From Lachnospiraceae bacterium AC2028 (GTDB taxonomy: Bacteria > Bacillota > Clostridia > Lachnospirales > Lachnospiraceae), in assembly GCA_000702685.1 (NCBI GenBank), contig JNJD01000006.1, forward strand, positions 310,001 through 374,000: a stretch of DNA of 64,000 nt. Direction: 5' to 3'. Below, piece after piece: positions 1 through 64,000 of the stretch. Positions within the stretch are counted from its first letter, which is position 1. Every line of letters starts with the position of its first letter. The notes under the pieces are model-generated. The model had not been told where the DNA came from. It did not search any database and worked only from the letters and a program-made list of their open reading frames with translations. Position numbers and translations under genes: made by a program.

Positions 1-1863
1 ATCAAGGATGCCTTTTTGAATCTCACCCGCTTTTACTAAATCGATATCGGAATCCTCGAAATGAGGACCGTCTGAGTAAAAACCGGAGAATTTAGCCTGG
101 GGTGATGACAGAAGCAGTTCCCAAAAAACATTATATCCCTTACCCGGATCGTGCTTTTTCAGAAGATCCCTGTTATGGGACTGCGAGAACATATAGCTCT
201 TAAGCATTCCGCTCTGAAGAAAGATCTCGGACGCATCCGGCTCCACATTATGAGGAGTGTTGGTCCCGGCAACGATACCGCTGACGGTGCAGGGCATCTT
301 CCATACTTTTTCAGTCAGATATGACAGGGAGATCGCACCGCTGCCTGCCCAGCCGATATCGACGGAGCAGACTTTCTTACATCCTCTTAATATGTCTTCG
401 TAATACTTTTTTGCAGCAGCAAACTGTTCATCATAAGAAGAGATGATGCGATCGCGGTTATGTATCACAAATCTGATAAGTGCTTCATGATTTTTGGAAG
501 TCAGTTTGTCTTCCGGATTTAAGATCACATCGGAAGCAGGATCGGTCCATTTCGAAAGCTCATCTTTCAAAAACGATACTTCCATGGAATCAAAAGCAGC
601 TCCAACAGTGATTCCTTCTCCGATCCTGTGAGTGATGAAACGTCTCACATAATCCGAAGTGTCCGCTCCCGCCATAAGCTTCGCTGCGGCTTTTCTCGAC
701 CACAGAGCATAAGCGGTTTTATCCTCAGGGAACAGCCTGTCATAGACCTGTTTTAAGATATCGCCGTCCCTTGATAAAAAGAGAACCTTATCAAAGTTTT
801 CTTTTACATATTGTTCGTGAATGAAATTGCAGTACCCGAGAGCGAACAGTCCGCCGTAGATGAATCCGTATTCATACTCCATTGAATATTTGTTAAGGCA
901 GTTGTAGACGTGCGAATCAACGATCCCGCGGTATGCGCTTCCGACTATTGCAGACATATCGTAGGGACGGTAAAGCAGATCACAGCGGTTTATCTGAGGA
1001 TAATGAAGGACGTCGATACCTGCTTTTTCAGCCATCATAACATCGCTTCTCGGATCGTCGCCGACATGGATGATCTTCTCTTCCGAACCGATCTCATCAC
1101 GGACTTTCGAATATATCCTTCCTTCATATTTATTGATATTATGCTCGCAGGAAACATAGATCTTCTCCGCTCCGGCAAAGCCGTTCTTTTCAAGGAGCTG
1201 CCCTATAAAGCTTTCGGGCATATACATATCAGAAACGATGATGAGTTTTTTCCCGGCTTCGGACAGACGCTTCCATACATCGAACATGAAGGGATTTGCA
1301 AAGCAGAGATCAAGTTCAGTTTCGATCTCCGCGTTCATTCCATCATCAACGCTTATTGAAGTCACGGCGCTCAGTTCGGTCCAGATTTCTTTAAGCGTAA
1401 CTTCGTAATGGCCTTCCTTTTTGTATTTCTTCTCGCGTGCTCTGCGCTCTGCAAGGATTCGTTTGTTCTTAAAATCAAGTATTCCGAATCTTTCCCCGAG
1501 AATGAAAAACAGATCCGCCGGATCGGAAAACGGCCTGAAGATCAGAGTGCCGAAAACATCGAACGAGATAACGGAATACTCCGACAGTTTTCGGACAAAC
1601 GTATCGACATCATATCCGAATTCTCTTGACGCAAGTTCCGATTCGGATGCATTGCAGGGAACCTTTTTGGTCTCGTAGACTTCGGCATCCGGTACTTTTC
1701 CGAGAAATCGGCAGAATAAAACATAGTATGCAAAATTAAGCCACAAAAGATATATCCGGGAAATGGCTTTCTTTATCCCCGAGCTTTCTTTGTGGAACCT
1801 GTGATATCTGTATGCGATACCCGGTATTCTGTTGACAAGTGCGTTGTAGATTTTGAGTCTCAT
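1..1863 (-). CDS. HAD-domain polysaccharide-cluster protein (3' end outside window)
   Basis: This reading frame is open from an ATG at 1863 to the left edge of the window, so the C-terminus is missing and about 620 residues are visible. A HAD-like hydrolase domain begins near residue 90 with motif I DVFGTL and continues to motif II in VSDMY near residue 210; a conserved aspartate pair (GDDPRSD) follows. The second half carries LFLSRDG and VDIGWAG, motifs that are shared with the protein at 13504-14904. Proteins of this build are common in O-antigen and capsule clusters of anaerobes, but their reaction is not established. It starts 11 bases after amrS stops, so it is probably the last gene of that transcript. 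I infer a phosphatase or transferase acting on a sugar-phosphate or glycan precursor; the substrate is unknown. Confidence 0.8.
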   Translation of the reverse strand, partial: MRLKIYNALVNRIPGIAYRYHRFHKESSGIKKAISRIYLLWLNFAYYVLFCRFLGKVPDAEVYETKKVPCNASESELASREFGYDVDTFVRKLSEYSVISFDVFGTLIFRPFSDPADLFFILGERFGILDFKNKRILAERRAREKKYKKEGHYEVTLKEIWTELSAVTSISVDDGMNAEIETELDLCFANPFMFDVWKRLSEAGKKLIIVSDMYMPESFIGQLLEKNGFAGAEKIYVSCEHNINKYEGRIYSKVRDEIGSEEKIIHVGDDPRSDVMMAEKAGIDVLHYPQINRCDLLYRPYDMSAIVGSAYRGIVDSHVYNCLNKYSMEYEYGFIYGGLFALGYCNFIHEQYVKENFDKVLFLSRDGDILKQVYDRLFPEDKTAYALWSRKAAAKLMAGADTSDYVRRFITHRIGEGITVGAAFDSMEVSFLKDELSKWTDPASDVILNPEDKLTSKNHEALIRFVIHNRDRIISSYDEQFAAAKKYYEDILRGCKKVCSVDIGWAGSGAISLSYLTEKVWKMPCTVSGIVAGTNTPHNVEPDASEIFLQSGMLKSYMFSQSHNRDLLKKHDPGKGYNVFWELLLSSPQAKFSGFYSDGPHFEDSDIDLVKAGEIQKGILD

Positions 1864-1874
1864 TGAAGGATGCT

Positions 1875-2726
1875 TTATATATTTCCGAGAAGAACTCTGT
1901 TTAAATGCTTTTCCGCTATCGATCTGAGTTCATGCATAAGCCTGATATCCGTAGCAGGTTCTCTGTATCTGAATCTCGGGAAATATCTCGTTATGTGAAG
2001 CGGAATATCCGGATCGATCGATGCGATCCACTTAGCTTCCTCTTCCATATCCTCCGGTGAATCATTAAGACCCGGAACGATCAGCGAAGTGATTTCTATA
2101 AGGCTTTCCTCTGTTGATCTGCGTATAAAGTTCTTTACCGTCTCCAGATCTCCGCCGAGTTTTTCATATATCTCCGGTCTGAATCCCTTAAGATCAATAT
2201 TCATCGCATCGATGTAAGGAAGGATCTTTTCCAGTACAGGAAGTTCACAGCATCCGTTTGTCACAAGGACATTTTTAAGTCCGTTTTCGTGCACAAGTTT
2301 TGCTGTATCCCTGACGAATTCATATCCGACAAGTGCTTCGTTATACGTGTAGGCAACGCCGATATTTCCGCTTGCAACTTCATCAAGTGCGATCGAAAGG
2401 ATTTTCTCCGGAGTAACGGTATATACTTCCGGAATATCCTTCTCACCCGCCTGTGCTATGTCATGATTCTGACAGAACGGACAGCTCAGATTGCATCCGA
2501 AGCTCCCCACGGATAACACCTTGCTTCCGGGCAAAAAGAAAGCGAGCGGTTTCTTTTCGATCGGATCTAGCGCGATGGAAGTCACCTTGCCGTAGTTAAC
2601 GGAAACCACATTACCGTTACGGTTTGCTCTCGCTCTGCATCTTCCGAGTGCGCCTTCAGCAAGCCTGCAATGATGCGGGCACACCGGGCATACGGATATG
2701 ATTTTTTCTTTTCCGTCATCAGACAT
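1875..2726 (-). CDS. amrS: AmmeMemoRadiSam radical SAM protein
   Basis: A radical SAM enzyme of about 283 residues. The [4Fe-4S] cluster motif CNLSCPFC (CX3CX2C) is visible near residue 78, and an upstream CPVCPHHC motif is typical of this family. I chose the ATG at 2726 over the TTG at 2741 because a GAGG lies 9 bases upstream and the ATG overlaps the stop of amrA as ATGTCTGA, the usual translational-coupling arrangement. Family members occur with AMMECR1-like (amrA) and MEMO1-like (amrB) proteins, and all three are here in one run. The biochemical role of the trio is unresolved; comparative genomics has proposed modification of a nucleic acid or other macromolecule. Regulation is probably shared with amrB and amrA. 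Confidence 0.9.
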
Positions 2727-3234
2727 GACGGACAACCTCAAAACGGTACATCTTCACTCCGTTTTCGGTAAGGTCCAGTCCGGCTTTCTGTTTTGCGATA
2801 GCGATCTGCTCTTCAACGGTATCAACTCCGTCAAGATCCGGAAGGAGAAGTCCGCGCTTATACCCCTTCTCAACAATGACACCGTAACGCTTTACATCAA
2901 GCTGATCGGGTGAATCGATGGGCTCTTCGGGACTGAGGACATCGACATTTATCTCAAGGCTGTCAAGCTCTTCGGTGCGGATCGGATGGAATCTTGGGTC
3001 TCTGGTCGAAGCAGCAATGGCATTTGAAATTATTTCTTCGGCAATATTTTTGCAGGTCGGAGCTATGGTTCCTATGCAGCCGCGGAGTTTTCCGCCTTCA
3101 TGAATGGATACAAACGCTCCGGCCCTGCCGGTTTTCATTTCATCGGTAAGTTCCTCATCCGCGGGAACATATACTTCGTTTTTGCTGATGATCAGATCAA
3201 TGGTCTTTTGGGCAAGTTCAACGTATTTGTCCAT
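2719..3234 (-). CDS. amrA: AmmeMemoRadiSam system protein A (AMMECR1 domain)
   Basis: A single AMMECR1 domain of 171 residues, close to the usual size for stand-alone bacterial members. The hallmark LRGCIGT is present near residue 50, followed by the family's conserved [13 protein letters not shown] stretch. AGGAGG sits 6 bases before the ATG. It lies 13 bases after amrB and overlaps the start of amrS by 8 bases, so the three are very likely translated from one message. In human cells AMMECR1 is a disease-linked protein of unknown biochemical function; the bacterial protein is equally uncharacterised. The conserved cysteine and acidic residues suggest a binding or catalytic pocket, but that is inference. 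Confidence 0.92.
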
Positions 3235-3247
3235 AGCTTCCTCCTTT

Positions 3248-4063
3248 TTATGCTTCCGAATACGGCAGCGGATGATATATGCATAATCCGTAGCCTACGC
3301 CGAATGTTGCTTCGTGTGAAAGTTCCCTTGTTTCAAAATTTATTCCTTCAAATGCACCGCCCATGATCGTAAACGATCTGTGCCCGCATTCCATAGACTT
3401 ATCCAGCAAGCTTTCGTCATATGATGTCAGAGCGCCGAAATCACCTGCCGACATTGTCTTCATGATCATCTCATCATAAACGGGACCCTCTGGCCTGAAT
3501 CCGTAAGGGCCGTCTTCCTTCTGGCAATGGCTCAGATCACCGCTTGCCACAAAGACACATCTTCTGCCGGTTTTATCTATCGCTTTTCTGATGGCTTTTC
3601 CGAATTCAAAATGCGTATTAAGATTCAGCCCCGAAAGGCCTATACGGATAAGCTTGTAATTTTGGTATCTTTTGTTGATGAAATAAAGAGGAACCATTGT
3701 CCCGTGATCAAGAAGAGGATCCCTTTCACCCTCGGTCCCGGCAGGGATATTTTCCCTGTCGCAAATGGTTTCTATCTCGCTTACCAGTTCATCGTCATAG
3801 GATACATTAAAGCGGACGTTACGTGCGCCGAAACGGCTGAAGTCACCGGCGGCACTCTTACCGGGTGAAATATGAAAATAGTCCCTGTACATGATCGAAT
3901 GAGGGGACGTGAGAATTATCGTATCAGGCTTTACGGACGCAATATCAGAAGCGACCTCATCAAATGAGTTCAGTGTTGAAATGATCTTCTGTTCTTCTCC
4001 CCCGCCTATTTCCGGAACGGCTATCGGCGGATGAGGTACCATATATCCTGCAAGAAGCGGCAT
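3248..4063 (-). CDS. amrB: AmmeMemoRadiSam system protein B (MEMO1/LigB-like)
   Basis: A 271-residue protein of the class III extradiol dioxygenase/MEMO fold. Family features are the N-terminal [14 protein letters not shown] near residue 58, and VASGDLSHC near residue 175, which supply the metal-site histidines and aspartate of the fold. The ATG at 4063 is preferred to a TTG at 4078 because GGGAGG lies 7 bases upstream of it. This is the first gene of the amrB-amrA-amrS run. A TATAGT/TACAAT-like -10 lies near 4090, but no convincing -35 is seen, so its own promoter is only possible. The fold is shared with true ring-opening dioxygenases, and whether this one keeps redox activity cannot be read from sequence. 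Confidence 0.85.
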
Positions 4064-4162
4064 AATTATCCCTCCCAAAGGAAATTGTACTATATTTTCG
4101 GGGATAATAAAGAAAAAACTTAAGCATTTGAAAAATCGACATTGTTTATGATACGGACGCTT

Positions 4163-4329
4163 TGTAATCCTGCCAATACAAACACAGAACCGGGAACTGT
4201 AGCAGGGGCTCCCGGTCCGGAATCTACCGATGATTCAGTCAGGAGAGCAACGCTACTCCGGCTATAATCATTGTTCTTATTGCTGTATGTGCTTGTGCGG
4301 GTGGGGCATACTATCTTAAGAAAAGCTGA
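4163..4329 (+). pseudogene. remnant of a surface-protein C-terminus
   Basis: On the plus strand, opposite to all neighbours, one frame reads a proline/threonine/glycine-rich linker (NTNTEPGTVAGAPGPESTDD, 4175-4234). After a one-base frame change the next frame reads a hydrophobic segment (ATPAIIIVLIAVCACAGGAYY) ending LKKS and a stop at 4327-4329. A low-complexity linker, a membrane segment and a short basic tail are the normal end of a wall- or membrane-anchored protein. No start codon, ribosome site or upstream body is present. I read it as a frameshifted fragment left at the border of the A+T-rich kds block. Chance similarity is possible because the stretch is short. Confidence 0.35.
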
Positions 4330-4332
4330 ATA

Positions 4333-5304
4333 CTAAACAAATATTCCTCTTTGAAGAACATCGTGAGTGCGAAGAAGCCCGACCACTTTATTGTCTCTGC
4401 TTAAAACCGGAAGAACAGATAATTGTTTTTCCCTGTTTTCCATTGTACGCAAAGCATCTACGGCAAGCATATCTTCATACACAACAACAGGCGACTTTGT
4501 CATTACATCATCTACTATGGTCGAGTACATATCTATATTCTTTCGCATATAACGCTTTAAATCGCCATCTGTAATAAGGCCTTTGAGTTTCAATTCGGAA
4601 TCCGTGATCATCACGCCGCCATGTCCGGTTTCGCACAATACTTCAACAGCCTTTTCAAGAGATTCGCCGACAGAGATTCTCGGAATCATTTCATCAGATA
4701 TCATAAGGTCGGAAACCTTTGTATTTAATTTCTGTCCCAAAGATCCGGCCGGATGATATGATGCAAACTCTTCTTTCTTAAAATTTCTCATCTTAGAAAC
4801 AACAACAGCAATTGCATCACCGATCACTAGTTCCGCTGTTGTGCTGCTGGTAGGAGCCAATCCGAGCGCCCCTGCTTCTGTCAGTTTAGGAATAGATACC
4901 AGATAATCAACATACTTTCCCAAAGTCGAATCAGGACTCGAAGTAATTCCAACCATCTTCAACCCAATAAGTCTGACTGTAGGAAGTATCTGACAGATTT
5001 CTTTGGTTTCGCCACTATTACTGATAAAGATGATAACATCATCCTTTGTAAGCATTCCGAGATCACCATGCTGAGCATCTGCGGGATGAAGCACATATGA
5101 AGGAATTCCCATACTGCTCATAGATGCAGAAATCTTCCTTGCAATATGACCGGGTTTACCCATTCCGCAAAGAACGACTTTTCCATTACAGTCATTTATC
5201 AATTTGATTACATCAACAATGGATTCATCGAGATATGCTTCTACGCTTTGAAGTTGTTCTATTTCGATATCAAAAACATTTTTTACTTCTTTTAAGATAT
5301 CCAT
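4333..5304 (-). CDS. kdsD: D-arabinose-5-phosphate isomerase
   Basis: It interconverts ribulose 5-phosphate and arabinose 5-phosphate, the first step toward Kdo. The protein has 323 residues. An N-terminal SIS domain (about 30-180) contains GMGKPGHIARK and the characteristic HPADAQHGDLGM, and two CBS domains follow from about residue 205 to the end. This is the full-length KdsD/KpsF architecture. The ATG at 5304 has GGAG 7 bases upstream and lies 2 bases past the kdsA stop codon; the upstream in-frame TTG at 5310 lacks such spacing. Its place next to kdsA and kdsB decides between KdsD and the related sugar isomerase/GutQ proteins. No terminator is obvious after the stop. Confidence 0.9.
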   Translation of the reverse strand: MDILKEVKNVFDIEIEQLQSVEAYLDESIVDVIKLINDCNGKVVLCGMGKPGHIARKISASMSSMGIPSYVLHPADAQHGDLGMLTKDDVIIFISNSGETKEICQILPTVRLIGLKMVGITSSPDSTLGKYVDYLVSIPKLTEAGALGLAPTSSTTAELVIGDAIAVVVSKMRNFKKEEFASYHPAGSLGQKLNTKVSDLMISDEMIPRISVGESLEKAVEVLCETGHGGVMITDSELKLKGLITDGDLKRYMRKNIDMYSTIVDDVMTKSPVVVYEDMLAVDALRTMENREKQLSVLPVLSRDNKVVGLLRTHDVLQRGIFV

Positions 5305-5306
5305 TA

Positions 5307-6086
5307 TCAATCTCCAAATGAAGAAACAACATCATTAACAGAAACGATCTCATTCATAAATTCTTTGAATTCAGACAGTCGAATCATATTTGGGCCATCA
5401 GACAATGCATTATCCGGATCCGGATGAACTTCAGCAAAAATACCGTCAATCCCAACTGCGCAGGCAGCTCTTGCAAGATACTTTGCATAATCACGATTTC
5501 CGCCGGTGGATGTCCCATTCCCTCCGGGTTTTTGCACGCTATGTGTAGCATCGAAGATGACAGGATAACCAAATTCCTTCATCACAACAAGTCCGGTCAT
5601 ATCAACAACAAGATTGTTGTATCCGAAAGAACTTCCTCTCTCGCAAAGCATTATGTCCTTATTTCCAGTCTCTTCAATCTTCTGTATTACAGGTTTCATA
5701 TCCCAAGGAGCAAGAAACTGAGCTTTCTTCACATTAATACGCTTACCAGTTTTTGCTGCAGCTATAAGCAGATCTGTCTGTCTGCATAGAAAAGCCGGAA
5801 TCTGAATTATATCCGCAACATCTGCAACAGGTTCCGCTTGCCAGTGTTCGTGAATATCGGTGGCAATCTTAAGCCCCAGTTCTTCTTTGACTTTCTTAAG
5901 TATTCTGAGTCCTTCCTCAATTCCCGGTCCTCGGAACGAATTGATCGAAGTACGGTTTGCCTTATCAAATGAAGCTTTGAAAAAGAAATCCACATCAAAT
6001 AACTCTGTGATCTTCTTAAGTTCCTCAGCTTCTTCCATAACAAGTTTTTCATTTTCAATTACACAAGGTCCGGTAATAATAATCAT
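5307..6086 (-). CDS. kdsA: 3-deoxy-8-phosphooctulonate (Kdo-8-P) synthase
   Basis: It condenses phosphoenolpyruvate with arabinose 5-phosphate. The 259 residues match the usual family length. Signature blocks are KASFDKANR near residue 38, the arabinose-5-phosphate site GNGTSTGG, and AEVHPDPDNALSDGPN. The N-terminal GPCVIE carries cysteine 8 where the metal-independent E. coli enzyme has asparagine. With the downstream His, Glu and Asp also present, this predicts the metal-dependent class typified by Aquifex KdsA. AGGAGG precedes the ATG by 8 bases. The gene overlaps the preceding reading frame by ATGA, indicating coupled translation in a kdsB-GT-kdsA-kdsD run. Confidence 0.95.
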   Translation of the reverse strand: MIIITGPCVIENEKLVMEEAEELKKITELFDVDFFFKASFDKANRTSINSFRGPGIEEGLRILKKVKEELGLKIATDIHEHWQAEPVADVADIIQIPAFLCRQTDLLIAAAKTGKRINVKKAQFLAPWDMKPVIQKIEETGNKDIMLCERGSSFGYNNLVVDMTGLVVMKEFGYPVIFDATHSVQKPGGNGTSTGGNRDYAKYLARAACAVGIDGIFAEVHPDPDNALSDGPNMIRLSEFKEFMNEIVSVNDVVSSFGD

Positions 6087-7336
6087 TCCGACTGCCTCCT
6101 ATAATTCAAAATTGTCTCAAGTCTATCTTTTTTATCTACAGATAACACTTCCTCAGAGATTCCTCTTTCGGATAAATAATGTTTTATATGGTACATGTAG
6201 ATCTTATCCGGCGAATTCTCATGAATTCTCCAATCAATATATTTTTTATCAAAAGCAATATCGAAAGGTGCCAAATAGACAAGAAGTAAATAATTAAGTG
6301 AAATGTCATCAATCTCCGACAGTTTCTTATCAGAAAGATTGTCCTTCAAGAATAATTGAAACGCCGAAATATCATGCGAATATACCGTGCGTCCCAGCAA
6401 CAATGCCTCAAGAAGAATATTAGATCCATGAGCTGCTATTCTCTTGCATTTCAAAATGAAATCACTTGAAAATTCTGAGTCATCATTATTTTTCAACGTA
6501 TATTTAGCTTGATACGGCTCATCGCCCGGATGATTTCTGAGGAGAATATCATCTTCAGAATAATGGTTTCGAACATCCTGGATCAACTCAATATCCGTAT
6601 ATGAAGATTCGGCAAATAACGATGGAACAAAGGGATGAACTGTTGCTATGCCCATTTCATACTTTGGATCATAGACATTTTTAAGAAGATCCAATCTGTT
6701 ATTATTCAAAAAAATAGCCAGAAGTTCTTTTTTTGTTAATACATCAATTAGGCCATTGTTAACTAGATCTCTAAATTTTCGGACTTCAACATTTGATATA
6801 GCATCACCATACATCCTATGTCGTGTAAAATAGCAAGTCGGAAAATATTCAGGAAACCTCAAGGCAAATTCCATGGTTATAACCGGAACTTTCATCTTCT
6901 GTGCCAGATAATCGATGCTTTTATAATGTGCATTCCACGTGATAAAACCTTCAATTTCTCCATGAATTTTTTTAATTTCTTTAGCTAATCGGAACAATTC
7001 GTTTTCCAAAACACGGTTGCGATTTTTCAGTAGATCAATCTGAGTTCCGATTCTTGATCCGGTCTTTACATATTCGTCATTAAAAACGGCATTATTAATG
7101 TAATATACAGGGACTTCTTTTTCTTCTTCAACAGACAATACTGTATACTGATGAGCAGAAGTAAACCGTTCATCATATACATTACTTATCGGTCTTTTGT
7201 CTCTCCATTCCTTATACTCACATGTAGTGATCAAAACCCAACCATTCTCATGTGCATGATAAAGAAATTTCAAGTAAACCCATAGGTATCTATAATCATA
7301 AAATTGGCATGGATCGATAACTATAGGAACAAACAC
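6083..7336 (-). CDS. glycosyltransferase-like protein, possible Kdo transferase
   Basis: A 417-residue soluble protein I cannot name firmly. It lies between kdsB and kdsA, overlapping kdsA by 4 bases and starting with GTG one base into the kdsB stop (TAGTG). Near residue 270 it has LLRNHPGDEP and near residue 305 AAHGSNILLEALLLGRTV. An HP motif followed by a small-residue nucleotide-binding loop is the pattern of the KpsC/WbbB (GT107/GT99) Kdo transferases. The large protein at 8104-10683 shows the same two motifs. I infer that it uses CMP-Kdo, because the three Kdo genes surround it. Another CMP- or UDP-sugar transferase is the main alternative. Confidence 0.5.
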   Translation of the reverse strand: MFVPIVIDPCQFYDYRYLWVYLKFLYHAHENGWVLITTCEYKEWRDKRPISNVYDERFTSAHQYTVLSVEEEKEVPVYYINNAVFNDEYVKTGSRIGTQIDLLKNRNRVLENELFRLAKEIKKIHGEIEGFITWNAHYKSIDYLAQKMKVPVITMEFALRFPEYFPTCYFTRHRMYGDAISNVEVRKFRDLVNNGLIDVLTKKELLAIFLNNNRLDLLKNVYDPKYEMGIATVHPFVPSLFAESSYTDIELIQDVRNHYSEDDILLRNHPGDEPYQAKYTLKNNDDSEFSSDFILKCKRIAAHGSNILLEALLLGRTVYSHDISAFQLFLKDNLSDKKLSEIDDISLNYLLLVYLAPFDIAFDKKYIDWRIHENSPDKIYMYHIKHYLSERGISEEVLSVDKKDRLETILNYRRQSE

Positions 7337-8076
7337 TATACCCAGCCTTCCTTTATCATGGATTCTTCTACAGCTTTCAATTGCTCAGGAGTATCAACGC
7401 CAATAGTTTCACCATTAGTTTCTATGACACGAATTTTAAATCCGTTTTCAAGACATCTTAACTGTTCAAGAGATTCTGATTTCTCCAAGAATGATTTAGG
7501 TAAATTAACGAAAGTTTTCAGGAAGTCCTTTTTATACGCATACATCCCGACATGTTTATAAACTTTGTATTCATCTAGATCATTCCTCTTATACGGAATA
7601 GGATACCTCGAAAAATAAATTGCATCGTTACTGGTGTCGGTAATCACTTTCACAACATTCGGGTTATCTATATCTTCCTGATCATCAATCCGTTTCCTCA
7701 ACGTAGACATCAACACATTTTCATCTTCAAACGCTGACAAAACCTCCTCGATCATTTGAGGTCTTATCATAGGTTCATCGCCTTGTACGTTAACAATTAT
7801 ATCGGCATCCATATCTTTACTTGCTTCAAAAATCCTATCAGTTCCGCAAGAACAATCTCCGGTCATAATTGCCTGTCCGCCAAATGATACAACCGTATCA
7901 AAAATCCTCTTATCATCGGTCGCTACATAAACATCTTTAATCAAAACAACTTTCTTGGTTTGTTCATAAACCCATTGAATCATGGGTTTCCCATTTACAA
8001 TCGCAAGTGGCTTGCCAGGGAATCTTGATGACTGATAACGTGCCGGTATAATTGCTATGATATTTCTTGTATGCAT
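7336..8076 (-). CDS. kdsB: 3-deoxy-manno-octulosonate cytidylyltransferase (CMP-Kdo synthetase)
   Basis: It activates Kdo with CTP to give CMP-Kdo, the donor for Kdo transferases. At 246 residues it is of normal size. Diagnostic stretches are PARYQSSRFPGKPL at residues 11-24, NVQGDEP near residue 97, and YFSRYPIPY near 153. The TAG stop overlaps the GTG start of the next gene by one base. With kdsA and kdsD this gives three of the four steps of Kdo supply; the phosphatase KdsC is not seen in the window. The HAD protein at 1-1863 is much longer than KdsC and is not a good substitute candidate. Confidence 0.95.
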   Translation of the reverse strand: MHTRNIIAIIPARYQSSRFPGKPLAIVNGKPMIQWVYEQTKKVVLIKDVYVATDDKRIFDTVVSFGGQAIMTGDCSCGTDRIFEASKDMDADIIVNVQGDEPMIRPQMIEEVLSAFEDENVLMSTLRKRIDDQEDIDNPNVVKVITDTSNDAIYFSRYPIPYKRNDLDEYKVYKHVGMYAYKKDFLKTFVNLPKSFLEKSESLEQLRCLENGFKIRVIETNGETIGVDTPEQLKAVEESMIKEGWV

Positions 8077-8103
8077 AATGTCATTCCACTAATAGTTTAT
8101 ATC

Positions 8104-10683
8104 TCAACGCATTGAGGCATTCATTTCATCGATTACTTTTATAATCATTTCAGAATACCTATTCTTAAATACAGATTTAGAAAAATAAATATCAAACGCC
8201 TCAATATTTCTCTGTTTTAAATCCTGAATTTCATTCACATTAAATATTCTATCCGAGTTTACACCCATCGAATCAGAAAAGATGACATTATCGCGCACAT
8301 TGTATTCCTTATTTCCACCAACATCAGAAAGAATCAATGCACATCCATTTTTCATAGCTTCTAAGGTCGATAAGTCAAAAACAGATAATCTGTGAAGCAT
8401 TATATATACATCCGAAACAGAATATAAGTACTGAACTTCTGCATATGTCAGTTTATCAAATGGTACAAAGCTAAAACTGGAATACTCCTGCTCAAGTAAT
8501 CTTGCAGACTCATAAACCGTATCTTTGTTAGGGCCTTTCCCTACACAGATCCACCTGATCCTTTTATCAGTCTTATCAAGAGTGTTATGAAAAAAGCGAA
8601 CCACTTCATCTTGACCTTTTGATGAAGTTATTGTTCCAACCGAAATAAAAGTTATTGTATCAGGTTCTTTTTTTACTGAAGATATTTTCTTAGGAGTAAC
8701 ATCCGCATATATAGTGTTATATAAAGTCGGTCCATTGTTATATTGTCTGCAATGTATATACTTACTAGCAAAAAACGAATTTTCAGCACCTTTACTAGGA
8801 AAGCAAACTAAAACAGCATTTTCTACAGCGAGTTTCTCACATTTCTGAATAATACTCATTTCATGCTTTGTGATTGACTCTCCAAGAGCTATCTTCTCAT
8901 CAATTCTCGAGCCCTGAGTATGAACAACAAATATGTATTTTTTGTTCATTAAATACAAACCATACGCTGTCGCATAGTCATGGCATACATATAATTTATC
9001 ATGTTCATTTTTTGTTTTTTCAATAACAAAACAAACAGCAGCATACAATGGAATAAGATTACTCTTCGGATTAATCATTCTATTATATGTACTATATGTA
9101 AAGTATCGATTCTTTAATGTATGCCAAATACCATCTTTTTCACTATAGTTATACGTTATAGGAAAACCCTTAATATCATTTCCTATAATAGATTCCATAG
9201 CCGACAAAACGGCACCACCACCGCCCCTTCCACCATGAGGTGCATGTGGTCTATATGTAATACCTTTAATAGAAGTAATCTTTTCATCGGCTCTATGATT
9301 ACTTTTTGCGACTTTAGACAGCTTATATAAAACTATATCCGGGTTAAAAAATACACTTGTCTGAGCCAACGAAAAAATCTTAGTTTTTGTATATCTTTTA
9401 ATTGGATTATTCTCAAAAGCCGGTTCATTTCTAAGAATACCAATTGTAGTTTCCAAATTTCTCACTTCATTTTGAAGTAAGCATACTTGATTTTGTAAAT
9501 TGTCATATACTTCTTTTGAGACGTAGGATTGAGGTCTATTTATCGACTTTTCCTCAGATTTTTTTCTAAATAACTTAGAAGCCGTAATGATGGTCGGATC
9601 CAGATCTGTATAGCTCCAATAATCGTTAAATGTCGCTCTAATCCTGTTAGGAATTGTGCTCATAATAAGATTTTCACAGTTGTTATTTACAGAAATAAGA
9701 TCCTGAAAACAATCTTTCCAAAATACAGGATTAATAAAATCATTATATATTGATAGATATGTCTCTTCAGAATAAGGACAATTCAAATCGTAATCAAAAT
9801 GGAAGCAAGGACGATGTAAAAATCTCACTTCCTTTCCAAAATAAGGTGCTTCATACAACACACCCGAAGTGATTGCATATACCTTTTTTAAATTGTCATT
9901 TGAAATTATTCTATATGTGTTCCAATCAGAAGGGCAAAGCTTTATGAAGTCAAATTGCTTTAAGAAAGAATAAATCTTTCCCAACTCTTTATTATATGGA
10001 TGTGCTTTATAGTAAACACAATCATACATATGTCCCATATTTCTTATTTCATCTTCATAATCCATTATAGATAGACATCTACCATTATTATATAAAGCTT
10101 TATCTATATTTGTTTGTCCTGCTATTAACGCAGAATTCGGGAGAATATTATATGGATTAAATGCCGTGATTGCCTTTATTGCATTAGCCTGAATGTTAAA
10201 TAACTTTTCGTTAATCTGATATTTCTTCATTCGATCAAATATAAATGATGAATTTGTAGACATGCCAAATAGATGATCATCATAAAATCGAATAGGATGA
10301 ACGGTGATATCAATATAAGGAATATTTAGAAAATTATGAATTCGCTTAAAGATTTGAGGCATTTCTATGTATATCACAATAGAATCCGCGATATAACTTG
10401 AAAAATAATCAATTGCATTTTGTGGAATAATACTCAAATCATATATCTTAAGCCATTCTTCATCATCGAGATATTCTCCACCACACAACTTGTAAAAAAT
10501 CGAAGGAGAAAAAGAAGTGTTGTCGGTATTTAATTTATGCACCGACAAATTTGTAGACTCTTCAAGTTGATATTTTAAAAATTCAAAGTATTTATTGATT
10601 CTTTTTTCATGAAAATTAATAGTTTTACCAGATTCGATTTTCGGTCTCAGCAAATCTCCAGAAATCAAAATCTTGTTGATCAT
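8104..10683 (-). CDS. two-domain glycosyltransferase (Kdo-transferase-like + GT4)
   Basis: A protein of 859 residues. The N-terminal part (about 1-370) has YYKAHPYNKELGK and, further on, AITSGVLYEAPYFGK, the same HP and small-residue loop pair seen in the protein at 6083-7336. A short coiled coil (about 390-420) follows. The C-terminal part (about 470-850) is a GT4, GT-B-fold glycosyltransferase with SVGTITSSKGQDE, CVGKGPN and a donor-site glutamate in STLEAMKNG. I chose the ATG at 10683, with AGGAAGG 9 bases upstream, over the GTG at 10737. Fusing a Kdo-type domain to a second transferase recalls WbbB of Gram-negative O-antigen clusters, where the Kdo domain terminates the chain. The gene is strikingly A+T rich compared with the export genes upstream. 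Confidence 0.72.
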   Translation of the reverse strand: MINKILISGDLLRPKIESGKTINFHEKRINKYFEFLKYQLEESTNLSVHKLNTDNTSFSPSIFYKLCGGEYLDDEEWLKIYDLSIIPQNAIDYFSSYIADSIVIYIEMPQIFKRIHNFLNIPYIDITVHPIRFYDDHLFGMSTNSSFIFDRMKKYQINEKLFNIQANAIKAITAFNPYNILPNSALIAGQTNIDKALYNNGRCLSIMDYEDEIRNMGHMYDCVYYKAHPYNKELGKIYSFLKQFDFIKLCPSDWNTYRIISNDNLKKVYAITSGVLYEAPYFGKEVRFLHRPCFHFDYDLNCPYSEETYLSIYNDFINPVFWKDCFQDLISVNNNCENLIMSTIPNRIRATFNDYWSYTDLDPTIITASKLFRKKSEEKSINRPQSYVSKEVYDNLQNQVCLLQNEVRNLETTIGILRNEPAFENNPIKRYTKTKIFSLAQTSVFFNPDIVLYKLSKVAKSNHRADEKITSIKGITYRPHAPHGGRGGGGAVLSAMESIIGNDIKGFPITYNYSEKDGIWHTLKNRYFTYSTYNRMINPKSNLIPLYAAVCFVIEKTKNEHDKLYVCHDYATAYGLYLMNKKYIFVVHTQGSRIDEKIALGESITKHEMSIIQKCEKLAVENAVLVCFPSKGAENSFFASKYIHCRQYNNGPTLYNTIYADVTPKKISSVKKEPDTITFISVGTITSSKGQDEVVRFFHNTLDKTDKRIRWICVGKGPNKDTVYESARLLEQEYSSFSFVPFDKLTYAEVQYLYSVSDVYIMLHRLSVFDLSTLEAMKNGCALILSDVGGNKEYNVRDNVIFSDSMGVNSDRIFNVNEIQDLKQRNIEAFDIYFSKSVFKNRYSEMIIKVIDEMNASMR

Positions 10684-10729
10684 TTGTAAATACCTTCCTA
10701 TACAATCAAATATATATATAGCATTAGAT

Positions 10730-12724
10730 TTATGCACCTACGGCATTATCCGATTCTTCCATATGGCGATACGCTTCACATACTTCCTTGGGATTACCTA
10801 CCATTCTGAGTTCTCCCTTTTCAATCCATACGCACTTGGAACAATTATCCAAAATCGTATTCATGCCATGGCTAACAATAAGAACAGTGCTGCCACCGTG
10901 GATCATTTCCTTGATGCGTGCGAGGCTCTTCTTTCTGAAAAATTCATCTCCTACGGAGAGGACTTCATCAAGAATTAGTATTTCGGCAGCATCGCCTGCG
11001 GTTGCAATGGCAAAGCCGAGCCTGGATACCATGCCGGATGAGAAGTTCTTGACCTTCTCTTCCATGAAATCCTGAAGTTCAGCAAATTCAACTATGTCGT
11101 TATAGTGCTTATCGAGAAATTCTTTTGAATAACCGATAATGGAACCGTTCAGATATACATTCTCCCTTGCGGTAAGTTCCATATCAAATCCGGTACCGAG
11201 AGTAAGGAGCTGTACCTTCTTTCTGTCAACGATAACCTTACCGGATGTGGGTCTGAGCGCACCGGATACGATCTTGAGAAGTGTACTCTTACCGGAGCCG
11301 TTGGTTCCTATGATACCGACGACTTCACCTTTATATACGTCAAAGCTTACATGATAGAGTGCAAAGAGCCTGCGGTACTCTATCTTTCGCTTTACGGCCT
11401 GAATGAGATAATCCTTAAGTCCCGAAGGGTTATAAGTCGAAAGGTGAAATTCCATCGTGACATCCTTAACGGAAATGACACGCTCTCTTTCATCGGATAC
11501 GATCATTCCGTCAACATCAACAAACTGAATTTCATCCTCCGCATATGAATCCGATATTGGAGTATAGTCGATGTCCGCTTCTTCGCTATCATGATCAGCT
11601 ATTTCAGAAGTTTCATTCACTGCCTGTGCATCTGCAGGTTCTTCAAGCTGTGAAACAGCATAATACTCATCAGGCTTTTCATACAATCCGTCGTCTTCGG
11701 GAGCTACTTCACCCTCTTCCGGAAGATCGTAAATATACTCATCCTCAGAATGCGGATTCTCAAGTTCATCAATATACTGCTGTGCTTCTTTCTTTCTGGC
11801 CTTAAACTCATCTCTTGAAAGCCAGAGAAGAAGTATCAGTGAAACGGCGGAGATAACAAGAACAATTGCAAGAAGAAACGAATAATCCGTTCTCACAGGC
11901 TCCGGATTATCACCCGTGGCAAATACCTGCGGATTGGCATCATATATATTGGTCGGTTCGACCTGAATGACCTCAATGTTATCTATATCTTCGGGAATAT
12001 CGATCTGAACAGATCCCGATAAATGATAATCTCTGTCTTCGGCACTCGTAGTTTCATCGGCTGAATTATCATCCTCAGAAATAACTGTATCCGTTTCAGC
12101 AGTCTCATCGTCCGATGCGGTATCCTCTTCTTCAGATACAGTCTCTTCCGCAATCACTTCCGGTTTTTCTTCCTTTTCTGGTTCGGGAGCAGCAGCCGCC
12201 TGAATGGTAATGGGAGCCGATGCATCTCTTGTGATAGTGCATTCAACAGGTGGTGCCGCGGGAACCACAGTACCGTCTTCAAGGATCACATCGGGGAATG
12301 CATATGTGTATGCATAATTGGCCACCGCATATATCGATGTGTAGCACTGAGTCTTTGCACGGAACTTCAGAAGAAACTTCCTGGAATTGGCACCGTTACC
12401 AACTTCATCAACAATAAACACAAGGCCGTTAGCCGCATCGTAACCCGAACCGCCCTCGACATATTCAAGACAGTTGGGATCGTAACCGACTGTAAGACTG
12501 CAGGCACCGACGCCTTCAACACATTTTACATATACGCCGACTTTGAATTCCTTGCCTTCAACAACCTCATAAGAGGTCGATCCGAATGCGGCATATGCAT
12601 CGGTAGCACATACATTTTCTGTCGGGATGAGCACATTGCAAACAGCCGTAACCAACAAGATTACAGCCATAAACATTCGGCATATTCTGTTTTTCCAAAC
12701 AGTTTTCTTCAAATCTCTATCCAT
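10730..12724 (-). CDS. cohesin-like/TM/ABC-ATPase fusion of a Wzt/TagH-type exporter
   Basis: A protein of 664 residues with an unusual build. Residues 1 to about 42 form a signal peptide. Residues 44-175 form a beta-rich cohesin-like domain (ACSLTVGYDPNCLEY is typical). A long acidic Glu/Asp/Ser linker follows to about 275, then a membrane helix at about 280-302 with a basic cytoplasmic stop, a second acidic linker, and an ABC ATPase at about 418-660. The ATPase has Walker A GTNGSGKST near 471, signature FSSGM, Walker B ILILDEVLS and an H-loop in VSHGM. It is closest to the O-antigen/teichoic-acid exporters (Wzt, TagH). B. subtilis TagH has its ATPase first and its outside domain last, so this protein is the mirror image. 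It follows the permease gene by 6 bases. Confidence 0.88.
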   Translation of the reverse strand: MDRDLKKTVWKNRICRMFMAVILLVTAVCNVLIPTENVCATDAYAAFGSTSYEVVEGKEFKVGVYVKCVEGVGACSLTVGYDPNCLEYVEGGSGYDAANGLVFIVDEVGNGANSRKFLLKFRAKTQCYTSIYAVANYAYTYAFPDVILEDGTVVPAAPPVECTITRDASAPITIQAAAAPEPEKEEKPEVIAEETVSEEEDTASDDETAETDTVISEDDNSADETTSAEDRDYHLSGSVQIDIPEDIDNIEVIQVEPTNIYDANPQVFATGDNPEPVRTDYSFLLAIVLVISAVSLILLLWLSRDEFKARKKEAQQYIDELENPHSEDEYIYDLPEEGEVAPEDDGLYEKPDEYYAVSQLEEPADAQAVNETSEIADHDSEEADIDYTPISDSYAEDEIQFVDVDGMIVSDERERVISVKDVTMEFHLSTYNPSGLKDYLIQAVKRKIEYRRLFALYHVSFDVYKGEVVGIIGTNGSGKSTLLKIVSGALRPTSGKVIVDRKKVQLLTLGTGFDMELTARENVYLNGSIIGYSKEFLDKHYNDIVEFAELQDFMEEKVKNFSSGMVSRLGFAIATAGDAAEILILDEVLSVGDEFFRKKSLARIKEMIHGGSTVLIVSHGMNTILDNCSKCVWIEKGELRMVGNPKEVCEAYRHMEESDNAVGA

Positions 12725-12730
12725 AACAGA

Positions 12731-13507
12731 CTATATTGTCTGCATTATCTTATTTTCTCTGGACTTGAATACGATCATTCCGAAAAGAATACTTCCCACA
12801 CACCAGATAACAAGTCTTATCCAGACCCAGTTCTCGGGAAACTGTCCATACATAACGCATTCTCTGGCAAACAGTATCTGGAGATATACAGGATTCCAAT
12901 TGATCACCAGCTGCATTGTTTCCGGCAGACTTTCAACCGGATAAAAGATTGCAGACAGATACATCAACAGTGTCAGGAAAATCCCGTAAAGATATTTGAT
13001 ATCAGCAAAAAACACATAAAGCGTTGCCAGAAAATATCCCATTCCAATTGCAAATAGAAGTGCAAATACAATGCATATCGGGAAAAGAAGCATTGTAAAA
13101 CTAGGTTTGATCCTGAATATCACAAGCATCAGCACATAAGCTATGCAGGTATATCCAAAATTCACAAGAGCGGTATATACTCTCGAAAGGATAAATGTAT
13201 GCTTGGGAAGCTTGGCTTTTATAAGCAGGCTCTTATTATCTACCAGCGCAGTCATTGCGGCATTTGTCGCCCCGCTGAAAAGTCCCCATATTGTCTGACC
13301 TGTAAGATAATAAATCGGGAAGTTCTCAATCTTCCTTTTAAACATCGTCGAGAAAATAAGCGACATTACGACCATCATAAGAAGCGGATTGAGCACGCTC
13401 CAGATGATGCCCAGCGAGCTTCTCGCATACTTCCTCTTGATCTCACGGGCTGTCAGTTCCCTTATAACGAACACATATTGTAATATGTCGCTGAATTTAC
13501 CCTTCAC
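12731..13507 (-). CDS. ABC-2 polysaccharide export permease (Wzm/TagG type)
   Basis: The membrane half of the exporter, about 258 residues and six predicted helices. It has the family's cytoplasmic entry LTAREIKRKYARSSLG followed by IIWSVLNPLLMM, and the conserved NWNPVY near the C-terminus. The frame is open upstream to 13618, but a GTG at 13507 overlaps the preceding stop as GTGA, has an AAGGAAG upstream, and gives the normal Wzm length, so I place the start there. It pairs with the ATPase fusion at 10730-12724. The substrate should be a lipid-linked glycan finished in the cytoplasm, in keeping with the neighbouring glycosyltransferases. Confidence 0.88.
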   Translation of the reverse strand: MKGKFSDILQYVFVIRELTAREIKRKYARSSLGIIWSVLNPLLMMVVMSLIFSTMFKRKIENFPIYYLTGQTIWGLFSGATNAAMTALVDNKSLLIKAKLPKHTFILSRVYTALVNFGYTCIAYVLMLVIFRIKPSFTMLLFPICIVFALLFAIGMGYFLATLYVFFADIKYLYGIFLTLLMYLSAIFYPVESLPETMQLVINWNPVYLQILFARECVMYGQFPENWVWIRLVIWCVGSILFGMIVFKSRENKIMQTI

Positions 13508-14904
13508 GCTCTGATGCTCTTCCTTATCTCGGTGACCGTTTTGGATGCTCTTTCCGAAAACAGGCACATTTTTCTTTTTAATCCGGTGCAGGAATCGGTA
13601 ATGCTGCCCTCCGGCCATCCGCTTGCGGGAATGTCACCCTCTCCGATCCCGCTCTTGATGAACATCTTCCTGAAAAATGAATTCTTCTTCAGATCTTCAT
13701 CCGACCATTTTCCGGCAAGCTTATAATCCGAATCCGCAATAACATCATCATTGAATAACAGCTTTCCGAATGCTCTGCTCTCTTCCGGTATCGGTTCACT
13801 CATAAGAGGCTTAAGAAGTTCCTCACAGATCCAAATAAGATCATGATTATGGATGGTAGCAATATCATCCTTTAAGGAATCAGCCAGCCTTACGGAATAA
13901 TCCTTCATATAATCCGTTATCCTCAGGATATAATCCCTATTCGGATTTCCCTCGGGCTTAAGAATCGGAACGATCTTTTCGCCCTGTCTCTCATATCCGT
14001 ATGTCATGGATTCAGGCGAGGAACAAACTGTTTCAAACAGGCAGACACTGAAGCGGTTCTTTCGTCCGAGATTCATCACGCCCGCTCCGGGAGAAAAATA
14101 AAAACTGTCATATCTTTCTTCGGATACACCTTTCGGAACGGAATAAAGTCCGAAATAATATCCTTCAAGTTTTTCTCCCACGCCTATAAGTTTATTCAGA
14201 CTCTTCTGAACCGTACCGATCCATCCGCTGTCAACTATCGCAGTCCCGGTTTCACGAAGGCTGTCCTTATCCAATCCTTCCTGCTTAAGATAATCCAGGG
14301 CAGGTTCAAGTTTATCTTTCGCATGTACATGCACAGCTTCAAAAAATTCCTTGCTGTTCAGAAGTCTTTTCTTTATCTCAGAGATCTGTCGGTTATCCAG
14401 CTTTTCGGAAGTTTTCCCATCGAGACCGCATATCTTGGCAAAATGCTTTATCTCTTCATCTGAAAGCGATGCTCTTTTCATCATCTTTTCAAAAGAAAGA
14501 TCCAGAGCACCGAGGCATATTGTATCAAGGCAGTCATCCGGGCTTAAAGCATATTCCGCGGCACGCAGGGAATATCTGGAAACATGGATATATGAAAGCG
14601 ATATCTCAGGTGCGATAACAGGTCCCAGGATCTGCGCGGACTTATAAAACAGATAAGCATCCCTTGCGCAGAATACCAGCCTTTTAAAGCCTCTCTTTTT
14701 GGCATCGGTCAGAACATAGAAGACAAATGCCGATATAACGGGAGCAAACACACAGATAAACAGACTGTCCTCCGCAGGAAGTTCGGCATCCTCTTTGCAT
14801 GCGCTACGAAGACATTCTTCTGTAGCTTCCGAGAATGCAGGGATCCTGCGCACGATATTCAGATACTTCGATGATCTGTTCTCCGTCACCCGGCTCTGCT
14901 GCAT
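13504..14904 (-). CDS. polysaccharide-cluster protein, related to the C-terminal half of the HAD protein
   Basis: A 466-residue protein of unknown function. It lacks the HAD motif I of the protein at 1-1863 but shares its second-half motifs: LVFCARDAYLF near residue 72 (compare LFLSRDG) and AIVDSGWIGT near 225 (compare SVDIGWAG). Such modules recur in glycan clusters, often behind a HAD domain, so I infer a role in decorating or assembling the exported chain. The ATG at 14904 has GAGGGAGAG 5 bases upstream. The gene overlaps the end of the GT2 gene by 101 bases, which is long for this region; a later start would shorten the overlap, but the ribosome site supports the one given. Confidence 0.6.
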   Translation of the reverse strand: MQQSRVTENRSSKYLNIVRRIPAFSEATEECLRSACKEDAELPAEDSLFICVFAPVISAFVFYVLTDAKKRGFKRLVFCARDAYLFYKSAQILGPVIAPEISLSYIHVSRYSLRAAEYALSPDDCLDTICLGALDLSFEKMMKRASLSDEEIKHFAKICGLDGKTSEKLDNRQISEIKKRLLNSKEFFEAVHVHAKDKLEPALDYLKQEGLDKDSLRETGTAIVDSGWIGTVQKSLNKLIGVGEKLEGYYFGLYSVPKGVSEERYDSFYFSPGAGVMNLGRKNRFSVCLFETVCSSPESMTYGYERQGEKIVPILKPEGNPNRDYILRITDYMKDYSVRLADSLKDDIATIHNHDLIWICEELLKPLMSEPIPEESRAFGKLLFNDDVIADSDYKLAGKWSDEDLKKNSFFRKMFIKSGIGEGDIPASGWPEGSITDSCTGLKRKMCLFSERASKTVTEIRKSIRA

Positions 14905-15739
14905 TTAAACTCTCCCTCTTAGCCTGTGCTCTTTTTCCCTCACGGCGCTTGATTGCAGCGATAAGGCCGGAAGGAACGATGCACGCAATGATCGGTCTGA
15001 GAACATGTATCCATCCGAATGGAAAAAGAATTCCCATCTTCCTGTAACCGTAAGCCCTGACTCTGGCTTCATTGAAACGGTTTTTCAGGTTGCGTGATCT
15101 GTATGAAGCATTGCATTCATGGTATCTGAAAAGAGGTTCCGGGATGTTATAACCTTTGAGCCCCTTTTGCATGAGCCTCATAAAGATCTCATAATCTTCG
15201 CATCTGTAAGTTTCGTTTTCTTCAAGATAGCCTGCGAAGGAATCGAAGACCTCTTTTCTGAACATTACGGACGGATGGATATAAGGTGAAAATCTGTAGT
15301 AATCTTTCTTTTCCGGGACTTCAGGCATGAACCTGCATCCCCAAACTCCGTTCTCATCAAACAGTTCGGCTCCGGTACCGCACCATGCGTATCCGGGATT
15401 GTTTTCAAGAAAAGCAACCTGCCTTGCAAAACGCTCGGGAAGGCATTCATCATCCGCATCCATTCTTGCGATGTATTTTCCCTTTGCAAGTTTTATGCAT
15501 TCATTAAGTGAAAATGCGAGTCCTCTGTTTTCATCACGTCCCGCAAGAATGATCCTGTCATCCAGTTCGGGGAGTTTCTTAAGAGCGGAAGCGGCTTTGT
15601 CTTCCGAACCGTCATCCCAGATGATGAATTCGAAATTTCTCAGGCTCTGGTCCAGCACGGAACGCACGGCTCTCTCAAGAGCATCCGTATCCCATTGATT
15701 GTAGACTCCCATAATAACGGAGATGAGTGGTCCGTTCAC
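14804..15739 (-). CDS. family 2 glycosyltransferase
   Basis: An inverting GT-A glycosyltransferase of 311 residues. The N-terminus ISVIMGVYNQ, the IIWDDGSED donor site near residue 40, the DXD-type ARMDADDE near residue 95, and an ED motif in CEDYEIFMRL near residue 180 place it in GT2. The start is GTG with a GGGGG/GAAG element close upstream. Its C-terminal 60 residues are basic then acidic and overlap the next gene. It probably adds one sugar to the lipid-linked glycan exported by the Wzm/Wzt pair; donor and acceptor cannot be told from sequence. Confidence 0.85.
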   Translation of the reverse strand: MNGPLISVIMGVYNQWDTDALERAVRSVLDQSLRNFEFIIWDDGSEDKAASALKKLPELDDRIILAGRDENRGLAFSLNECIKLAKGKYIARMDADDECLPERFARQVAFLENNPGYAWCGTGAELFDENGVWGCRFMPEVPEKKDYYRFSPYIHPSVMFRKEVFDSFAGYLEENETYRCEDYEIFMRLMQKGLKGYNIPEPLFRYHECNASYRSRNLKNRFNEARVRAYGYRKMGILFPFGWIHVLRPIIACIVPSGLIAAIKRREGKRAQAKRESLNAAEPGDGEQIIEVSEYRAQDPCILGSYRRMSS

Positions 15740-15760
15740 TTTCTTCCCCCAAATGATCGC

Positions 15761-16918
15761 TTACTTTCCGGATTCGACGGTAAGGATTGCTTTCTCATAA
15801 ACAGGCCGCATTATCTTGCGGACTTCACCGCACGTAAAATCAAATGCGGAATCCCTGCATGCACCCGACATTCTTTTTACTAGACCGGGATTACTTTTAA
15901 GCTTTATTATCGCAGCGGCATATTCATCGGATTTGCCGGATCTGCAGATAAGTGCATTCACACCTTCGCGGGCATATTCACCGGTACCGCGTGTATCCGA
16001 TGCGATAAGCGGAACCCCGCACAGAAGTGCTTCAACCGCGGCAACTCCGAATCCTTCTCTTTTCGAAGGAAAAGCAAATACATCCGCAGTCTGTAATATC
16101 TCTTCCATATCGGTCCTGTAACCGATAAGTCTGACTCTGTCTTCAAGGCCGTACTTTTTTATCAGCCCGTTAAGATATTCTTCATTGGGACCTTTGCCGC
16201 AGACAGTGTAATAAATATCTTTATCGGGTATCGATGCTATCGCTTCGATGATAACTTTCTGATTCTTGTTGTCATTGATCTCGGCCGCAGTGACTATGTG
16301 AAATGCATCTTTCGGAACGCCTATCTCACTTCTCTTTTGGTCACAGATCTCAGGTATGGGTCTGAATTTCTCACAGTCAACACCCACACCGCCGATCTTG
16401 GTAACTCCGGCCTTCTGTCTTATATGGAATCGAAGAGCTCTTGTATAGTCTTCGCTGTTTATCGTGATTATATGATCGGTCCACCGTGCCAGATATTTCT
16501 CCGCTGAATAATAAAGGATCCAGTTTTTTAGCGGTGCACCTTTGTAAAAATGAAATCCATGTGCCGTATATATCACATACGGATGCTTCTTCGAAAATCT
16601 GGCCGCAACTCTTGCGGTCACGGCGCCCATAGGATTGTGGCAATGAATGATATCTATATCACATTCATTGATGATCTTTTTCAATTCCTTTATTGCACGA
16701 AGATTGGACTTGACCGAAAGAGGACTTTTTCTGACTCCGATCTGATGAAGTTCAATTCCCTGCTTTATCAGATCTTCTTTATCGAATACATAAACGGGAT
16801 TATCAAAATTGGACGCATAGCTGACTTTACATCCCAGCTGCTGCGCCAGCAGACAATCACCCGATTCAAACTGCGGCAAAAAGCCGCTGATAGTTGTAAC
16901 AAAAAGGAAATTTGTCAT
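15761..16918 (-). CDS. family 4 glycosyltransferase (EpsD/PglA-like)
   Basis: A retaining GT-B glycosyltransferase of 385 residues. It shows HCHNPMGAVTARVAA and YTAHGFHFYKGAP in the acceptor domain, a GKGPNEEYL loop, and the donor-binding E-x7-E in SKREGFGVAAVEAL. The HGFHFYKGAP block is typical of Firmicute capsule transferases that act early on undecaprenyl-linked intermediates. The frame is open to 16969, but the ATG at 16918 begins directly with the Rossmann strand and has a G-rich run 10 bases upstream, so I use it. It is the promoter-proximal transferase of the run. Confidence 0.85.
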   Translation of the reverse strand: MTNFLFVTTISGFLPQFESGDCLLAQQLGCKVSYASNFDNPVYVFDKEDLIKQGIELHQIGVRKSPLSVKSNLRAIKELKKIINECDIDIIHCHNPMGAVTARVAARFSKKHPYVIYTAHGFHFYKGAPLKNWILYYSAEKYLARWTDHIITINSEDYTRALRFHIRQKAGVTKIGGVGVDCEKFRPIPEICDQKRSEIGVPKDAFHIVTAAEINDNKNQKVIIEAIASIPDKDIYYTVCGKGPNEEYLNGLIKKYGLEDRVRLIGYRTDMEEILQTADVFAFPSKREGFGVAAVEALLCGVPLIASDTRGTGEYAREGVNALICRSGKSDEYAAAIIKLKSNPGLVKRMSGACRDSAFDFTCGEVRKIMRPVYEKAILTVESGK

Positions 16919-16933
16919 AATGGTAAAGCCCCC

Positions 16934-16958
16934 GCCTGCAGGACCTGTGCCTGCAGGC
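16934..16958. repeat. perfect 9-bp inverted repeat with 7-base loop
   Basis: GCCTGCAGG at 16934-16942 and CCTGCAGGC at 16950-16958 form a strong G+C-rich hairpin between the surface-protein gene and the GT4 gene. No T run follows on the minus strand (it continues GGGGGCTTT), so it is not a standard intrinsic terminator. It may protect the 3' end of the short surface-protein message or dampen read-through. Confidence 0.5.
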
Positions 16959-16979
16959 CAAAGGCTCACTGTTTAGATC

Positions 16980-17663
16980 TTATGCTCTGCGATAATTCCT
17001 GAAGCAGATGATTGCTCCGGCCATTGCGGCAAGAACGATGAGTGCCATGAAAGAATAGGTAACTCCGGTCTTGGGTGATGCTGCGGGAGCATTGGTAGAA
17101 ATCTTGACTATGGAAATAGGTGAAAGGCTTGAAACCTGGAATGCAACGGAACCGGTAGATACTGCAACGGGCTTGATGAGCTCCCAGTTGGTTCCGTTAA
17201 AGTGAAGAATGGCAATGGTATCGCCTGCGGCAATCTGTCCGTTGGTCATGACGATATTGTACATTCCGGTTGAATCCTTGGTAGCGGTAGTAGGATCAAC
17301 ATCAACGGTTGAAAGGATATTGGCAGCAACAACGCTTCCCTGTGTGGTGGCTGCGGTTACAAGATCGGGATTGCCGAGGAAATATCCGATCGCAGCAACA
17401 TCCCTGAGGACAGTATTCTGTACGGCAACAGCGGCTGCCTTAGCGGTTGAATCGGATACCGCAGAAACCTTAAATCCCTCTGAAGTAGCTGTAAGGATAG
17501 CATACTGTGCGGGAGTTGCGGTGTCAGCAACAGCGGTTATGGATGTCTGAGTTGAAACGGGAGGCTGTACGGTACCTACAGCGGGGCTTGCGGCAAATAC
17601 GGTGATCGCATTGAGCATCATCAGCATTGCAGCGGAGATAATTGCCAGAACCTTCTTTTTCAT
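16980..17663 (-). CDS. small SPKTG-anchored surface protein
   Basis: A 227-residue exported protein rich in Ala, Thr, Val and Ser. It has a signal peptide (about 1-25, ending VFAA), a low-complexity beta-type body, and a sorting signal at the end: SPKTG, a hydrophobic helix, and the basic tail RNYRRA. SPxTG/PPxTG motifs are the known targets of class B sortases in Clostridioides difficile, and a class B sortase lies two genes upstream. A near-ideal AGGAGGG stands before the ATG. I do not recognise the body; its simple composition fits a spacer or abundant coat component rather than an enzyme. Confidence 0.8.
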   Translation of the reverse strand: MKKKVLAIISAAMLMMLNAITVFAASPAVGTVQPPVSTQTSITAVADTATPAQYAILTATSEGFKVSAVSDSTAKAAAVAVQNTVLRDVAAIGYFLGNPDLVTAATTQGSVVAANILSTVDVDPTTATKDSTGMYNIVMTNGQIAAGDTIAILHFNGTNWELIKPVAVSTGSVAFQVSSLSPISIVKISTNAPAASPKTGVTYSFMALIVLAAMAGAIICFRNYRRA

Positions 17664-17712
17664 TATTTTTCCCTCCTGAAAAAATGATAAACATTTTTAT
17701 TTATATTTTTAT

Positions 17713-17729
17713 CCGGATCACAGATCCGG
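17713..17729 (-). terminator. hairpin between LCP gene and surface-protein gene
   Basis: CCGGATC and GATCCGG are separated by three bases just after the LCP stop. The following bases are A+T rich but not a T run, so it is at best a weak terminator or a processing site that could set a separate level for the surface protein. Confidence 0.3.
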
Positions 17730-17740
17730 TAAGGCAACCG

Positions 17741-18841
17741 TCATACAGGTTCATAAAAGAGCTTTACTATCAGATCCTGAAGCGCATCATCGTCGGCATA
17801 GAACTCTTCGAACATCTCGCCCTGAAGTGTCTCACCCTGTACGGAATAGATATTGTCCGCATCGAATGAATAATCCATGGTTTCCGTTGCAAGATAGGTA
17901 TAACTGCTCACATTCAGATCGGTGACCATGTACTTCTGGAGAGTTGTAAAAAGAGAAACCGCAACTGTAATGTCTCCGTTCACTCTCTCCCTTGCCGTGA
18001 CGGCAAATGTGGTCAGATACTGTTTCTGTCTTTCCTGCCTCACAGAGTTGGAATCGAATTCATCCTCATGTCTGAGACGTACATACCAATAAGCTGTGTC
18101 TCCCATCAGGGTAACGACCTGACCTCTGTGAAGATCCATGTCATATTCGGGATATACGATGTCATCAAGCACTTCGAGTGTCACACCGCCGACCGCGTCG
18201 TTGAGTTCCGGTATGGCATCCATGCTTATAGCGGCATATGCATGTATCGGAATATTGTGGAAGAACCTCGATACTGCCTTGACCTGATGTTCGGCACACG
18301 CAACTTCATCGTTACCGTATCCGTGCTGAAGCGCTATCTGCTCTTTCAGTATGCCTCTGTAATTACCTTCATCATCCCAGACATCAACATCGGCCATAGC
18401 ATTTCTGTTGATGCTGACGACTTTAATGCTTTCATCATGCGGATTCAGGAGAACCAGAAAGAGTGCATCCGCCTGGCCGCCGTTGTTATACGAATCCGGA
18501 TTGCTTTCCCAGCTCTGTCCGCCAATCTCCGTCACAGTCTCTTTATCAAGTCCCATAACAAGGATGCAGATAAGGTCTTTGTTCGGAGCGTATTCTTTTC
18601 CGTTATAAACGATATGACCTTCTTCTATTCCGGTATCCGGCGATCCGTTTTGTACCGCTTCGCCTACGTCTGCCGTATCGGATTCAAGTCCGGAGCTGAG
18701 TTCGTACAACGATCTTCTTCCCATCGATCTTACGAGAAGGAAAATACCGGTGATCAGTAAAGCGATAACTATCAGCGTAAAAACAAGCCGTCCCCAGGCA
18801 GTAAAGGTTTTCTTTTCGGTTATGATCTTATCTTCTATCAC
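17741..18841 (-). CDS. LytR-CpsA-Psr (LCP) family glycan-attachment protein
   Basis: A 366-residue membrane protein with one N-terminal helix (about residues 18-40) and an extracellular LCP domain. Family features are ILVMGLD, a VVSINRNAM stretch, the conserved HAYAAISMDAIPELNDAVGGV, and YVRLRHED..SVRQERQKQ near the C-terminal third. LCP enzymes move lipid-linked polymers onto peptidoglycan or protein. The frame is open to 18946, overlapping the sortase gene, but a GTG at 18841 with GAGG 6 bases upstream lies 17 bases after the sortase stop and gives a normal N-terminus, so I prefer it. Its position makes it the likely ligase for the glycan exported by the Wzm/Wzt pair. Confidence 0.88.
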   Translation of the reverse strand: MIEDKIITEKKTFTAWGRLVFTLIVIALLITGIFLLVRSMGRRSLYELSSGLESDTADVGEAVQNGSPDTGIEEGHIVYNGKEYAPNKDLICILVMGLDKETVTEIGGQSWESNPDSYNNGGQADALFLVLLNPHDESIKVVSINRNAMADVDVWDDEGNYRGILKEQIALQHGYGNDEVACAEHQVKAVSRFFHNIPIHAYAAISMDAIPELNDAVGGVTLEVLDDIVYPEYDMDLHRGQVVTLMGDTAYWYVRLRHEDEFDSNSVRQERQKQYLTTFAVTARERVNGDITVAVSLFTTLQKYMVTDLNVSSYTYLATETMDYSFDADNIYSVQGETLQGEMFEEFYADDDALQDLIVKLFYEPV

Positions 18842-18857
18842 TTCCCGCCTCGCGTGC

Positions 18858-19778
18858 CTATGGGTTAAGCAGTACTCCCGTAACCAGGAATCTCTTTGAA
18901 GCGTCATGATCCGTCGTGCAGGTAGAAAGAGTAATGATGCGGTCATCTACCGTTACATCGATGTCATGACGAATGTTCGCAAGATCCGAACTCGTAAGAT
19001 CCATATTGCTGATATTTCTCAAGTACTGCTCGAATATGTAATCATTCTTGACGTCAAAATTCAGCAGCAGATGGATCGACGGATATATGTATGCGGCATA
19101 GATCTCATATACAAGTGTCCTGCCGTCTTCCGTGTAAATGTAGATATAATGCGGTTCACTCACCATGTCGGGATTGCGGAAGTTATGCAGAGTCGAGAAC
19201 ATGGTTGTGTTATCCATATTGTGGCCGTAGATAACGGTATTGGGATCGGTGAAATCCTTGCTGTTATAGTTCTCCGTATATATGACACCCGGAAAACCGT
19301 ACGAGCCGTCAAGATTGTGGTTCAGGTAGTATTCGTTGTTGCTCGGATGCTGAAGCACCGGATAATCCACGCTTGTTCCGGGTACGTAGATCCACGCATA
19401 AATATCCGGATTGGTCTGATGAAGCTCGTCCCAGTCAATGTTCTTGCCGGGAGCATCGGATACGGCTTCGGGGATCTCCTCTTCTTCATTGCCGCTTACA
19501 TCACCTTCACCGGATGCCTGAAGAAGTCCCTCGGGTGAAAGACCCTGCGGTGCATCCTCCGTATCGGGAACATCATTAACCGGATCGGCGGGATCCTGAG
19601 GTTGCTCATCACTTACGGCATTTACATTTTCAGACAATTCACGGTAAGTGTTTTCCGCATCGATACGATTCTTGTATCTTACCGCAATGTAAACAGCGCC
19701 TATAACTGCGGCTAAAGCGAGAAGCATTCCCGCGTACAACCATATTTTATTTCCGGAGCCTTTATTATTTGAATACAT
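18858..19778 (-). CDS. srtB: class B sortase
   Basis: A cysteine transpeptidase of 306 residues that anchors surface proteins to the wall. It has a membrane helix at about 12-33, an acidic linker at about 50-115, and the sortase barrel. The catalytic residues are visible: His186 in VIYGHNMD, Cys287 in TLSTC, and Arg296 in SKRFLV. The inserted helix region and TLSTC favour class B. Its probable substrate is the SPKTG protein at 16980-17663. No clear ribosome site precedes the ATG, but the start gives a clean membrane anchor. It is the first gene after the promoter at 19822-19850. Confidence 0.93.
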   Translation of the reverse strand: MYSNNKGSGNKIWLYAGMLLALAAVIGAVYIAVRYKNRIDAENTYRELSENVNAVSDEQPQDPADPVNDVPDTEDAPQGLSPEGLLQASGEGDVSGNEEEEIPEAVSDAPGKNIDWDELHQTNPDIYAWIYVPGTSVDYPVLQHPSNNEYYLNHNLDGSYGFPGVIYTENYNSKDFTDPNTVIYGHNMDNTTMFSTLHNFRNPDMVSEPHYIYIYTEDGRTLVYEIYAAYIYPSIHLLLNFDVKNDYIFEQYLRNISNMDLTSSDLANIRHDIDVTVDDRIITLSTCTTDHDASKRFLVTGVLLNP

Positions 19779-19821
19779 AACAAACAGCAGGCCGAAATAC
19801 GGCCCTTATACATCACACTAC

Positions 19822-19850
19822 ATTATATCACTGATTTACATAATATTGAA
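19822..19850 (-). promoter_or_regulatory. promoter for srtB-LCP run
   Basis: An extended -10 (TGATATAAT, with TATAAT at 19827-19822) lies 17 bases from a weak -35 (TTCAAT, 19850-19845). A small hairpin (GGCCG/CGGCC, 19790-19804) lies in the leader before srtB. Confidence 0.6.
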
Positions 19851-19866
19851 TAAATTTTCGGAATTT

Positions 19867-21012
19867 TCAGATAAAAGCTCTCATGACAAAATTTGCCAGA
19901 TCCAAGCCTTTTTCAGACAGTTTTATACGATCTTCACAGTGCTCAAGGAGTCCGTCCGAGATAAAACGGTCTATCTCCCTGCCGTATACGTCAAAAATAC
20001 CGGTCTTAAACCTTTTTTCAAACTCGGAAACGCTTACACCGCTTATAAGGCGCAGTCCGAGGATCATATACTCGCTTATGAGTCCCTGCTGATCCAGCTT
20101 TTCTATCAAAACCGGACCCGCAAGCGGATCTTTCAGATACTCTTCCATATCGGGAGTATCGGTATATCTGCAATGTCCGTAATATGATGCGGCATCGAGT
20201 CCGGCAGCGAAGTACTCCACTCCGGTCCAATACCCGATGTTGTGAATGCACTCATATCCCTTCCTTGCATAATTGGATATCTCATATCTTTCGAATCCGT
20301 ACTCTTTTAATATACGGGATGTCATATGATACATTTCCCGGTCCGCATCTTCATCCGGAAGGTCCAGCCTTCCGTCCTCATACATCTGACCGAAGGGAGT
20401 CTCTTCCTCGATTATCAGACTGTATGCGGATATATGCTTTATGTTCTCCGAAAGCGTGCAGACCTTTCTCAGAGTCTCCTCAAAAGAAGACGCACTCTGA
20501 CCCGGAAGTCCGCTCATAAGATCTACATTGATATTATCAAAACCGGCTTTCTCAGCCATGCGGATGCTTCTTACGAAATCCTCGTAATTATGGATCCTTC
20601 CGAGGCTCTTAAGCTCGGATTCATGTGATGACTGAAGTCCTATGCTCAGGCGGTTTATTCCGCATGCCCTGTACGCTGTGAGCTTTTCTTCATCAAGTGT
20701 TCCGGGATTGCATTCTATGGTTATCTCCGCATCATCTTCAAGGGTGAATCTTTCTTTTACGACATTCATGACCCTTACCATATGCTCCGCAGGGAGCACG
20801 GAAGGTGTTCCGCCGCCGATGAACACGCTTCTTAAGGGCTTATCGCATCTTTCACTGCCGATAAATAAGAGTTCATCACAAAGAGCCTCTATGTATCTTT
20901 CCTTCGTTTTCTCATCTGCGGGAAAAGAAAGAAAATCACAATAGAGGCACTTCTTAACGCAAAAAGGTATATGTATATAGAGCTCTGATTTTGTAAGATC
21001 AGTTATCATCAT
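19867..21012 (-). CDS. hemW: radical SAM heme chaperone HemW
   Basis: A 381-residue radical SAM protein of the HemN/HemW group. The cluster motif CVKKCLYC lies near residue 18, preceded by YIHIPF, followed by FIGGGTPS and the HNIGYWTG motif that marks HemW. It lacks the N-terminal extension of true coproporphyrinogen oxidase HemN. HemW is thought to hand heme to acceptor proteins; it is often found behind lepA in Firmicutes, as here, with a 14-base overlap. Two ATGs in tandem (21012 and 21009) could serve as start. Confidence 0.92.
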
Positions 21013-22807
21013 CGAGTTTGAGAACGCTCATGAATGCGGACTGGGGAATCTCCACGCTTCCGACCTGTCTCATACGCTTCTTGCCTTCCTTCTGTTTTTC
21101 AAGAAGCTTTTTCTTACGTGTGATATCACCGCCGTAGCATTTGGCAAGGACATCCTTTCTCATAGCCTTTACGGTCTCACGGGCAATGACTCTTCCGCCG
21201 ACGCAGGCCTGAATGGGAATTTCGAACAGATGCCTCGGGATCTCGTCCTTGAGCTTCTCGCACATCTTCCTTCCGCGCTCATATGCGGAGTCGGAGTGTA
21301 CGATAAAGCTGAGCGCATCAACCTGCTCTTTATTGATCAGTATATCGAGTTTTACGAGCGAACTCTTCTCATAATCCTTGAGATCGTAGTCGAACGATGC
21401 GTATCCTCTGGATCTTGATTTGAGAGCATCGAAGAAATCGTAGATTATCTCATTAAGCGGAAGTTCATACTTGATAAGCGCTCTTCCCGCTTCGATATAT
21501 TCCATGCTCACATACCTGCCGCGTCTCTGCTGGCACAGTTCCATGATGGATCCCACAAAGTCCTTGGTCACCATTATTTCGGCATTGACTATGGGCTCTT
21601 CCATATATTCGATCTCACTGGGATCGGGAAGATTGGATGGATTGGTCAGATCGATCACGGTGCCGTCGGTCTTATAGACCTTGTAAACAACGGAAGGAGC
21701 GGTTGTAACTAGATCTAGATCATATTCTCTCTCAAGTCTTTCCTGGATTATGTCCAGATGGAGAAGTCCGAGGAAACCGCATCTGAAACCGAAGCCCAGA
21801 GCGAGCGATGTTTCAGGCTCATAGAAAAGGGACGCATCATTAAGCTGGAGCTTTTCAAGCGCTTCCTTAAGGTCTTCGTATTTTGCACTGTCGGCGGGAT
21901 ATACGCCGCAGTAGACAACGGGCTGAACCTTCTTGTATCCGGGAAGAGGTTCGGCACAGGGGTTATCGGCTTCCGTTACGGTATCGCCGACTTCAGTCTC
22001 GGAAAGCGTCTTTATGGATGCTGTGATATAACCGACCATTCCGGCGGAAAGTTCTTCACAGGGAATGAATCTTCCGGCACCGAAATACCCGACCTCGACA
22101 ACTTCCTCACACGCACCCGTAGCCATCATTTTGATCTTCGTGCCCTTTTTGACGGTTCCGTCCATCACGCGTACGAATACGATGACACCCTTATATGAAT
22201 CGTAGATGGAATCGAATATCAGCGCGGACAGCGGAGCATTCTCATCCCCCTTGGGAGCGGGGATCTTATTCACTACGGCTTCAAGGACTTCCTCTATGCC
22301 TATTCCGTTTTTGGCGGAGATAAGGGGAGCATCCTGAGCCTCAATACCGATGACATCTTCGATCTCATCCTTGACTCTCTGGGGTTCCGCGCTGGGAAGA
22401 TCGATCTTATTGATGACTGGGAATACGTCGAGGTTATGGTCCAGAGCAAGATATACATTGGCAAGAGTCTGTGCTTCTACGCCCTGCGCGGCATCAACGA
22501 CAAGGATAGCGCCATCGCATGCGGCAAGGCTTCTCGAAACCTCATAGTTAAAGTCGACATGTCCCGGAGTATCGATGAGATTGAAGATATACTCCTTACC
22601 GTCATTAGCCTTATAGACCGTTCGTACGGCCTGGGATTTGATGGTGATTCCTCTTTCCCTTTCAAGCTCCATATTGTCAAGGACCTGCTCCTGCATCTCT
22701 CTTGCGGTAAGCAGACCTGTTTTCTCAATGATACGGTCGGCAAGCGTGGACTTGCCGTGATCGATATGGGCAACTATGCAAAAATTTCTTATAAGACTCT
22801 TATCCAT
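20999..22807 (-). CDS. lepA: elongation factor 4
   Basis: A ribosome-associated GTPase of 602 residues, the standard LepA length. The G1 motif is AHIDHGKST and G3 is DTPGH, followed by NKIDLP; the LepA-specific C-terminal domain ends with the basic [15 protein letters not shown] stretch. GAGG precedes the ATG. It back-translocates or remodels stalled ribosomes. It is followed by hemW with overlapping stop and start. Only 54 bases separate its start from the rpsT terminator hairpin, so its promoter must lie within or just above that. Confidence 0.97.
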
Positions 22808-22861
22808 AAAACCTCAATAATGGGACTCGGTTTCACAGCCGCGTTCCGTATGGTGTTTTTT

Positions 22862-22892
22862 AAAAAAACCCTCGGAAGACTCCGAGGGTTTT
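22862..22892 (-). terminator. rpsT terminator
   Basis: An 8-bp stem (CCCTCGGA / TCCGAGGG, 22869-22888) with a 4-base loop is followed on the minus strand by a run of seven T. It lies 28 bases after the rpsT stop. Confidence 0.9.
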
Positions 22893-22915
22893 GTGATTAA
22901 TGATCTTGCGAAAGC

Positions 22916-23179
22916 TTAAGCCATCTTGTTAACAGCCTTAGCCATCTTAGAAGTCTTGTTAGCTACGTTGTTCTTGTGATATACGCCCTTGGTAGCAGCC
23001 ATCTCAAGAGTCTTGGTAGCCTCTCTGAGCTCAGCTTCAGCTGCGCTCTTGTCTCCGCCTTCTACTGCAGAATAAACCTTCTTGATCGCGGTCTTTGCAG
23101 ATGAACGGATAGCCTTATTTCTCTCTTCGTTCCTGCGATCAACAAGTACTCTCTTCTTAGCAGATTTAATGTTAGCCAA
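22916..23179 (-). CDS. rpsT: 30S ribosomal protein S20
   Basis: An 87-residue basic protein beginning ANIKSAKKR after the initiator, the exact S20 pattern and length. The start is a TTG at 23179 with GGAGG 6 bases upstream; longer in-frame starts would add a non-homologous leader. E. coli rpsT also starts with UUG, and weak initiation there is part of autoregulation, so the same could hold here (inference). It has its own promoter and terminator and a leader of roughly 120 bases. Confidence 0.96.
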   Translation of the reverse strand: MANIKSAKKRVLVDRRNEERNKAIRSSAKTAIKKVYSAVEGGDKSAAEAELREATKTLEMAATKGVYHKNNVANKTSKMAKAVNKMA

Positions 23180-23299
23180 AGTAACACCTCCAAAAAATAT
23201 TAAAAACAAGTTATTACAAGTGCCGGTGACTTTAGCCTAATGCATTGACGGGATGCATTCAAAGCGAGACACGCACGCTAAAACATCACACACTTTGCT

Positions 23300-23328
23300 A
23301 ATATACCCACTTTACGGGCATTTGTCAA
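23300..23328 (-). promoter_or_regulatory. rpsT promoter
   Basis: A consensus -35 TTGACA (23328-23323), a 17-base spacer and -10 TATATT (23305-23300). The leader from about 23293 to 23180 contains short self-complementary stretches but no element I recognise. Confidence 0.8.
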
Positions 23329-23337
23329 CGATTTTTA

Positions 23338-24585
23338 TCAATTATTGTTAAGTTGACGGGTTTTGGTCTCCCTTCCCCTGAAGACATCGGTTGCGACCTT
23401 GACCTGCTTATTGCCGGGCGATACATAGGTTGCGGAATTGACCGTTACCTTGCCTGCTGCGGGATGCATATTCACGAAGCCCACGATCAGTCCGATAATG
23501 ATACCTGCAACGATGGGAAGGAAGATGCTGAAATCCATCATGAATGAGAGGATCACTCCGATCGCTATGATAACGGCTCCGACGATCGCAGCGAATGACC
23601 ATACTCTCTTCGGATCAACGGGAGCGGTTCCTACGATCTTTCCGGTCTGGCCGTTGATGTAGAAGGGATAGGGCTGATCCTTGTATGAATAATCGTATTT
23701 CCATACGGGCATAAGTCCGTAATGGGAAACAACAGCATTGTACTGAACCTTCAGGTTCTCATTCTCGGTCCTGTTGTATTTACCGTGTGAGCCGCTCTGG
23801 GCCTCATCATGGCACATGCTTCTGCCGAAATGTTCAACCTGCTTCTCTGCTCTGGGGCGGAGTGCATCAGCAGGCTGATTGTACTGTTCCGAATAGAAGC
23901 CCGACATATATCTCGAATCGTAGGGCATTGAATCATTCGTATCGAATGGAGCCAGAAGATCCATCATATCATCGGGAAGTGCATCGGCTGCATCAACGGG
24001 AAGCTTATTGAACTTGGCATCCATTACACGGTTAACATCATAGGAATCGATATCCGTGTATTCGGTATTTCCCTTGGTGTATTTCTTTTCCTGGATACCG
24101 GTTGCGTAATAATCAAGGGTCGTATCCATATCATAGAACCATGTAGGCATATACCAGCCCTGGATCTTTTTGAGTCTTGCTTCGCTTACAAGATCCCTGG
24201 GAGCAAACTTCATGGAGGCGAATTTCTGCTTGATCATATCCTTCGCCTTCTTCTCATCGATCTTGAAAGGAGTCATAAATTCGGGCTTGTACTCTCCCTT
24301 CATCCTGGAATCAACGATGATGTTGGAATCGCATGCGGGGCACTTGAGCGCAGAAGTGAACTTTCCGAGTTCGATCTCACATCCGCAGTTGGGGCAGAGC
24401 AGATTTCCGGCAGCGGAATAACCGAGTTCCTGAACGGTCTCTTCGGTGGCAACATCACCGTCCTTGATCTCGGAACCTGTGCTTACTTCCTCGCACTCGG
24501 TCGAATCACAGAACGGGCACTTCATCTTGCCGATAGAAGGCTCAAACACCATATCACCGCCACAGTTTTTACATTTGTAAATCAT
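23338..24585 (-). CDS. zinc-ribbon membrane protein
   Basis: A 415-residue protein with two zinc ribbons at the N-terminus (CKNCGG..CPFC at about 4-27, CPNCGC..CPACDS at about 65-85), a long central domain with many aromatic residues, and two membrane helices at about 331-375. The C-terminal 40 residues are polar. Related proteins in Clostridia are annotated only as TFIIB-type zinc-ribbon or hypothetical. AAGGAGC precedes the ATG. The central domain contains GWYMPTWFYD and a GLMPVWKYDYSYKDQPYPFYINGQTG block, which suggest a beta-rich module. No function can be assigned. Confidence 0.7.
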   Translation of the reverse strand: MIYKCKNCGGDMVFEPSIGKMKCPFCDSTECEEVSTGSEIKDGDVATEETVQELGYSAAGNLLCPNCGCEIELGKFTSALKCPACDSNIIVDSRMKGEYKPEFMTPFKIDEKKAKDMIKQKFASMKFAPRDLVSEARLKKIQGWYMPTWFYDMDTTLDYYATGIQEKKYTKGNTEYTDIDSYDVNRVMDAKFNKLPVDAADALPDDMMDLLAPFDTNDSMPYDSRYMSGFYSEQYNQPADALRPRAEKQVEHFGRSMCHDEAQSGSHGKYNRTENENLKVQYNAVVSHYGLMPVWKYDYSYKDQPYPFYINGQTGKIVGTAPVDPKRVWSFAAIVGAVIIAIGVILSFMMDFSIFLPIVAGIIIGLIVGFVNMHPAAGKVTVNSATYVSPGNKQVKVATDVFRGRETKTRQLNNN

Positions 24586-24641
24586 ATACTATTGCTCCTT
24601 TAACTTTTTAAAATATTTAAAGTGCATCGAATGCATTTTTA

Positions 24642-25667
24642 TCAGAAAAGATCATGATATGCCTGAGGAATATGATCCGCATTCATTTGTGCTTCGGGGA
24701 TCAGATAATAACTGTAAAGCAGTTTGTCCCTGCGCGCTCCGTTAACGGTATAAACGGGATCGTCCCAGGTAACATCAATATAAAGCCAGACGCCGTTTAC
24801 CGCAACTCTGTTCCATGCATGATCGGAACCGTCGCCGTAACCTGTGATCGTCTCGCAGGGAATACCGAGCACCTTCATGAAATACTCAAATGTCTTGGCA
24901 TATCCGGCACATACCGCGGTGCGGTTATAAATGAATCCTTCGATCGTCTGTGATACATCGGCATAGGTTATGTCGTAATTGGCATAATTTATCATCCAGT
25001 CATGAACGGCGCGGATCTTCTGTTCGGTTGTCATATTGGGAGTGGTGATGGCCTGTGCAACCTGGATGATGAGCAGCTTGGCATTTGCATTGAGAGTTGT
25101 TCCCATAGCCTGACGGCCCTGATATACGCCTTCGGTCTTATATTCATTCCAGAGTGCGTTCTTATCCGTTCCGTAGACAGCGGCAAGATCCGGATTCAGC
25201 ATGGCATATGCGTTCGCATCGAAAAGAACGGATTCATCTTTATAAACATTGATTCCGCTTCCGCGTATGGTATAGACATACTCGGGCGTTTCTATCTGAA
25301 GATATCCGGGAGACTGAGCGGCGATATGACCGTTTTCAAATATCTTGCCGTGTCCGACAAGCGAAGAGAAAACATCCAGCTGAAGAGCGGCCGTATTGGT
25401 TGTACCGGCGGGAACAACTGCGGCTGCTCCGTTGGGTGCATAAGGAAGCCTGCCTTCTGCCTGTCCGCATACCACATAATGAAGATAAAGGTAATTGGGA
25501 TCGGTTCCGAATATCGATACGACATCCGGATTGTTGGCCGCATAGTATTCGGGATCGAACAGATTACCGTCTGCCATCTGTACGGGTGCCGCGCTCACTG
25601 CCTGCGAATACGCAAATACAGAGATCAAAAGCGCAGCGGCGGATAATAATAGTTTTCTTATATTCAT
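24642..25667 (-). CDS. secreted transglutaminase-like protein with two surface repeats
   Basis: A 341-residue exported protein. After a signal peptide (about 1-26) come two copies of a roughly 40-residue repeat: LFDPEYYAANNPDV..GTDPNYLYLHY..GQAEGR and LFDANAYAMLNPDL..GTDKNALWNEY..GVYQGR. A transglutaminase-core domain fills about 200-341. The catalytic triad is visible as Cys in TAVCAGYAK, His in SDHAWN and Asp in DVTWDD. Bacterial members are often peptidases or crosslinkers of the cell surface. GGAGG lies 9 bases before the ATG. I infer a role in processing or linking envelope proteins; the repeat may bind the wall. Confidence 0.82.
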   Translation of the reverse strand: MNIRKLLLSAAALLISVFAYSQAVSAAPVQMADGNLFDPEYYAANNPDVVSIFGTDPNYLYLHYVVCGQAEGRLPYAPNGAAAVVPAGTTNTAALQLDVFSSLVGHGKIFENGHIAAQSPGYLQIETPEYVYTIRGSGINVYKDESVLFDANAYAMLNPDLAAVYGTDKNALWNEYKTEGVYQGRQAMGTTLNANAKLLIIQVAQAITTPNMTTEQKIRAVHDWMINYANYDITYADVSQTIEGFIYNRTAVCAGYAKTFEYFMKVLGIPCETITGYGDGSDHAWNRVAVNGVWLYIDVTWDDPVYTVNGARRDKLLYSYYLIPEAQMNADHIPQAYHDLF

Positions 25668-25695
25668 ATGGTCATACCTCCATCAAACTAACCTG

Positions 25696-26901
25696 TCATT
25701 CCACGACAATCACATCTTTAAGAATATAACGGAATGTCGGAGCCGAACTGTCGCTGTTTTCAGGATATTCGGTATTAAGATCCCAGGAATCGGAAGGATC
25801 GGTGGGATTCAGCCCGATATAATCGCCGCGGAATACATGGATCCGTCCGTTCTTAAAATCTTCTATCGAGCGGTTTACAAGCTCCGCACCGCCTTCGGGT
25901 GCTATTGCGGGATTAAGTTCGAGCATTTCAACCCATCCCTTTTCAAATCCTGCACCTATGTCATTACCGTGAACATGTCCGCGGATCACCTCTTCTATCT
26001 TGCGGTTATTCATAGTTGCTTTGATCGCATCGCGGATATACGGAGTCCAATTGATCCTTGTTCCGATGAGAGAAGTGGTCGGTGCGACATCTATCATATC
26101 CTGATTATAACCGACATGGAAAACCGGGTGATCTGTTTCGGCACTCTCACACATTACCGCGGGTCCTATAGTATCGGAATGCTGCGAAATGATGATACAG
26201 CCTTCATCGATCAGTTCTCCGGCGATCTCTTTTTCCTTCATATAGCTGGTCCAGGTATTGGTATACTTAACTCTCATCCTTGCGCTCGGGCAGGTCTGTC
26301 TTGCTCCGAGAAGAAAGGCGGTATATCCGGATATGACTTCGGGATAGGGATAAGCTCCCACATAACCGATCCATGCTTCTTCGGGTATGATGACGCCCTT
26401 GTCGATCAGTTCGGTAAGCTTAAGTCCCGCAACCATTCCGGCGATGTATCTTCCCTCATAGATCTCTCCCATAAAGGTATGGTAGTTGGAGACGATACTC
26501 TTATCGGCATTATCACAGGTAGCCTGGCAGAACTGAACGCCGGGGTACTCGGCCGCAACCGCCTTTACGGTCTCGCCGTAACCGTAGCTGTTGGTGAAAA
26601 TGATATCACAGCCCTTATCCGCAAGTTCCCTCAAGACCTCATCAACATCCTCGTAAGGAACATTGCACCTGATCATGATATCGATGTCATCCCCGAATTC
26701 CATCTTCATCGTATCCATTGCACGGATGAAGTTTTCACTGTAGGGAGTACTTTCATCACCGTCTACGATCAGACCGACCGTGATGCTCTTATGGCCGAAA
26801 TCGATCTTTTCTTCCAGATGCCTGTATGCAAAAAATTCAAGTATGCATATCAGGGAGGCTATCACAACCCATATGATCTTTTTCTTTTCAGCATCAGACA
26901 T
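25696..26901 (-). CDS. membrane-anchored BMP/PnrA-type binding protein
   Basis: A periplasmic-binding-fold protein of 401 residues, family BMP (PnrA-like, usually nucleoside-binding). It has one N-terminal membrane helix (about 10-26) instead of a lipoprotein signal, and GLIVDGDE, IFTNSYGYGE, the YEGRYIAGMVAGL block and HVGYNQDM of the family. The ATG at 26901 has GGAGG 6 bases upstream and overlaps the stop of the HD-GYP gene as ATGTCTGA; the other ATG at 26907 touches the ribosome site. No ABC permease or ATPase lies nearby. Its coupling to the sensor gene suggests that it presents a ligand to that sensor rather than feeding a transporter. Confidence 0.83.
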   Translation of the reverse strand: MSDAEKKKIIWVVIASLICILEFFAYRHLEEKIDFGHKSITVGLIVDGDESTPYSENFIRAMDTMKMEFGDDIDIMIRCNVPYEDVDEVLRELADKGCDIIFTNSYGYGETVKAVAAEYPGVQFCQATCDNADKSIVSNYHTFMGEIYEGRYIAGMVAGLKLTELIDKGVIIPEEAWIGYVGAYPYPEVISGYTAFLLGARQTCPSARMRVKYTNTWTSYMKEKEIAGELIDEGCIIISQHSDTIGPAVMCESAETDHPVFHVGYNQDMIDVAPTTSLIGTRINWTPYIRDAIKATMNNRKIEEVIRGHVHGNDIGAGFEKGWVEMLELNPAIAPEGGAELVNRSIEDFKNGRIHVFRGDYIGLNPTDPSDSWDLNTEYPENSDSSAPTFRYILKDVIVVE

Positions 26902-29900
26902 TTTCATCCTCCATATCCGTATACAGAGTTTCAACATCTATATTGCCTTCGCCGAGAAGTTCAAGGAACATATCGAGCAGTACCGGATCGAACTGTGTGC
27001 CGCGTCCGTTTTCGAGTTCCTTCATAACCTGATCAAAAGAAAGCCGCTTTCTGTAGACACGGTTTGCAGTCATCGCATCAAATGCATCCGCGATTGCTAT
27101 GATCCTTCCGTACAGAGGAATCTCTTCGCCCTTAAGTCCTTCGGGATATCCTGTTCCGTCATAGCGCTCGTGATGGTACTTCGCACCTTCGACGGCATGC
27201 TCGACAAGCGTGAAGTCCTTGAGTATCTCCGCGCCGAGTGTGACATGTGTCTTCATCCTTGCATACTCTTCGTCGGTAAGCTTATCGGGCTTATTAAGTA
27301 TCGCATCGGGGATTCCTATCTTGCCGATATCATGGAGCAGTGCGGCATTTCTGAGATTATCTATCTCCTCTTCAAAGAATCCCATCTTCCTTGCGATAAG
27401 GACGGAATATTCCGAAACCCTCTGGGAATGCTTACTCGTCATCGAATCCTTGGCATCTACGGTTCTTGCGATAGCCATGATCGTCTCATTACCCATCTCC
27501 ACCTGTTTGAGAGCAAGGGTAAGCCTTTCCTGCTGGACTCTCATTTTCTTCTGGGCCCAGTATCTGGTATAGAACCAGGTTGCCCATCCGACGAACAGTC
27601 CGCCTACAAAGAGCATGTAGAACATGAACCAGTTATTGTCATAGATAGAGTTTTCTTTTACAAAACCGTATGAACTTTCCTCAAGTATGCTGCCGGTCTC
27701 TTCATCTATTATCGCGATATGGAAAGTGTACTCACCGGCAGGCAGATTGGTATAAATCGCACTGGTAAGTTCACTCTGCGGTACGGTCTTATAGCTTCCG
27801 TCGACACCTTCAAGATAATATGAAACCTTGGGATCTTCGAGCGAGAAATTGACTATCTCGGGTACAAATTCTATCGTGCTGACATCTTTATCGATGACAA
27901 GCCTGTTGCCTCTTTCGATATTTGCGGGCACTCCATCCAGAATGACCTGCGATACCATAAGCCTGTATGCACGTCTGTTTGATCTGTAATTATCGAGATT
28001 GACCTTGATGACACCGCGGTCCGTCGACAGATAAAGATCATCATTTTCCGTTACTTCATTCCAGGAATTGGCTGTGAGAGCTCCCCTTAATCCGAGCCTG
28101 GAATTAAGAAGAATATAATCCATCGGAGCATCCGATAGAAGAGATGCTTTTCTGACAACATATATTCCGGCGCTTCCGAGAACAAACGCTTCACCGTCCC
28201 TGTCGAGGACGATGTCATAGTTATTGGAATAAGGAAATCCCTGTACCCGGGTAATGACCGATCTTCTCATATAACAGAGACTGTTGCTCGTTACGATGAA
28301 CATTACATCATATTCGCTGTCATATACCATCTTAAGAATGACACCCGATCCCAGCCCGTCATCCTTGGTTAAATGGCCTGTTATCTCGCCGTTTTCATAG
28401 ACCATTATTCCGTTTCCGTCGGTTCCCAGATAAAGCTTTCCGTCGGAATATTCGCAAAGCGAAAGTATCTGCGATGAACCGAGCTCATCGCCGTAGGGAA
28501 TGGTATTTATCACCGCACCGTTGCGTATAATGGAAAGTCCGGAATCGGCACTTACGGCAATGCTTCCGTCGGAAAGTTCAATGCATCCCCTGGCTCTGTT
28601 GCCGAGACCGTATTCCTCGGAATTATAAAAGACGATCTCTCCGTCGGCTCTCTCACATACGAGACCCTTTCCGTATGTGCAGATCCAGAGATTGCCGGCC
28701 GTATCATCATATATGCATCTAATACGTATTCCGTTCAGCGTTTCGGTAAGCCGGTCACGGCGAAGGGAGCCGGAAGACATATGAACTTCCGTAAGACCGT
28801 TGTCCGCACCGATATACAGAATGCCGTCATGTATGGCCGTGGTATTAACTACCGCACTGCTCAGCCCATACAATGTATAAAGATCGGAAAAGCAGGACTC
28901 GGAAAGCTGGAGGAGTCCGTGCCTTGTTGAAGCGAACCAGAGATTGCCCTGATAATCAACGCACATTCTTTCCACGGATGAATTAAAATCACCTGTGGGC
29001 ACTCTGGTATAAGCGTTTCCGTGCAGTCTTCCCACACCGTTATCGGCAAGTACCCATGTATCACGATCGGTAAAATAAATCCTGTTGATCTCGGATACGC
29101 CCGAGCATACCGATGTATGCTGTATGACAACGGAATTGATCATCAGCTTATAGACCATGACCCTGCCGTCCGTTGTTCCGGCATAGAGAAGTCCTTCGGG
29201 GCTGAACTCACAGCAGGAATACATTGTCTTTTCATCAAATTTCGGAACTTCGCAGGATATTTTTCCGCTGTTTAAAATATAAAGACTGCCGTCAGCCGTT
29301 ACGGTAGCGACGTTTCCGTGCCTGTCTGCCGCAATGCTCTGGGCATAACGTATCTCCGGAAGCTCGGCGGATATGGTAATGCCGTTCTTCAATCTGACGA
29401 CCACCATCTGGTCCGAAGTTCCTATGTAATAATCTCCGTCCGAACTCTGTACAATGCTCCTGACGGAATCCGAGGGAAGCCCCTTTGTCGTATTTAGAAT
29501 ATTGACCTGTTCGGAACCTATTGCAATGACAACGCCGCTGTCATTGGTTCCGATCCAGAGCCTGCCTTCTTCATCAACATAAAGGCAATTGACGTTCTTT
29601 ACGGTATCGAATTCCTCCATAAAGCGGAAATTATTGCCGTTATATCTGTACAGTCCGGAATAGCTTCCGACCCAGAGTATTCCGTCATTGGTCTGAACGA
29701 TATCATTGGCATGTCCGCAGGGTAGCCCGCTGTCAGCGTTGAAGATCCTCTGTATGTATGTAACATCATTTCTGACGGCGGCTTCGGATCTGATCGAAGG
29801 CGCAAGCGTTCCCGCAATAAGCGCAAGAATGATCAGTCCGGATCCTGCGGATTTCCTGATCGCATCATTGAATTCCTTATGCTTTCTGTAAAACCTGACT

Positions 29901-30445
29901 ATCTTGATCAGGTAGTACATGAACAGCACGGTAATGATCTTATCCAGAAAGTCCAGATAGCACTCACCGATCGTCGAAGCTATGAACTTAGGTATATTTC
30001 TGTCCATGAGGAAATTGACGACACCGTCACCCCAGATATTACCGGTATATCCCCCGTAAAAAGACAGATTGAGTATGGTTGAGATAAATACGGAACCAAT
30101 GGTCACTCCGCCGGCAACGGTAGTTGCGCCGAAGAAGGATTCGAAATATTTCTTCCTTGCGGCAACACCCATTCCCGCACCTATGAATATGCTTGTAAGG
30201 CTGTAAGCGAGTGAATTGGCATCCCAGAACGAATAGATGATGTTACCGGTGCATCCGATTATCGCACCGCTGATGGGGCCCAGAACATAAGCTGCAATGA
30301 CTGTCCCAATAGAATCGAGCCAGAGGGGAAGTTCATATTTTACGGCAAGATGCTTGCCTGCGAAATTAACAACAATACAAAAGAAAACAATGAGTATTGT
30401 TCCCAGAGGAGAGTTCTTGAATTTTCTACCCTCAATTTTCCCCAT
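26894..30445 (-). CDS. ECF-like / beta-propeller / HD-GYP membrane sensor
   Basis: A 1183-residue sensor. Residues 1 to about 215 hold six or so membrane helices resembling an ECF transporter S component (LPLWLDSIGTVIAAYVLGP). Residues about 230-840 form two-component-regulator-type propeller repeats (GLYRYNG, GRLWIGTNDSG, GNLWFASTRHGL, GNLWICTYGKGL). A Y_Y_Y-like beta domain follows at about 845-905, then a membrane helix at about 918-938, a coiled coil, and an HD-GYP domain at about 980-1165 with LLHDIGKIGIP and RYDGTGYPEGL. HD-GYP domains hydrolyse cyclic di-GMP. The propeller should face outside. It is coupled to the BMP-type binding protein. The ribosome site before the ATG is weak. Confidence 0.88.
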   Translation of the reverse strand: MGKIEGRKFKNSPLGTILIVFFCIVVNFAGKHLAVKYELPLWLDSIGTVIAAYVLGPISGAIIGCTGNIIYSFWDANSLAYSLTSIFIGAGMGVAARKKYFESFFGATTVAGGVTIGSVFISTILNLSFYGGYTGNIWGDGVVNFLMDRNIPKFIASTIGECYLDFLDKIITVLFMYYLIKIVRFYRKHKEFNDAIRKSAGSGLIILALIAGTLAPSIRSEAAVRNDVTYIQRIFNADSGLPCGHANDIVQTNDGILWVGSYSGLYRYNGNNFRFMEEFDTVKNVNCLYVDEEGRLWIGTNDSGVVIAIGSEQVNILNTTKGLPSDSVRSIVQSSDGDYYIGTSDQMVVVRLKNGITISAELPEIRYAQSIAADRHGNVATVTADGSLYILNSGKISCEVPKFDEKTMYSCCEFSPEGLLYAGTTDGRVMVYKLMINSVVIQHTSVCSGVSEINRIYFTDRDTWVLADNGVGRLHGNAYTRVPTGDFNSSVERMCVDYQGNLWFASTRHGLLQLSESCFSDLYTLYGLSSAVVNTTAIHDGILYIGADNGLTEVHMSSGSLRRDRLTETLNGIRIRCIYDDTAGNLWICTYGKGLVCERADGEIVFYNSEEYGLGNRARGCIELSDGSIAVSADSGLSIIRNGAVINTIPYGDELGSSQILSLCEYSDGKLYLGTDGNGIMVYENGEITGHLTKDDGLGSGVILKMVYDSEYDVMFIVTSNSLCYMRRSVITRVQGFPYSNNYDIVLDRDGEAFVLGSAGIYVVRKASLLSDAPMDYILLNSRLGLRGALTANSWNEVTENDDLYLSTDRGVIKVNLDNYRSNRRAYRLMVSQVILDGVPANIERGNRLVIDKDVSTIEFVPEIVNFSLEDPKVSYYLEGVDGSYKTVPQSELTSAIYTNLPAGEYTFHIAIIDEETGSILEESSYGFVKENSIYDNNWFMFYMLFVGGLFVGWATWFYTRYWAQKKMRVQQERLTLALKQVEMGNETIMAIARTVDAKDSMTSKHSQRVSEYSVLIARKMGFFEEEIDNLRNAALLHDIGKIGIPDAILNKPDKLTDEEYARMKTHVTLGAEILKDFTLVEHAVEGAKYHHERYDGTGYPEGLKGEEIPLYGRIIAIADAFDAMTANRVYRKRLSFDQVMKELENGRGTQFDPVLLDMFLELLGEGNIDVETLYTDMEDENV

Positions 30446-30483
30446 ACATCAGTAATTTTATCCGAAAATGCAGTTTTTTTCAA

Positions 30484-30516
30484 TAAAAACGGCCCGGGCT
30501 TTTAAGGCCCGGGCCG
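30484..30516 (-). terminator. terminator after the SPFH gene
   Basis: A 10-bp G+C stem (CGGCCCGGGC / GCCCGGGCCG, 30490-30516) is followed on the minus strand by TTTTTATTG. It lies 12 bases after the SPFH stop. Confidence 0.92.
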
Positions 30517-30528
30517 CGCATTTTAAGG

Positions 30529-32043
30529 TTACTCTTCTACATCTTTCTTGACGGCTTTTACAGCTTCCTTAACGGTTTCTGCTTCAAGTCCGGTCACGTT
30601 GATGTTCTTATTGACCTTAGCGTCATAGGTCTGTGCCTTCATGACATCCATAAGATCAAATCCTGTGGTCTCCTTAACTGCTTCGATGACCTTCGCCATA
30701 ACTGCGGGAGTGTAGCCGCCTACGCTTGCTACGCCGGAATCACCGCTGCCGGAATCGATAACGGTAACCTTTTCGATAGCTGCGATGGGAGCTGCAACCT
30801 CTTTTGCGATAGCAGGGAGCTGCTTGATGATCATCTCGGTGATAGCGGCATTGTTATACTTAGCGTATGCCTCTGCCTTCTTCTCCATTGCCTCAGCTTC
30901 TGCAAGACCCTTTGCTGCGATAGCTTCTGCCTCTGCACGACCGACGGCTGCGATACCGGCAGCTTCCTTCTCCTTGGCATAGACGCTTGCATCTGCCTGT
31001 GCCTTAACAGCTTCGGCTGCTTTCTCCTGCTCGTACTTCTTAGCATCTGCTTCACGCTGTCTTTCGATCAGTGCTGCATCTGCTTCCTGCTGACGACGAT
31101 ACTTCTCAGCATCTGCTTTCTTTCTGACTTCAGCGTTGAGGACCTGCTCTTTAACATCAGCTTCACGCTGCTTGAGTTCGGTCTCTCTCTCCTGACGTGC
31201 GATGTCCGCATTTGCTCTGGTGACCTCGATGGTCTTTCTCTGTTCCTGTTGCTGGATCTCATAAGCAGCGTCTGCGGCAGCCTGCTTGGTATCAGCTTCC
31301 TGCTTCAGTTCGGATTGCTTGATAGCCAGTTCGTTCTGCTTGGTAGCGATCTCGGTCTGAGCCTTTACCTGCTCGTCATTTGCAGCCTTGTCAGCCTGTG
31401 CCTGTGCGATCTTGATGTCTCTTTCGGACTCAGCTCTTGAAATAGCTGCAGCCTTCTGGATACGTACAACGTTATCAACACCGAGGTTTTCAATGACGTG
31501 ATTGTCATCAACGAAATTCTGAACGTTGAAGCTGGTGATCACAAGACCCATTGCCTCAAGATCGGGATCTGCGTTCTCTTTTACGAGAGTAGCGAATTTC
31601 TGACGGTCCGAAACCATCTCTTCAAGGTGCATCTTACCTACGATCTCACGGACATTACCTTCGAGAACTTCTCTGGCAACAGCTGCGATATACTCGGGCT
31701 TCTTGTTAAGGAAGTTCTTGGATGCCTTCTTGATGAGATCGGGAGTATGTCCGATCTGTACGTTGACGGTAGCATCAACCATGATGTTGATGTAGTCTGC
31801 GGTGGGAACTGCGGAACTTGTCTTAACATCAATGGGGATCAGCTGGAGCTTCAAAACGTCTTTCTTCTCGAAGAAAGGGATCTTGATGCCCGCACGACCG
31901 ATCAGGTATCTGGGCTCTTTGTGGAGACCGGTGATGATGAAAGCCTCATCGGTGGAAGCCTTCACGTAACCGGTGATGAATATGATGATCAGAAAGACCA
32001 GCACTATTCCTCCGATAACAAAAGCAAACATTACTTCATCCAT
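30529..32043 (-). CDS. flotillin-like SPFH/band 7 protein
   Basis: A 504-residue flotillin-type protein. It has one N-terminal membrane helix (about 5-27), an SPFH domain to about 210, then a long Ala/Glu/Lys/Gln coiled coil (about 215-420) and a C-terminal domain containing TPAVMAKVIEAVKETTGFDLM. Flotillins scaffold membrane microdomains. The ATG at 32043 has GAGG 6 bases upstream; the frame extends to 32079 without a better start. What is unusual is the leader: a consensus promoter and a yybP-ykoY-type riboswitch with a terminator sit directly before it, implying control by manganese. No NfeD-like partner gene is adjacent. Confidence 0.92.
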   Translation of the reverse strand: MDEVMFAFVIGGIVLVFLIIIFITGYVKASTDEAFIITGLHKEPRYLIGRAGIKIPFFEKKDVLKLQLIPIDVKTSSAVPTADYINIMVDATVNVQIGHTPDLIKKASKNFLNKKPEYIAAVAREVLEGNVREIVGKMHLEEMVSDRQKFATLVKENADPDLEAMGLVITSFNVQNFVDDNHVIENLGVDNVVRIQKAAAISRAESERDIKIAQAQADKAANDEQVKAQTEIATKQNELAIKQSELKQEADTKQAAADAAYEIQQQEQRKTIEVTRANADIARQERETELKQREADVKEQVLNAEVRKKADAEKYRRQQEADAALIERQREADAKKYEQEKAAEAVKAQADASVYAKEKEAAGIAAVGRAEAEAIAAKGLAEAEAMEKKAEAYAKYNNAAITEMIIKQLPAIAKEVAAPIAAIEKVTVIDSGSGDSGVASVGGYTPAVMAKVIEAVKETTGFDLMDVMKAQTYDAKVNKNINVTGLEAETVKEAVKAVKKDVEE

Positions 32044-32152
32044 AAATTTCCTCTCTTTCTGCCTTTCAGGCGTACGCACACCGGATGACGTTATCCGATA
32101 TGCCGGTTACCGGTATCCGGTAACTTTGTTATCCCGGATGCGGTATACCTAT

Positions 32153-32296
32153 AAAAAAAGACTTTTACCGCAACCGTTTAGTTACAGTAAAAGTCTTGCC
32201 TTCTCACTTGATACGGGCTCTCATCTTACGATGATGCCGGATGACGATCTCAAGCCGGGTGGAAAAAGTTTCCGCCTTTGGGCTACTCCCTTTCAC
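32153..32296 (-). promoter_or_regulatory. yybP-ykoY (Mn2+) riboswitch with terminator platform
   Basis: On the minus strand the leader begins GTGAAAGGGAGTAGCC (32296 down), contains ATCGTCAT in the middle, and ends GGCAAGACTTTTAC (32200-32187); GGGAGTAGC and CAAGAC are hallmark ends of this aptamer. P1 forms between GTGAAAG (32296-32290) and CTTTTAC (32193-32187). The same 3' strand can instead pair with GTAAAAGTCT (32168-32159), followed by seven T, making an intrinsic terminator. Ligand binding would hold P1 and block the terminator, so this should be an ON switch for the SPFH gene 110 bases downstream. It fills most of the 353-base gap between the SPFH and esterase genes. No other gene lies between switch and SPFH start. 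Confidence 0.85.
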
Positions 32297-32304
32297 TTGA
32301 GATG

Positions 32305-32333
32305 ATTATATATATTTTTCGTTTCCAAGTCAA
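32305..32333 (-). promoter_or_regulatory. promoter of the riboswitch-SPFH transcript
   Basis: TTGACT (32333-32328), a 17-base spacer and a perfect TATAAT (32310-32305). The predicted start, about 32298, falls just before the aptamer's first stem. Confidence 0.9.
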
Positions 32334-32396
32334 GAAAAATCGGTTTCCGAATCCAAAAATTTTTGAGCGGTTTTTATGGATGCGTTTCCGTTATTA

Positions 32397-33179
32397 TCAG
32401 AACATCTTCGGCATAAAAATGGATGAGTATTTACTCCAAAAGACCATATCGTGTACGCCTTCGGATTCCTCGTAAACATGCTCTATCCCTTCACTTTCAA
32501 GGAATCTGTGGAATGCTCTGTTGGGTTCGAGCAGGAAATCCTCTGTTCCGCATGCCATGAAAATCTTCGGCATCTTAGAGCCGGATGCTATGATCTTCTT
32601 AGCCAGAGTTTCCGGATTGTTATCGCTTTCAAGCAGCTTTTCGGGATCACCGAAGCATTCTCTGTAGTATTCGTAATTGGCTACGGAATTGCCTTCTCCG
32701 GGTTTCATTTTCGCAACCTCATGATGGATGAGTGCGGATGAAAGCGCGGCGCAGCATCCGAAGGTTTCGGGATAAGCAAATGCGGTATGGAGCGCTCCGA
32801 AACCGCCCATCGAAAGCCCCATTACACCGGTCTTCTCCGGAGTCTTCGCAAGTCCGAATGTCCTTCTGATATAATCGATAAGTTCTACACCTATGTATGA
32901 TGCATACTGTCTTCCGGTAGCTTCCTGATCCAGCCAGAAGCCGTTCTCACCGGAAGGAGCAACGACCGCGATGTTAAGCTTTGCAGCCTCTTCCCTGTTT
33001 ACCCATATATCTCCGTCTCCGGTATAACCGTGAAGAAGAAGGATCGTGTTCATATCCTCCTGTCTGTGCTTATCCTCTTCCCAGGGAATGTCCTTTCTTT
33101 CCTCATTGGGCAGGAACATCTTAAATTCAACTGTCCTCCTCAGACAGTTTGAAAAAAATCTTACGCTGAGCTCTGCCAT
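32397..33179 (-). CDS. tributyrin/acetyl-esterase-type alpha/beta hydrolase
   Basis: A 260-residue soluble esterase of the EstA/esterase D fold. The nucleophile elbow is GLSMGG near residue 122, the oxyanion region LLHGYTGD near 48, the acid is Asp in CGTEDFLL near 213, and the histidine is in GVHDMVFW near 246. Related enzymes hydrolyse short-chain acyl esters, including acetyl groups on polysaccharides. The ATG at 33179 has GGAGG 6 bases upstream and is preferred to the frame's upstream start at 33194. It lies 19 bases after the LRR protein gene and is probably cotranscribed with it. Confidence 0.85.
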   Translation of the reverse strand: MAELSVRFFSNCLRRTVEFKMFLPNEERKDIPWEEDKHRQEDMNTILLLHGYTGDGDIWVNREEAAKLNIAVVAPSGENGFWLDQEATGRQYASYIGVELIDYIRRTFGLAKTPEKTGVMGLSMGGFGALHTAFAYPETFGCCAALSSALIHHEVAKMKPGEGNSVANYEYYRECFGDPEKLLESDNNPETLAKKIIASGSKMPKIFMACGTEDFLLEPNRAFHRFLESEGIEHVYEESEGVHDMVFWSKYSSIFMPKMF

Positions 33180-33198
33180 ATTTACCTCCGGCAATCAT

Positions 33199-34305
33199 TT
33201 AATCTCTGTAAATATCATCAATCACGTTTTCGCGGAACATACGCCTCATCGCACGGTATCTCTCACCGCTTCTCCATCCCTGATCGATGGAGCCCTCACC
33301 GCTCGATACGATCCTTGCATTCGGATAAAGCTGTCTTAAGGTGTTGACACCGGCACCGGAAATGTAAGTGTGCTCCATCCAAAGTTTCTTGATGTTCGGC
33401 ATATTCTTCATATATTCGATACTGCTCATCGAATTATAACTGATGTTCAGGTCTTCCAGTTCGGGAAGATACTGAAGGAACGAAGTATCGGACACGTTAT
33501 TGGCAAAGATCTCGAGATACCTGAGCTTGGGAACATACCTGAGCTCTGACAGATCGGTAAGATGCCTTAGGGTTTCGCCGTCTTTTTCCTTCACATTATC
33601 GACGAGAATGAGGATCTTAAGTTCCGGCATATATTCAAGAAATGAAAGATCCGAAACATAATTATGTCCGAGATCTAGCGCAACGAGTTCATTGCAGTAT
33701 TTCAGATAATATGCCTCTTCATTGTTCATATAGAATTCTTCAGCCGTTGTCTTAAACGTGCTGAATGCCACCACATCGGTACGTATCGTCCAGTGCGAAA
33801 GAACTATCTCCCATACTATCTTTATGTCAGGGTGACGGTCCTGAAGCGCAGCGTAGCCGTCGTTATCAAGTCCGCAGTTCACTGTCACAAGACGCTTCAC
33901 ATTTGGCATTCTTGAAATGATCATATCGATATCGACATTACTGATATCGGTTCCCGAAATATCGATATACTCAGACTCTTTGTAAATACCGTGTTCCTTG
34001 ATCCACGCATCGGCCTCTTCGATCGCAGCTTCATGCTCGGCGGGAGTGATCACGCCGGGAGTAGCGATGTCATCTATGGGAGCCGTATCGGCTTCGGCAT
34101 CCCGGATGGTGCTTTCGGTATTGTCACCTTCTGCCGAAGTAAGATCGGTTAGTCTTGATTCCCTCCGGTCTTCCTCGGAAAAGATATCCTCTTCACCCGT
34201 ATCAGGTACTCGGGAACACGAAGAAACTCCGCTGCATATGATGAATAAGATCAGCAGCACAGGAATGATGCACATTATTATCCTGTATATTTTTTCTTTT
34301 TTCAT
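33199..34305 (-). CDS. leucine-rich-repeat lipoprotein
   Basis: About 368 residues from the ATG at 34305. It begins MKKEK, a hydrophobic stretch and a cysteine in GVSSC, which resembles a lipoprotein signal although the box is not ideal. An acidic, Thr-rich spacer (about 30-90) follows, then 22-residue-type leucine-rich repeats (ELVALDLGHNYVSDLSFLEYMPELKIL, and again to about 330; written here as one repeat boundary). An extended -10 (TGATATAAT) lies at 34354-34346, within the tpiA terminator's tail, about 40 bases upstream. The role is probably extracellular binding. Starts at 34389 and 34347 are possible but run through the terminator region. Confidence 0.75.
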   Translation of the reverse strand: MKKEKIYRIIMCIIPVLLILFIICSGVSSCSRVPDTGEEDIFSEEDRRESRLTDLTSAEGDNTESTIRDAEADTAPIDDIATPGVITPAEHEAAIEEADAWIKEHGIYKESEYIDISGTDISNVDIDMIISRMPNVKRLVTVNCGLDNDGYAALQDRHPDIKIVWEIVLSHWTIRTDVVAFSTFKTTAEEFYMNNEEAYYLKYCNELVALDLGHNYVSDLSFLEYMPELKILILVDNVKEKDGETLRHLTDLSELRYVPKLRYLEIFANNVSDTSFLQYLPELEDLNISYNSMSSIEYMKNMPNIKKLWMEHTYISGAGVNTLRQLYPNARIVSSGEGSIDQGWRSGERYRAMRRMFRENVIDDIYRD

Positions 34306-34353
34306 TCGTCTGAGAAAAATATCGTTTAATGCGGATGTAAGAAACATTATATC

Positions 34354-34384
34354 AAAAAAGAGAGACCGCGAGGGTCTCTCTTTT
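34354..34384 (-). terminator. tpiA terminator
   Basis: An 8-bp stem (GAGAGACC / GGTCTCTC, 34360-34380) with a 5-base loop, followed on the minus strand by six T. It is 18 bases after the tpiA stop. Confidence 0.9.
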
Positions 34385-34401
34385 AACAAAATCGGAAGGA
34401 A

Positions 34402-35148
34402 TTATGCGTTGACGATCTGGCCAAAGTCGGGCTTAAGTGAAGCACCGCCGATAAGGCCGCCGTCGATGTTGGGCTTGGAAAGAAGCTCTGCTGCATTTCC
34501 CGCATTCATGGATCCGCCGTACTGGATACGTACTGCCTCTGCGGTAGCTGCATCATACATTGAAGCGATGGTCTCACGGATCATAGCACAGACTTCCTCA
34601 GCCTGATCTGCCGTTGCGGTCTCGCCGGTTCCGATAGCCCAGATAGGCTCGTAAGCGATTACGAGAGTCTTAACCTGGTCAGCGGACACACCTGTAAGAT
34701 CCCACTCGATCTGTCTCTTGATCCACTCTTTGTAGGTTCCTGCTTTACGGAGAGCAAGTGACTCGCCGCAGCAAAGGATGGGAGTAAGACCTGATGCGAA
34801 TGCCTTCTTAACCTTGGCATTGATGAGGATATCATTCTCTCCGAAGATATCTCTTCTCTCGGAGTGTCCGATGATAACAAATTCAACACCTGCTTCCTTG
34901 AGCATGGGAGCTGAGATCTCACCGGTGAATGCACCCTTATCTTCGATATAGAAATTCTCTGCACCTACGTGTACATTGGTTCCCTTAACCGCTTCAGCTA
35001 CGGGAACGATGTCGATAGCGGGTACACAGTAAACTACGTCAACTGCATCGTTAACGACAAGATCCTTGAGCTCTGCGCAGAGAGCAACAGCCTCTGAAGG
35101 AGTCTTGTTCATCTTCCAGTTGCCGGCAATGATTCTTCTACGTGCCAT
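34402..35148 (-). CDS. tpiA: triose-phosphate isomerase
   Basis: A 248-residue TIM-barrel enzyme that interconverts dihydroxyacetone phosphate and glyceraldehyde 3-phosphate. Lys in GNWKMNK near residue 12, His in IIGHSERR near 96, and the catalytic Glu in [11 protein letters not shown] near 168 are all present, as is the phosphate loop [16 protein letters not shown] precedes the ATG. It follows pgk by 18 bases and ends at a strong terminator. Confidence 0.98.
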
Positions 35149-35166
35149 TATATGTTTCTCCTTTAT

Positions 35167-36402
35167 TTAACGGTTGTCTGCAGCATCTACTCCGGGAAGA
35201 ACCTTGCCCTCAAGGAACTCAAGGGAAGCTCCGCCGCCGGTAGAAATGTGGCTCATCTTGTCTGCAAATCCGAGCTGGTTTACAGCTGCTGCGGAATCAC
35301 CGCCGCCGATGATGGTGGTAGCATCGGTCTCAGCGAGAGCCTTAGCTACAGCCTTGGTACCTGCTGCAAGAACGGGATTCTCGAACACGCCCATAGGTCC
35401 GTTCCATACAACGGTCTTAGCGGACTTAACAGCATCAGCATAAAGAGCTGCGGTCTCGGGGCCGATATCAGCGCCTTCCTTGTCTGCAGGGATAGCGTCA
35501 GCCTTAACTACTTCGGTAGCGATGTCAGCCTTGTCGATGGGATCGGGGAATGCATCGATGAGAACGGTATCAACGGGAAGAAGGAGCTTCTTGCCGTTCT
35601 TCTCAGCCTTCTCGATCATTTCCTTGCAGTAATCGATCTTGGTCTCGTCAAGGAGTGACTTACCAACTTCATATCCCTTAGCCTTAAGGAAGGTATAAGC
35701 CATACCGCCGCCGATGATGAGGGTATCGCACTTCTCAAGGAGGTTATTGATAACGTTGAGCTTGTCAGCAACCTTAGCGCCGCCGAGGATTGCAACGAAA
35801 GGACGAACGGGATTCTCAACTGCATTTCCGAGGAAGTCGATCTCCTTCTGCATAAGATATCCTACAGCACAGTTGCCGCCCTTCTCGCGGACATACTTGG
35901 TAACTACGGAAACGGAAGCATGAGCTCTGTGTGATGATCCGAATGCATCGCATACATAGTCATCGCAGAGATCAGCGAGTTCCTTAGCGAAAGCCTCGCC
36001 TGCCTTCTCGGGCTTGGTCTCTTCTTCCATACGGAAACGGGTATTCTGAAGAAGGATAACATCACCTTCGTTCATAGCGTTAACTGCAGCGGTGGTAGCT
36101 TCGCCGGTAACGGTATAATCAGAGATGAACTTAACTTCCTTGCCGAGTTTTTCGGTAAGAGCCTTTGCAACGGGTGCAAGAGATTCCTTCTCGTTAGGTC
36201 CTTCCTTAACTTTTCCGAGGTGGGAGCAAAGGATAACCTTTCCGCCGTCGTTTATAAGCTTCTTGATGGTGGGAAGAGCTGCTACGATACGGGTCTCGTC
36301 AGTGATCTCGCCGCTCTTAAGGGGAACGTTGAAGTCACATCTTACGAGGACTCTTCTTCCCTTTGCATTAAAATCATCAACTGATTTCTTGTTTAATGCC
36401 AT
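35167..36402 (-). CDS. pgk: phosphoglycerate kinase
   Basis: A 411-residue two-domain kinase that makes ATP from 1,3-bisphosphoglycerate. RCDFNVPLK near residue 22, the substrate-site SHLGK near 60, and the nucleotide-site GGGDSAAAV near 375 are conserved. AGGAGA precedes the ATG. A strong hairpin with a T run separates it from gapA, so it is expressed either by partial read-through from gapA or from an unseen promoter. Confidence 0.98.
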
Positions 36403-36431
36403 GTTCTTATCTCCTTATTGTTTTTTTTGAT

Positions 36432-36462
36432 AAAAAAGGCCCGGCCCTTGCCGGACCGGGCC
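36432..36462 (-). terminator. terminator or attenuator between gapA and pgk
   Basis: A G+C-rich stem with one mismatch (about 36438-36462) is followed on the minus strand by TTTTTTAT. It lies in the 91-base gap between gapA and pgk. Confidence 0.85.
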
Positions 36463-36493
36463 CTTACTTCATATTCGTTATGCTGCCTTAAGA

Positions 36494-37510
36494 TTACTTA
36501 AGAAGGCTTCCGAAGTGCTTGATGGTACGAACCATCTGGCTGGTGTAAGAATTCTCGTTGTCATACCATGAAACAACCTGAACCTGAGTGGTTCCGTTGT
36601 CAAGAGGAAGAACCATGGTCTGAGTAGCATCGAAGAGTGATCCGTAGGTCATTCCAACGATATCGCTGGAAACGATCTCATCAACGTTGTATCCGAAGCT
36701 CTCGTTGGAAGCAGCCTTCATAGCGTCGTTGATCTGCTCCTTGGTTACATTGCCTTCAACAACTGCGGTAAGGATGGTGGTTGATCCGGTAGGGGTAGGA
36801 ACACGCTGAGCAGCGCCGATGAGCTTTCCGTTGAGCTCAGGGATAACAAGGCCGATAGCCTTTGCAGCGCCGGTAGAGTTGGGAACGATGTTGCAAGCAG
36901 CTGCACGGGAACGTCTCTTGTCGCCCTTTCTCTGAGGTCCGTCAAGGGTCATCTGATCGCCGGTGTAAGCGTGGATGGTGCACATAATACCGGACTTGAT
37001 GGTAGCAAGATCATTAAGAGCCTTAGCCATAGGAGCAAGGCAGTTGGTGGTGCAGGATGCTGCAGAGATGATCTTGTCATCAGCGGTAAGTGACTGATGG
37101 TTAACATTGTATACGATAGTAGGAAGATCGTTTCCTGCGGGAGCAGAGATGATAACGTGCTTAGCACCTGCATCGATGTGTGCCTGAGCCTTATCCTTGC
37201 TGGTGTAGAAACCGGTGCACTCAAGTACAACGTCTACTCCGAGCTGTCCCCAAGGAAGATCAGCAGCCTTAGCCTCAGCATAGATGGTGATCTTCTTGCC
37301 ATCTACAGTGATGCTGTTCTCATCGAAAGAAACCTTGTCTGCTAATGCATACTTTCCCTGTGTTGAGTCATACTTAAGAAGATGAGCGAGCATCTCGGGA
37401 GAAGTAAGATCGTTGATAGCTACGATCTCGAATCCCTCAGCACCAAACATCTGTCTGAAAGCAAGACGGCCGATACGGCCAAAACCATTGATTGCAACTT
37501 TTACTGCCAT
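36494..37510 (-). CDS. gapA: glyceraldehyde-3-phosphate dehydrogenase
   Basis: A 338-residue glycolytic dehydrogenase. It has the NAD-binding INGFGRIGR at residues 6-14, the catalytic cysteine in [10 protein letters not shown] near residue 153, and the C-terminal [22 protein letters not shown] stands 8 bases before the ATG. It has its own promoter with two palindromic elements close by. Downstream, pgk and tpiA complete the lower-glycolysis block. Confidence 0.98.
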
Positions 37511-37544
37511 TGAACAATTCCTCCTAGAAATTTGTTATTTTAAC

Positions 37545-37562
37545 TGACAAAAAACTTTGTCA
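37545..37562. promoter_or_regulatory. operator-like palindrome in the gapA leader
   Basis: TGACAAA, four bases, TTTGTCA: a perfect 7-bp inverted repeat 35 bases before the gapA start and downstream of the predicted promoter. The regulator is unknown; it does not match the CcpA or Rex consensus well. Confidence 0.45.
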
Positions 37563-37586
37563 AATTTTTATCAGCCAACGAAAATC

Positions 37587-37615
37587 ATTTTACAAGTTTC
37601 ACACTTATAATTCAA
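37587..37615 (-). promoter_or_regulatory. gapA promoter
   Basis: TTGAAT (37615-37610), a 17-base spacer and TAAAAT (37592-37587). A second inverted repeat (CACTT, seven bases, AAGTG) overlaps the -35. Confidence 0.6.
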
Positions 37616-37692
37616 GTGAAAAACCGCAAAAAATCAGCGTTTCGTGATAACGTTTGTTATCGGTTTACATAACCGAAAAACTCAGATGACCC

Positions 37693-38205
37693 TTACTGTC
37701 TCTTGCCGCAGTCGGGGCAGAAAACGGAGTCGGGCTCAAGATTTGCACCGCACTGCTTGCATCTGGGCACAGCGGTGGGTCTCATCTTCTTCTCATCGGG
37801 CTTGGAAGGGAACTTGTATCCGCACATATTACAGAATTTAGATGCAAGAACAACTTCGTTCTCACAATCGGGACAAGCCTTAAGTCCCTTAGCTGCAAGC
37901 TCTGCGGAAATGATCTTGTCCATCTTTTCTTTGATGTTCTTGATCCTGCCGACAGAATCGTTGAAAAGTGAAGGTCTGGGAAGCTCTCTGGGTCTGCCGG
38001 ATGTAGGAGCGCAGACTTCCTTATAGAACTTGGAACCGAGCTCGGTATAAGCCTCGTTCAGCTTCTTCTTCAGCTCTTCCTTGTTAACATTGACGAATTC
38101 GTCGTTCTCTTTGTCTTCCTCTTCGACTACTGCTTCAGCCTTGGGCTTGACCTCTTCGACAACTTCGTCCTCTACAGCTTTTTCTAATTCTTTCTTCTCT
38201 TCCAT
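37693..38205 (-). CDS. double zinc-ribbon protein with acidic N-terminus
   Basis: A 170-residue soluble protein. Residues 1-40 are strongly Glu/Lys/Val rich, 45-105 are predicted helical, and the C-terminus has two zinc ribbons: CPDCENE..CNMCG near 110-130 and CKQCGAN..CPDCG near 148-167. Such zinc-ribbon tails are common in Clostridial proteins of unknown function and may serve as protein-binding modules. It diverges from the PHP phosphatase gene across a 207-base gap. I do not recognise a specific role. Confidence 0.7.
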   Translation of the reverse strand: MEEKKELEKAVEDEVVEEVKPKAEAVVEEEDKENDEFVNVNKEELKKKLNEAYTELGSKFYKEVCAPTSGRPRELPRPSLFNDSVGRIKNIKEKMDKIISAELAAKGLKACPDCENEVVLASKFCNMCGYKFPSKPDEKKMRPTAVPRCKQCGANLEPDSVFCPDCGKRQ

Positions 38206-38412
38206 GGATACCCTCCCTATAATTTATTTTGGAAAAAGATACTGCCCTTTTTTCCCCTTCGTATGGAAACACAGATCAGGTTTATCCACATACTCTCGGA
38301 CAGCATATCGATTATACCATCTGAACGATTTATTAAAAAGGTATGTAATTGTACAATATAGATGGTAAAATATCAGCACATTTACTCATGACTTGTGTTT
38401 GGAGGAAAGAAA

Positions 38413-39246
38413 ATGTCCATTATTTGTGATTGCCATATGCACTCTCATCATTCCGGTGACTCCGAGGCCTCAATGGAGTCGATGATAGACAGGGCTGTCG
38501 AGCTCGGTCTTGATACCATCTGTTTCACGGAGCACCAGGATTTCAATTACGCAAAATCCCCCGAGGGAGAAACCGAATACTGTGACGAGAACGCATTTAT
38601 GCTCAATGCAGACTCATATCTGTACGAACTTCTCGGCCTGCGTGAAAAATACAGGGATAAGATCCGCATTGAATTCGGCGTCGAAGTCGGTCTTCAGAAG
38701 AGCTGTGTAAAAGAAAACCTCATCTTCTGCAGGGATCATGAATATGATTTCATCATAGGATCGCTTCATCTGGTAGACGGAAAAGATCCCTATTATAAGC
38801 AGTTCTTTGAAGGAAGGGATGAAAAAAACGTATTAAAGCAGTATTTCACCGAATATCTCGAGAACATCAAAAAATTCCATAATTTCGATGTTCTGGGTCA
38901 CCTCGACTACATCGTCAGATATCTGCCCAGCGGAACAAGAGAATACAATTACGCTGATTACGGAGACATAATCGATGAGATCTTCAGATACCTGATCGAT
39001 AATGAAAAAGGAATCGAGATCAACACCAAGGCCATGAGCAAGGGAATGAAGGAGTTCCACCCCTGCATGGCCGCTCTCAAGCGTTACCGCGAACTCGGCG
39101 GAGAGATTGTGACCGTAGGCTCCGATGCCCACAAGCCCGAGAACATCGCCGATCATTTCGACAAAGTTCCCGATGTACTTAAGGAAGCAGGCTTCAACTA
39201 CTACTGCATCTACGAAAACCGCCTTCCCGAATATCACAAACTCTGA
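38413..39246 (+). CDS. PHP-domain phosphoesterase, histidinol-phosphatase-like
   Basis: A 277-residue PHP-family protein. Metal ligands are visible in DCHMHSHHSGDS at residues 6-17, TEHQDF near 41, SLHLVD near 116, GHLDYI near 175, and GSDAHKPE near 238. This is the histidinol-phosphatase (HisK-like) layout, but no histidine genes are nearby, so another phosphate ester is possible. GGAGG lies 7 bases before the ATG at 38413; the GTG at 38395 would lie on top of that site. It ends in a bidirectional terminator. Confidence 0.82.
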   Translation: MSIICDCHMHSHHSGDSEASMESMIDRAVELGLDTICFTEHQDFNYAKSPEGETEYCDENAFMLNADSYLYELLGLREKYRDKIRIEFGVEVGLQKSCVKENLIFCRDHEYDFIIGSLHLVDGKDPYYKQFFEGRDEKNVLKQYFTEYLENIKKFHNFDVLGHLDYIVRYLPSGTREYNYADYGDIIDEIFRYLIDNEKGIEINTKAMSKGMKEFHPCMAALKRYRELGGEIVTVGSDAHKPENIADHFDKVPDVLKEAGFNYYCIYENRLPEYHKL

Positions 39247-39262
39247 TACGTATCCGGCATCC

Positions 39263-39299
39263 AAAAAAGCAGCGGCACCACTGTGTCGCTGCTTTTTTT
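39263..39299. terminator. bidirectional terminator
   Basis: A 10-bp stem (39269-39278 with 39283-39292, one G-T pair), six A before and seven T after. It serves the convergent genes at 38413-39246 and 39314-40462. Confidence 0.92.
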
Positions 39300-39313
39300 C
39301 ATCCTATCGGGAA

Positions 39314-40462
39314 TCAGTCATCATATTCATTATATCCGTCAAAATCAATCATTTTGACGGAATAGATGCAGAATTTATCCAATGTTGATGAATTTCCGAG
39401 GTCATACGCTTTCGGGTCTTTTTTCAGAAAATCACTGTACTCTTTCAGATGTTCAGGGTCCGGGTAGCTCGTCAGCACATAAATGATGCGGTCATTCGCT
39501 TCATCTAACAGCGCATATTCGTATGTGTGGCAATATCCGTCTATCGCGATATATGCGGGGTAATTGTACATATCCTCATCATATATTACCGCCTGTGTAT
39601 GATCTTCCTGTCCGTCACTTACGGTACATGTAATTCCGGATATACGTTCTATCTCCTCTGCAAATGCTTCTTCCGAATACTCCGCTGTCAGGAAGAAAGA
39701 AGCATCCGTATCGAGAAGTCCTACCTTGTACTCATAACGGAAATCCGCATCTTCGGTACCGCTCAGATCATCCGGGAAAAGGAAAAAGTGCGAAGTCATA
39801 TCTCCCGAAAACTCTTCGATCAGATACTGCTTGTCGTACTTATCAAGGCCTTCCACATCATTCATGGGCTTTACGTAATCAAAGACCAGCATGGAAAGTA
39901 CAAATATCAGGCCTAAAAAGTATTTGAGTACCGCAAGGAACGCAAAAGCAACCAGCACTATCACTGTTATCGTAAAAGTCTGATTTCTCACCAGCTTGCG
40001 AAGCACACCCGTAACATACAGTGTCATGACCATCATCGATACCAGTGCCGCAAAAGCAAACAGTATCGGAATAAATGAAATCACCGACGGTTCGCTTACA
40101 TTCACGCACATAAGTATCGTGGCGACCGACAGTGCAATGATACCGATAATTCCTATGATCTGTGCAAATCTGAGCAGTCTGCCTTTTTCCGCACCTGCAT
40201 AATCCGCCATCTTTTCGGCGGTGTCTCTTATTTCTTCATTCATCATCTCGCTTTTTTTCTCTCCTTCAATGATCTCTCTGACGTCGACATCATAGAAGTC
40301 CGCGATCTCAACAAGGAGCGAAATATCAGGCATATTTGAGCCTGTCTCCCATCTCGATACAGTCCTTCCGGAGACGCCGATCTTTTCTGCAAATTCTTCC
40401 TGGGTTATTCCTTTTTCTTTTCTGAGCTGTTTTAAAAACTGTCCTACTTTGGTCTGATCCAC
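39314..40462 (-). CDS. XRE-family regulator with membrane domain
   Basis: A 382-residue protein. An HTH of the Cro/C1 type occupies residues 8-62 (ITQEEFAEKIGVSGRTVSRW), followed by a charged linker, four predicted membrane helices between about 105 and 205, and a C-terminal polar domain of about 170 residues. The frame is open to 40555, but a GTG at 40462 has AGGAGG 8 bases upstream and puts the HTH at the N-terminus. It diverges from the acyltransferase operon over a 320-base gap and is a fair candidate for its regulator, sensing an envelope signal; this is inferred from position only. Confidence 0.8.
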   Translation of the reverse strand: MDQTKVGQFLKQLRKEKGITQEEFAEKIGVSGRTVSRWETGSNMPDISLLVEIADFYDVDVREIIEGEKKSEMMNEEIRDTAEKMADYAGAEKGRLLRFAQIIGIIGIIALSVATILMCVNVSEPSVISFIPILFAFAALVSMMVMTLYVTGVLRKLVRNQTFTITVIVLVAFAFLAVLKYFLGLIFVLSMLVFDYVKPMNDVEGLDKYDKQYLIEEFSGDMTSHFFLFPDDLSGTEDADFRYEYKVGLLDTDASFFLTAEYSEEAFAEEIERISGITCTVSDGQEDHTQAVIYDEDMYNYPAYIAIDGYCHTYEYALLDEANDRIIYVLTSYPDPEHLKEYSDFLKKDPKAYDLGNSSTLDKFCIYSVKMIDFDGYNEYDD

Positions 40463-40672
40463 TTGGAATACCTCCTTTCGTTTGCAGAATATGAAAATCT
40501 CCGGAAAATTAACACGACACAAAGCGAGAAATGCCGTTTTTTTATGTATGGACAAGGTTGTCCGGTCTCTTTACCGGCAGATTTTATCACAATCCCATCG
40601 TGCTTTCCAATATGAGCATATGCAATTGTTTCATCACTCCCGGTTAAGACGCTTTCTTCAAATTAATATGAG

Positions 40673-40701
40673 TTGAACGAAAAACAATAATGTTGTACTA
40701 T
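40673..40701 (+). promoter_or_regulatory. candidate promoter of the acyltransferase operon
   Basis: TTGAAC (40673-40678), a 17-base spacer and TACTAT (40696-40701), each with two mismatches. The rest of the 320-base gap between 40463 and 40782 shows no other gene or element that I can support; an 80-base leader follows the promoter. Confidence 0.45.
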
Positions 40702-40782
40702 ATTAAGGTTGTTTGTTCAAACAGATTCTTCACACAAAATGTGTATCTGGGCGCAACAAATGGGGAGGAGAAGCTTTTACAC

Positions 40783-41916
40783 ATGAAATCTGAAAAATTT
40801 GCCGTCAAAAATACGGCAGGTATGTTTGATCTTCTTAAAGGAATAACGATGTTTGCCATCATTGTGTGGCATACAAGTGCATTGTTTCCGTCCAATTTTG
40901 TTTATCAGACGTCTCGTGAAATTAACTCCGTTTCGCAAATAGTCCCAATTGTCGTATTGACCCTGTACAGCATATTTGAGCATGCATTGATGCCTTCTCT
41001 GTTCTTCATAAGCGGTTATGGTTTCAGAAAAAACTCATTTAAAAAGAACCTTTCCAAGCAGTTTAAATCACTTATGATCCCGTATATCATTACGGCTTTT
41101 TTAACCGCGGGGTTACTTCTGTGTACACACTTCTATCTGTACAGAAATTTTAAGGATTCCTTCAAAGAATCATTAAGCCAATTGGGAGGCTCGATGTTGG
41201 GCCTTCCGGTAACAACTACTTACGGAGGAATAAAATTCTATTTCTGCGGTCCGTGCTGGTTTGTTATAGCTCTTTTTGTAGGAATGATCATTTTCAATGC
41301 TCTTCTTGCATTTTTTGACAATATTAAACTCTTTATTGCAGTTCTTTTAGTCACAACATTCGGATGGCTGATAAGTCAGATAACCACAACTCCATGGTGC
41401 TTTTCGCAGGGATGCATCTCCGTATTTTTTATTTACCTTGGTTACTATACAAAAAAACACAAGCTGTTTGTTGAAGGAATTGATATTAAGAAAAAAGTGG
41501 TTTACGTCATTCTGGTCTTTATTCCTTATGTAGTTATGAGGTCTCTCGGTTATTTCGATAGCATGACTGATAGCATGTATCCGCTTGGTATGATCACCAT
41601 TGCGTTAAACGGTTTATTTGCGTTGTGTTTTATATATGCCTTCCTGCTGCTGAACAGATTTAACGGTATTATTTCTTCTTCGATCAGAAGTGTGGGCAGG
41701 TATTCAATTTATATTGTTTGCATTCATACAATAGATATGATGGGATTCCCGCTTTATCATTTCGCGGGAAAATTCGAAGACACATCCCTTACCATAATCG
41801 TTTTTTCTCTGATACGTGTGGCGGTTGTATGCGGTATCTGTTTTCTTTATATAAAGACAAAGGATTTCGTTTTATCAAAAGCTGCAGACAAGAAGATATC
41901 GGATAATAATTCATAA
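40783..41916 (+). CDS. membrane acyltransferase, family 3 (first copy)
   Basis: A 377-residue integral membrane protein with about ten helices, family Acyl_transf_3 (OafA/OatA type without the extracellular SGNH domain). In the first helix LLKGITMFAIIVWH gives the K-X10-H form of the family's R/K-X10-H motif; the histidine is the expected catalytic residue. The ATG at 40783 is chosen because the second copy starts with the same MK(S/T)EK and VKNTAGMF block, and because a GGGAGGAG lies upstream. Members move acyl groups onto extracytoplasmic glycans or lipids. Placed with a ligase and carrier protein, it probably uses an activated acyl group made by them. Confidence 0.85.
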   Translation: MKSEKFAVKNTAGMFDLLKGITMFAIIVWHTSALFPSNFVYQTSREINSVSQIVPIVVLTLYSIFEHALMPSLFFISGYGFRKNSFKKNLSKQFKSLMIPYIITAFLTAGLLLCTHFYLYRNFKDSFKESLSQLGGSMLGLPVTTTYGGIKFYFCGPCWFVIALFVGMIIFNALLAFFDNIKLFIAVLLVTTFGWLISQITTTPWCFSQGCISVFFIYLGYYTKKHKLFVEGIDIKKKVVYVILVFIPYVVMRSLGYFDSMTDSMYPLGMITIALNGLFALCFIYAFLLLNRFNGIISSSIRSVGRYSIYIVCIHTIDMMGFPLYHFAGKFEDTSLTIIVFSLIRVAVVCGICFLYIKTKDFVLSKAADKKISDNNS

Positions 41917-41935
41917 CCGGGAGAAGACATCACAT

Positions 41936-43084
41936 ATGAAAACCGAGAAATATACTGTAAAAAACACGGCAGGAATGTTTAATCTGTTAAAGGGAATAGC
42001 GATGTTTATCGTTATTTTCGGGCATACATATACATTGTTTCCCGACTCTATATTGAATCATGCAATAAGTGATTCAGGCATGACTCTATTTGCTAATTTC
42101 TCATCAGGTCAAGCAATCGCTCTTTTGCTCTATAGCATTTTTTATTGTATATTGATGCCTTCGCTTTTCGTAATAAGCGGATACGGAACCAGAAAAACGA
42201 CATTTAAGAAGAATCTTTCAAAACAGTTCAAAGCATTAATTGTTCCGTACATCATTACCATGCTTTTAACCTCTGCATTACATCTGTGTACCCATTTCTG
42301 CCTGTACAGATATTTTCCCGGATCGGTCAAAGAGACATTGAAAGTTCTTGCCGGTTCGCTCCTTGGGCTTTCAAAAACCACACATTTCGGAGATGTGGAG
42401 ATTTTTTCCAACGGACCGAACTGGTTCCTTCTGACACTTTTTGTAAGTATGATCATTTTTAATACTCTTGTTTCATACTTCGATAAGGCCAAACTCCTTA
42501 TCGCGGTTCTGCTGGTTTCTACGGCAGGATGGCTTTTAAGTCTGGTATACATTGTTCCATGGTGTTTATCTCAGGGACTTATTTCCGTAGCATACATTTA
42601 CATGGGGTACTATGCTAAAAAGAACAAACTCTTTACTGAAGGAATCAATACCGGAAAAAAAGCGGTCTGTGTCATTTTGATCGTTGTTTCCTTTATGACA
42701 ATAAGAATCCTGGGACATGTGGATATGATGGCCAGCAGCGTTTATCCGCTCAGCATGCTATCGATTCTGTCAGACGGTTTATTTGCGGTATGTTTTATCT
42801 ATCTGTTTTTATTCCTGAACAGATTCAATGGATTTATTACTTCGTTTATAAGAAATGTAGGCCAGTATTCGATCTATGTTCTTTGTATTCATACAATCGA
42901 GATGTTGGGATTTCCACTCTATCATTTTTCGGAAAAATGGAAAGGCGATCCAATCTCAGGAGCATTACTGTTCTGGTTAATACGCTCAGCAGTTATTATC
43001 AGTACCTGTTTTCTGTTTGTAAAGGTTAAAGATATTGTTTTGATAAAAGTTTCAAAAAAGGAGGAAACTACCGATAATGTATGA
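41936..43084 (+). CDS. membrane acyltransferase, family 3 (second copy)
   Basis: A 382-residue paralogue of the preceding protein, 19 bases downstream, alike along its whole length: VKNTAGMFNLLKG, the K-X10-H motif ending in FGHTY, and the shared IYVLCIHTIEMLGFPLYHF near the end. A tandem duplication is the simple explanation. The differing loops (about residues 35-60 and 140-165) suggest different acceptors or positions. GGGAGAAG precedes the ATG. It overlaps the ligase gene by 8 bases. Confidence 0.85.
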   Translation: MKTEKYTVKNTAGMFNLLKGIAMFIVIFGHTYTLFPDSILNHAISDSGMTLFANFSSGQAIALLLYSIFYCILMPSLFVISGYGTRKTTFKKNLSKQFKALIVPYIITMLLTSALHLCTHFCLYRYFPGSVKETLKVLAGSLLGLSKTTHFGDVEIFSNGPNWFLLTLFVSMIIFNTLVSYFDKAKLLIAVLLVSTAGWLLSLVYIVPWCLSQGLISVAYIYMGYYAKKNKLFTEGINTGKKAVCVILIVVSFMTIRILGHVDMMASSVYPLSMLSILSDGLFAVCFIYLFLFLNRFNGFITSFIRNVGQYSIYVLCIHTIEMLGFPLYHFSEKWKGDPISGALLFWLIRSAVIISTCFLFVKVKDIVLIKVSKKEETTDNV

Positions 43085-44489
43085 TCTGATCAAAGAAATC
43101 CTCGCTAGAAAAGAAAGGATTGGTTTTAGGTATGTACGTGATGGAAAGGAATTTACCGTCACCTACGAACAATATTATAGGAATATATGTGAGTGTTACC
43201 ACAACCTCACTGAACGCCTGGGCGATATAAGCGGAAAGCACATAGCAATTGCCATGAACAACTGCTATGAGTATCTTGTTACGATGCCCGCGATCATCTT
43301 TGGCGGCGCTGCAGTTTTACCCGTAAACATCCTTGAATCTGCGGAAACCGTTTCTATAATACTTAAAAAAGCAGATACCTGCGCTATAGTGATCAAAGAT
43401 GAAGAATCCGAAAGCTACGATATACCGAATGTTATCCCGGTTAAGGATATCTGCACCTTTACAGATCAGGGTGACTGGGAACTGCCCAACTACGAAGAAA
43501 ACCCCGACAGAATTGCTCTTATGATCCATACATCCGGTACTACGGGACGTCCTAAAGGTGTTATGGAATTATACAAGAATTTGTTTTACAGGAAGAAACA
43601 TGACCTTCCCAAAGAATATATATTAGACCCTGCAAAAGATGACCCCCTGAACACCATACTTACGTTCCCTCTGTATCACCAGGTGGGTGTTTGCTGCTGG
43701 CTCAGCTGGGTTACGAGAGGCTGTACAACATTCATCAATGAGAATCCCGGCGATATTCTTAACGATTTCAAAAACAACAAATTTGATTTCACTCTCGCAA
43801 CACCTGCCGTTATGAAACTGCTTGGCAAGAGACTCAAGCGCGGAAAAGTGGATGAACTCGGAGGGATCAAATCTATCGGATCCGCCGGAGCACCGATCCA
43901 GAAAGATATTATCGATCTGTTCCTTGAAAACGGAATCTCTTATGTACAGATTTACGGATTGACCGAAACCGGAGAAATAACCTACAATTATGATGACGGC
44001 GACCATGTGACGTCTGTAGGTTTGCCTATAGAGGACACCAAGGTATGTCTCATCGATGGGGAAATATGTGTTGATTCCGGCACCAATTGTGCAGGATATT
44101 ATAAAAACGAGCAGGCAACCGACGAATTGATTCGGGACGGATGGATCCATACCGGTGATCTGGGAGCCATTGATGATGAAGGATATATTTATATTGTCGG
44201 AAGGAAGAAAAACCTGATCATTCTTTCCGGTGGCGAGAATGTCAGTCCCGAAGAAATCGAGGAATCGCTCTATGCCAATGAAGCAATAAAGGAATGCAGG
44301 GTTTTTGAGCAGGACGATAAAATATATGCGGAAATCTTTGCGAATGAATCCGATCAAGACGAAATAAGGGATTTTGTTACGGAACTGAATAAGAAATTAC
44401 CGATATTCAAGCGTATTTATCGGGTAGTTTTTAGTGAAACCGATCTTGAAAAAACAGCAGCAGGAAAAATAAGGAGGAAATACAATTGA
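43077..44489 (+). CDS. AMP-forming acyl/amino-acyl ligase
   Basis: A 470-residue adenylating enzyme of the ANL superfamily. It has the P-loop HTSGTTGRPKG near residue 152, YGLTETGE near 297, the hinge-region TGDLGAIDDEGY and GRKKNLIILSGGENVSPEEIE near 365-390, and the catalytic lysine in KTAAGKIRRK near the C-terminus. It is shorter than typical long-chain acyl-CoA ligases and close to DltA-like sizes. With the carrier protein right behind, overlapping by 4 bases, it most likely loads an acyl or amino-acyl group onto that protein. The substrate cannot be deduced by eye. Confidence 0.87.
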   Translation: MYDLIKEILARKERIGFRYVRDGKEFTVTYEQYYRNICECYHNLTERLGDISGKHIAIAMNNCYEYLVTMPAIIFGGAAVLPVNILESAETVSIILKKADTCAIVIKDEESESYDIPNVIPVKDICTFTDQGDWELPNYEENPDRIALMIHTSGTTGRPKGVMELYKNLFYRKKHDLPKEYILDPAKDDPLNTILTFPLYHQVGVCCWLSWVTRGCTTFINENPGDILNDFKNNKFDFTLATPAVMKLLGKRLKRGKVDELGGIKSIGSAGAPIQKDIIDLFLENGISYVQIYGLTETGEITYNYDDGDHVTSVGLPIEDTKVCLIDGEICVDSGTNCAGYYKNEQATDELIRDGWIHTGDLGAIDDEGYIYIVGRKKNLIILSGGENVSPEEIEESLYANEAIKECRVFEQDDKIYAEIFANESDQDEIRDFVTELNKKLPIFKRIYRVVFSETDLEKTAAGKIRRKYN

Positions 44490-44719
44490 GTAAATATTTT
44501 GACATTGTTGCAGAGGTGATCGAAGACGTTGCGGATATCTCCAGGGATGAGATCAATATGGACAGTTCCCTCATGGATGATCTTGAATTATCTTCACTGG
44601 AATTGATGACGATCTTCAGTGATATATCCAGAAAGACCTCTATTCCGATATCCAATAAGAATATCCTTGAATTTGAGACGGTTGCGGATATAGTTGCCGT
44701 ACTGGATGCTCATTCATAA
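44486..44719 (+). CDS. acyl carrier protein
   Basis: A 77-residue acidic helical protein with the phosphopantetheine site around ELSSLELM near residues 35-42, and an ACP-like pattern throughout. The start is TTG at 44486 with AAGGAGG 8 bases upstream, overlapping the ligase stop (TTGA). The usual DSL is replaced by a less common SSL, but the attachment serine and following Leu-Glu are kept. It is the last gene of the four-gene operon and precedes a terminator. It is probably a dedicated carrier, comparable to DltC. Confidence 0.87.
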   Translation: MSKYFDIVAEVIEDVADISRDEINMDSSLMDDLELSSLELMTIFSDISRKTSIPISNKNILEFETVADIVAVLDAHS

Positions 44720-44742
44720 ACTGTTTATTGGAAGTACAGGAT

Positions 44743-44781
44743 AAAAAAGAGTCAGGTAGATGCATCTCCCTGACTCTTTTA
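44743..44781. terminator. bidirectional terminator
   Basis: A 9-bp stem (AGAGTCAGG / CCTGACTCT, 44748-44777) with an inner palindrome AGATGCATCT, A-rich before and TTT after. It serves the carrier-protein operon and the convergent trmO. Confidence 0.85.
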
Positions 44782-44797
44782 TTGTTCATATCTCGAT

Positions 44798-45469
44798 CTA
44801 AGAAAGCGACAGAACCGTCAATTCGGAACCATTTACAGAAAATCTTATGTTGCATCCGGCATAGGACAGACCATAGACACGGTTGGGATCATCATGATAT
44901 GAGGGTCTGGGGTCAAGGGATAATACCTCAACCAGTCCCCTGAGCTGCTCATCCGGAAAGTTCGCACTGATCTCATCCGGTATCGTGACACTCAGTCTGT
45001 GTTCTCTGTTCTCTTCTTCCTGAGCGAAGCCCCCTCTTGCTTCGGGATATGCATCGGCATATGGAAGATACGGTTTTACATCGTATATTTCGGTGCCGTC
45101 TGTCATATCGGCACCGGATACATCGATATAGCATCTTCCTTTTTCATCAGTCCCGAAGCATTCGATCTTCGCACATGTAAGTCCCAGATGATTGGGCCTG
45201 AACGGTGAACGTGTGGCAAACACGCCCATATAAGTATTGCCACCCAGTCTGGGAGGGCGGACTTTGGCACGGAATGACTCATCATCCTTTACATCAAATC
45301 TCCAGATGATCCAGATCCTATCAAACCCTTCAAGACCGTCAAACGCATGCGGATCCGAGTACTTCTCTTCGAACAAAATGCGCCCCTTCAGATGAGGAGC
45401 AAGTCCGCTCTGGCGAGGCACTCCGAACTTCTCGGGCATATCCGATTTATAATACGCGATTACATCCAT
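44798..45469 (-). CDS. trmO: tRNA t6A37 methyltransferase
   Basis: A 223-residue TrmO/TsaA-type (YaeB) protein that methylates N6-threonylcarbamoyl-adenosine in tRNA. The signature FATRSPFRPNHLGL is near residue 88, and DVKPYLPYAD follows. The C-terminal extension with DPRPSYHDDP is also typical of full-length TrmO. The ATG at 45469 is chosen over a TTG at 45475; neither has a good ribosome site. It sits close to mnmA, another tRNA-modification gene. Confidence 0.88.
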   Translation of the reverse strand: MDVIAYYKSDMPEKFGVPRQSGLAPHLKGRILFEEKYSDPHAFDGLEGFDRIWIIWRFDVKDDESFRAKVRPPRLGGNTYMGVFATRSPFRPNHLGLTCAKIECFGTDEKGRCYIDVSGADMTDGTEIYDVKPYLPYADAYPEARGGFAQEEENREHRLSVTIPDEISANFPDEQLRGLVEVLSLDPRPSYHDDPNRVYGLSYAGCNIRFSVNGSELTVLSLS

Positions 45470-45534
45470 AAGCAATTAGGCAACGTCTTAAGCCATGATG
45501 CATTTCAAAGCAAACGTGGCTTACGGCTGTTTAT

Positions 45535-46623
45535 TTAGATTATCGTTCCGCCGCCGTATATATATGTTCCTGTTTCATCATAGTAAACCAGTGCCTGACC
45601 GGGGGCTGCGGCACGTACAGGTTTGTCGAATGAAACTTTGACTTTCCCCTCTCCTGCGCTCTCGAGCACTCCGGTTTCCCCGCCGTGATTGTATCGGATC
45701 TTGGCCTTTACTCTTACTTTCTCATCCGGAGCAATTCCTTCTAATCCCATCCAGCACACATCATCTGCGATCACAACGGATGTGAACAGATCTTCGTCCG
45801 CGCCGAGAGTAACACGGTCTGTTGCCGGATCGATATTTGTTACATATATCCGCTCTCCCGCTGCGACCCCAAGGCCGCGTCTCTGTCCGACCGTGTAATG
45901 CGTGATGCCTTTGTGCTTTGCAATGAAGGTTCCGTCAGGTGTAACGAAATCACCGGGACCGGGTACGGCAATGCCATCCTCTTTTTCAATAAAGGATGCG
46001 TAGTCTCCGTCGGGTACGAAGCATATCTCCTGGGAATCCTTTTTATGAGCCACGGGAAGTCCCGCCTCTTCCGCAATCCTGCGGACATCGGGCTTTTCGT
46101 ATTCGCCTATCGGAAGAAGCGTATGCGAAAGCTGGTCCTGGGTCAGTGCATAAAGAGCATAGGTCTGATCCTTTGCCGCAGTCTTAGATGCCGATATGGT
46201 ATATCTTCCGTTTTCAAGCTGCGTTATTCTCGCATAATGTCCGGTCGCAAGGAAGTCCGCACCGATATCACGGGATTTCTGCAATAGTGCTTCCCACTTT
46301 ACATGCCTGTTGCATTCAATGCATGGATTGGGCGTTCTGCCTTTTACATACTGCGATGTGAAATTATCTATGACATGCTTCTGGAATTCCTCACGGAAAT
46401 CCATGACGTAATAGGGGATTCCGATCACTTCCGCAACGCGGCGTGCATCATCAACCGCGGACAATCCGCAGCAACCACCATTGTACGATACATCACATGC
46501 ATTCTCGGGTCTCCATATCTGCATGGTGACACCGATGACATCATATCCCTGTTCTTTTAAAAGGTATGCGCAGACCGATGAATCAACGCCTCCGCTCATA
46601 CCGACAACTACCGTTTTCTTCAT
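45535..46623 (-). CDS. mnmA: tRNA-specific 2-thiouridylase
   Basis: A 362-residue enzyme that adds sulfur to U34 of Glu, Gln and Lys tRNAs. GMSGGVDSS (PP-loop) lies near residue 7, the first catalytic cysteine is in NPCIECNRHVKW near 105, and the second is in SQEICFVPDG near 200. Starts at 46656 or 46629 are possible; the ATG at 46623 gives the usual MKKTVVVGMSGG start and an AGG at good spacing. Its sulfur donor is encoded directly upstream, with about 30 bases between. Confidence 0.96.
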   Translation of the reverse strand: MKKTVVVGMSGGVDSSVCAYLLKEQGYDVIGVTMQIWRPENACDVSYNGGCCGLSAVDDARRVAEVIGIPYYVMDFREEFQKHVIDNFTSQYVKGRTPNPCIECNRHVKWEALLQKSRDIGADFLATGHYARITQLENGRYTISASKTAAKDQTYALYALTQDQLSHTLLPIGEYEKPDVRRIAEEAGLPVAHKKDSQEICFVPDGDYASFIEKEDGIAVPGPGDFVTPDGTFIAKHKGITHYTVGQRRGLGVAAGERIYVTNIDPATDRVTLGADEDLFTSVVIADDVCWMGLEGIAPDEKVRVKAKIRYNHGGETGVLESAGEGKVKVSFDKPVRAAAPGQALVYYDETGTYIYGGGTII

Positions 46624-46652
46624 ATCCATAACCTGAATACTGTTAGGCAATG

Positions 46653-47864
46653 TCAAAATCTGTTTCTTTCCCGAAGTTTCAAAACAATCTCTGTGAGGAT
46701 TTCCGCCGCTTTATCTATCTCCTCTTCGGTGTTGTGATGCGACAGCGTAAATCTCAGGGATCCCTTTGCTTCGTCATCCGCTCTTCCTATCGCCTTAAGC
46801 ACGTGAGAAGGCTCTCTTGCGCCTGAGGTGCATGCGGAGCCGGCCGATGCGCATATACCCGTCCTGTCGAGCATTATGAGCGCAGATTCGCCTTCTATGC
46901 CTCTTATGCATACCGATATGTTACCCGGAAGCCTCTTTGCGGAATCTCCCTCCACATACGGTCCATTTATAATAACATCTGTTATATCGCCTATTTTTGC
47001 AAGCAGTCTGTCACGAAGCGCGGTTTCTGCACTGATTTTTGCATCTAATCCTGCAAAAGAGTTCTCGGCTGCAGCTCCGAAGCCCACAATACCGGGTACA
47101 TTTTCCGTTCCCGCCCTTCTTCCGCTCTCCTGCATTCCGCCCCTGATGAGTGGTCCGAATTTCACACCGTCCCTGATATAGAGCATTCCGACACCCTTGG
47201 GACCGCCAAGCTTATGTGCACTTGCGGAAAGCAGGTCGACATGGCCGGCATAACCGTCCAGACAGATCTGTCCGTATGCCTGCACCGCATCGGTATGAAC
47301 AAGGATATCTTTCCTTATTCCGTGAACGGCATCGGCTATCTCACAAACAGGCTCAACAGTACCTATCTCGTTATTTGCGGTCATTACGGATACAAGGAAG
47401 GTATCTTCCCTTATCGCATCAAGAACCTGCGCAGGCTTTATAAAACCTTCACAGTCAGGTTTCAGATATGATACTGCCACACCCTGCGATTCGAGGTATT
47501 CCGCAGATCTGAGTACCGCATGATGTTCAATGGCCGTGGTGATAATATGCCCGCTGTATCCCTGTCCGCTATGAACGAAAGAACGGTCCCCATGTTCACT
47601 CTTTTTCTTTTTCCATGCTTCATATGCGCCGATGAGAGCCCAGTTATCTGATTCGCTTCCTCCCGATGTAAAGAAGATCTCGTTAGGTGCGGCACCGATC
47701 ACATTTGCGCATTGTTTCCTGGCATTAAAAACTGCCCTCTTCGAGTCCCTTGCAAGCTCGTAGACGGCAGAAGCATTGCCATACTCCCCTTTTAAAAAGG
47801 GAAGCATGGCATCAAAAGCAGTTTCTTCTATCTGTGTTGTTGCAGCGTTATCAAGATAGATCAT
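46653..47864 (-). CDS. cysteine desulfurase
   Basis: A 403-residue PLP enzyme that releases sulfur from cysteine. It starts MIYLDNAATT, has the PLP lysine in SASAHKLGGPKG near residue 212, and the active-site cysteine loop CASAGSACTSG near 345. It is of the NifS/IscS class. No IscU scaffold or IscR regulator is next to it, so it probably serves mnmA rather than a local Fe-S operon. It begins 13 bases after the nhaC stop with no clear ribosome site. Confidence 0.95.
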   Translation of the reverse strand: MIYLDNAATTQIEETAFDAMLPFLKGEYGNASAVYELARDSKRAVFNARKQCANVIGAAPNEIFFTSGGSESDNWALIGAYEAWKKKKSEHGDRSFVHSGQGYSGHIITTAIEHHAVLRSAEYLESQGVAVSYLKPDCEGFIKPAQVLDAIREDTFLVSVMTANNEIGTVEPVCEIADAVHGIRKDILVHTDAVQAYGQICLDGYAGHVDLLSASAHKLGGPKGVGMLYIRDGVKFGPLIRGGMQESGRRAGTENVPGIVGFGAAAENSFAGLDAKISAETALRDRLLAKIGDITDVIINGPYVEGDSAKRLPGNISVCIRGIEGESALIMLDRTGICASAGSACTSGAREPSHVLKAIGRADDEAKGSLRFTLSHHNTEEEIDKAAEILTEIVLKLRERNRF

Positions 47865-47877
47865 TACAAATCATGTC

Positions 47878-49515
47878 TTAATTCTTATCGCTTACATACT
47901 TGGGAAGGAAAGCGATAAGACAAATGATCACGGCACCGATCAAAAGAGGAACTATGGGATTTCTCATAAATCCGGCAACAAAGTAGCAAAGTCCCGAGAT
48001 GATGGCACAGGTAAGTGCATAGGGGATCTGGGTCGAAACATGGTTCAGATGGTTACACTGTGCTCCGGCAGAGCTCATGATCGTAGTATCGGATATCGGT
48101 GAGCAGTGGTCTCCGCATACGGCGCCTGCCATACATGCGCTCATCGCGATGATCATCATTGTGGTATCGGAATCGACGAAAAGGTTTACAACGATGGGAA
48201 TAAGGATTCCGAAGGTTCCCCACGAAGTACCGGTTGCGAATGAAAGGAATACGGCAACCAGGAATACGATCAAAGGAAGGATAAAGAGCACTTCGCTTGC
48301 ATAATTTTCAACAAGTCCGGCTACAAATTCCTTGGCGCCGAGTGAACTGGTCATTTCCTTGAGAGTCCATGCAAAGATAAGGATCAGAATGGGAGCGACC
48401 ATGGCCTTGAAGCCCTCGGGAATGCATTCCATGCAGTCCTTGAAGCTGAGAACTCTTCTGACCAGATAAAGGATCAGTGTAATGATAAGTCCGAAGAAGG
48501 ATCCGTAAACAAGGCCTACAGATGCATCGGAATTTGCAAATGCATTTATGAATGATTCACCCGAGAAGAATCCGCCGGTATAGATCATTCCGATGATACA
48601 GCAGATAACAAGAGCAATTACAGGGATCACGAGATCTATGACCTTGCCCTTGGAGCTGACCTTTTCATTAGCCGAATCGGTATAGGGTCTTTCGGGTGTG
48701 GTAAAGAGATCGTCATTATTCTTCGCATTCTTTTCATGGAGTGCCATGGGTCCAAAATCGGTACCTGAGATCGCAAGCGCGATCATCATGACGATGGTAA
48801 GGATCGCATAGAAGTTGTAAGGAATTGTCTTGATAAAAAGAGCGATTCCGTTTTCATCACCGGGCACGAATCCCGAAACCGCAGCTGCCCAGGATGATAC
48901 GGGAGCAATTATACAGATGGGAGCCGCTGTCGAATCGATAAGATATGAAAGCTTAGCCCTTGAAACCTTGTGCTTATCCGTAACGGGTCTCATGACGGAG
49001 CCTACGGTAAGGCAGTTGAAATAATCGTCTATGAAAATAAGTACGCCCAGGAAGATCGTTGCAAGCTGAGCACCGACCCTGGTCTTGATATGTTTAGATG
49101 CCCACTCACCGAATGCGGCACTTCCGCCCGCGCGGTTCATAAGACATACAATAATTCCGAGAAGTACAAGGAAAATGAGGATTCCGACGTTATACGGACC
49201 GTCATCGGGATCACAGAGCGTATAGATAAGGCCATCGGAGTAAACATGATCAATGGTGGCCTCGAATGCGTATCCGGAATAAAGAAGTCCACCGGTAATG
49301 ATTCCGATGAAAAGAGAGCTGTATACTTCTTTGGTGATAAGTGCGAGTACAATAGCTACAAGAGGAGGAACAAGAGCCCATGCCGTTTCTCCGACCGTAT
49401 CGGCTGTGGTACAGAACTTACCTGCAACGATAAGTGCGATCACCGCGGCCAAAAAGACCAGCTTTATCACTAAGAATACTTTTTTACTGTTGTCTGACGT
49501 GCCTTTCTCTTTCAT
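47878..49515 (-). CDS. NhaC-family Na+/H+ antiporter
   Basis: A 545-residue integral membrane protein with about 12-14 helices. FIDDYFNCLTVGSVMRPVTD near residue 165 and FATGTSWGTFGI..CSPISDTTIMSSAGA near 425-470 are the conserved NhaC blocks. NhaC-type proteins exchange Na+ for H+, though some move organic acids. It heads the run antiporter, desulfurase, mnmA. A TATAAT at about 49575 (minus strand) may be its -10, but no good -35 accompanies it. Confidence 0.88.
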   Translation of the reverse strand: MKEKGTSDNSKKVFLVIKLVFLAAVIALIVAGKFCTTADTVGETAWALVPPLVAIVLALITKEVYSSLFIGIITGGLLYSGYAFEATIDHVYSDGLIYTLCDPDDGPYNVGILIFLVLLGIIVCLMNRAGGSAAFGEWASKHIKTRVGAQLATIFLGVLIFIDDYFNCLTVGSVMRPVTDKHKVSRAKLSYLIDSTAAPICIIAPVSSWAAAVSGFVPGDENGIALFIKTIPYNFYAILTIVMMIALAISGTDFGPMALHEKNAKNNDDLFTTPERPYTDSANEKVSSKGKVIDLVIPVIALVICCIIGMIYTGGFFSGESFINAFANSDASVGLVYGSFFGLIITLILYLVRRVLSFKDCMECIPEGFKAMVAPILILIFAWTLKEMTSSLGAKEFVAGLVENYASEVLFILPLIVFLVAVFLSFATGTSWGTFGILIPIVVNLFVDSDTTMMIIAMSACMAGAVCGDHCSPISDTTIMSSAGAQCNHLNHVSTQIPYALTCAIISGLCYFVAGFMRNPIVPLLIGAVIICLIAFLPKYVSDKN

Positions 49516-49591
49516 AAGCGCTCCTTATTTACGGGTATGTTTTTTTAAGATCAAAACCCTCGTCTATTATACAACATCAACAGCCGTTGTG

Positions 49592-49629
49592 GAACAGGGG
49601 TGAACGCAGGAACCGCCCCTTGTTCACCC
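49592..49629. repeat. palindromic intergenic element
   Basis: GGTGAAC (49599-49605) and GTTCACC (49622-49628) flank a CGCAGGAACCGCCCCTT core that itself partly mirrors the upstream GGAACAGGGG. The pattern recalls short REP-like elements that I remember in Clostridial genomes. Confidence 0.5.
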
Positions 49630-49644
49630 TTGTAAAAGCACAAT

Positions 49645-49671
49645 GAGTCACGGGGACTGTCCCCGTGACTC
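49645..49671. repeat. 13-bp perfect palindrome, REP-like
   Basis: GAGTCACGGGGAC, one base, then its exact complement (27 bases). It lies between the repeat above and the terminator of the next gene. It has no T run of its own on the strand of the neighbouring gene and is probably a dispersed repeat rather than a terminator. Confidence 0.6.
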
Positions 49672-49700
49672 AAAAAAGAGGACAGGTTTTCACCTGTCCT
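49672..49700 (-). terminator. terminator of the 127-residue gene
   Basis: A 9-bp stem (AGGACAGGT / ACCTGTCCT, 49679-49700) with TTTC loop, followed on the minus strand by C and six T. Confidence 0.88.
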
Positions 49701-49716
49701 CCTACATATGCTCTTA

Positions 49717-50100
49717 TTATTTTGCGATGACCGTTCCGTCTTCTCCGGCATATACGGGAAGTGCATTCTCCGCTGCCTTGTAGTTATTCAGGATGTCATC
49801 CTTTTTGGATATTGAAACCGCCTTCTGAAGATCAAGATCGGTTATATCGCTTGTCTTGCCTATGATATCAAAATCATCATTCTTATTGAAAGTTATCGAT
49901 ATATCTTCAAGTCCGAGGAGCCTTTCACGCTTTACTGCGCTTTCGGTATAGGCCTTAGGCTGTTCGGAAGCCGCATTTAAGCTTTCCCCGGAAGCCTTTG
50001 ATTCTTCGGGCTTCTTAACCTCGGCAAGGGATTCGCGGATCTTCAGAGATGAGTAATCGTTATATATTTGTGAATGATCGAAATAATTCCCTATCCTCAT
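49717..50100 (-). CDS. small conserved hypothetical protein
   Basis: A 127-residue soluble protein beginning MRIGNYFDHSQIYNDY, with a Ser/Glu/Lys-rich middle (about 25-55) and a C-terminal block ISITFNKNDDFDIIGKTSDITDLDL (two halves of one conserved-looking stretch) leading into a helix. I recall similar small proteins in Lachnospiraceae, but no function. It stands alone between nrdR and a terminator. The ATG start overlaps no neighbour. Confidence 0.6.
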   Translation of the reverse strand: MRIGNYFDHSQIYNDYSSLKIRESLAEVKKPEESKASGESLNAASEQPKAYTESAVKRERLLGLEDISITFNKNDDFDIIGKTSDITDLDLQKAVSISKKDDILNNYKAAENALPVYAGEDGTVIAK

Positions 50101-50182
50101 ATCATGACCTCCGTGTCAAAAACCTATCCGCTTTATATATCGGCAGAATGCTTTGACAAATTTATACGGAGATGGAAAAAAC

Positions 50183-50638
50183 TCAGTTCTTTCCGATGAA
50201 TCCCTTAAGTTCATCCATGAACGAATCTACATCCTTGAACTCTCTGTATACGGATGCAAACCTTACATATGCGACCGCATCGAGATTCTTTAGCTTCTTC
50301 ATTACGATCTCACCGATGATGCGGGAAGGGATCTCCTTATCCTCAAGTGTAGAGATCTCGTTCTCAACCTCATCGACAAGCTGTGTGATCTGGGTAGCGC
50401 TTACAGGTCTCTTATGGCAGGCACGGAGCACACCGGATTCGATCTTGGCGCGATCGTACTGTTCCCTGTTATTATCCTTCTTGATGATGATAAGGGGGAT
50501 GGTCTCAACCTTCTCATATGTCGTGAAACGCTTGGTACAGTTATCACAGATCCTGCGCCTTCTGATGGAATAATTATCATCGGCAGGTCTGGAATCGATT
50601 ACTCTCGTATCATCACTTCCGCAATATGGACATTTCAT
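50183..50638 (-). CDS. nrdR: transcriptional repressor NrdR
   Basis: A 151-residue repressor of ribonucleotide reductase genes. A zinc ribbon (CPYCGSDDTRVIDSR at residues 3-17 and CDNC near 31) is followed by an ATP-cone domain (about 49-139). The RRRRICDNC run that contacts DNA is present. It follows the dcw cluster in many Clostridia, as here. No NrdR box or reductase gene was seen in the window. Confidence 0.96.
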   Translation of the reverse strand: MKCPYCGSDDTRVIDSRPADDNYSIRRRRICDNCTKRFTTYEKVETIPLIIIKKDNNREQYDRAKIESGVLRACHKRPVSATQITQLVDEVENEISTLEDKEIPSRIIGEIVMKKLKNLDAVAYVRFASVYREFKDVDSFMDELKGFIGKN

Positions 50639-50659
50639 GGCGTTCTCCTCACAAAAAGA

Positions 50660-50992
50660 TTAAGCTTGGTAGCTTTCCCAATCGGCAGCGGCTTTTTCCC
50701 ACTTACCGGGGTCCTTGGCATATTCGTCATTCATCCAGGAAATCGCATCGCACACACCGTCTTCGTCAAAAGAAAACTTATTCGATATCTTAACTTCATC
50801 AGGGGTTGTGTGATAATTAAAAGGACCCGGCCAGATCTCGCAAAGCAGATGATCTTCCTTACGCTCTTCTCCCGAATCCGATGCGACTGTTTCAGATATT
50901 TTCTTAAGTCTGTATCTAAGTCCTCCATAGGATCCCGAAAAATCGGATTTTTTCAGGAATCCCATGGGAAGGATGTCTTCACGTTTGATCAC
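50660..50992 (-). CDS. conserved hypothetical protein between ftsZ and nrdR
   Basis: A 110-residue soluble protein with GTG start and GAGGTGACCC upstream. Features are FSGSYGGLRYRLKK near residue 18, LLCEIWPGPFNY near 50, and a C-terminal WMNDEYAKDPGKW. The GLRYRLKK..WPGP pattern with small aromatic-rich segments looks like a compact beta domain. I do not recognise the family. Its place inside the division cluster suggests a cytoplasmic housekeeping function, but nothing more can be inferred. Confidence 0.6.
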   Translation of the reverse strand: MIKREDILPMGFLKKSDFSGSYGGLRYRLKKISETVASDSGEERKEDHLLCEIWPGPFNYHTTPDEVKISNKFSFDEDGVCDAISWMNDEYAKDPGKWEKAAADWESYQA

Positions 50993-51012
50993 GGGTCACC
51001 TCAATGAGAAAG

Positions 51013-52239
51013 TCACTCGTCATTCTTTTTCCTAAGGAAAGAAGGAACCTCCATATGAACGTCCTTTACTCTGCTCTTAAGACCGGTTCCGTCCGATGCT
51101 CCGAGAGCCGAAGGGCTGACCGTTCTGATGGGAGAAACGGGCCTGTCGATGCTTTCGCGTGATACGGGCGAAGGAGCGGGTGAAGGTGAAGGATTGAATG
51201 AAATACTGTCAACGGAAGGAATGTTAGCCGTTCCGTATCTGGGCTGTGCGGGAATGCTGCGGGGAACAAATCCGCCTGTAGGCATACCGTCGTCAATACC
51301 GGTAGCGATAATGGTGACACTGATCTTGTCGCCAAGGCTTTCATCATTACGCATACCGAGGAAGAAATCAACTCTGTCGCCGACAAGATCGTGGAAGTAT
51401 TCGTCGATCTCCATGATGTCACCGGCAGTAACATTACCGACAACGTTAGCGATGATCGCATTTGCGGAATTGATCTTGGAGTCGAGGAGCTTGCTCTCAA
51501 CAGCAGCCTTTGCAGCGGCAACCGCTCTGCCTTCGCCCTCAGCTTCTCCGATTCCGATAAGTGCCGTTCCCTTATCCTTCATTGCCTTCTTGATATCGGC
51601 AAAGTCAAGGTTAAGATCTCCGTCTTCATTGATGATATCGGTTATACCGCGAACAGCCTGCTTGACTACTTCGTCAGCAAGCTTGAACATTGTTTTGATG
51701 GGAGTGGATTTGCTGGCAAGATTGAAAAGCTTGTCATTGGGAATAACGAGAATGGTGTCGAGATCGTCACGGATCTTGGCAATACCCATCTGGGCATTTT
51801 CTCTTCTTACTGCTCTTTCAATAGTGAAGGGAGTGGTCATAACACCAACGGTAAGGATACCGAGTTCCCTTGCTTCGTGTGCGATGACGGGAGCTGCACC
51901 TGTTCCGGTTCCGCCGCCCATTCCGCAGACGATAAATACCATATTTGCATCCTTAAGATGCTCTCTTATCTCATCGATGCTTTCCTGAGCAGCTCTTTCG
52001 CCGACTTCGGGATCGGCACCTGCGCCGAGACCCTGGGTTTCTTTTTCTCCGAGGGGAACCTTATCGGGAGCGAGTGAAAGCTCAAGGTCCTGAAGGTCAG
52101 TATTCATTGCCACAAACTCTACGCCTGTGACTCCGTCTTCTATCATTCTGTCTACAACGTTGTTGCCGGCACCGCCGACACCTACAACGATAATTCTTGC
52201 TTTTCCGTTAGGCTTTGTGGACTCTTTTATCTCGTACAA
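51013..52239 (-). CDS. ftsZ: cell division protein FtsZ
   Basis: The tubulin-like GTPase of the division ring, 408 residues. GVGGAGNNVVDRM near residue 20, the tubulin signature GGGTGTGAAP near 108, and a C-terminal conserved peptide EVPSFLRKK are present, with a Pro/Ser-rich linker at about 330-390. The start is TTG at 52239 with AGGAGG 8 bases upstream. It follows ftsQ with a gap of 91 bases that may hold extra regulation. Confidence 0.98.
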   Translation of the reverse strand: MYEIKESTKPNGKARIIVVGVGGAGNNVVDRMIEDGVTGVEFVAMNTDLQDLELSLAPDKVPLGEKETQGLGAGADPEVGERAAQESIDEIREHLKDANMVFIVCGMGGGTGTGAAPVIAHEARELGILTVGVMTTPFTIERAVRRENAQMGIAKIRDDLDTILVIPNDKLFNLASKSTPIKTMFKLADEVVKQAVRGITDIINEDGDLNLDFADIKKAMKDKGTALIGIGEAEGEGRAVAAAKAAVESKLLDSKINSANAIIANVVGNVTAGDIMEIDEYFHDLVGDRVDFFLGMRNDESLGDKISVTIIATGIDDGMPTGGFVPRSIPAQPRYGTANIPSVDSISFNPSPSPAPSPVSRESIDRPVSPIRTVSPSALGASDGTGLKSRVKDVHMEVPSFLRKKNDE

Positions 52240-52330
52240 GGTTTTGTCCTCCTAAAAAATGTCTACATTCTGTACCATAATACTTTAAAAACACTATATT
52301 TTCAACTCTTAATGTGGATAACTACCGTTA

Positions 52331-53083
52331 TTATTCGTCCGTATCGGGCTTAAATACATATATTCCTTCTTCGTTGTACTCTTCCATATCGAGCACTCCG
52401 CTGAGCGTTTCGACTCTTTGAAGGAATGTTCCGAGGAGCATGACCTTGTCTTCTATGCCTTTGTCATCAGTTCCGAGATCGACCCTTATATTCCCGAAAT
52501 ACACGGTAACTTCGCCGTTTCCGTGGAAATGGATCCTGTCCGCGGTCAACTCATATTTTTCAAGAAGCTTAGTCAGGTCGAGTGTCCTTAAGAAGATGTC
52601 GGTTTCTTCCGTTGTAAGCGGTTTTCCGACCTGTATTCCCGAGAAATTGATGCCGGTAACCTGGGGGATTCCCTTTGTGAGCACATCGGAGCTTTCAACA
52701 ACGCATCCGTCCTTGTCAAAATAGATATATCTGTCCAGATACTTTACATATCCCGCAAGTGCTTTTTCGAAAACCCTGATCCTTATGGAATCCGATGAGA
52801 TAACCTCTACGGTTATGGCATCTACAAAAGGAACATCGGTAATCTTTCTGTTTTTATACTTGAGTGAAAGGACTATGGAATTATCTCCCAAAGGTCCCGT
52901 CATTACGATATCTATGATCTCCTGATTGGAGTAGTGGGTATTGCCGTCAACATAGATCTTGGCAGGATCCACCCTGTATATCTCAAGAAAATATGCAATT
53001 CCCAAAACACAGGCAAATATGATAAGGAAAATGAGCAAAGGAAGCATCAGCCTGCGTGCCGCCTTGCCCTTTCTGCCGCTCAT
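52331..53083 (-). CDS. ftsQ: FtsQ/DivIB cell division protein
   Basis: A 250-residue bitopic protein: short basic N-terminus, a membrane helix at about 12-33, a POTRA domain from about 36 (YVDGNTHYSNQEII), and a beta domain containing YIYFDKDGCVVE. This is the FtsQ/DivIB layout. It bridges ring and septal synthases with FtsL and FtsB. The start overlaps ftsW by ATGA. Confidence 0.9.
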   Translation of the reverse strand: MSGRKGKAARRLMLPLLIFLIIFACVLGIAYFLEIYRVDPAKIYVDGNTHYSNQEIIDIVMTGPLGDNSIVLSLKYKNRKITDVPFVDAITVEVISSDSIRIRVFEKALAGYVKYLDRYIYFDKDGCVVESSDVLTKGIPQVTGINFSGIQVGKPLTTEETDIFLRTLDLTKLLEKYELTADRIHFHGNGEVTVYFGNIRVDLGTDDKGIEDKVMLLGTFLQRVETLSGVLDMEEYNEEGIYVFKPDTDE

Positions 53084-54315
53084 CCTCTCCTGCTTTCCGC
53101 TCTGTTGACCCTGTCTATATTGAGGACGAGTCCGACCTCGATAAGAAGGAAAAGAGCTGAAGATCCGCCGTAGCTGATGAAGGGAAGCGAAACACCGGTG
53201 TTGGGAATGGAACCTGTAACAACCGCAATGTTAAGAACAACCTGTATCGCAAAGTGTGCCATGACACCGGTAACAACAAGGAAATTAAATCTGTCCTTGG
53301 TATTTCTAGCAATAAGAAGCATCCTGTAGATCATAAGTGCGAACATGATCATAAGTGATATGGCACCTATGATCCCGAGTTCTTCGCATATGACCGCAAA
53401 GATCATATCATTATGAGGCTCGGGAAGAACCGTTATCTTCTGTACGCTCTGACCGAGTCCTCTTCCGAACCATCCGCCGTTTCCGATTGCATAAAGTCCC
53501 TGAAGCATCTGATGTGCGGATGTCTCCGTAGAATTCTCGGGGTGAAGCCATGAAGAAATTCTGGTAAGTCTGAACGATCCTTCCGATGCGGAATCATTCG
53601 ATGATACATACGCTATGATTCCCGCCGCCGCGGCCAGTCCCGCTGCGACGAAAAAAAGGTATTTCTTGAAATCGGATGAAGCTACAAAGCACATTACAAA
53701 TGCAATGCAGAAAACAATAAGCGCGGAGCTTAAGTTATCGGTGATCGTATAAAGAAGTCCGGAAGCAACACAGGTAAGACCCATGCAGAATCCGAATCCC
53801 TTCCATGAGGATATGTATGCATTACCCATTGCATTGATCATTGCAGCAAGGAACAGGATCATGAAAAGCTTAGTGATCTCTGCGGGCTGGAGATTTCCTC
53901 CGATAAAGGGAACCTGTATCCATCTTCTTGCACCGTGTGATTCGATGCCGAACGGAATTACAAGGAATATCACTCCGATCGCGACGATATAAAGCATCTT
54001 CTTGATGTGAGGAAGATTGATTATTCTCTTGATGGGAATAAAAAGAGTTACGACCATGCAGAACAGACCGAGAACATCAGCGGTGATCTGCTTTTTGAAA
54101 AAGTAAGCACTGCTTCCGTGATCCCTGAGAGCAATATACGATGATGCGGAATAGACCATGAGCAGTCCGAAGCCTATCAAAAAGAGCACGATGAATACAA
54201 GGTTAAAGTCGATATCCGTTTCAAGATATTCCTTGAAACTATCGGCACTGTCCTTCCATGTGCGGCTGTTCATGCTGACAACCTTATTCTGTTTTCCGGT
54301 TTTCGTATTTGCCAT
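53080..54315 (-). CDS. ftsW: SEDS peptidoglycan glycosyltransferase FtsW
   Basis: A 411-residue protein with about ten membrane helices. It shows GHGARRW-type SHGARRWIQVPFIGGNLQPAE, EPHNDMIFAVICEELG and PNTGVSLPFISYGGSS, the SEDS-family landmarks. Together with the class B PBP upstream it should form the septal synthase. The order favours FtsW rather than RodA. It begins 9 bases after the PBP stop. Confidence 0.94.
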   Translation of the reverse strand: MANTKTGKQNKVVSMNSRTWKDSADSFKEYLETDIDFNLVFIVLFLIGFGLLMVYSASSYIALRDHGSSAYFFKKQITADVLGLFCMVVTLFIPIKRIINLPHIKKMLYIVAIGVIFLVIPFGIESHGARRWIQVPFIGGNLQPAEITKLFMILFLAAMINAMGNAYISSWKGFGFCMGLTCVASGLLYTITDNLSSALIVFCIAFVMCFVASSDFKKYLFFVAAGLAAAAGIIAYVSSNDSASEGSFRLTRISSWLHPENSTETSAHQMLQGLYAIGNGGWFGRGLGQSVQKITVLPEPHNDMIFAVICEELGIIGAISLMIMFALMIYRMLLIARNTKDRFNFLVVTGVMAHFAIQVVLNIAVVTGSIPNTGVSLPFISYGGSSALFLLIEVGLVLNIDRVNRAESRRG

Positions 54316-54324
54316 CAGCTAGAA

Positions 54325-56607
54325 TTAATTAGTCTGCGAGCTTCCGTCAAGATTCTCATTGACGGGTATTGTATCGTCAAGTATTGTGGTCGATTCAACG
54401 GCAAGTTCACCGGTATCGGCATCATAATACTTTCCGTCGGGTCCGACTCTGTAACCTGTTCTTTCATCGATCGGATATGACATCCATCTGGGATAAACGC
54501 TTGCCGTCTCACCCGTTGAATCCGTGATCTCGGTAAGTTCTATTTCCTCGTAAGGATCCTCAGTTCCGGGTTCGGCATCCTGTGAATCTCCGCCCTGGGT
54601 ATATCTGAGAGTATTCTCGAGCTGCTTTTCTTCAAGATACTTGATCTCCTCATCGGTAAGAGGTTCAGTCATATAGATACCCATATAGGGAAGTACTTCC
54701 TGAAGAATATCCCTGCAAAGAAGACATGCATATTTGACGTTGTCCTGCTTTGCAAAATTGGGTCTGTCTATAACAACATAGATAGCTATCTGGGGATCGT
54801 CCGCGGGAGCATAGCCCATAAAGGAGATAACGATCTGTCCTGTCTCACGGGGAATGGTCTGTGCGGTTCCTGTCTTTCCGCCAATCGCGTATCCGTAAGG
54901 TCTTGCGTTCCTTCCGCTTCGTCTGGATCCGCCCTCTTCCATAACGGTAGCTCTGCAGTACTGTCTCATTCTCTCGGATACCGATTCCGATACAGTCTGC
55001 TTAAGCACTCTGGGTTCTATGGTCTGAATGACGGCTCCGTTCGAATCCGTTATCGAACTTACAAGATGAGGCTCGTAATAATATCCGCCGTTTATAAGGG
55101 ATGAAAATCCGGCGATCATCTGGATCATGGTCGCGTTGAAGTTCTGACCGAACGAATTGGTCGCAAGGTCTACCGGGCCCATGGTCGAAGGATTATATAC
55201 GAGGGTTTCCGTTCTTGCTTCACCCGCAAGATCGATACCCGTCTTAAGTCCGAGGTTGAATACTCTCTGATACTTGCACATATTTTCGGTGCCGAGAGAC
55301 TGTGCGATCTTCATCAGTGCCACGTTACAGCTCCATGCTATCGAATCCTGTACGGTGACAACGCCGTCTCCGCCGGAATCATAAGTATGGCACTTGATAA
55401 AATAATTCGAAACCTGGAGAGCTCCGTTACAGGTATATACTTCGTTACCCGTTATGGCTCCGCAGTCCAGAGCAGCTGCAACGGTAAAAGGTTTTGCAGT
55501 CGATCCGGGTTCATAAGTATAGCTTATGCACTGGTTCTTCCAGAGATTGTAAAGATTGACATTGATCTGGTCGGAAGACATCTGATCGAGCATTTCCTGG
55601 GTGATCGTCTCGGGAGATTTTCTGTACTCGATGTATCCGCCCGCATTTTCTACCGCTTCATAATAGTTGCAACCGATGAGCGGATCTGTGTTCATATAGT
55701 CGCCGGGATTGTATGTGGGGAAATCAGCCATGGCAAGTATCTCGCCGGTATTGATATCCATGATGATGCATCCCAGATTTTCAGCACCGTTGCCCTGACG
55801 GTAATTATTCTTATATGTCTCGTTGAATTCGTTTAAATGCTTCTCGACTATTCCCTGTATGGTCGCATCAATGGTCGTATGAATGGTGTATCCGTCGACC
55901 GCAGGTTTGATGGTTCTTTCAAGAGTGGCATCTTCATTCTGGAATCCGTACTCTCTTCCGTCGGTTCCGGTAAGAACGGATTCGTAGAATTCCTCAAGTC
56001 CGTATTTTCCGCCCGAGTTACTGTTTCCGATCGTATATCCCAGAACGGTGGAACATGAATTGCCCATGGGATAAACTCTTCTGTACTCTTCTTCGAAAGT
56101 GACTCCGCGGATATACGAATTGTTTTCCTGCATATTCAGGAATTCACTGATCTCGCCATAGGTAAGTCTCTTTGCCAGAATGCGGTACTGGCTGCTCTCA
56201 TTGTTGGTCACATACGCCCTGAGTTCCGCAATGTCAATCTGGGGAAAGCACTGCCCGAGTGCGTTGAGCGTAGGTTCAAGATATCTGTTGTCGTCATATG
56301 TCATCATTACGGATGCATCCACGACAAGGTTATATACCTTCTCACTCGTTGCAAGAATGGTTCCCTTTGAATCAACAATATCCCCTCTTCTGAAGGGGAT
56401 GATGATGGAGTCATATCTCTGGTTGGATAAAACTATTCTCTGATAATCTTCTCCGTGATCGTGGACGATCTTTACAAGCCTTATCGAAAGAAATACCAAT
56501 ATAACGAGTAAAACCAGAAGTAACATACTCAGCTTGTAGAATCTTAACTGCCTTGCTGTGAATGTTCCTCTGGAATCACTTTTCTTTTTTTTCTTTTTTA
56601 AAGCCAT
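54325..56607 (-). CDS. septal class B penicillin-binding protein (FtsI/PBP2 type)
   Basis: A 760-residue transpeptidase. A Lys-rich N-terminus and membrane helix (about 25-47) lead to a dimerisation domain and a transpeptidase domain from about 270. Active-site motifs are STAK in EPGSTAKPF near 368, SCN in AWSCNVAL near 427, and KTG in GGKTGTA near 573. No PASTA domains follow; the tail instead is acidic, ending after a short WMSYPIDERTGYRVGPDGKY segment. GAGG precedes the ATG. It is the FtsW partner. Confidence 0.94.
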   Translation of the reverse strand: MALKKKKKKSDSRGTFTARQLRFYKLSMLLLVLLVILVFLSIRLVKIVHDHGEDYQRIVLSNQRYDSIIIPFRRGDIVDSKGTILATSEKVYNLVVDASVMMTYDDNRYLEPTLNALGQCFPQIDIAELRAYVTNNESSQYRILAKRLTYGEISEFLNMQENNSYIRGVTFEEEYRRVYPMGNSCSTVLGYTIGNSNSGGKYGLEEFYESVLTGTDGREYGFQNEDATLERTIKPAVDGYTIHTTIDATIQGIVEKHLNEFNETYKNNYRQGNGAENLGCIIMDINTGEILAMADFPTYNPGDYMNTDPLIGCNYYEAVENAGGYIEYRKSPETITQEMLDQMSSDQINVNLYNLWKNQCISYTYEPGSTAKPFTVAAALDCGAITGNEVYTCNGALQVSNYFIKCHTYDSGGDGVVTVQDSIAWSCNVALMKIAQSLGTENMCKYQRVFNLGLKTGIDLAGEARTETLVYNPSTMGPVDLATNSFGQNFNATMIQMIAGFSSLINGGYYYEPHLVSSITDSNGAVIQTIEPRVLKQTVSESVSERMRQYCRATVMEEGGSRRSGRNARPYGYAIGGKTGTAQTIPRETGQIVISFMGYAPADDPQIAIYVVIDRPNFAKQDNVKYACLLCRDILQEVLPYMGIYMTEPLTDEEIKYLEEKQLENTLRYTQGGDSQDAEPGTEDPYEEIELTEITDSTGETASVYPRWMSYPIDERTGYRVGPDGKYYDADTGELAVESTTILDDTIPVNENLDGSSQTN

Positions 56608-56616
56608 ACGTCAGCC

Positions 56617-57057
56617 TCAGTCACTGTATCTTCTCATATAATCACCGGTCTCTCCGGAATAGAAGCAGATCTGGCCTTCATCGGCATAAGTCATACCAAG
56701 CTCGCCTCTTGCGATCGCTTCGATATCCGACAGGTCGACACTTGCCATGATCCTGTTATACTCTGCATCGTTTCTTGAGATCATGCTTGAAAGCTCGCTT
56801 CTCTTGGCGGTAACGCTTCTGCTGATCTCGGTAAGATCACTTCTGAGCCTTACATATGTTACCATTAAAAATGCGCAAACGGCAAAAGAAACAATAGCAA
56901 GTCCAGCAGAAAGAACAACGGGAAGAGAAAGTCTTCTTCTCGCAACCTTCTTTTTGGGTGCCTTGCGTACTTCGGGGCGCACATAAGGTCTTGCAGGAGC
57001 TTCCTTCCTGACTGCGGTTCCCTGTACAAAATCCGAATATGATGTTCTGATTGCCAT
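56617..57057 (-). CDS. FtsL-like division protein
   Basis: A 146-residue bitopic protein: a basic 45-residue N-terminus, a membrane helix at about 46-69, and a coiled coil at about 72-105 followed by YNRIMASVDLSDIEAIA. Size, topology and place between rsmH and the PBP identify it as FtsL, which diverges strongly in sequence. GGGGGAAA precedes the ATG. Confidence 0.85.
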   Translation of the reverse strand: MAIRTSYSDFVQGTAVRKEAPARPYVRPEVRKAPKKKVARRRLSLPVVLSAGLAIVSFAVCAFLMVTYVRLRSDLTEISRSVTAKRSELSSMISRNDAEYNRIMASVDLSDIEAIARGELGMTYADEGQICFYSGETGDYMRRYSD

Positions 57058-57122
57058 TTCCGTTTCCCCCTCTGTTAACTGAAGAATCCGTTCTTCATAG
57101 AGTTCTTACATTTTGTATTGCT

Positions 57123-58052
57123 TTATACCCTTTCAAATACCCTGAGCTTTGCGCTTCTGGATCTCGGATTATCTTCTATCTCTTCATCCGTCGGTATGAT
57201 GGGCTTTCTTGTTATTACTTTTCCCTTTGATACTTTTCCGCATACGCACTTCGGAAAATTCGGAGGACATATGCAGGGATTTTCAAATCTCTTAAATGCG
57301 TTCTTTACTATCCTGTCTTCAAGCGAATGGAAGGTTATGATGCTGAGTCTTCCGCCGGGATTCAGGAAATCCGCCATATCGTCGAGCGATGTTTCAAGCA
57401 CATCTAGTTCTTCGTTGCATGCGATCCTGAGCGCCTGGAAGGTCTGCCTCGAAGGATGGCCGTTTGCCCTGAACTTGGCGGGTATCGAGTTTTTGATGAT
57501 CTCATTCAACCCGAATGTGGTCTCAATCCTGCCCTTACTTCTTGCCTTTACGATGTTTGCCGCAATCTGCGGTGCAAACTTTTCTTCTCCGTAATCTCTT
57601 AATATCCTTCTGATCTCTTCTTCCGGATATTCATTTACTATCACCGCCGCGGTAAGATCCTTCCTCGTGTCCATTCTCATATCGAGGGGTGCGTCGGTGT
57701 TGTAGGAAAATCCTCTGTCGCCGTTATCGAACTGATAGGAGCTGACTCCCAGGTCAAGCATGATGCCGTCCGCTCCGGTGATGCCCATTTCCTTAAGGAT
57801 CCTTACTGCGTTGCGGTAGTTGTCCCTTATAACCGTTACCTTATCCTTAAATTCATCAAGCCTTTCGCTTGCCGCCTTTATCGCATCTTCATCCTGGTCA
57901 AATCCGTACAGATGACCGGTCGTTAGTTTTGAAGCGATCAAGGAGGAGTGGCCCGCCCCGCCGAGAGTACCGTCCAGGTAAATTCCGTCAGGGCGGACCA
58001 TCAATGAACCTATTGTTTCGTTTAGCAGAACCGAGGTGTGTTTGAATTCCAT
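57123..58052 (-). CDS. rsmH: 16S rRNA m4C1402 methyltransferase
   Basis: A 309-residue methyltransferase that N4-methylates C1402 in the ribosomal P site. The SAM motif [11 protein letters not shown] is near residue 26, with [10 protein letters not shown] near 100 and the C-terminal [11 protein letters not shown] near 250. It begins 3 bases after the mraZ stop. Normal length for RsmH (MraW). Confidence 0.97.
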
Positions 58053-58055
58053 CTG

Positions 58056-58496
58056 TTAAAGAATGATTCCCTTTTCAAAAAGGCTCTGAGCTGCTTCTTC
58101 GGGACTTACATCATCATTAAGCGAATTCCACTTGTCCGAATCCCAGACCTCCGCTCTTCCGTCCGCCGTACCGACTATCGTTACGTCCTTGGAAAGTCCC
58201 GCATATTCTATAAGCGATGAAGGAACGAGAACTCTTCCGTGGGCATCAATGTCCACCCTTGAAGCACCCGATCCGAAGAATCTCTTAAGTTCACGTGCTG
58301 TTCTGTCCGCGTTGGAAAGGCTTTTAAGCTTTGCGGAAAAATCTTCCCACTCTTCGTCCGTGTAGATCACGAGACACCCGTCAAAACCCTTTGAAATAAC
58401 GAAAGAATCTCCCAGGATCGCAGTGAACTTGGAAGGTACGGACATACGGCCCTTGGCGTCTATTGTTCTGTTGTATTCGCCGATAAGACCGGTCAT
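58056..58496 (-). CDS. mraZ: transcriptional regulator MraZ
   Basis: A 146-residue DNA-binding protein with two swapped-hairpin halves, each with the DxxxR motif: DAKGRMSVP near residue 13 and DAHGRVLVP near 82. MraZ represses its own dcw operon in other bacteria through GTGGG repeats, and such repeats lie just upstream here. It is the first gene of the cluster. Confidence 0.97.
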   Translation of the reverse strand: MTGLIGEYNRTIDAKGRMSVPSKFTAILGDSFVISKGFDGCLVIYTDEEWEDFSAKLKSLSNADRTARELKRFFGSGASRVDIDAHGRVLVPSSLIEYAGLSKDVTIVGTADGRAEVWDSDKWNSLNDDVSPEEAAQSLFEKGIIL

Positions 58497-58574
58497 CGAT
58501 GCTGATCTCCGAAAAATCCACTGTTTATGAGGGATTGGGCAGGTTTTATATCTCTCTTGTGGTTTCCTGTTTTT

Positions 58575-58610
58575 CCCACTTTATGGGGTATTTTGCCCAC
58601 TCTTTCCCAC
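58575..58610 (-). promoter_or_regulatory. MraZ-box repeats
   Basis: GTGGG occurs at 58610-58606, 58600-58596 and 58579-58575, spaced 10 and 21 bases apart, with a degenerate copy fitting between. The repeats begin 10 bases after the -10 and so cover the start region, as expected for autorepression. Confidence 0.8.
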
Positions 58611-58619
58611 GACAATATG

Positions 58620-58648
58620 ATAATAACCAATATTTTAACGATTTGCAA
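58620..58648 (-). promoter_or_regulatory. dcw (mraZ) promoter
   Basis: TTGCAA (58648-58643), a 17-base spacer and TATTAT (58625-58620). The leader to the mraZ start is about 115 bases. Confidence 0.78.
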
Positions 58649-58694
58649 GCAATTTATTAATATTTCTTAAAATTTTGTTTGGGTAAAAATTGAC

Positions 58695-58729
58695 AAAAAA
58701 AGACTCCCAAAATCTACATTTTGGGAGTC
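58695..58729 (-). terminator. lgt terminator
   Basis: A 12-bp perfect stem (GACTCCCAAAAT / ATTTTGGGAGTC, 58702-58729) with a 4-base loop, followed on the minus strand by seven T. Confidence 0.93.
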
Positions 58730-58759
58730 GGTTTTAACAGACACTACAAGATTTTGTTT

Positions 58760-59656
58760 TTAGTGGGAATCGGTGGGGCAAAAAATAATAGATTTTAATT
58801 TTCCCTTGGAAATGAAATATCTTACTACAATGTCGATCACTATGCTTCCTACGACCATGACAGCCGCCAGAACCTGCGATACGGCAAGGCTTGTGCCCGG
58901 TATGAACAGCGTATCGGTACGGATTCCTTCTATCCAGAATCTTCCCACTCCGTACCCTATAAGATACATAAGTCCGATCTCGCCGTAGAATTTTCTCTTT
59001 TTACCGAGGAGCACGAGCAGTATCACTACTCCTACGTTCCAGAGGCTTTCATACAGGAATGTCGGATGCACCTGGATGAAATTGTCACCCGCCGCCATAT
59101 GAGCCTTAATGCTTTCGCTTATATCCCTGGCTCTTACGGCTGCTACCGGAAGCCTCATAGCCAAAAAATTGTCCGTGTATTCTCCGAACACTTCGCGGTT
59201 GAAGAAATTGCCCCATCTTCCGAATGCCTGTCCGAGTATCAGTCCGGGCACACAGGTATCGAGGAGTCTCAGACCGTTCAGCTTTTTGATACGGCAGTAA
59301 ATGAACACCGTTGCGAATGCGGCAATGACACCGCCGTATATCGCAAGTCCGCCCTGCCTAATGTTGAGAATCGTTATGGGATTATCCTTATAATATTCCC
59401 ACGAGAAGATCACATAGTAGATGCGGGCACCGAGTACTCCGAAGAACACTCCGTAAAAGAAAAAGTCCCAGATGATCTCCTTGCTCCATCCCTCGCGCTT
59501 TGCTATCCACGCCGCAAGATAACCTCCCGCAAACATTCCGAGCACTACGCATATGGCATAGAGCTTGATCTCAAAACCGAACAGATTTATTCCGTCGGGA
59601 ACATTCCTTAAGTACAGATGAAGATGTGGGAATGAAATATCGGTTGCATTCATCAT
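58760..59656 (-). CDS. lgt: prolipoprotein diacylglyceryl transferase
   Basis: A 298-residue membrane enzyme that moves diacylglycerol onto the lipobox cysteine. It has about seven helices, GARIYYVIF near residue 77, the GLAIYGGVIA block near 105, GQAFGRWGNFFNREVFG near 143, and HPTFLYESLWN near 197. The start overlaps the ychF stop as ATGA; two ATGs stand in tandem. Its presence fits the likely lipoprotein at 33199-34305. Confidence 0.96.
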   Translation of the reverse strand: MMNATDISFPHLHLYLRNVPDGINLFGFEIKLYAICVVLGMFAGGYLAAWIAKREGWSKEIIWDFFFYGVFFGVLGARIYYVIFSWEYYKDNPITILNIRQGGLAIYGGVIAAFATVFIYCRIKKLNGLRLLDTCVPGLILGQAFGRWGNFFNREVFGEYTDNFLAMRLPVAAVRARDISESIKAHMAAGDNFIQVHPTFLYESLWNVGVVILLVLLGKKRKFYGEIGLMYLIGYGVGRFWIEGIRTDTLFIPGTSLAVSQVLAAVMVVGSIVIDIVVRYFISKGKLKSIIFCPTDSH

Positions 59657-60750
59657 ACGTTAAACCTGAACAGGATGACATCGCCGTCCTGTACGACATA
59701 TTCCTTGCCTTCGATACGGACAATGCCCTTCTCCTTGGCTGCCGCGATCGAGCCGTTGTCGAGAAGATCCTGATAATTGATGACCTCAGCCTTGATGAAG
59801 CCGCGCTCAAAATCTGTATGGATCTTTCCCGCAGCCTGGGGAGCCTTGGTTCCCTTCTTAATGGTCCATGCACGGCACTCATCCTCTCCTGCGGTAAGGA
59901 AGCTCATAAGTCCGAGAAGATCATAGCTTGCTCTTACGAGTTTATCGAGTCCGGATTCCCTGAGACCGAGTGCATCGAGGAATTCTTTCTTTTCCTCATC
60001 ATCGAGTTCGGAGATCTCTTCTTCCGTTCTCGCAGAGATGACGAAAACTTCCGAGCCTTCATTCTTGGCAAACTCTCTTACCTTCTTTACCTGATCATTA
60101 GATGCTCCGTCATCGGCAAGATCTCCGTCTTCTACATTTGCCGCATAGATAACGGGCTTGTCGGTAAGAAGATTGAACTCTTTGCGAAGCTTTGCTTCAT
60201 CCTCATCATCGGTAACAAGGCTCCTCGCGGCGTTATTGGCCTCAAGGTGAGCTTTAAATCTTTCAAGCAGGTCAAGTTCCTTTGCAGCCGTCTTGTCCAT
60301 TCTCGCGGTCTTGGCGACCTTGGCGATACGCTTCTCGAGAACTTCAAGGTCCGCAAAGATGAGCTCAAGATTAATAGTCTCGATATCTCTTATGGAATCA
60401 ACGCTTCCGTCAACGTGAATGACATTGTCATCATCAAAGCATCTTACAACATGCACGATCGCATCCACTTCACGTATGTTGGCAAGGAACTGGTTTCCTA
60501 GACCTTCACCCTTTGACGCACCCTTTACGAGTCCTGCGATATCGACGAACTCTATGGTTGCAGGTGTAACCTTCTTGGTATTGTAGAGCTTGCCCAGCTT
60601 CTCGATCCTTTCATCGGGAACGGCTACAACGCCCACATTGGGATCTATGGTACAGAACGGGAAGTTCGCAGCCTGCGCTCCCGCCTTTGTTATTGAATTG
60701 AAAAGAGTACTCTTTCCTACATTGGGTAATCCCACGATTCCGAGCTTCAT
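59653..60750 (-). CDS. ychF: redox-regulated ATPase YchF
   Basis: A 365-residue Obg-family P-loop protein that prefers [12 protein letters not shown] at residues 6-14, [10 protein letters not shown] near 70, and a C-terminal TGS domain (about 280-365) are present. AAGGAGA precedes the ATG. The lgt gene is translationally coupled behind it. Confidence 0.97.
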
Positions 60751-60767
60751 GACATAATCTCCTTACA

Positions 60768-60816
60768 AATAAAATAAGTCCCGAAAAACATAGATATTCT
60801 ACACTAATCGGGACTT
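60768..60816 (-). terminator. probable terminator of the small membrane-protein gene
   Basis: AAGTCCCGA and TCGGGACTT (60776-60816) with a 23-base loop, followed on the minus strand by a T-rich tail (ATTTTATTTG). The long loop lowers the confidence. Confidence 0.5.
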
Positions 60817-60826
60817 GTTTACAATT

Positions 60827-61117
60827 TTAAATTATATGCTCAAAGACCGAATTCAGCGCAACCGAAACCGTCCATGCCTTGATCACATAGCAAAGCTTAA
60901 AATGAAGGCTTGCAATATGAAAGTTTCCCAAATATCTCAGTATGACCGCATATACGATGATGCAGAATATAAAGACGACCACATAAGCAAAGGTCGCCAG
61001 CGCTTTATCGGAAACACCCGATCCGCCGCTTGCGATCATTTTTCTCATTATCAGTTTCAGAATAGCCATAAGCACAAAGCATATGCTGCCGGTAAGCAGA
61101 ATAACATAGAAATCCAT
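60827..61117 (-). CDS. small membrane protein
   Basis: A 96-residue protein with three hydrophobic segments (about 3-20, 42-62 and 72-92). The frame extends to 61186, but the ATG at 61117 has GAGGGATAT upstream and starts directly in the first helix. I do not recognise it. It follows another small membrane protein by 7 bases and a polymerase gene, so a role in the second polysaccharide locus is possible. Confidence 0.55.
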   Translation of the reverse strand: MDFYVILLTGSICFVLMAILKLIMRKMIASGGSGVSDKALATFAYVVVFIFCIIVYAVILRYLGNFHIASLHFKLCYVIKAWTVSVALNSVFEHII

Positions 61118-61124
61118 ATATCCC

Positions 61125-61481
61125 TCACCTTTTTTTCTGAATGAACGTTTTATAGAATTCCAATTCCGTAATCGCAAAGGATGCACTTATAATGCTTGCA
61201 GGAACCGAATTATGTACGAGCGGGGATATAACTGACACAGCGGTAAATAACAGAAACGCAAGCAGAATAACCAAAATATAGATCAATCCCCATACTCTTC
61301 TCGTGACAGCCCTTTGACGGTCCTGTGTGCGATCGGAATAGCGCTTATTTACCCATCCCTCGATCATCTTATCGATGGATCCCTTCCAGACATAGATCAG
61401 GAAAAAGATTATCGTTCCGACCAGGAGTGAATGAATATCATAAATATGCGATTTGCAATAGCTCAAGAACATATGTAACAT
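61125..61481 (-). CDS. small membrane protein with basic loop
   Basis: A 118-residue protein with hydrophobic segments at about 15-33, 65-87 and 90-110, and a basic cytoplasmic loop (KRYSDRTQDRQRAVTRR) between the first two. It lies 10 bases after the Wzy-like gene. The family is not recognised. With its partner at 60827-61117 it may form a two-component membrane complex, but nothing in the sequence shows a function. Confidence 0.5.
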   Translation of the reverse strand: MLHMFLSYCKSHIYDIHSLLVGTIIFFLIYVWKGSIDKMIEGWVNKRYSDRTQDRQRAVTRRVWGLIYILVILLAFLLFTAVSVISPLVHNSVPASIISASFAITELEFYKTFIQKKR

Positions 61482-61491
61482 ATTCTTTTAC

Positions 61492-62859
61492 CTAGACGAT
61501 CTGTGCTTCTTTTGAGATCTTTTTTAAATGTATGATCGCAGCAAACGTCAACGCCAGAAAAGCATAAACGAATTTTAATGTCTGCAGAGCATCCACCCAC
61601 CACAGATTAATAAAATAAATAGTCAAAGCGATGGCGATCAGTGAAAACAGAGCACATCTGAATCGATACGCATTCCTAAAGAGCGTCACCACAGCGGTTA
61701 TGATAAACAAAAGATAGGTAAACAGTCCGGGGTATGCGTATTTGATATACTGAGCGACATAGTAATTATCAACTGACTTAATAACTACCCACGACCCGTC
61801 CGGACCATAAAATTCAGCTCCAAATGTCCTCTTGACGCCTCGTCCCAGTATCGGATTAAGCCATTCCAAACTAAATATCTCGGGAAGATATCTTCTGTAT
61901 TCCTCACTGCTGTCAAGTCTTCCTATTTCCGCTCCAAACTGTTCAGAGTATCTTGTACCGAGAGCAGTGTCGATAACACTGGCGATCTGCATCATAAGAT
62001 ATTGGCCAAAGCTGTTGTTCCTGTTTATGAACAGAAATGCTCCGACAAATATCACCAGCACGAGCAGAACAACAAGAGATTTCTTTATATTCTTGACCCC
62101 ACTGAAAAGAAGGATGGCTGCGATCTCAAACACCGCCAATCCCAACGTGGATCGGGATCCGGTGAAGAAAATATCCATAAACAGTACGATCAGCAGAACA
62201 GGTCTCTTAAACAGATACATCTCATCCCTGTCAATATCGTAGCAGGCGATCGCCAGGAAGAGAAGCAACAGAAGTCCAAAGCCCAGCGGATGTCCGCAAG
62301 GACCCATGATCCTGTAATGTCCCGATCTGTATACATTGCTGACTGTATTAGGTACAGTGGAGAGAAACTGAAGGTAAAGAGAATGGTTTGCCGCATATTC
62401 CACGAAACCGTAAAATCCCAGAAAATATGCACAGAATAAAATTACCTTGATTGACCTGATAACACCGATAACATATCTTATGCCGAATAGCAGCATATAG
62501 AAAGTCAGGATCTCAAGAAATACCATCATGAACGCATTGATATCCGCTCTGAAAATCGCGGTATATAATGCTACAAACAGATATGCGAATAACGGAAATG
62601 TCACGGCGCACTTGTTCATATTATCCACGAACACCAGAACTACTTTCAGATTAAAAAGTATGTACACGACCAAAAGCACATTGGCAAACCTCGTGCAGGT
62701 AATATCATAACCTATATGTATGCCAAAATACTGGGGCATCAAATAGAGTGCGGCAAGCAGAAAAAGATTGACACAGTACAACCCTCTCAATTTCCGCAAT
62801 TCCGGTTCAACAAATTCCGGTATATCATACAAAGTAAGTTTCTTACTTGATGTTTCCAA
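61492..62859 (-). CDS. O-antigen/capsule polymerase-like membrane protein
   Basis: A 455-residue protein with 11 or more membrane helices and a long extracytoplasmic loop around residues 300-370. FTGSRSTLGLAVFEI near 230 is the typical Wzy_C/O-antigen ligase-type segment, and ILGRGVKRTFG in the loop matches the usual motif region. It should join repeat units outside the membrane. The neighbouring PssE/PssD-like pair and Wzz-like fragment make a Wzy-dependent locus, distinct from the ABC-dependent one at 4-19 kb. Confidence 0.8.
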   Translation of the reverse strand: METSSKKLTLYDIPEFVEPELRKLRGLYCVNLFLLAALYLMPQYFGIHIGYDITCTRFANVLLVVYILFNLKVVLVFVDNMNKCAVTFPLFAYLFVALYTAIFRADINAFMMVFLEILTFYMLLFGIRYVIGVIRSIKVILFCAYFLGFYGFVEYAANHSLYLQFLSTVPNTVSNVYRSGHYRIMGPCGHPLGFGLLLLLFLAIACYDIDRDEMYLFKRPVLLIVLFMDIFFTGSRSTLGLAVFEIAAILLFSGVKNIKKSLVVLLVLVIFVGAFLFINRNNSFGQYLMMQIASVIDTALGTRYSEQFGAEIGRLDSSEEYRRYLPEIFSLEWLNPILGRGVKRTFGAEFYGPDGSWVVIKSVDNYYVAQYIKYAYPGLFTYLLFIITAVVTLFRNAYRFRCALFSLIAIALTIYFINLWWVDALQTLKFVYAFLALTFAAIIHLKKISKEAQIV

Positions 62860-62884
62860 TTTTTCACTCCAATCAGATGAATGT

Positions 62885-63376
62885 TTACGAGTGTTTCTCT
62901 GTCATCTCGAGAAAATCTTCAATAGAATCGATGATCGCCTGTGTATTAGACACATAGGGTTTATATGTCTTGTTCCGGACTTCATTAAGGCACTCGTCCA
63001 ATCTATCCAGTTCATAGCAGGAACAGATAATTCCAAGTTCATCGAACTGATGAAGAAGCTGTAATTGATGATCATCCACATGCTCACCGTATTTTGCCAG
63101 CCTGGGAACCGCAATGACTTTTTTTCCTTTCTTCACAGCTCCTATGATCACACCGGTGCCTCCGTGTGTCACTATCAGAGAAGCATTTTCAATACATTTG
63201 GAAAACTCTTCCCTGTCCATAAAACGGGTATACTTATATTTCTGAGGCATATAAGTACTTGCACCGATCTGGGCAAAGATTTCATCAGTGATTATGCCTT
63301 TATCGATCAGTTCATCAAGTTTTTTCAGCAATCGGTCAAACTGAAACTTCTGTGAACCCAAAGTAACAAAAATCAT
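62885..63376 (-). CDS. PssE-like glycosyltransferase subunit
   Basis: A 163-residue catalytic half of a split GT28-type transferase (Alg13-like). It starts MIFVTLGSQKFQFDRLL and has LIVTHGGTGVIIGAVKKGKKVI near residue 70 (two parts of one GT28 C-terminal motif) and EHVDDHQLQLL near 102. The partner is the PssD-like protein 8 bases upstream. Pairs of this kind add the second sugar to a lipid-linked capsule or exopolysaccharide unit. Confidence 0.85.
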   Translation of the reverse strand: MIFVTLGSQKFQFDRLLKKLDELIDKGIITDEIFAQIGASTYMPQKYKYTRFMDREEFSKCIENASLIVTHGGTGVIIGAVKKGKKVIAVPRLAKYGEHVDDHQLQLLHQFDELGIICSCYELDRLDECLNEVRNKTYKPYVSNTQAIIDSIEDFLEMTEKHS

Positions 63377-63384
63377 GAGAGATC

Positions 63385-63840
63385 CTAATAAATTCCGCCT
63401 TTATAAATGGCATTCGGATAAAATTCGAGCATTTCTTTCCACTGAACATAAAACTGATCGGCGTATTTATACAAAAGCCTGCCACTGAGAGTCTGCGATG
63501 TCACCTTTGCAAAAGACTCGATATAGATCAGTTTCTTTCCCAGAGCCTTCATCAGAAGCGCACAAGGTATCATAGCAAGAACTCCCGTAGTGATCATCAC
63601 ATCCGGCTTCTCCCGGATGATGATGACCAGACATTTACAGGCATTTGCGATGAATTTAAAAGGGAAAAGAAGCTCTTTCCTGTTGATCTGACTGACATAA
63701 AATGTCTTAACATCATCAAATTTTATGCCATATTCAGTCTTCTCCGTGAGGAGTATGCTGTCATGTTTCAGCATTAACGGCTTAAGCATCATAAGCTGTT
63801 CAAGGTGCCCCCCGGAGGAGGCACCAAAGATTATTTTCAT
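63385..63840 (-). CDS. PssD-like glycosyltransferase subunit
   Basis: A 151-residue membrane-recruiting half (Alg14-like). It begins MKIIFGASSGGHLEQLMML, the family signature, and has VMITTGVLAMIPCALLMKALGKKLIYIE in the middle (ITTG..P..L..KALG..YIES). It pairs with the PssE-like protein. The start overlaps the upstream gene as ATGA. Confidence 0.85.
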   Translation of the reverse strand: MKIIFGASSGGHLEQLMMLKPLMLKHDSILLTEKTEYGIKFDDVKTFYVSQINRKELLFPFKFIANACKCLVIIIREKPDVMITTGVLAMIPCALLMKALGKKLIYIESFAKVTSQTLSGRLLYKYADQFYVQWKEMLEFYPNAIYKGGIY

Positions 63841-64000
63841 ATAATGCCTTTTTCCTTAACATTGGGGATCAGCCCAAGGACAAGATCATTATTCTGTTCA
63901 CACTGAGCGATCGTATAAACCTTCTCAGAGAAGAACTCTTTTGCAAAAACAAGCAATGATGCAAATACGAACATAACTCCGGAGAAAATAAGTGCGACCA
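63837..64000 (-). CDS. Wzz/CpsC-like chain-length protein (5' end outside window)
   Basis: The last 53 residues of a protein that enters at the right edge. They show a C-terminal membrane helix (VALIFSGVMFVFASLLVF), then AKEFF, and NNDLVLGLIPNVKEK just before the stop. A second membrane helix followed by a short tail with LGLIPN is the usual end of Wzz/CpsC-type polysaccharide copolymerases, the adaptors of tyrosine kinases. It is coupled to the PssD-like gene by ATGA. Confidence 0.65.
   Translation of the reverse strand, partial: VALIFSGVMFVFASLLVFAKEFFSEKVYTIAQCEQNNDLVLGLIPNVKEKGII

Follow-up and report, generated by a model that had tools for sequence, protein, structure and literature searches.

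Here, we describe a protein from Lachnospiraceae bacterium AC2028 in which the ATPase of an ABC exporter is joined in a single open reading frame to an extracellular cohesin-like domain. The gene lies on the reverse strand at positions 10730 to 12724 of the 64,000-nucleotide stretch of DNA that was analysed (hereafter the window). Based on sequence comparison and structure prediction, we tentatively propose that the protein may power a Wzm/Wzt-type exporter of a wall glycan and that its cohesin-like domain may serve outside the membrane as an adaptor that would bind the attachment machinery. To our knowledge, it is poorly understood how a glycan passes from an ABC exporter to the enzyme responsible for anchoring it in the Gram-positive wall.

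The reading frame is open over 664 codons and encodes 664 amino acids, and all parts named here are on the reverse strand. A signal peptide (residues 1-40, positions 12605-12724) ends in V-C-A, with NVCA before and TD after the predicted end. It is followed by the cohesin-like ectodomain (residues about 41-176, positions 12197-12604), which was identified with Pfam and by profile and fold comparison, and by an acidic extracellular linker (residues 177-280, positions 11885-12196) that contains 34 D/E and 4 K/R among 104 residues. Hydropathy and charges mark a membrane helix (residues about 284-302, positions 11819-11875) whose N-terminus is predicted to be outside; five K/R are found among the next 15 residues. 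A second acidic linker, predicted to be cytoplasmic (residues 303-412, positions 11489-11818), leads to an ABC ATPase of the Wzt/TagH type (residues 413-655, positions 10760-11488). The ATPase was recognized by profile match and its motifs are complete (GTNGSGKS, FSSGM and ILILDE). Its best NCBIfam match is TagH (PRK13546) with 175.3 bits, below the cut-off of 320. Since only six residues remain after the profile match, the ATPase has no C-terminal sugar-binding domain. The adjoining gene encodes an ABC-2 permease (PF01061, 60.3 bits), and two paralogues in the same genome are found in frames of 409 and 414 amino acids. The order of signal peptide, cohesin-like domain, acidic spacer, helix and ATPase that the initial annotation had described is hence present in one frame, and the outside domain does precede the ATPase.

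As modelled, the ectodomain has a cohesin fold. The isolated domain matches the Pfam Cohesin family (PF00963) with 26.2 bits, above the cut-off of 24.1, while the whole protein scores 21.3 bits and stays below this cut-off. Cohesin is matched at E<=1 by 13 of the 14 aligned members, one of which is the protein of the window. When a profile of the members was compared with solved structures, cohesins ranked first (best 5nrk, E 0.0019), and the cohesin-like module of NagJ was matched as well (E 0.005). An AF2 model of the ectodomain, computed with 10 sequences, reached a pLDDT of 89.8 and a pTM of 0.79. Among the best 50 Foldseek matches of this model, ranks 1-16 are occupied by cohesins alone (best E 3.1e-6, TMq 0.52-0.66); TRAP subunits begin at rank 17, and BslA is among the matches further down. 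The rmsd values of these 16 cohesin matches are large (5.4-11.6), and thus the fold class is clear but the details of the binding face are not. Structure prediction and fold comparison therefore uphold the cohesin-like nature of the N-terminal domain, and it did not prove to be a different fold. The domain is conserved: compared with a close relative (L034) pN is 0.034 and pS 0.55, and it is 68-71% identical, with pS near saturation, to the copies L056-L059, for which the identity of the extracellular linker is 30-34%. Both linkers are poorly conserved, and their character varies from acidic in the window to T/P-rich in L036 and charged repeats in L039. The genome of the window has two further matches to the cohesin profile, both below the cut-off; one of these (L003) is, by eye, a membrane protein of another kind, encoded next to a MacB-type ABC gene.

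The same fusion was found in related genomes. The 22 fused entries correspond to 21 distinct uninterrupted proteins, that of the window included, because L244 is the same gene as L107. Full-length copies include L035-L040, L042, L044 and L046, which are mostly from Lachnospiraceae, and others come from the genus and family of the window. In all 22 entries the ABC motifs are intact, the ATPase profile match reaches to within 0-6 residues of the C-terminus, and 2-10 positively charged residues are located within the 15 residues after the helix; most copies have an A-X-A-like signal peptide end. It had been considered that an assembly or sequencing error might have joined two genes. In the close relative L034, whose sequence is identical to that of L005, one TAG codon indeed separates the part with the helix from the ATPase part, and the copy in L045 stops at the contig end. 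However, the 21 distinct intact copies from many genomes refute such an error, and with these uninterrupted orthologues we consider it ruled out, its remaining probability being practically nil. In a draw of 396 genomes from the family, 150 have an ectodomain match at E<=0.001, for which 140 regions were examined. The ATPase fusion is present in at least nine of the 396 (G000, G402, G360, G357, G305, G075, G179, G375 and G138), with the fused ectodomains of G375 and G138 detected only on scanning the ATPase loci. A draw at the level of the order gave an ectodomain match in 23 of 246 genomes, 10 inside the family and 13 outside; the latter match more weakly (best E 1e-11). These counts leave out the distant ATPases L048-L052 and, in the scan for helix and fusion, ATPases below 330 bits.

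The fusion gene is part of a conserved glycan locus on the reverse strand. Next to it are a Wzm-type permease (12731-13507; orthologues suggest 258 amino acids, the longest frame starting at 13618), a conserved protein of 466 amino acids without match in Pfam or NCBIfam (13504-14904), a family 2 glycosyltransferase (GT2, 14804-15739) and a GT4-type glycosyltransferase (15761-16969), the latter two identified by profile match. They are followed by a small secreted protein resembling a sortase substrate (16980-17663; hereafter PKTG protein), which ends with SPKTG, a hydrophobic stretch and RNYRRA, by an LCP (LytR-CpsA-Psr) glycopolymer transferase recognized by its profile (17741-18946), and by a class B-like sortase (18858-19778), which is above the cut-off of Pfam Sortase and reaches 148.4 bits with TIGR03064 (cut-off 153.75). 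The gene order upstream of the fusion is hence sortase B, LCP, PKTG protein, GT4, GT2, 466-amino-acid protein and permease, and the genes downstream vary among loci. In the window, this variable part is opened by a glycosyltransferase of 877 amino acids (8104-10737) and continues with KpsF/KdsD-like, KdsA, GT99-like and KdsB genes (4333-8076). KdsA, KdsB and the isomerase of the KpsF/GutQ family are above their NCBIfam cut-offs and are CMP-Kdo genes, and the GT99-like protein, which we take to be of the beta-Kdo transferase type, is above its Pfam cut-off. CMP-Kdo genes are odd for a wall-glycan locus of a Gram-positive bacterium.

Neighbours were counted on the same strand and within 9 kb for 20 fused entries, which represent 19 distinct loci as L091 repeats L046; L248 and L254 were left out because they have too little flank. 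The permease is present in all 19 loci, and GT4, GT2 and a relative of the 466-amino-acid protein in 18. Profiles detected both LCP and PKTG protein in 14 of the 19 loci, 12 of them with sortase B too. In L035 and L056 the sequence ends before the sortase gene, and L044 is a short contig. In L093, L095, L102 and L107, the 9 kb searched on the same strand contain neither sortase nor PKTG protein; an LCP missed by the profile is present in L093. These loci are not independent, as L056-L059 belong to the genus of the window and L039, L040 and L042 nearly duplicate one another.

In a tree of 70 ATPases, which omits matches below 200 bits and repeated sequences and carries a long-branch warning, all 21 fused proteins fall into one clade of 42 with a support of 100/100. 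This clade also holds the split copy, the ATPase partner of a permease fusion described below, five helix-only and 14 bare ATPases. The fused state requires 10 changes on the tree, six of them forced by starred branches, when split and permease forms are scored as not fused. Two helix-only proteins, L235 and L237, sit within starred groups of otherwise fused proteins, and this placement suggests that there probably were repeated losses of the ectodomain in which the helix was retained. In L043 the sortase, LCP and PKTG genes are all present and the ATPase is helix-only, without cohesin. A strong PKTG orthologue (>180 bits) occurs in five of the 396 family genomes, each time within about 6.5 kb of the ATPase. 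In two of these five, G423 and G256, the ATPase is helix-only, and even an enlarged profile gave no cohesin match. The cohesin arm is thus not essential to the locus, since L043, G423 and G256 have locus genes without it. In Butyrivibrio, two loci (L041 and L047) have a bare ATPase and are without sortase, LCP and PKTG genes.

The arm is not confined to the ATPase. In genome G096 the permease, and not the ATPase, carries the cohesin-helix arm as an in-frame fusion, giving a protein of 614 amino acids (L104, positions 1097-2941, reverse strand) that scores 68 bits with our ectodomain profile and 404 bits with our Wzm profile; Pfam identifies the permease but no Cohesin at E<=0.01. The neighbouring ATPase is a separate protein without predicted helix. 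This permease fusion is one case, on a contig of 3.9 kb, and the only permease frame above 600 amino acids among the permeases surveyed. The location of the arm on the permease suggests that its position at the exporter may be what matters. Nine more distant permeases are in frames of 453-530 amino acids (G061, G073, G123, G163, G219, G300, G318, G352 and G427), and these lengths hint at possible further permease fusions among them. In five capsule loci (L055, L099, L100, L103 and L106) a separate gene encodes the cohesin-helix protein and shares its strand with CpsB-, CpsC- and CpsD-like genes, which are backed by Pfam in L099. Three of them (L099, L100 and L106) also have SrtB and LCP, and a PKTG-type protein was found by profile in L099 and L106 and by eye in L100. 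Small secreted proteins lie beside the sortase and LCP genes at positions 10869-11540 of L099 and 6014-6568 of L100; their frames end at APKTGEF and APKTGE, respectively, without a hydrophobic tail.

The domain itself is far more widespread than the exporter fusion. It occurs without ATPase or permease in 137 entries; subtracting L034, L045 and the five capsule loci leaves 130 entries, representing 129 loci that have no neighbourhood of this type according to our profiles. Secreted proteins of a single cluster adjoin the domain gene on the same strand in 81 of the 129 loci (for example L186, L188 and L189). Their gene is directly upstream in 80 of 80 measured cases, with a median gap of 25 bp. 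Cohesin-helix protein and upstream secreted protein thus form a widespread gene pair in the family (81 loci among L094-L230). One cluster member, in L186, has an SH3_3 domain and a weak cadherin-like match in Pfam and looks, by eye only, like a wall hydrolase. A neighbour of an LCP-type cluster is found in 31 of the 129 loci, one member of which (L163) was confirmed by Pfam. Seven of 10 scanned cohesin proteins without orthologous ATPase contain a cadherin-like domain. A protein in L101 (9089-10885) combines TPR, leucine-rich repeat, cohesin-like and cadherin-like domains. In L053 (7965-9794) and L054 (7986-9785) the same arm is found on a low-scoring ABC-ATPase-like domain, which in L053 has, by eye, lost Walker A; profiles detected no glycan-locus neighbours in either case. 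As most relatives are cohesin-helix proteins without ATPase, the domain is not exporter-specific, which limits the conclusion that a cohesin means glycan export. Judged from these architectures, many membrane proteins carry the domain as an extracellular module, and its fusion to an exporter represents one branch of this wider family.

Cohesins call to mind dockerins, and docking of dockerin-bearing proteins had been suggested in the initial annotation. This part of the proposal is not supported. The genome of the window, which is 99.6% complete, has no Dockerin_1 (PF00404) match at E<=1, while nine of 14 control genomes match at the same threshold. PF00404 was the one profile searched in 14 genomes that have either the fusion or one of its variants (interrupted, truncated or on the permease), G375 and G138 not being among them; four match at E<=0.1 and two are above the cut-off. 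A dockerin partner is hence rejected as a general explanation, and although the fold would suit it, classical cohesin-dockerin docking of enzymes onto the exporter seems very improbable. The PKTG protein was considered as a dockerin-like partner and rejected, as its confident model (pLDDT 95.2) yielded no PDB match reaching E 0.001; the weak ones include the GAIN domains of CD97 and BAI3 and NLRP1, and Pfam gives a weak FIIND match.

We consider cohesin-type protein binding that would do without a classical dockerin. The ATPase would power Wzm/Wzt-type export of a wall glycan, with the adaptor tethered on the extracellular side. Standing where the chain leaves the transporter, the arm might bind one of the attachment proteins, with the LCP transferase and the PKTG protein as the likeliest candidates. 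LCP could then transfer the lipid-linked chain, as it emerges, either to peptidoglycan or to the PKTG protein, and the PKTG protein would in turn be fixed to the wall by sortase B. An adaptor role is argued from the occurrence of the arm on the ATPase, on the permease (L104), or as a free protein in polysaccharide loci, from the LCP-type neighbours in 31 of the other unfused loci and from the conservation of the ectodomain. A coupling of export to attachment had been proposed from the start; it fits the sortase B, LCP and PKTG neighbours, and its evidence consists of gene neighbourhoods only. Against the adaptor speaks that most unfused relatives of the domain are in other neighbourhoods, that four fused loci show neither sortase nor PKTG protein, that some relatives keep the locus without the arm, that the permease fusion is a single case and that the linkers are poorly conserved. 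A wider version, in which a cohesin-type non-dockerin adaptor is a general docking arm, carried on ATPase, permease or as free protein, that links ABC or CpsBCD export with LCP and sortase B, the polymer being fixed to the wall via a small sorted glycoprotein, is possible, but we regard it as doubtful.

The chief rival of the adaptor is glycan binding outside the cell; binding of the emerging chain had also been raised in the initial annotation. The ectodomain would then be an outside counterpart of the Wzt C-terminal domain that grips the chain against back-sliding. Cohesins have a beta-sandwich fold that resembles carbohydrate-binding modules, the fused copies with their short C-terminal ends have no room for the usual Wzt domain, and the frames of the two paralogues in the same genome would be long enough for it. 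However, the best fold and profile matches are cohesins and not carbohydrate-binding modules, and many relatives of the domain are outside polysaccharide loci, beside a secreted protein of another kind, so we consider this explanation rather unlikely. Alternatively, the ectodomain could be a passenger or stalk that the protein can do without, the useful part being the helix that anchors the ATPase. The helix-only and bare ATPases in the clade of 42 and the 10 changes of the fused state would agree with this, but the ectodomain is conserved and the arm recurs on a permease or as a separate gene of capsule loci, which makes a mere passenger improbable. It seems more improbable still that the domain is a sensor that signals the outside state of wall or glycan via the helix to the ATPase. 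The predicted type I topology with linkers on either side of the helix could be read in this way, as could the arm on the degenerate ATPase-like domain of L053 and L054, as if signalling had outlived catalysis; however, long and poorly conserved linkers fit a tether better than a rigid signal path.

The adaptor that we favour has to be seen against known exporters. Long forms of Wzt carry a cytoplasmic C-terminal glycan-binding domain, and in TagH the helix and the outside domain come after the ATPase. As in Wzm/Wzt exporters of O-antigen or wall polysaccharide, the ATPase described here is encoded beside a Wzm-like permease among glycosyltransferases; unlike them, it has no C-terminal glycan-binding domain and an outside domain is added N-terminally. 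With TagH it shares the combination of an ABC exporter ATPase with helix and outside domain, and TagH is its best NCBIfam match. It differs in that helix and domain precede the ATPase, in the cohesin fold, in the signal peptide and in a score far below the TagH cut-off. Cellulosome cohesins and the Clostridium perfringens NagJ module share the fold and a sequence stretch with the ectodomain, but here it is located on an exporter in a genome without Dockerin_1 match.

The proposed chain of events has precedents in other bacteria. Sortase B and LCP within one polysaccharide locus are also found in the srtB4 cluster of Mediterraneibacter gnavus, where both are reported to be needed for capsule presentation (PMC13121745). 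In contrast to the locus described here, that cluster has a tyrosine phosphatase, and the word cohesin is absent from the main text of the article (PMC13121745). In Actinomyces oris, LcpA glycosylates the sortase-anchored protein GspA, so that an LCP enzyme is likewise tied to a sortase-anchored protein; the available portion of this work describes the glycan pathway as unknown and does not mention a cohesin arm (PMC6381275). Sortase B and SPKTG substrates are reported for C. difficile. The natural fusion of ATPase and adaptor, together with its permease and free variants, offers a defined domain with which to look for a binding partner, and it may provide a mechanistic frame for the reported need of sortase in capsule display of one gut Lachnospiraceae species (PMC13121745).

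The claim that no such protein had been described holds in part. In the accessible open-licence literature we found neither the N-terminal order, nor the cohesin fold, nor an exchange of the arm between ATPase, permease and free protein, and cohesin and Wzt occur together as whole words only in a phylogeny paper. Fusion of an exporter ATPase with both a membrane helix and an outside domain is, however, known from TagH of TagGH/TarGH (PMC11466899). Thus, ABC glycan exporters and the outside domain of TagH are known, and the N-terminal placement, the cohesin fold and the swap of the arm among ATPase, permease and free protein seem to be new.
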